Below, in pieces: positions 1-13,549 of a stretch of DNA of 13,549 nucleotides; position 1 is the stretch's first letter; each line of letters opens with the position of its first letter. Location: the NCBI GenBank assembly GCA_030591825.1, contig JAUVAG010000005.1, positions 1 through 13,549 of the forward strand, given 5' to 3'. This DNA comes from Dethiosulfatibacter sp. Its GTDB lineage: Bacteria > Bacillota > Clostridia > Tissierellales > Dethiosulfatibacteraceae. The notes below the pieces were generated by a model. It was not told the DNA's origin. It saw only the letters and a list, made by a program, of their open reading frames with translations, and did not search any database. Made by a program: the position numbers and the translations under genes.

Positions 1-74
1 AGAGGATCAATATAGACTATGCCGAGGAAGCCAGGGATTTTATGTGGAGATTCAATCTCGTAGCAAAATCGTAA
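1..74 (+). CDS. mpg: 3' end of a DNA-3-methyladenine glycosylase gene (partial)
   Basis: Only the last 24 codons are in the window, read in the frame AGG ATC AAT at position 3 and ending at TAA 72-74. The peptide [17 protein letters not shown] matches the conserved C-terminal block of the AAG/MPG family of 3-methyladenine DNA glycosylases (family pattern RIGIDYAxEAxDxPWRF), which remove alkylated bases in base excision repair. The same tail recurs at 957-1028, where it is joined directly to an mpg N-terminus. Whether the copy that ends here is full length cannot be seen, because its 5' part lies outside the window. Family assignment is by motif only. Confidence 0.7.
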   Translation, partial: RINIDYAEEARDFMWRFNLVAKS

Positions 75-81
75 GCTGAAT
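1..81 (+). repeat. Direct repeat, copy 1 (mpg tail)
   Basis: Positions 1-81 match 955-1035 at a constant offset of 954 bases with two differences (71 G versus A, 75 G versus T). Similarity stops abruptly after 81. The left limit is the window edge, so the repeat may be longer. It brackets the toxin-antitoxin pair. Confidence 0.95.
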
Positions 82-144
82 TACATCCGTATTACCTGTT
101 AAATGAGTATAAGTCAACTTGGAACACTAAAATAAAATTCTAAG

Positions 145-178
145 TTAAATTGCAATTTAAAGTTAAATATATTATAAT
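145..178 (+). promoter_or_regulatory. Promoter and probable operator of the toxin-antitoxin operon
   Basis: TTGCAA (150-155) and TATAAT (173-178) with a 17-base spacer form a good sigma-A promoter. A perfect 16-base palindrome, TTAAATTGCAATTTAA at 145-160, covers the -35 box. The nonamer AAGTTAAAT occurs at 142-150 and again at 160-168. Type II antitoxins usually repress their own operon by binding such palindromes, so this is the likely operator (inference). The predicted transcript start, near 184-186, leaves an extremely short leader. Confidence 0.7.
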
Positions 179-198
179 ATATTTAAGAGGTGATGATA

Positions 199-474
199 GT
201 GATTAACCAATTCGAGCAAATGATTTTGCCTATAACTGAATTCAGGAAGAATATGACTAAAATTCTTGAGAAGCTTACTGCTCCAAAGATTATTATGAAT
301 AGAGACAAGCCCCAGGCTGTCTTGGTCCCATACGAGATTTATAGGCTAATGGAAGAAAAACTGGAAGAACAAATGGATACAATACTCTCGAATGTTGCAG
401 CAGAGAGAGTCAAGGAATCAGAAGCTGAGTATGTTACCCATGATGAATTCTGGAAAGACATGGGTATAGAGTGA
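199..474 (+). CDS. Type II antitoxin, Phd/YefM family
   Basis: This encodes a 91-residue protein beginning MINQFEQM if translation starts at GTG 199. That start is chosen because AGAGG at 186-190 lies 8 bases before it, whereas GTG 190 and ATG 193 are too close to that ribosome site. The segment ILPITEFRKNMTKILEKL is the classic Phd/YefM N-terminal DNA-binding fold, followed by IIMNRDKPQAVLVPYEIY, the strand-and-helix block of the family. The acidic C-terminal half is expected to wrap and neutralise the toxin. The stop codon TGA 472-474 overlaps the toxin ATG at 474, so the two genes are translationally coupled. By family knowledge the protein neutralises the toxin and represses the operon. 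Confidence 0.85.
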   Translation: MINQFEQMILPITEFRKNMTKILEKLTAPKIIMNRDKPQAVLVPYEIYRLMEEKLEEQMDTILSNVAAERVKESEAEYVTHDEFWKDMGIE

Positions 475-779
475 TGGTATTCGAGATCGTATACCATGAA
501 AAAGTCCGCAAGGATATCAAGGATTTGAGACTTAACAGAACCCAGCTTGAAAAGCTGAAGAAAAAGATTGAGAGTATTTCCCGAAATCCATATCCAAAGG
601 AAAACGGAGGTCTTGGAGAACCTTTAAAAGGTACATTGAAGGGACTAATGAAATTCAGATTTGACAATGACTACAGGGTTGTATATAGATTGGTCAGGGA
701 AGAGGGACAGATGAAGATAATTGTCATAGGATTAAGGGCCGACAGTCTTGTATACAGGAAAGCTGAAAAAAGGAACTGA
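474..779 (+). CDS. Type II toxin, RelE/ParE superfamily
   Basis: This is a 101-residue basic protein starting at ATG 474, which shares its A with the antitoxin stop codon (an alternative in-frame GTG is at 471). The N-terminal strand FEIVYHEKVRKDIKDL, the basic helix LEKLKKKIESI, and the block LGEPLKGTLKGLMKFRF followed by YRVVYRL and KIIVIGLRADSLVYRKA give the normal order of RelE/ParE-fold elements. The length is typical. RelE members cut mRNA in the ribosome and ParE members poison gyrase; the C-terminal R-x-x-x-VYRKA pattern suits a RelE-like mRNA interferase, but the subgroup is not certain. No terminator follows before the mpg remnant 33 bases downstream. Confidence 0.85.
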   Translation: MVFEIVYHEKVRKDIKDLRLNRTQLEKLKKKIESISRNPYPKENGGLGEPLKGTLKGLMKFRFDNDYRVVYRLVREEGQMKIIVIGLRADSLVYRKAEKRN

Positions 780-812
780 CAGAAATGAAAAGTGAGATTA
801 GGAAAAATAATC

Positions 813-1028
813 ATGATAAATATGAAAAACAATATAAAAAAACTGGACAGAGAATTTTACGACAGACCGACCCTTGATGTTGCAAGGGATCTTTTAGGGG
901 AGGGGCTTTACCTGTATGATGACGGATACAATGATTTCAACATAGAGACTGGAAAGAGGATCAATATAGACTATGCCGAGGAAGCCAGGGATTTTATGTG
1001 GAGATTCAATCTCGTAGCAAAATCATAA
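813..1028 (+). pseudogene. mpg: Internally deleted DNA-3-methyladenine glycosylase
   Basis: The open frame codes for 71 residues from ATG 813 (AGGAAA at 800-805 is a fair ribosome site; ATG 822 and GTG 792 are alternatives). Residues near the start, [19 protein letters not shown], are the MPG-family N-terminus (family LDRxFFxRPTLEVARDLLGK). They are joined in frame to [19 protein letters not shown] and [13 protein letters not shown], which belong to the C-terminal end of the family. Normal members are about 190-205 residues long. Roughly 130 residues are missing, including the VETEAY region with the catalytic glutamate and the base-flipping tyrosine, so base excision is not expected. The joint lies around 893-912. 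It is most likely a dead copy produced by internal deletion after duplication of the mpg region. Confidence 0.75.
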
Positions 1029-1035
1029 TCTGAAT
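955..1035 (+). repeat. Direct repeat, copy 2 (mpg tail)
   Basis: This is the second copy of the 81-base repeat at 1-81 (79 of 81 identical). It encodes the end of the mpg remnant and seven bases past its stop codon. Confidence 0.95.
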
Positions 1036-1058
1036 AGTGGACAACAGCAAAATAAAAT

Positions 1059-1097
1059 CATCATGGACTTATGGAAGAGTCTTATGATGGTTTTTTT
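1059..1097 (+). terminator. Rho-independent terminator after the mpg remnant
   Basis: CATCAT (1059-1064) and GACT pair with AGTC and ATGATG (1084-1089) through a small internal loop. A run of seven T follows at 1091-1097. It would end transcription of the toxin-antitoxin/mpg unit. Confidence 0.7.
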
Positions 1098-1123
1098 CTT
1101 GGTATTAGATTGATTTTCAGTTT

Positions 1124-1152
1124 ACTATATCATCAAAACCTATGACTAACAA
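1124..1152 (-). promoter_or_regulatory. Promoter-like element repeated upstream of ispA
   Basis: Read on the minus strand this gives TTGTTA, 17 bases, TATAGT. The blocks TATATCATCAAAA and AACAATTT (plus strand, 1126-1138 and 1148-1155) recur with the same 9-base gap at 3968-3980 and 3990-3997, where they form the probable ispA promoter. No minus-strand gene lies downstream of this copy, so it is either a relic or drives antisense RNA into the terminator and mpg remnant. Confidence 0.35.
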
Positions 1153-1164
1153 TTTGAAAAAACG

Positions 1165-1193
1165 TTGATAAACCAGTAGTTCAAGGAAATAAT
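1165..1193 (+). promoter_or_regulatory. Promoter of the secreted-protein gene pair
   Basis: TTGATA (1165-1170) and AATAAT (1188-1193) are separated by 17 bases; each box is one base from the sigma-A consensus. The transcript would start near 1200, giving a leader of about 108 bases before ATG 1308. The leader is A-rich with one small hairpin (ACTTTT/AAAAGT, about 1219-1234). No known riboswitch was recognised in the 1101-1307 gap. Confidence 0.5.
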
Positions 1194-1307
1194 GGGATAA
1201 TGTTACAAAAAGGTAATAAAAAACTTTTCGAAAAAGTGTAGCAAAAAGGCCAAAAAAATTGATTTATATAGTGAAGGGGTAAATATCTTGGAGGAGGTGA
1301 TTCAAAT

Positions 1308-1733
1308 ATGGTACTGGATAGAAGATGCATGTTCGTCATTTTTATGGCTGTTGTTTTACTGGGCTTATCACTGATATCTGCAAATGCAGCGGAGTTTGAG
1401 AAAGAGATTATTACACCAAAGTTTTCTTATATCAATTCTTTTTATAATGACTTCGAAATATCTGATTCCGGAAATGTTTCTGTTTCGTCATACCTGAATG
1501 TGGATAATTCAAATCAGGTAAAGATAACAGGATATTTGCAGCAATTCAATGATGGAAGTTGGAAGACAGTTAAGAGCTGGTCAAACACCAGCAGTGGAAA
1601 TGATGTAGTGCTGAAAAAAGAATGGACTGTTGCAAGTGGGTATACTTATAGGTATGTTTCTTATGGGTTTGTTTATGTAGGTGGGTCTATGGTAGAGAGT
1701 ACGAGGAATGAGAGTAGTAAGATATATTACTAG
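1308..1733 (+). CDS. Small exported protein of unknown function
   Basis: This encodes a 141-residue protein. ATG 1308 follows a very strong ribosome site, GGAGGAGGTGAT (1290-1301). Residues 1-27 form a signal peptide: the basic VLDRR, a hydrophobic FVIFMAVVLLGLSLI core, and a likely cleavage in SANAA before EFEK. The mature part (about 113 residues) is rich in Ser, Asn, Tyr and Val and alternates in a beta-strand-like way (NVSVSSYLNV, QVKITGYLQQF, YTYRYVSYGFVYV). It resembles the small secreted beta-rich proteins seen in many Firmicutes (possibly DUF6147-like), but that comparison is from memory and weak. There is no cysteine in the mature part, no LPXTG anchor and no catalytic motif. It is the first gene of a pair with the next ORF, 27 bases downstream. 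Confidence 0.65.
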   Translation: MVLDRRCMFVIFMAVVLLGLSLISANAAEFEKEIITPKFSYINSFYNDFEISDSGNVSVSSYLNVDNSNQVKITGYLQQFNDGSWKTVKSWSNTSSGNDVVLKKEWTVASGYTYRYVSYGFVYVGGSMVESTRNESSKIYY

Positions 1734-1760
1734 AGGGATTTAAAAAATTTGGAGGAAAAA

Positions 1761-2942
1761 ATGAAGAAAAAAATTATTAGTTTAGCTTTGATAGTTAGTC
1801 TATTGACATCTCTAAATACAGTTTTTGCATCAGGGCAAGAATTGAACAAGGAAAATACTGACAATAATTCAAGTTATTATTATTCATTGGAATTGAATAA
1901 TTCTTTTAATAAGGATTATCAATTGTCAGAAAAAGCATCTGATAAATTCAATATTATTGATGCTAAAGGTTTAGACGGTAACCTGGAGTTCAATATTGAG
2001 ATGACGGAAAACGAATCTCGTGATGAAACAGGCAATGATACAGTTTTAGCTATTAGCAAAGGAAGTGTGACAATTAACAGTGTAAAATATCCTTTTGAAG
2101 CAGAAGGTTATTTGCACAAAATCGCAGAGGATGGAAATATCATTTATTTAGGGGGATTAAAAGGTTATTTAAACAACTCAAAAGATCAATCTGATATGAT
2201 AATTCTTTCAATACACTGGATGCCAGACAGTAATAAAATTTCAGTTCCGATTACATTTGGTTATGATGATGAAAAAGACAGTATGCCATTTGTTATAAAG
2301 TTTGGAGAGATCTTTGTTGAAGCGCAAAATGCTGTTAAGCATATTTTAATTGAAAACAAGACTATAGATAACTTAAAAAGCGTGGATTTAAGTGAGTATG
2401 CAGTTAATCAAACGAAATCATCGAATGGACCTTATGATCCACAGTATAGAGATAAAGATACTCAATACTCAGGAGGCGTAGGAATCGCACTTTATTCTCC
2501 GCTGAAAATAGAACCGAACTCTGGAAATACAGGTATGGCAGGAGCCAAAATATGGGCTAACAAGACTAAGTTGACTTCATATGCTTCAAATGCAGGATAT
2601 ACACCCTATAGCAGTACTGCGGCAGGATGTTGGGATGATGTATATCTTACAATAAGGTCAAATAGCTCAGAAACTGATTTCAAAAATGAATGTAGTCCTA
2701 CAAATACAGACCAAACTGTAACAATTCCTATTTGGTTTAGTGCACAGGGGCAATTAATTACTTTGAGTCTAGATTTAACACTTAATTCAATAACAACCAC
2801 ACTCTATTCAGGCGGATCTTATGGTTATGACTATGCTACAAGATGGAAGTTTAAAAAGTTTGCTCCTATGAATGAATTATTTGATAGTTCATCAACACCG
2901 GAGGAATCCGATACTGGAGGTTTAGCAGTAAGAGCAGGATGA
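1761..2942 (+). CDS. Exported protein of unknown function
   Basis: This encodes a 393-residue protein starting at ATG 1761, 5 bases after GGAGG (1751-1755); the earlier in-frame TTG 1749 overlaps that ribosome site and is rejected. A signal peptide is clear: KKK, then IISLALIVSLLTSL, with cleavage probably after TVFA or VFAS. The mature protein is polar and Asn/Ser/Asp-rich, with two cysteines (in AAGCWDD and NECSPT) that could form a disulfide outside the cell. The C-terminal half has many short beta-like stretches and glycine/tyrosine clusters (LYSGGSYGYDY). No enzyme motif, sorting signal or repeat domain is recognised. Its position directly behind the smaller exported protein, with no terminator between them, suggests they are co-transcribed and may act together at the cell surface. 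The function is not known to me. Confidence 0.65.
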   Translation: MKKKIISLALIVSLLTSLNTVFASGQELNKENTDNNSSYYYSLELNNSFNKDYQLSEKASDKFNIIDAKGLDGNLEFNIEMTENESRDETGNDTVLAISKGSVTINSVKYPFEAEGYLHKIAEDGNIIYLGGLKGYLNNSKDQSDMIILSIHWMPDSNKISVPITFGYDDEKDSMPFVIKFGEIFVEAQNAVKHILIENKTIDNLKSVDLSEYAVNQTKSSNGPYDPQYRDKDTQYSGGVGIALYSPLKIEPNSGNTGMAGAKIWANKTKLTSYASNAGYTPYSSTAAGCWDDVYLTIRSNSSETDFKNECSPTNTDQTVTIPIWFSAQGQLITLSLDLTLNSITTTLYSGGSYGYDYATRWKFKKFAPMNELFDSSSTPEESDTGGLAVRAG

Positions 2943-2984
2943 TTGAGAGTTTGGAAAAAGCAGATACTGTGTCAAATTGATAAT

Positions 2985-3029
2985 AAAGCTCACGTTGCAG
3001 ACAATGAATTTGTTTGAAACGCGAGCTTT
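2985..3029. terminator. Bidirectional terminator between the secreted-protein operon and ispA
   Basis: AAAGCTCACGTT (2985-2996) pairs with AACGCGAGCTTT (3018-3029), 12 base pairs with one A-C mismatch. It is flanked by A-rich sequence on the left and GTTTATT on the right. It sits between convergent genes and probably serves both. Confidence 0.65.
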
Positions 3030-3041
3030 GTTTATTATCTT

Positions 3042-3926
3042 CTAATTTTTACGTTTAAGAAGGTATTCAGCTATTTCTCTTAATCTTTCGGCCCTTTCTC
3101 CAAAAATTTCCAGACTGGATACTGCCTTATCAGTATAATCTTCAAGAATCTCCTGAGATTTTTCCAGTCCCAGAAGAGTTACATAGGTAAGTTTGTCGTT
3201 TTTCTCATCGCTGCCTATAGGCTTTCCAAGCTCTTCTTCGTCTGCTGTGAAGTCAAGAATGTCATCCTTGACCTGGAAGGCAAGACCAAGATAGTGTGCA
3301 TAATCTGAAAGCTTTGATATTTCTTCTTCTGTAGCACCTCCTGCTGTAGCTCCAATTTCACAGGCTGCCTTTATGAGTGCACCTGTCTTTAGCTTGTGCA
3401 TGTATTCCAGATATTCAAGGTTTCTTTCCTCTACAAACATATCTGTTACCTGTCCGCCTATCATTCCTTCGGTTCCTGAAGAATTCGAAAGTATTTCAAG
3501 AGACTTAAGTATCTTTTCGGCTGGAATAGCTATAGTGGAGATGTTATTTAAAACAGTCTCGAAAGCCTTGTTAAGGAGTCCGTCTCCTGCAAGTATTGCC
3601 AGGGCATCTCCGTATACCTTGTGGTTTGTTGATTTTCCTCTTCTGAAGTCATCATCATCCATTGCAGGCAGGTCGTCGTGTATGAGGGAGTAGGTATGTA
3701 TCATCTCAATGGCGCAGGCAAAGGGCATGATTGAGTTTTCGTTGTCATTGAACATATTGAAGGTTTCCATCATTAGAACCGGTCTTATTCTCTTACCTCC
3801 TGCAAAGAGGCTGTATCTCATGCTTTCATAGATTGCTTTTTGTCTGTTGTCTTTAAGTGGTAAATATATATCCAGGTGTTTTTCTGTTATTTTTATTTTG
3901 CTGTTTAGCCATGTTTTGAATTCCAT
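3042..3926 (-). CDS. ispA: Farnesyl diphosphate synthase (polyprenyl synthetase family)
   Basis: This 294-residue protein condenses isopentenyl diphosphate with dimethylallyl and geranyl diphosphate to make farnesyl diphosphate, the precursor of undecaprenyl carrier lipid and quinone tails. All family landmarks are present: GGKRIRP at 43-49; the first aspartate-rich motif DDLPAMDDDDFRRG from residue 84, with Tyr79 five residues before it (the C15-type arrangement of E. coli IspA); GTEGMIGGQVTDM near 151-163; and the second motif DDILD at 221-225, followed by GKPIGSDEKNDKLTYV. Length is normal. ATG 3926 follows GCGAGG at 3935-3940. In many Firmicutes ispA lies with xseB and dxs; here it stands alone, convergent with the secreted-protein pair and divergent from the symporter. 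It appears intact. Confidence 0.95.
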   Translation of the reverse strand: MEFKTWLNSKIKITEKHLDIYLPLKDNRQKAIYESMRYSLFAGGKRIRPVLMMETFNMFNDNENSIMPFACAIEMIHTYSLIHDDLPAMDDDDFRRGKSTNHKVYGDALAILAGDGLLNKAFETVLNNISTIAIPAEKILKSLEILSNSSGTEGMIGGQVTDMFVEERNLEYLEYMHKLKTGALIKAACEIGATAGGATEEEISKLSDYAHYLGLAFQVKDDILDFTADEEELGKPIGSDEKNDKLTYVTLLGLEKSQEILEDYTDKAVSSLEIFGERAERLREIAEYLLKRKN

Positions 3927-3965
3927 AATATTTTCCTCGCATTATATATAGTAGTAAATTAGCTT

Positions 3966-3994
3966 ATTATATCATCAAAATACACAGTGAACAA
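3966..3994 (-). promoter_or_regulatory. Probable ispA promoter
   Basis: On the minus strand TTGTTC (3989-3994) and TATAAT (3966-3971) are separated by 17 bases, placing the start about 32 bases before the ispA ATG. The element is repeated at 1124-1152. Confidence 0.5.
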
Positions 3995-4026
3995 TTTAAA
4001 ATAATGAAGAATTGGATATTGACTTG

Positions 4027-4035
4027 TGCTATAAT
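4027..4035 (+). promoter_or_regulatory. Extended -10 promoter of the symporter gene
   Basis: TGCTATAAT at 4027-4035 is a perfect extended -10 element; no good -35 box stands 17 bases upstream. The transcript would start near 4042, about 52 bases before ATG 4094. Confidence 0.5.
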
Positions 4036-4093
4036 TACAGCAATGAATAGATGAACATTAATCGAAAATCTTATTAAGCAACCGGAGGAAATT

Positions 4094-5479
4094 ATGCAAA
4101 ACGGGTCCTATTTAATAAGCACTCTTATAACTTTAATAATAGTTTCAATAATGGGAATAAATGCAAGCAAAAATGTTAAGAACTCTACCGATTTTGCAAT
4201 CGGAGGTCGAAATTTTTCAAGCAGAAAGGTTGCAGCATCTATAATAGGAACACTAGTTGGAGGAGCTTCAACAATCGGTACGGCACAGGCCGCCTTTGTA
4301 AGCGGATTCAATGGAATGTGGTTCACCTTGGGAGCTAGTCTTGGATGTCTGTTTCTTGGTCTTTTCTTGGCAAGACCCTTAAGGGAAGCTAACATATTCA
4401 CAGTTCCGGAATTCATGATCAAATTTTACGGAAACAGATCAAGGATGACTTCCAGCATAATTTCATCAATGGCAATTTTTGTTCATATTACGGGACAGGT
4501 GCTTGCATCTGTCGCCATTTTCACTTCATTGTTCAACATCGGTGAAAACCTGGCTGTATTCATAACAATGATGCTGATAGTTTCATATATCTTTTTCGGA
4601 GGATTTTTGGGTTCCAGTGTTGTAGGATCCATAAAGACTGTACTTCTTTATGCAACACTCTCCATAAGTGCTTATGTTGTTTTGAAGGAATTTGGAGGTG
4701 CCGGGAATTTTGTTGCAGCTTATCCAAAGGATCCATGGTTCAATCTATTCAGTGAGGGCATGCTCAGTGGACTGGCTCAAGGATTTGCACTTGTTGTTGG
4801 AGTTTGCTCCACCCAGACTTATCTTCAGGCAATATTTTCAGGGAGAACTGCGGGAGAATCACAAAAGGGAGCATTCTTGTCGGCACTGCTCATTCCTCCC
4901 ATTGGGCTTATTTGTACGATGGTTGGAATGTTCATGCACAATATGCATCCTGAAATCATTTCAAAACAGGCTCTTCCCCTCTTTGTTATAAATTATCTTA
5001 ATCCTTTAATCGGAGGTATTGTCATAGGAACTTTGATTATATCTGTTGTTGCAACTGGTGCAGGGCTTACTCTTGGCATAAGCACAATGATAAGCAGGGA
5101 CATATACAAAACTGTAATAAATGTGAGGGCTAATAGCAAGCAGGAACTTCTGTCTCTCAGAATATCGGTTCTTGGAATACTGTTTGTCACATCCTTGATG
5201 GTTGTGTTCAATCTAGATTCTTTGATACTTAAATGGGCTTTTCTCTCTATGACATTGAGGGGCACGGTAGTATTTATGCCTTTGATTGTTGCGGTAATAA
5301 TGAAGGAAAGAACTCCATACAAGGCGGGACTTTTGTCTATGATTTTTGCTCCATTAGTGACAATAGTATTGACTGTTTTCAATCTTACAGATATTGATCC
5401 TCTTTATATTGGAATGGGTACCAGCTTGATTATCTTTCTTGCGTTTTTAATATTTGGCAGGGAAAACAAGACGGTATAA
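4094..5479 (+). CDS. Sodium:solute symporter family (SSS) transporter
   Basis: This is a 461-residue integral membrane protein with about 12-13 hydrophobic segments. ATG 4094 lies 5 bases after CGGAGG (4083-4088). Features of the SSS family are visible: an early TDFAIGGRNFSSRKVAASIIGTLVGG stretch (the family's loop and first helical pair, with the helix-breaking GGAST), the mid-protein GFALVVGVCSTQTYLQAIFSGRTAGE block around residues 230-255, and ATGAGLTLGISTMISRDIYK near 320-340, equivalent to the conserved TAS...RD-YK region. It couples uptake of an organic solute to sodium; the substrate cannot be read from sequence. Length is slightly short of the usual 470-500 but no block is obviously lost, unlike the genes just downstream. 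The frame remains open past its TAA straight into the YeiH fragment. Confidence 0.85.
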   Translation: MQNGSYLISTLITLIIVSIMGINASKNVKNSTDFAIGGRNFSSRKVAASIIGTLVGGASTIGTAQAAFVSGFNGMWFTLGASLGCLFLGLFLARPLREANIFTVPEFMIKFYGNRSRMTSSIISSMAIFVHITGQVLASVAIFTSLFNIGENLAVFITMMLIVSYIFFGGFLGSSVVGSIKTVLLYATLSISAYVVLKEFGGAGNFVAAYPKDPWFNLFSEGMLSGLAQGFALVVGVCSTQTYLQAIFSGRTAGESQKGAFLSALLIPPIGLICTMVGMFMHNMHPEIISKQALPLFVINYLNPLIGGIVIGTLIISVVATGAGLTLGISTMISRDIYKTVINVRANSKQELLSLRISVLGILFVTSLMVVFNLDSLILKWAFLSMTLRGTVVFMPLIVAVIMKERTPYKAGLLSMIFAPLVTIVLTVFNLTDIDPLYIGMGTSLIIFLAFLIFGRENKTV

Positions 5480-5758
5480 TTAATATCAGGTACAGCCTTT
5501 GTACTGGCAATATCATATCTGTCGATATTAATAAACGACATTTTAAAGGAATACATAAACCTTGAAGCCCTTACTATAGCAATAATCATTGGGATAGTTT
5601 ACAACAATGCAGTTGGAACCCAGAGGGTATTCCATCAGGGAGTAAGCTTTTCACTGAAAAAACTTTTGAAAATAGGAATCGTACTTCTTGAATTTAAACT
5701 GGATTTCAACTCTCTGCTCATGCTGGGGCCTAAGATTCTAATGACAATGTCATGGTGA
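5480..5758 (+). pseudogene. Fragment of a YeiH/UPF0324-family membrane protein
   Basis: Reading from 5480, directly after the symporter stop and in the same frame, an open stretch of 92 codons ends at TGA 5756-5758. It contains LTIAIIIGIVYNNAV, then FHQGVSFSLKKLLKIGIVLL and FKLDFNSLLMLGPKIL. This matches the N-terminal quarter of the YeiH/UPF0324 family (family pattern AIxLGIxxGN...PGIxFSxKxLLRxGIxLLGFRLSLxxIxxLG), putative membrane exporters of about 320-350 residues. There is no start codon with a ribosome site: the first in-frame ATG is deep in the fragment at 5720. The C-terminal three quarters are absent. Both ends are therefore lost and it cannot make the transporter. It abuts and overlaps the LytS-like frame at 5752. 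Confidence 0.7.
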
Positions 5759-6834
5759 CTGCCGGCTTCATGTTGATGAATCTTGCAAATAAATTTGGCA
5801 CTCTTTTTATGTTTGCCTTCATAGTATCAAATCTTAAACCTGCCAGGGAATTCATATATAGGAAGCCAGTCAGCGTTAAGGATAAGGTACTGCTTTCAAT
5901 TGTCTTTGGAATTTTCGGAATAATTGGTACTTATTTCAGTGTTGAATTCAACGGAGCACTTATTAATACAAGAATTATTGGAGTTGCTACAGGTGGACTT
6001 CTTGGAGGTCCCGCAGTGGATCTTGTAAAGGATATTTGGATACCAATGGTAATCATAAATTCCATCGGTCTTGCACTTCTATTCCTTGTAATTGAAAATA
6101 TATTTAGAGACAGGGATAGGATAGGAGCAGAGCAGGTTAATCTTTCCATCAATATAATAGACAAACTGCTTCCTTATATAAAGGGAGGATTAAGCGAAGA
6201 AAATTCGACAGTCATAACGGATACTATTTATGAGATGACAAGTTTTGATGAAGTAACTATAACTGCCCGAGAGAAAATCATAGCTCATTCAGGAATTCAT
6301 ATTGAAAACCATGAATATGGCAATAAAGTGAATACTGAAAGATTTAATACAATAATGGAAAGTGGTGAAACTCTGCAGTTTGACTCTACAATAATATCCC
6401 CTATTAGGGATGGTGACGATATTATAGGTACAGTGAAGTACTACAAGAAGCCTGAAAACATAATGAACAATGTTGACGTTGTGGATTATATGGTAAAGCT
6501 GATTATGGAAGAAAGGCTAAAGAAGTGCATAGACAGGGCAAGATTGAATATGGGTAAGAAAACCGAAGAGATTAAGCCGGCTCCAGCCAAGAAGATGACA
6601 AGCCTTGTAGTAGCAAAAAACGACAAGCTCTTTTTATTGAAGCTCAAGGAGATAGTGTATCTTGAATATATTGAAGGCAAGATAAGGGTGTTTACAGAGA
6701 AAGATGAATACTCTCTTAATCAGACAATGAAATCTTTCGTTGAAGAAAAGGGAAATGGGTTTATTAGAACCCATAAGAGCTTCATAGTTAATATTGACTA
6801 TATAAAAGAATTTAAAAAGAAATTGAACATATAA
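5752..6834 (+). CDS. LytS-LytR chimera: 5TM sensor fragment, GAF-like region and LytTR domain
   Basis: This 360-residue frame looks like a collapsed lytS-lytR pair. Residues 7-90 (MLMNLANKFG to NGALINTRIIGVATGGLLGGP) are the start of the 5TMR-LYT sensor. WIPMVIINSIGLALLFLVIENIFR (96-119) is the last helix of that sensor, so about 60-70 residues are missing at 86-95. Residues 125-235 match the LytS GAF-like region but lack its usual Cys-rich insert near 211. The histidine kinase domain is absent; EERLKKCIDRA (253-263) looks like the linker after a LytR receiver domain, and 283-353 is a LytTR DNA-binding domain (FIRTHKSFIVNIDYIKE). The domain ends early: the segment before a final YIKEFKKKLNI is missing. 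There is no ribosome site before ATG 5752 or the more natural ATG 5770. It is probably a pseudogene, although the frame is open throughout; if made, it would be a membrane-bound LytTR protein. Confidence 0.6.
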   Translation: MVTAGFMLMNLANKFGTLFMFAFIVSNLKPAREFIYRKPVSVKDKVLLSIVFGIFGIIGTYFSVEFNGALINTRIIGVATGGLLGGPAVDLVKDIWIPMVIINSIGLALLFLVIENIFRDRDRIGAEQVNLSINIIDKLLPYIKGGLSEENSTVITDTIYEMTSFDEVTITAREKIIAHSGIHIENHEYGNKVNTERFNTIMESGETLQFDSTIISPIRDGDDIIGTVKYYKKPENIMNNVDVVDYMVKLIMEERLKKCIDRARLNMGKKTEEIKPAPAKKMTSLVVAKNDKLFLLKLKEIVYLEYIEGKIRVFTEKDEYSLNQTMKSFVEEKGNGFIRTHKSFIVNIDYIKEFKKKLNI

Positions 6835-6961
6835 TCAACAAGATTTCAACAAGACATATTGCATCTTGACCACAACATAATGCAACATAACTAAATAGTA
6901 TTCTAAAGAACGTTTTCTTGTATTAAACTACAACTAAGAAAAAAACTTGGAGGTAGAAGAT
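6835..6961. repeat. Intergenic region with short direct and inverted repeats
   Basis: TCAACAAGA occurs at 6835-6843 and 6846-6854, CAACATAA at 6873-6880 and 6883-6890, and TTGCAT (6859-6864) is inverted as ATGCAA (6880-6885). A weak promoter TTGACC-17-AACTAA may start at 6866. The repeats could be regulator sites for the downstream transport gene, but they fit no binding consensus I can name. Confidence 0.3.
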
Positions 6962-7714
6962 ATGAGAAAACTTTCTTTATTATTGGCAATAATTATGGTA
7001 TTTACAGTAGTTGGAACAGGATGTTCCAGTTCAAATGGGGATATTGCTTCGGAAAATGGAGAGGCACCAAAGTCCAATCAGTTTGTAACATTGACAGGAT
7101 TCGGACTTAAGCTTGCAGGAGCAATATTATTCCTTGGAAATGGAGTATTATTCCTGACATTGTTCTTCACAATGATAGCCTGCATAGTACTGGGAATGGG
7201 ACTTCCATCAATACCGGCATATATTATTACAGCAACAATGGCGGCACCTGCCCTTGCTAAAATGGGAGTACCACCACTTGTATCGCATATGTTTGTATTC
7301 TACTTTGGAATGCTTGCAAACCTTACTCCACCAGTAGCGCTGGCAGCCTTTGCAGGAGCTGGAATAGCAGGAGGAAACCCGGCAAAAACAGGAATTCAGG
7401 CAGTCAAACTTGCATCGGCAGGATTCGTAGTACCTTATATATTTGCATTCTCACCTGCACTTTTGATGATAGATGCATCTCCTTTAACAATAGTAATAGC
7501 GGCAGCGACTGCAATAATTGGTGTAATATCACATGGAGCTGCAGTAGAAGGATATATGCTAGATAGACTTTCAGCACTTTACAGAATTGGACTATTTGCT
7601 TCGGCAATACTTCTCATGACACCTGGATTACCTACTGATATAATTGGACTTCTGATATTCCTTGGAGTTGTGACAGCACAGAAAATGACAAAGGGAAAAC
7701 TTGTAGAAGCTTAA
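6962..7714 (+). CDS. TAXI-receptor signal peptide fused to C-terminal part of a TRAP fused permease
   Basis: This encodes a 250-residue protein from ATG 6962, 8 bases after GGAGG (6949-6953); the in-frame TTG 6947 is upstream of that site and is rejected. Residues 1-40 are the lipoprotein signal and linker of a TAXI-type TRAP solute receptor (MRKLSLLLAIIMVFTVVGTGC, then Ser/Gly/Glu-rich sequence and PKSNQFVTLT). From about residue 44 the sequence is the C-terminal part of a TRAP 4TM/12TM fused permease: GFGLKLAGAIL, LGMGLPSIPAYIITATMAAPAL, HMFVFYFGMLANLTPPVALAAFAGAGIAG. A normal receptor is about 320-340 residues and a fused permease about 620-680, so most of both is missing. VTLTG, expected in both parents, lies at the joint (7085-7099). 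The permease DctM-like core is incomplete, so transport is unlikely. Probably a deletion product. Confidence 0.7.
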   Translation: MRKLSLLLAIIMVFTVVGTGCSSSNGDIASENGEAPKSNQFVTLTGFGLKLAGAILFLGNGVLFLTLFFTMIACIVLGMGLPSIPAYIITATMAAPALAKMGVPPLVSHMFVFYFGMLANLTPPVALAAFAGAGIAGGNPAKTGIQAVKLASAGFVVPYIFAFSPALLMIDASPLTIVIAAATAIIGVISHGAAVEGYMLDRLSALYRIGLFASAILLMTPGLPTDIIGLLIFLGVVTAQKMTKGKLVEA

Positions 7715-7739
7715 ATTTCATATCTCCCCCCATAAAGAT

Positions 7740-7770
7740 AGCCCTGAAGAATCATCTTCAGGGCTGTTTT
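7740..7770. terminator. Rho-independent terminator
   Basis: A perfect 11-base stem, AGCCCTGAAGA (7740-7750) with TCTTCAGGGCT (7755-7765), has a loop ATCA and is followed by GTTTT. It lies between convergent genes and mainly serves the plus-strand TRAP chimera, only 5 bases before the DUF1850 stop codon. Confidence 0.9.
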
Positions 7771-7775
7771 GATTA

Positions 7776-8270
7776 TCATCTGTTGCATATAAACCTTGAA
7801 ATCAGTCCGTAGCCATTTATGCTCTCAGTAAATATGTTGATCCTGTCTCCGTCGGGAACCATTTCATATAGGTTGTATTCCCTGTCCTTGAAGATAAATA
7901 TGTGCTTGGCAAAGGCTGAAATACCATAGGGAAGAAGGGGCATTACCTGGTTTATTCCTCCGTAGGTAATATATCCATCTTCAATATAAACCTCGGTGCC
8001 TGTGGCATCTGGAACTCCTGCTCCGGAATTCTGAAACCTTGTCCTGTCTAAAACCATATTGTATTCATCATCTATTCTGAATATTTCTTCCCAGGGGGTC
8101 AGTTCAACTGAATGAATACATTTCATGGTAAACTCATCTCCTGGTTCTATAGTGAAAAACAGAACTGTATTGCCTGTTTGATAATGTTCGAGAGTGAGAA
8201 TGTCAACCTCGATAAAGAGAGGAACAAGAAGTATTGCAATAATTAGTATAATTGTAAGTATCTTTTTCAA
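7776..8270 (-). CDS. DUF1850-domain protein linked to TRAP-TAXI transporters
   Basis: This encodes a 164-residue protein. The start is TTG 8270, chosen because GGAGG (minus strand, 8277-8281) stands 6 bases before it; the upstream ATG meets a stop after three codons. Residues 1-23 are a hydrophobic signal or membrane anchor. The DUF1850 hallmark blocks are present: CIHSVELTPWEEIFRI at 51-66 and LDRTRFQNSGAGVP at 74-87, followed by GYITYGGINQVMPLLPYGISAFAKH. In many bacteria this gene lies between the TAXI receptor and the TRAP fused permease, and it is thought to assist that transporter outside the membrane (its biochemical role is unknown). Here it is intact but inverted and convergent with the collapsed receptor-permease gene, so it has lost its partner locally. 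Confidence 0.85.
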   Translation of the reverse strand: MKKILTIILIIAILLVPLFIEVDILTLEHYQTGNTVLFFTIEPGDEFTMKCIHSVELTPWEEIFRIDDEYNMVLDRTRFQNSGAGVPDATGTEVYIEDGYITYGGINQVMPLLPYGISAFAKHIFIFKDREYNLYEMVPDGDRINIFTESINGYGLISRFICNR

Positions 8271-8797
8271 ATTATGCCTCCATGATTTTGGTTTGATGTT
8301 TTGATTTTGTCGTCATAGATGATACTCCATATTTATATAATAGTATTAATTCATTAAAGGGGCAATATATATTGGATATGTTGCAGTATTTTTTATAGTC
8401 TAAGAAAGTTAAAAATGCGTAATCCCTTGAAGCGTTTGTATTACGCGCATAAGGAAACTTTCTACGACCTCTTGATATCCGCATTAGTCACATGAAGCGT
8501 GAATTGGATAACGCAGCATAGCTGCTTTCTTGATAAGGTACATAAAAATATAATGTAAATAATAGACTCAAAAGATTTTATCTTTCGGGTTTTGTTGCCT
8601 AGGAAAACGTTTGAACCGCTGGTGAATCGATGAGTCGTCAGCGGTTCGATGATTGTTAAATCTTTAATAGCGTTGATTCAACGGTGTTGTGGTTTTTTTG
8701 ATAATGAGGATGAGTATTATCGGACTCAAAGTAGGTAGGGTTAACTTTGTGAAAATCAAAAACGTTGACATTACTCGGTTTCATCCATTTAAAAAGT
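8271..8797. other. Gene-free region rich in inverted repeats upstream of the CoA-transferase operon
   Basis: No convincing gene lies between the DUF1850 start and 8888. Visible structures are: a palindrome CAATATATATTG (8363-8374); a nested pair of inverted repeats, AGAAAGTT/AACTTTCT (8403-8410, 8456-8463) around ATGCGTAAT/ATTACGCGCAT; a hairpin GCAGC-ATA-GCTGC then TTTCTT (8513-8531), possibly a weak terminator; GAACCGCTG/CAGCGGTTC (8613-8621, 8639-8647); CGTTGA-T-TCAACG (8671-8683); and GATAAT/ATTATC (8700-8721). TGAAGCGT occurs at 8429-8436 and 8493-8500. The 8400-8530 part looks richer in GC than its surroundings. I could not match it to a known riboswitch or small RNA. Confidence 0.5.
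8613..8683 (+). promoter_or_regulatory. Candidate enhancer (upstream activator) sites
   Basis: Two dyads, GAACCGCTG/CAGCGGTTC (8613-8647) and CGTTGA-T-TCAACG (8671-8683), lie about 140-210 bases before the predicted sigma-54 start near 8825. This is the usual distance for enhancer sites of sigma-54 activators. AACGTTGA, a relative of the second half-site, recurs at 8760-8767. Assignment is by position and symmetry only. Confidence 0.4.
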
Positions 8798-8798
8798 T

Positions 8799-8814
8799 TG
8801 GCACGGGAATTGCA
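8799..8814 (+). promoter_or_regulatory. Sigma-54 promoter of the CoA-transferase/BCCT operon
   Basis: TGGCACGGGAATTGCA (8799-8814) matches the sigma-54 consensus TGGCACG-N4-TTGCW at every fixed position, with the -24 GG at 8800-8801 and the -12 GC at 8812-8813. The transcript would start near 8825, leaving a leader of about 63 bases. Such promoters need an AAA+ activator bound upstream, so the operon should be tightly inducible. Confidence 0.9.
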
Positions 8815-8887
8815 ATGATATAATTGAACTCAACAAAAGGGTTAAAACATATAAAAACTATGAATTGTTTTGAAAGGAGTACAATGT

Positions 8888-10081
8888 ATGAGACCGTTAG
8901 AAGGAATTAAAGTATTGGATTTTACTCAAGCTCACGCAGGAAGTTTGGCTACAATGATATTGGCAGACTTTGGAGCTGAAGTTGTTAAGATTGAAAGAGC
9001 AGGTGTTGGTGACCTGGCAAGATATTGGGCACCGTTCAAGGAAGGCAACAGTGCATACTATGCATACCTTAACAGAGGAAAGAAAAGCATAAGCTTGAAT
9101 GCATCGACAGAAGAGGGAAAAGAAATAATTAAAAAGCTAGTAGCAGAAGCAGATGTTGTATGTGAAAACTTTAAATATGGAAGTATGAAAAGACTGGGTC
9201 TTGATTATGAAGAATTAAAGAAAATTAATCCTACATTAATATATGCTGCATTGAATGGTTTTGGACAGACAGGACCTTTTAAGGAAGTAATAGGACTTGA
9301 CCTTCAACTTCAAGCAATGAGTGGACTTATGGATAGAACAGGATTTCCAGATGGAGCTCCTACAAAAGTTGGAGCAGCAATGGGAGACCAGTTCAGTGGA
9401 ACATACCTTGCAATGGCAATAAACCTTGCATTGGTACATAGAAAGAAAACAGGTGAAGGACAGATGATAGACGTTGCAATACTTGACTCATTGTTCTCAA
9501 TACTTGAAGCTGCACCAATGACCAAGTGTTTAAGAGGAAGCGTTCCACCAAGAGTTGGAAATTCTTATCCTTCAATTTCACCATATGATGCACTAGAAAC
9601 AAATGACGGATATGTTGCAGTAGGTATTTCTACAGACAGACAATGGCAGAAATTCTGTACGGCGTTGGGTGTTGAAGAACTTGCAAATGATCCTAGATAT
9701 ATTAACAATGAAAAAAGAGGCGACAACTACGAGTCTGGACTTAAAGATGCTCTTGAGGCAGTAACAAAGAAAATGTCAAAATTCGACATTGAAGACAAGT
9801 TGAGAGAAGTAAGACTTGCTTGCGGAGCTGTTTATACAGTTAAGGAAGCAATGGGAACTGAACATGTTGCAGCAAGAGATATGCTTGTAGAAGTTGAAGA
9901 CAAAGCTCTTGGAAACATAAAAGTTCCAGGAATTGTAATAAAAATGGGAGAGACACCAGGTGAAATTACTACGGGCTCACCTTTACTAGGAGAGCATACT
10001 GAGCTTTACTTGAACAAGATGGGATATTCTGCAGACCAGATTAAGGGACTTCAGGAAAACAAAATTATAGAAATATCATAA
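8888..10081 (+). CDS. Class III CoA transferase, CaiB/BaiF family (first of pair)
   Basis: This encodes a 397-residue protein. ATG 8888 is 8 bases after AGGAG (8875-8879); the in-frame TTG 8870 overlaps that site. Members of this family move coenzyme A from an acyl-CoA donor to a carboxylic acid through an aspartyl-CoA intermediate. Visible hallmarks are LEGIKVLDFTQAHAG and LADFGAEVVKIERAG near the N-terminus, NRGKKSISL at 62-70, YAALNGFGQTGP at 119-130, and VGAAMGDQFSG with the probable catalytic Asp167. The length is normal for the family. It is about as similar to the next protein as paralogous subunits are, with matching spacing of all motifs. The gap to the next gene is 22 bases. The substrate is unknown; a carnitine/betaine-type or other short carboxylic acid is inferred from the BCCT neighbour. 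Confidence 0.9.
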   Translation: MRPLEGIKVLDFTQAHAGSLATMILADFGAEVVKIERAGVGDLARYWAPFKEGNSAYYAYLNRGKKSISLNASTEEGKEIIKKLVAEADVVCENFKYGSMKRLGLDYEELKKINPTLIYAALNGFGQTGPFKEVIGLDLQLQAMSGLMDRTGFPDGAPTKVGAAMGDQFSGTYLAMAINLALVHRKKTGEGQMIDVAILDSLFSILEAAPMTKCLRGSVPPRVGNSYPSISPYDALETNDGYVAVGISTDRQWQKFCTALGVEELANDPRYINNEKRGDNYESGLKDALEAVTKKMSKFDIEDKLREVRLACGAVYTVKEAMGTEHVAARDMLVEVEDKALGNIKVPGIVIKMGETPGEITTGSPLLGEHTELYLNKMGYSADQIKGLQENKIIEIS

Positions 10082-10103
10082 ATATAAAGGAAGGAGAGAA
10101 ACC

Positions 10104-11288
10104 ATGAAAGTATTAGAAGGCGTTAAAGTAATAGATTTCACACAGGCATACAGTGGTCCATTTTGCACTATGCAGCTTGCTGACTTCGGTGCTGAAGTAA
10201 TAAAAATTGAAAGAAGAGGATCTGGAGATCAGTCACGTGAATGGACTCCAATAGTAAATGGAAACAGTGGATACTATGCTGCTATAAACAGAAATAAAAA
10301 GGGAGTTTCCCTTGATATAGCTGATGATGAGGGAAGAAAAGTAATACTTGACCTTGTTAAGGATGCAGATATAATTGTACAAAACTTCAAGGTAGGTACT
10401 CTTGATAAATTTGGTCTTGGATATGAAGACATGAAAAAAGTGAATCCGGAAATAATCTATGCTTCCATATCAGGATTTGGACAAACAGGTCCATTGAGCC
10501 ACCTTGCAGCATATGATAACGTTGTTCAGGCAATGACTGGAATCATGGAAATGACTGGAGATCCTGATGGAATTCCAACAAAGGTTGGTCCTGCAATAGG
10601 AGACAACTTTACAGGTCTTCATATGGCAACAGCAATAACAATGGCATATTTTCACAAGCTTAATACAGGAAAAGGACAGCAGCTTGATGTTGCAATGTAT
10701 GATGCAATATTCTCTATCCTTGAAAGTCCAATACTTTTTGAGACTGTTCTTGGAGAAACTAGTACTAGAACAGGAAATGCAGATCCAGCAACACTTGTAC
10801 CTTATGATGTATACAAATGTAAGGATGGATATTTCTCAGCAGGTATAGCAAGTGATTCAGGATATCCAAAATTCTGCCACGCTATAAACATGCCTGAACT
10901 TATTGAAGATCCAAGATTCGTAGAAAATGAAATAAGATGTACAAACTACGAACCTTTTACTGAAATAGTTTCGGATTTCTTTGCAAAGAGAACAAGAAGC
11001 GAGTTAGCAGATGTATTTGTAGCAGCTAAAGTGCCTAATGCACCAGTATTCGACATACCAGAAGTAATGGAACATCCTCAGATTAAGGCTAGAGACATGA
11101 TGCAGGAACTTAGTGATCCAGGAGTAGGAGAACACCTTGCAATAGGAAATCCTATGAAACTTAGCAAAACTCCAGCAGTTCTTGAACATGGAGCACCTCT
11201 TCTTGGACAGGATACAGAAGCTGTATTGAAAAGTATAGGATACAGTGACGGTAAAATCAAAGAGTTATACAGCAAAGAAGTTATTTAA
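10104..11288 (+). CDS. Class III CoA transferase, CaiB/BaiF family (second of pair)
   Basis: This encodes a 394-residue protein starting at ATG 10104 after GGAAGGAGAG. It carries the same landmarks as its upstream paralogue at the same positions: LEGVKVIDFTQAYSGP, LADFGAEVIKIERRGSGDQSR, NRNKKGVSLDI, YASISGFGQTGP, and VGPAIGDNFTG with Asp167 as the likely nucleophile. The C-terminal segment PNAPVFDIPEVMEHPQIKARDM is the family's conserved closing-loop region and is closer to the consensus than the matching segment of the first protein. Adjacent pairs in this family can form mixed complexes (benzylsuccinate CoA-transferase BbsEF, succinyl-CoA:malate SmtAB) or act separately. Since both keep the aspartate, either is possible here. 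The gene is co-transcribed with its neighbours from the sigma-54 promoter; a long stem-loop follows its stop codon. Confidence 0.9.
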   Translation: MKVLEGVKVIDFTQAYSGPFCTMQLADFGAEVIKIERRGSGDQSREWTPIVNGNSGYYAAINRNKKGVSLDIADDEGRKVILDLVKDADIIVQNFKVGTLDKFGLGYEDMKKVNPEIIYASISGFGQTGPLSHLAAYDNVVQAMTGIMEMTGDPDGIPTKVGPAIGDNFTGLHMATAITMAYFHKLNTGKGQQLDVAMYDAIFSILESPILFETVLGETSTRTGNADPATLVPYDVYKCKDGYFSAGIASDSGYPKFCHAINMPELIEDPRFVENEIRCTNYEPFTEIVSDFFAKRTRSELADVFVAAKVPNAPVFDIPEVMEHPQIKARDMMQELSDPGVGEHLAIGNPMKLSKTPAVLEHGAPLLGQDTEAVLKSIGYSDGKIKELYSKEVI

Positions 11289-11300
11289 TATAAGAATTTA

Positions 11301-11344
11301 CATTCCATTACCTGACATGATATATTTATGTCAGGTATGGAATG
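11301..11344 (+). other. Intercistronic stem-loop before the BCCT gene
   Basis: CATTCCATTACCTGACAT (11301-11318) pairs with ATGTCAGGTATGGAATG (11328-11344): 17 pairs with one bulged T and a 9-base loop. No T-run follows, so it is not a standard terminator. It ends 6 bases before the BCCT ribosome site (GGAGG, 11351-11355) and may protect or process the mRNA, making expression of the transferases and the carrier unequal. Confidence 0.8.
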
Positions 11345-11363
11345 ATAATAGGAGGAATTATTA

Positions 11364-12977
11364 ATGAATAAAAATAATAAAAATTCTAATCTTTTTGAAA
11401 GATATGAAGTTTTACTTATGAGTATAAGCGTACTACTTATTATTTCGATTGTAGGATATCTCACTATGTATCCTGAACAGGGAAAGATTGCGGCAAATTC
11501 GGTTCTTAGCATGCTTACCAACACCTTTGGTTCAACAATGCAATTATTTACAGTTTTCGTATTAGGATTTTTGGTAATACTTGCCCTGTCAAAATATGGA
11601 GATATTCGTCTTGGTAAAGAAAAGCCTCAATACTCTACAATAAGTTGGGTAGCAATGATGTTCTTCTGCGGTAACGGCGCTGGAACAGTTTACTGGGCTT
11701 TTCTTGAGTGGGGATACCATTTCAATGCGGCTCCTCAACTTAACGGAGTGGCAGTAAGCGAGGCAGTAAACTATGAACTTTCAATGGCATATACATTCTT
11801 TGACTGGGGTCCTTCAGCGTGGGCACTGCTCTGTGTGTTTGTACTTCCATTTGCTTATCACTATTATATTAAGGGAGACAGCGAGCTTAAATTTAGTGTG
11901 CTTTGCAAATATTCTCTTGGTGAAAAGGCAGTTAGAGGATGGTTTGGAAAAATAGTAGACTTCTTGTTCATATTTGCAGCAGTTGGATCTATAAGTATAA
12001 CTGCAGGTACTTCTGCATCAACTATTTCAGCAACCCTTGCAGACCTTATTGGAATAAATCAGAGCTTTACATTGACAACAATGGTTCTTGTTGGTGTTGC
12101 ACTTCTTTATTCTGCCAGTTCCTTTGTTGGAATTGAAAAGGGAATGAGAAGGATAAGTGATTCAAACGTTTATCTTTGCATGATGCTTCTTGGATTTATT
12201 TTCATTGTAGGACCTACTCAATATATTATTGATTCAATGGTAAACTCAATGGGAATATTGTCACAGGAATATTTAAGAATGAGTCTTTGGACAGACCCTG
12301 TTGCAAGAACAGGATATCCTCAGGGATGGACGGCTTTCTATCTTGTTTACTGGCTTACATTTGGACCATTTACGGGTCTTTTTGTAGCAAAGATTTCAAA
12401 GGGAAGAAAAATCAAGGAAGTTATTGCAAACATGCTAATAAGTGGTCCTTTGGGATTATTCTTATTCTTCGGAGTAATTGGAGGATATCAGCAATCGCTT
12501 AGAATCAAGGGAATAATTGACATACCTAACATGCTGGCAACTGGACAAGGGGAAAATATTGCAACTGCAACATTAAATGCTCTTCCTCTTTCAAAGATAG
12601 TTATGGTTGTTTATCTCTTTGTTATAGTATTGTTCCTTGCTACAACTCTTGATGCAGCTTCATTTACTCTTTCGTCTACGGTGTCTAAGAAACTTAAGGC
12701 TACTCAAGAGCCTAACCCATTTCTAAAGCTTATATGGTGTCTTGTACTTGTAGCTCTTCCTATAGCAATATCATTCATAGGAACAGATATAAATACAATA
12801 AAATCCATAGTTCTTTCGACAGGGCTGCCCCTTGTGATTATTCTTGTAATAATCTATCACGGTTTCCTTAGAGAATTGTTTGCTGACTTTGGAAAAATGA
12901 CAAGAGAAGACATAATAAAGAAAACAGGAATAGAAGAGTTAGATGAAGAGGTAGCAATAACAAGCGTAAATAACTAA
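11364..12977 (+). CDS. BCCT-family transporter (betaine/carnitine/choline type)
   Basis: This is a 537-residue membrane protein with about 12 transmembrane helices, starting at ATG 11364, 8 bases after GGAGG. BCCT carriers take up or exchange zwitterionic quaternary-ammonium compounds. Family blocks are clear: FFCGNGAGTVYWAFLEWGYHFNAAP at 100-124, SFVGIEKGMRRISDSNVYLC at 253-272, the signature GWTAFYLVYWLTFGPFTGLFVAKISKGRKIKEVI at 321-354, and ATTLDAASFTLSS at 426-438. The usual Trp-rich core of the signature (family YWxWWxxWxPF) reads YWLTFGPF here, so the aromatic cage for the ammonium group is altered and the substrate may not be a classical betaine. No long osmosensing C-terminal extension is present, favouring a catabolic uptake or exchange role over osmoprotection. 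It is the third gene of the sigma-54 operon. Confidence 0.9.
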   Translation: MNKNNKNSNLFERYEVLLMSISVLLIISIVGYLTMYPEQGKIAANSVLSMLTNTFGSTMQLFTVFVLGFLVILALSKYGDIRLGKEKPQYSTISWVAMMFFCGNGAGTVYWAFLEWGYHFNAAPQLNGVAVSEAVNYELSMAYTFFDWGPSAWALLCVFVLPFAYHYYIKGDSELKFSVLCKYSLGEKAVRGWFGKIVDFLFIFAAVGSISITAGTSASTISATLADLIGINQSFTLTTMVLVGVALLYSASSFVGIEKGMRRISDSNVYLCMMLLGFIFIVGPTQYIIDSMVNSMGILSQEYLRMSLWTDPVARTGYPQGWTAFYLVYWLTFGPFTGLFVAKISKGRKIKEVIANMLISGPLGLFLFFGVIGGYQQSLRIKGIIDIPNMLATGQGENIATATLNALPLSKIVMVVYLFVIVLFLATTLDAASFTLSSTVSKKLKATQEPNPFLKLIWCLVLVALPIAISFIGTDINTIKSIVLSTGLPLVIILVIIYHGFLRELFADFGKMTREDIIKKTGIEELDEEVAITSVNN

Positions 12978-12994
12978 TATAAATAACTAACATG

Positions 12995-13052
12995 ACTTAA
13001 ACTTCGCACTTAAAAATGACCCTAGGTATTTTTCAAAGTGCGGAGTTTAAGT
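12995..13052 (+). terminator. Very long stem-loop after the BCCT gene
   Basis: ACTTAAACTTCGCACTT (12995-13011) pairs with AAGTGCGGAGTTTAAGT (13036-13052) with one T-G wobble. The stem continues with AAAAAT/ATTTTT and ACC/GGT around a CTA loop. The downstream sequence AAGTTTAATTAAG has only a weak T-run, so termination is plausible but not certain. CATGAC (12991-12996) and GTCATG (13067-13072) form a further outer inverted pair. Confidence 0.55.
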
Positions 13053-13098
13053 TTAATTAAGCTTATGTCATGGCAAATATTTGATGAGGAATGATTTA

Positions 13099-13516
13099 AT
13101 GAAATATAAATGTAAAAAAGAGTGTTTTTCAATTTGGTTCAAAAGACTATCGCTTGCTGGATAATGGTTTTAATAATAGGGATACGGAATGTAAATTTAT
13201 TGTAGTTCGGGATTCGGCAAATAGAATAAATGGTGTTTTTAAGAAAACAATACTTGAAAATTTATTAGTAGTTTCCAATGCCAGGCATTCGGTAATCAAG
13301 AATATTATAAATAGAAATTTTGAGGATGACAACGCAGAAATAACAATAAATAAAATAATGCCTCTCAAAGATGCCAAGTATATAGTGGAACGAGAGTTGA
13401 TTACAAAAGTCATGAATAGAGTTAAAAGTACTTACAAAGCAGCGAAAATTCTTGAAGTTAGTCAGGCGACAATTGCAAGAAAAACAAAAAAATATAATGA
13501 TGAAATTTTCATTTAA
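13099..13516 (+). pseudogene. Remnant of a sigma-54-dependent activator (TyrR-type HTH retained, AAA+ domain missing)
   Basis: A good start, ATG 13099 after GAGGA (13085-13089), opens a frame that stops after 21 codons (TAA 13162-13164). One extra base in the A-run at 13114-13119 would explain this: with one A fewer the frame continues as MKYKCKKSVFQFGSKDYRLLDNG into the long frame ending at TAA 13514-13516. Without a shift, the only start in that frame is TTG 13154 (120 residues, no ribosome site). The C-terminal part, MPLKDAKYIVERELITKVMNR then STYKAAKILEVSQATIARKTKKY, is the helix-turn-helix of PrpR/RocR-like sigma-54 activators that contain a TyrR-type HTH. The preceding 70 residues may be part of a PAS-like sensor. 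The roughly 240-residue AAA+ domain with GESGTGKE and GAFTGA motifs is absent, so it cannot activate sigma-54 polymerase. Confidence 0.65.
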
Positions 13517-13549
13517 TTAAAAAGCTTCCGAATATATCACGATGATATA

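Follow-up and report, generated by a model that had tools for sequence, protein, structure and literature searches.

The stretch of DNA analysed here (the window; 13,549 nt) is the entire contig JAUVAG010000005.1 of a Dethiosulfatibacter-like assembly (GCA_030591825.1; G000). It probably holds a locus in recent decay, a reading to which we give a probability of roughly 70%, in which a TAXI-TRAP/LytSR operon and an extra mpg copy lost internal segments by deletion between short direct repeats. Gene pieces are joined across large deletions clustered in this window, intact alleles of LytS and TRAP exist elsewhere, microhomology lies at three of the five testable joints, and short coding repeats are biased towards a shared codon phase.

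Three loci carry internal deletions

Deletions were called against D. aminovorans DSM 17477, a cultured isolate, of which 1.24 of about 4.0 Mb was compared, without small contigs. The window is colinear with this reference except at the joints. The features concerned are:

1..81, + strand: tail of a further mpg copy, opening the contig (98% identity over 81 nt to 955-1035, the first 70 exact by reading)
190..474, + strand: Phd/YefM-type antitoxin (PF02604, E = 2.7e-9; TIGR01552 slightly below cut-off)
471..779, + strand: RelE/ParE-type toxin ORF (TIGR02385, 40.2 bits; PF05016)
813..1028, + strand: mpg remnant, a head of ~27 codons fused in frame to the tail, with the joint near 888-909
4094..5479, + strand: sodium:solute symporter, intact (Pfam; alignment to D. 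aminovorans)
5480..5758, + strand: YeiH stub lying after the symporter stop and before LytS (PF03601 profile positions 2-87 of 304)
5773..6025, + strand: LytS piece 1, 5TM region (79/79 residues encoded by 5773-6009 identical to the intact LytS P0122)
6017..6477, + strand: LytS piece 2 (146/149 residues encoded by 6028-6474 identical to P0122)
6478..6834, + strand: LytR piece continuing the LytS frame, with the LytTR domain partly lost
6962..7099, + strand: N-terminal stub of a TAXI substrate-binding protein (alignment to D. aminovorans)
7088..7714, + strand: C-terminal third of the fused TRAP permease, running on in frame from the TAXI stub (204/208 residues identical to the intact P0233)
7776..8270, - strand: DUF1850 gene, intact (Pfam; alignment to D. 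aminovorans)
13103..13516, + strand: Fis-type HTH ORF, aligning colinearly to two open frames of D. aminovorans (residues 80-215 and 76-211)

A preliminary description of this DNA had proposed at least four loci of joined gene parts. DNA-level comparison with D. aminovorans bears this out for mpg, YeiH/LytS/LytR and TAXI/TRAP. The fourth, taken for a chimaeric sigma-54 activator (13099-13516), was a misreading: the ORF aligns, with a one-residue gap, to the C-terminal two thirds of D. aminovorans frames of 219 and 215 aa (46% and 45% identity), in which Pfam finds HTH alone, and it lacks only some 75 N-terminal codons relative to them. The genes described as intact between these loci (ispA, the symporter, DUF1850, both CoA-transferases and BCCT) do align over their whole or nearly whole length to D. 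aminovorans, with Pfam support for all except ispA.

The mpg remnant is 390 bp shorter than its D. aminovorans counterpart by DNA alignment, a deletion that keeps the frame, and it matches PF02245 only at profile positions 144-177 of 181 (26.8 bits, cut-off 27). A search of G000 for an intact mpg gave no match, using a method insensitive enough to miss the window's own fragment. In D. aminovorans, mpg lies in a 256-aa ORF that includes an antitoxin remnant, and two in-frame joints sit beside it: a loss of 129 bp within the antitoxin, and a fusion of the antitoxin end to mpg with the toxin absent. The toxin would have been either lost there or gained in the window genome.

In the YeiH stub the first in-frame ATG, GTG or TTG does not occur until 5666, and the YeiH|LytS joint is out of frame, the YeiH frame reaching a TGA at 5756. 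The remaining joints of the operon are in frame. Against the intact D. aminovorans orthologues (ORFs of 560 aa for LytS and 255 aa for LytR), 237 bp, or 79 sensor-region codons, are lost within LytS near 6017-6028. A further 1003 bp are missing at LytS|LytR, with the kinase and receiver domains, and 90 bp (30 residues) of the LytTR domain are lost near 6797-6818, between YIKE/YIKE repeats. In Pfam searches, His_kinase and HATPase_c are present in P0122 and Response_reg in P0181, all of them absent from the LytS/LytR chimaera, whose LytTR match covers only profile positions 1-68 of 98. TAXI and TRAP, ORFs of 335 and 652 aa in D. aminovorans, are joined across 2263 missing bp. Another G000 contig (C290) carries a further TAXI gene whose frame is open over its full length.

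Microhomology and codon phase at the joints

Homology at the joints was compared with a phase-matched null. It exceeded the null at three of the five testable joints, with P values for a 12-bp statistic of 0.012 (mpg), 0.0017 (LytR C terminus) and 0.0003 (TAXI|TRAP). The TAXI|TRAP value is significant only after a 3-bp register correction, in which a lineage indel in the D. aminovorans flank was removed from the proxy while the null joints were left unadjusted; we attribute the lack of an uncorrected signal (P = 0.70, 0.71 and 0.997) to this indel. No excess was seen at the 237-bp LytS joint (P = 0.38) or at LytS|LytR (P = 0.66). Pooled over the five joints, the observed 12-bp statistic was reached in 0 of 50,000 draws and the run statistic gave P = 6e-5 with the correction; P values were 0.010 and 0.021 with TAXI|TRAP uncorrected. 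Microhomology-driven deletion, one of the causes first suggested, thus finds support at mpg, the LytR C terminus and, once corrected, TAXI|TRAP, and none at the other two testable joints.

Six joints were scored for reading frame (mpg, YeiH|LytS, LytS, LytS|LytR, LytR C terminus and TAXI|TRAP); the symporter|YeiH boundary was left out, as a stop codon terminates the symporter at that point. Five of the six are in frame, YeiH|LytS being the exception, in keeping with the earlier remark that most joints keep the frame. This count would be unusual at 1/3 per joint (P = 0.018), but not if each joint is given the in-phase rate measured here (0.615-0.70; P = 0.26-0.42). With the two D. aminovorans joints added (7/8), the corresponding values are 0.0026 and 0.12-0.26. 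Assigning 1/3 to each of the two lacking microhomology makes the full set of five in-frame joints mildly improbable (P = 0.03).

The measured rates come from exact 8-10-bp repeats. The share in codon phase is 0.67-0.71 in the D. aminovorans LytS-LytR-TAXI-TRAP genes, 0.60-0.72 on D. aminovorans contig C54, 0.62-0.70 in sampled G000 and 0.56-0.85 in three unrelated loci. Because short coding repeats in this genus share codon phase in about 60-70% of cases rather than 33%, selection for open frames, invoked in the preliminary description, is not needed to account for the in-frame joints. Our literature search met no paper on codon-phase bias of microhomologies, and we make no claim of its absence from print.

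Broken orthologues are confined to the window among the sampled contigs

We sampled 55 of the 351 G000 contigs (300.7 kb), 48 of which were readable, and surveyed them with 884 D. aminovorans ORFs of at least 150 aa as queries, requiring at least 60% identity. Of the 85 orthologues found, 59 were full, 5 were broken and 21 ran off a contig, these last being left out of the test. Broken orthologues made up 5 of the 11 scoreable in the window and 0 of the 53 on the other sampled contigs (Fisher P = 6e-5). The reverse survey, with G000 ORFs as queries, found 58 full and 2 broken, both within the window. The claim of locality rests on this protein-level survey; DNA-level indels, which were not classified singly, also occur outside the window, some through chaining across dispersed repeats.

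These counts give no support to the proposal of an unusual repair process or programmed DNA elimination cutting genes in frame throughout the genome, and we reject it as vanishingly improbable. Several joints do lie on one contig, but damage is local in the sample, the YeiH|LytS joint is out of frame and, by eye, the joint sequences differ and share no motif. Ku (PF02735) was found in none of the eight genomes of the family searched (G000-G007, of which G000 is only 68% complete), whereas the control search detected it in 1 of 14 controls, B. subtilis; Ku-based end joining was rejected on this ground. Dispersed repeats were likewise ruled out as the cause: the repeats of at least 40 bp detected in the window, namely the mpg tail and an intergenic repeat (8381-8581), both lie away from the operon joints.

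The same survey bears on whether pieces of an intact operon were misjoined through brief overlaps, as could happen in an assembly of low-coverage short reads or of amplified DNA. We disfavour such an artefact, which is a minority possibility. The assembly is fragmented and 68.3% complete, three joints have short overlaps and near-identical intact alleles are present elsewhere. In addition, the LytS/LytR chimaera was matched solely in the window's own contig (P0121) in a protein search. Misassembly sits poorly with damage clustered in one place while all scoreable orthologues on other sampled contigs are unbroken, with the absence of N gaps from the 48 readable contigs, with LytS|LytR, where no overlap is detectable, and with the similar joints beside mpg in an isolate. 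Deletion sizes range from 90 to 2263 bp, and the usual paired-end reach is shorter than 1003-2263 bp; all joints are in direct orientation, whereas amplification chimaeras are mostly inverted. The contig is probably assembled correctly. The joints have no confirmation from an independent sample; this, the two joints lacking excess microhomology and the register correction needed at TAXI|TRAP weigh against the decay reading. Searches elsewhere listed no TAXI/TRAP chimaera, although the method was insensitive and left the window's own copy unlisted too, and a plasmid search for close relatives of 5480-7714 gave no match.

LytS and TRAP pieces diverged little from intact proteins

Most of the large pieces show dN/dS as low as that of six intact neighbours (0.054-0.073): 0.064 for TRAP, 0.058 for LytS piece 1 and 0.062 for LytR. 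Values are higher, at 0.146-0.187, in LytS piece 2, TAXI and the mpg pieces. Branch counts (window versus D. aminovorans) are 7 versus 7 for TRAP, 4 versus 2 for LytS piece 1 and 5 versus 1 for LytR. Since most large pieces have low dN/dS and intact LytS and TRAP proteins about 98-99% identical to the pieces exist elsewhere, the damage appears recent. Undeleted versions exist both as full D. aminovorans ORFs and, for LytS and TRAP, as P0122 and P0233, encoded on metagenome contigs of up to 191 and 9.1 kb.

Low dN/dS also enters the argument that the chimaeras are new functional genes, kept open by selection; one such product would be a putative membrane-bound regulator in which a LytS sensor region is attached directly to a LytTR DNA-binding domain. 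The in-frame joints (5/6, or 7/8 with the D. aminovorans pair) and the removal of kinase plus receiver at LytS|LytR would suit such a protein. Yet we consider it very improbable: 79 sensor-region codons are missing, the LytTR match ends at position 68 of 98 with 30 residues lost, and the TAXI|TRAP protein keeps just an N-terminal stub of its binding protein. Repeat phase already predicts in-frame joints, and a low dN/dS may be carried over from ancestors that were intact until recently. The chimaeric ORFs are, judging from sequence, unlikely to work: they lack the kinase, the receiver, part of LytTR, the bulk of the solute-binding protein and two thirds of the permease.

Measured against the closest intact proteins, the LytS and TRAP pieces carry only 7 changes in 436 residues, and with so many large deletions beside so few substitutions, stepwise neutral decay looks crowded. 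Because the joints are densely clustered, a single event is conceivable in which a nascent strand switched template forward repeatedly at short homologies and made most of the YeiH-LytS-LytR-TAXI-TRAP joints. About 1.6 kb holds five joints, or six if symporter|YeiH is counted, all colinear and in direct orientation, around pieces of roughly 250-460 bp. We nonetheless hold this to be unlikely. A young pseudogene that had undergone separate deletions would look identical, mpg lies ~4.5 kb away and requires an event of its own, two joints have no detectable microhomology, and 11 of the 111 LytR residues depart from those of the closest relative listed. The fuller version is slightly more doubtful still: one bacterial replication accident, with five or more colinear forward jumps, some aided by microhomology, would have shredded five genes of a 6-7-kb operon into mostly open chimaeric frames.

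Discussion

The best explanation, in our view, is recent decay of a TAXI-TRAP transporter operon, its LytS/LytR regulators, a YeiH gene and one of two mpg copies. Several internal segments would have been lost successively by deletion between short direct repeats, with replication slippage, single-strand annealing and alternative end joining as candidate routes, and the remnants would then read as chimaeric ORFs. Frames may have stayed open through the codon-phase bias of short repeats (60-70% in the genus), the events being too recent for point decay. The two in-frame joints that isolate D. aminovorans itself has beside mpg support this reading.

In a study of bacterial pseudogenes (PMC2916853, The Extinction Dynamics of Bacterial Pseudogenes), the youngest ones in Salmonella are reported to be removed too fast for a strictly neutral model, and the commonest lesions include short indels (<10 bp) and premature stops. 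The window resembles the young bacterial pseudogenes of that study in its recent inactivation, its intact alleles in relatives and its loss by deletion, but its lesions are internal deletions of 90-2263 bp that mostly leave the frame open. Such losses recall deletion between short direct repeats, whose routes are those named above, in that homologies lie at three of five testable joints, in direct orientation, in a family in whose searched genomes no Ku was found; they depart from it in the two joints without detectable homology and in the dense packing. Models of deletion by serial replication slippage or template switching are described for eukaryotes. They share with this locus a series of colinear, microhomology-associated forward jumps packed into a short stretch, although the locus is bacterial and a single event is not demonstrated. 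Should the joints trace back to a single event, serial template switching would gain a bacterial example.

We offer as a rule that short coding repeats share codon phase well above 1/3 (56-85% of 8-10-bp repeats across the genomes examined). Deletions between them will therefore often give open chimaeric frames without any selection, and in metagenome assemblies annotation will present the resulting ORFs as odd fusion proteins.

Deletions in the window

We compared the window with Dethiosulfatibacter aminovorans DSM 17477, a cultured isolate and the sole genome of the same genus among 41 searched. The window is the entire contig 38 of an assembly, G000, of 1.77 Mb in 351 contigs (completeness 68.3%). 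Its intact genes align colinearly with D. aminovorans contig C52 at ~76–82% identity, and the closest CoA-transferase (89%) lies on D. aminovorans record NZ_FQZL01000019.1. The preliminary description had proposed at least four loci with internal deletions; alignment with D. aminovorans bears this out for mpg, YeiH/LytS/LytR and TAXI/TRAP, and not for the sigma-54 locus.

Sequence missing from the window relative to D. aminovorans (alignment with C52)
mpg: 390 bp
LytS: 237 bp
LytS-LytR: 1003 bp
LytR C-terminus: 90 bp
TAXI-TRAP: 2263 bp
TRAP-to-DUF1850 interval: 5.8 kb, carrying additional ORFs in D. aminovorans

A YeiH stub (Pfam positions 2–87 of 304; earliest in-frame start codon at 5666) is placed after the symporter stop and before LytS. 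The D. aminovorans YeiH match is on a separate contig, C73. Because the YeiH frame meets a TGA at 5756 and LytS proceeds in a different frame, the YeiH|LytS joint is not frame-keeping. The remaining five joints (mpg, the 237-bp joint inside LytS, LytS|LytR, the 90-bp LytR-C joint near the LytR C-terminus and TAXI|TRAP) all keep the frame (five of six in total), as the preliminary description said of most joints.

The window mpg is the decaying one of two copies; the tail of the second starts the contig and is 98% identical over 81 nt to that of the remnant. ORFs 1308–1733 and 1749–2942 gave no matches in Pfam and NCBIfam searches; their starts appear signal-peptide-like by eye, and the stretch holding them exceeds its D. 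aminovorans counterpart by ~1.4 kb. A dispersed, intergenic-looking repeat of ~140–270 bp occurs at window 8381–8581 and, among other places, in the stretches L117:1313–1452, L122:1–275 and L199:213–440. One copy has up to 16 matching places in sampled G000 contigs, several of them at contig ends.

ORF 13103–13516, previously read as a sigma-54 activator made of joined gene parts, aligns, save for a one-residue gap, with two open frames in D. aminovorans: with residues 80–215 of a 219-aa frame (46% identity) and with residues 76–211 of a 215-aa frame (45%). The reading as joined parts therefore fails. Pfam finds only an HTH in these two frames, and the HTH part of the ORF is 60–72% identical to three shorter D. 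aminovorans frames. As ~75 N-terminal codons are missing, the ORF is at most a 5'-truncated member of a small HTH gene family. D. aminovorans has at least five copies of Fis-type HTH short open frames of 92–219 aa (L236, L239, L241, L242 and L243).

Damage is local in the sampled contigs

We compared a sample of 55 of the 351 G000 contigs, 300.7 kb in all and with 7 contigs entirely masked, with 1.24 Mb of D. aminovorans sequence and obtained 85 orthologues at ≥60% identity: 59 full, 5 broken and 21 running off a contig. The 5 broken orthologues all belong to the window, and of the 59 full ones 53 come from other contigs. The reverse search, with G000 ORFs as queries, showed 58 ORFs to be full and 2 to be broken; the window contains both of the latter. 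An assembly fault could also have produced the joints, and the preliminary description had suggested counting them genome-wide. Broken orthologues make up 5/11 in the window and 0/53 elsewhere (Fisher P = 6e-5), which, in this sample of about one-sixth of contigs, argues against both an assembler habit and a genome-wide mechanism.

Age, selection and function of the remnants

Undeleted versions, suggested earlier as a check, were found among metagenome proteins. The two LytS pieces share 79/79 and 146/149 residues with the intact LytS P0122 (5 members on 3 contigs), and the TRAP piece shares 204/208 with the intact P0233; LytR shares 100/111 with P0181, a more distant relative. The LytS/LytR chimaera was found on a single contig, the window's own.

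Against D. aminovorans, dN/dS was 0.064 for TRAP, 0.062 for LytR, 0.058 and 0.187 for the LytS pieces (the latter uncorrected, with synonymous sites saturated), 0.146 for TAXI (44 codons), and 0.176 (22 codons) and 0.167 (38 codons) for mpg; six intact neighbours gave 0.054–0.073. Branch counts, window versus D. aminovorans, were 7 versus 7 for TRAP, 4 versus 2 for LytS piece 1 and 5 versus 1 for LytR. The larger pieces therefore give few indications of relaxed selection; such signal as exists is in LytS piece 2, LytR and the short pieces.

Five joints, or six including the symporter|YeiH boundary, fall within 1.6 kb, beside only 7 amino-acid differences in 436 residues of the LytS and TRAP pieces; this density is high for stepwise neutral decay, with LytR (11/111) less telling. 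A single multi-switch event could also have produced so many joints with so few differences. In Salmonella, young pseudogenes are reported to be removed rapidly (PMC2916853).

The chimaera matches LytTR no further than position 68 of 98 and lacks the kinase and receiver carried by P0122 and P0181, so that the products look non-functional. Loss of the window TAXI-TRAP transporter is plausible given a second TAXI gene on contig G000:C290, a 327-aa full-length open frame with 34% identity to D. aminovorans TAXI. A TRAP-like 59-bp match lies 1.5 kb from that gene.

Microhomology and reading frame at the joints

Lost flanks were proxied by D. aminovorans and compared with 3000 random joints matched for codon phase. 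The preliminary suggestion of microhomology beyond chance stood for mpg (P = 0.012 by the 12-bp statistic; 0.059 by the strictest run statistic), LytR-C (P = 0.0017) and TAXI|TRAP (P = 0.0003), and failed for LytS 237 (P = 0.38) and LytS|LytR (P = 0.66), where the 12-bp statistic gave no excess. Jointly, the five joints gave P = 6e-5 by the two-mismatch run statistic. The TAXI|TRAP value hinges on taking a 3-bp lineage indel out of the proxy; with it left in, that joint gives no signal and the combined P of all five is 0.010–0.021. At LytR-C, the repeat is visible in the closest intact protein, where DYIKE and NYIKE border the lost 30 residues. A check for end-joining genes found Ku in 0 of 8 family genomes, which makes slippage, strand annealing or alternative end joining the likely route of deletion.

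Within the D. aminovorans LytS-LytR-TAXI-TRAP genes, the share of exact-repeat pairs in the same codon phase is 67% at 8 bp and 71% at both 9 and 10 bp; in sampled G000 it is 62% at 8 bp and 70% at 10 bp. Stretches from D. aminovorans C54, Anaerotignum, Natronorubrum and Reyranella gave 56–85% (Anaerotignum 10-bp, n = 21 pairs). At the G000 rates, five of six joints in frame is unremarkable (P = 0.26–0.42, against 0.018 at 1/3). Setting the two joints without microhomology at 1/3 each gives P ~0.03 for the five in-frame joints, leaving a small part of the frame-keeping still unexplained.

Frame-keeping joints of this type are also present in the isolate. In the D. aminovorans antitoxin adjoining mpg, a 129-bp segment is missing without a change of frame. 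The toxin is absent, and the antitoxin end continues in the same frame into an intact mpg (residues 70–253 of a 256-aa ORF).

L086:12523–13293, minus strand: antitoxin-mpg ORF, D. aminovorans C52

With the D. aminovorans joints included, 7/8 are in frame (P = 0.0026 at 1/3; 0.12–0.26 at repeat-phase rates). Since 8–10-bp repeats are mostly in codon phase in the genomes sampled here, an in-frame outcome is to be expected often for deletions between such exact repeats in open frames.
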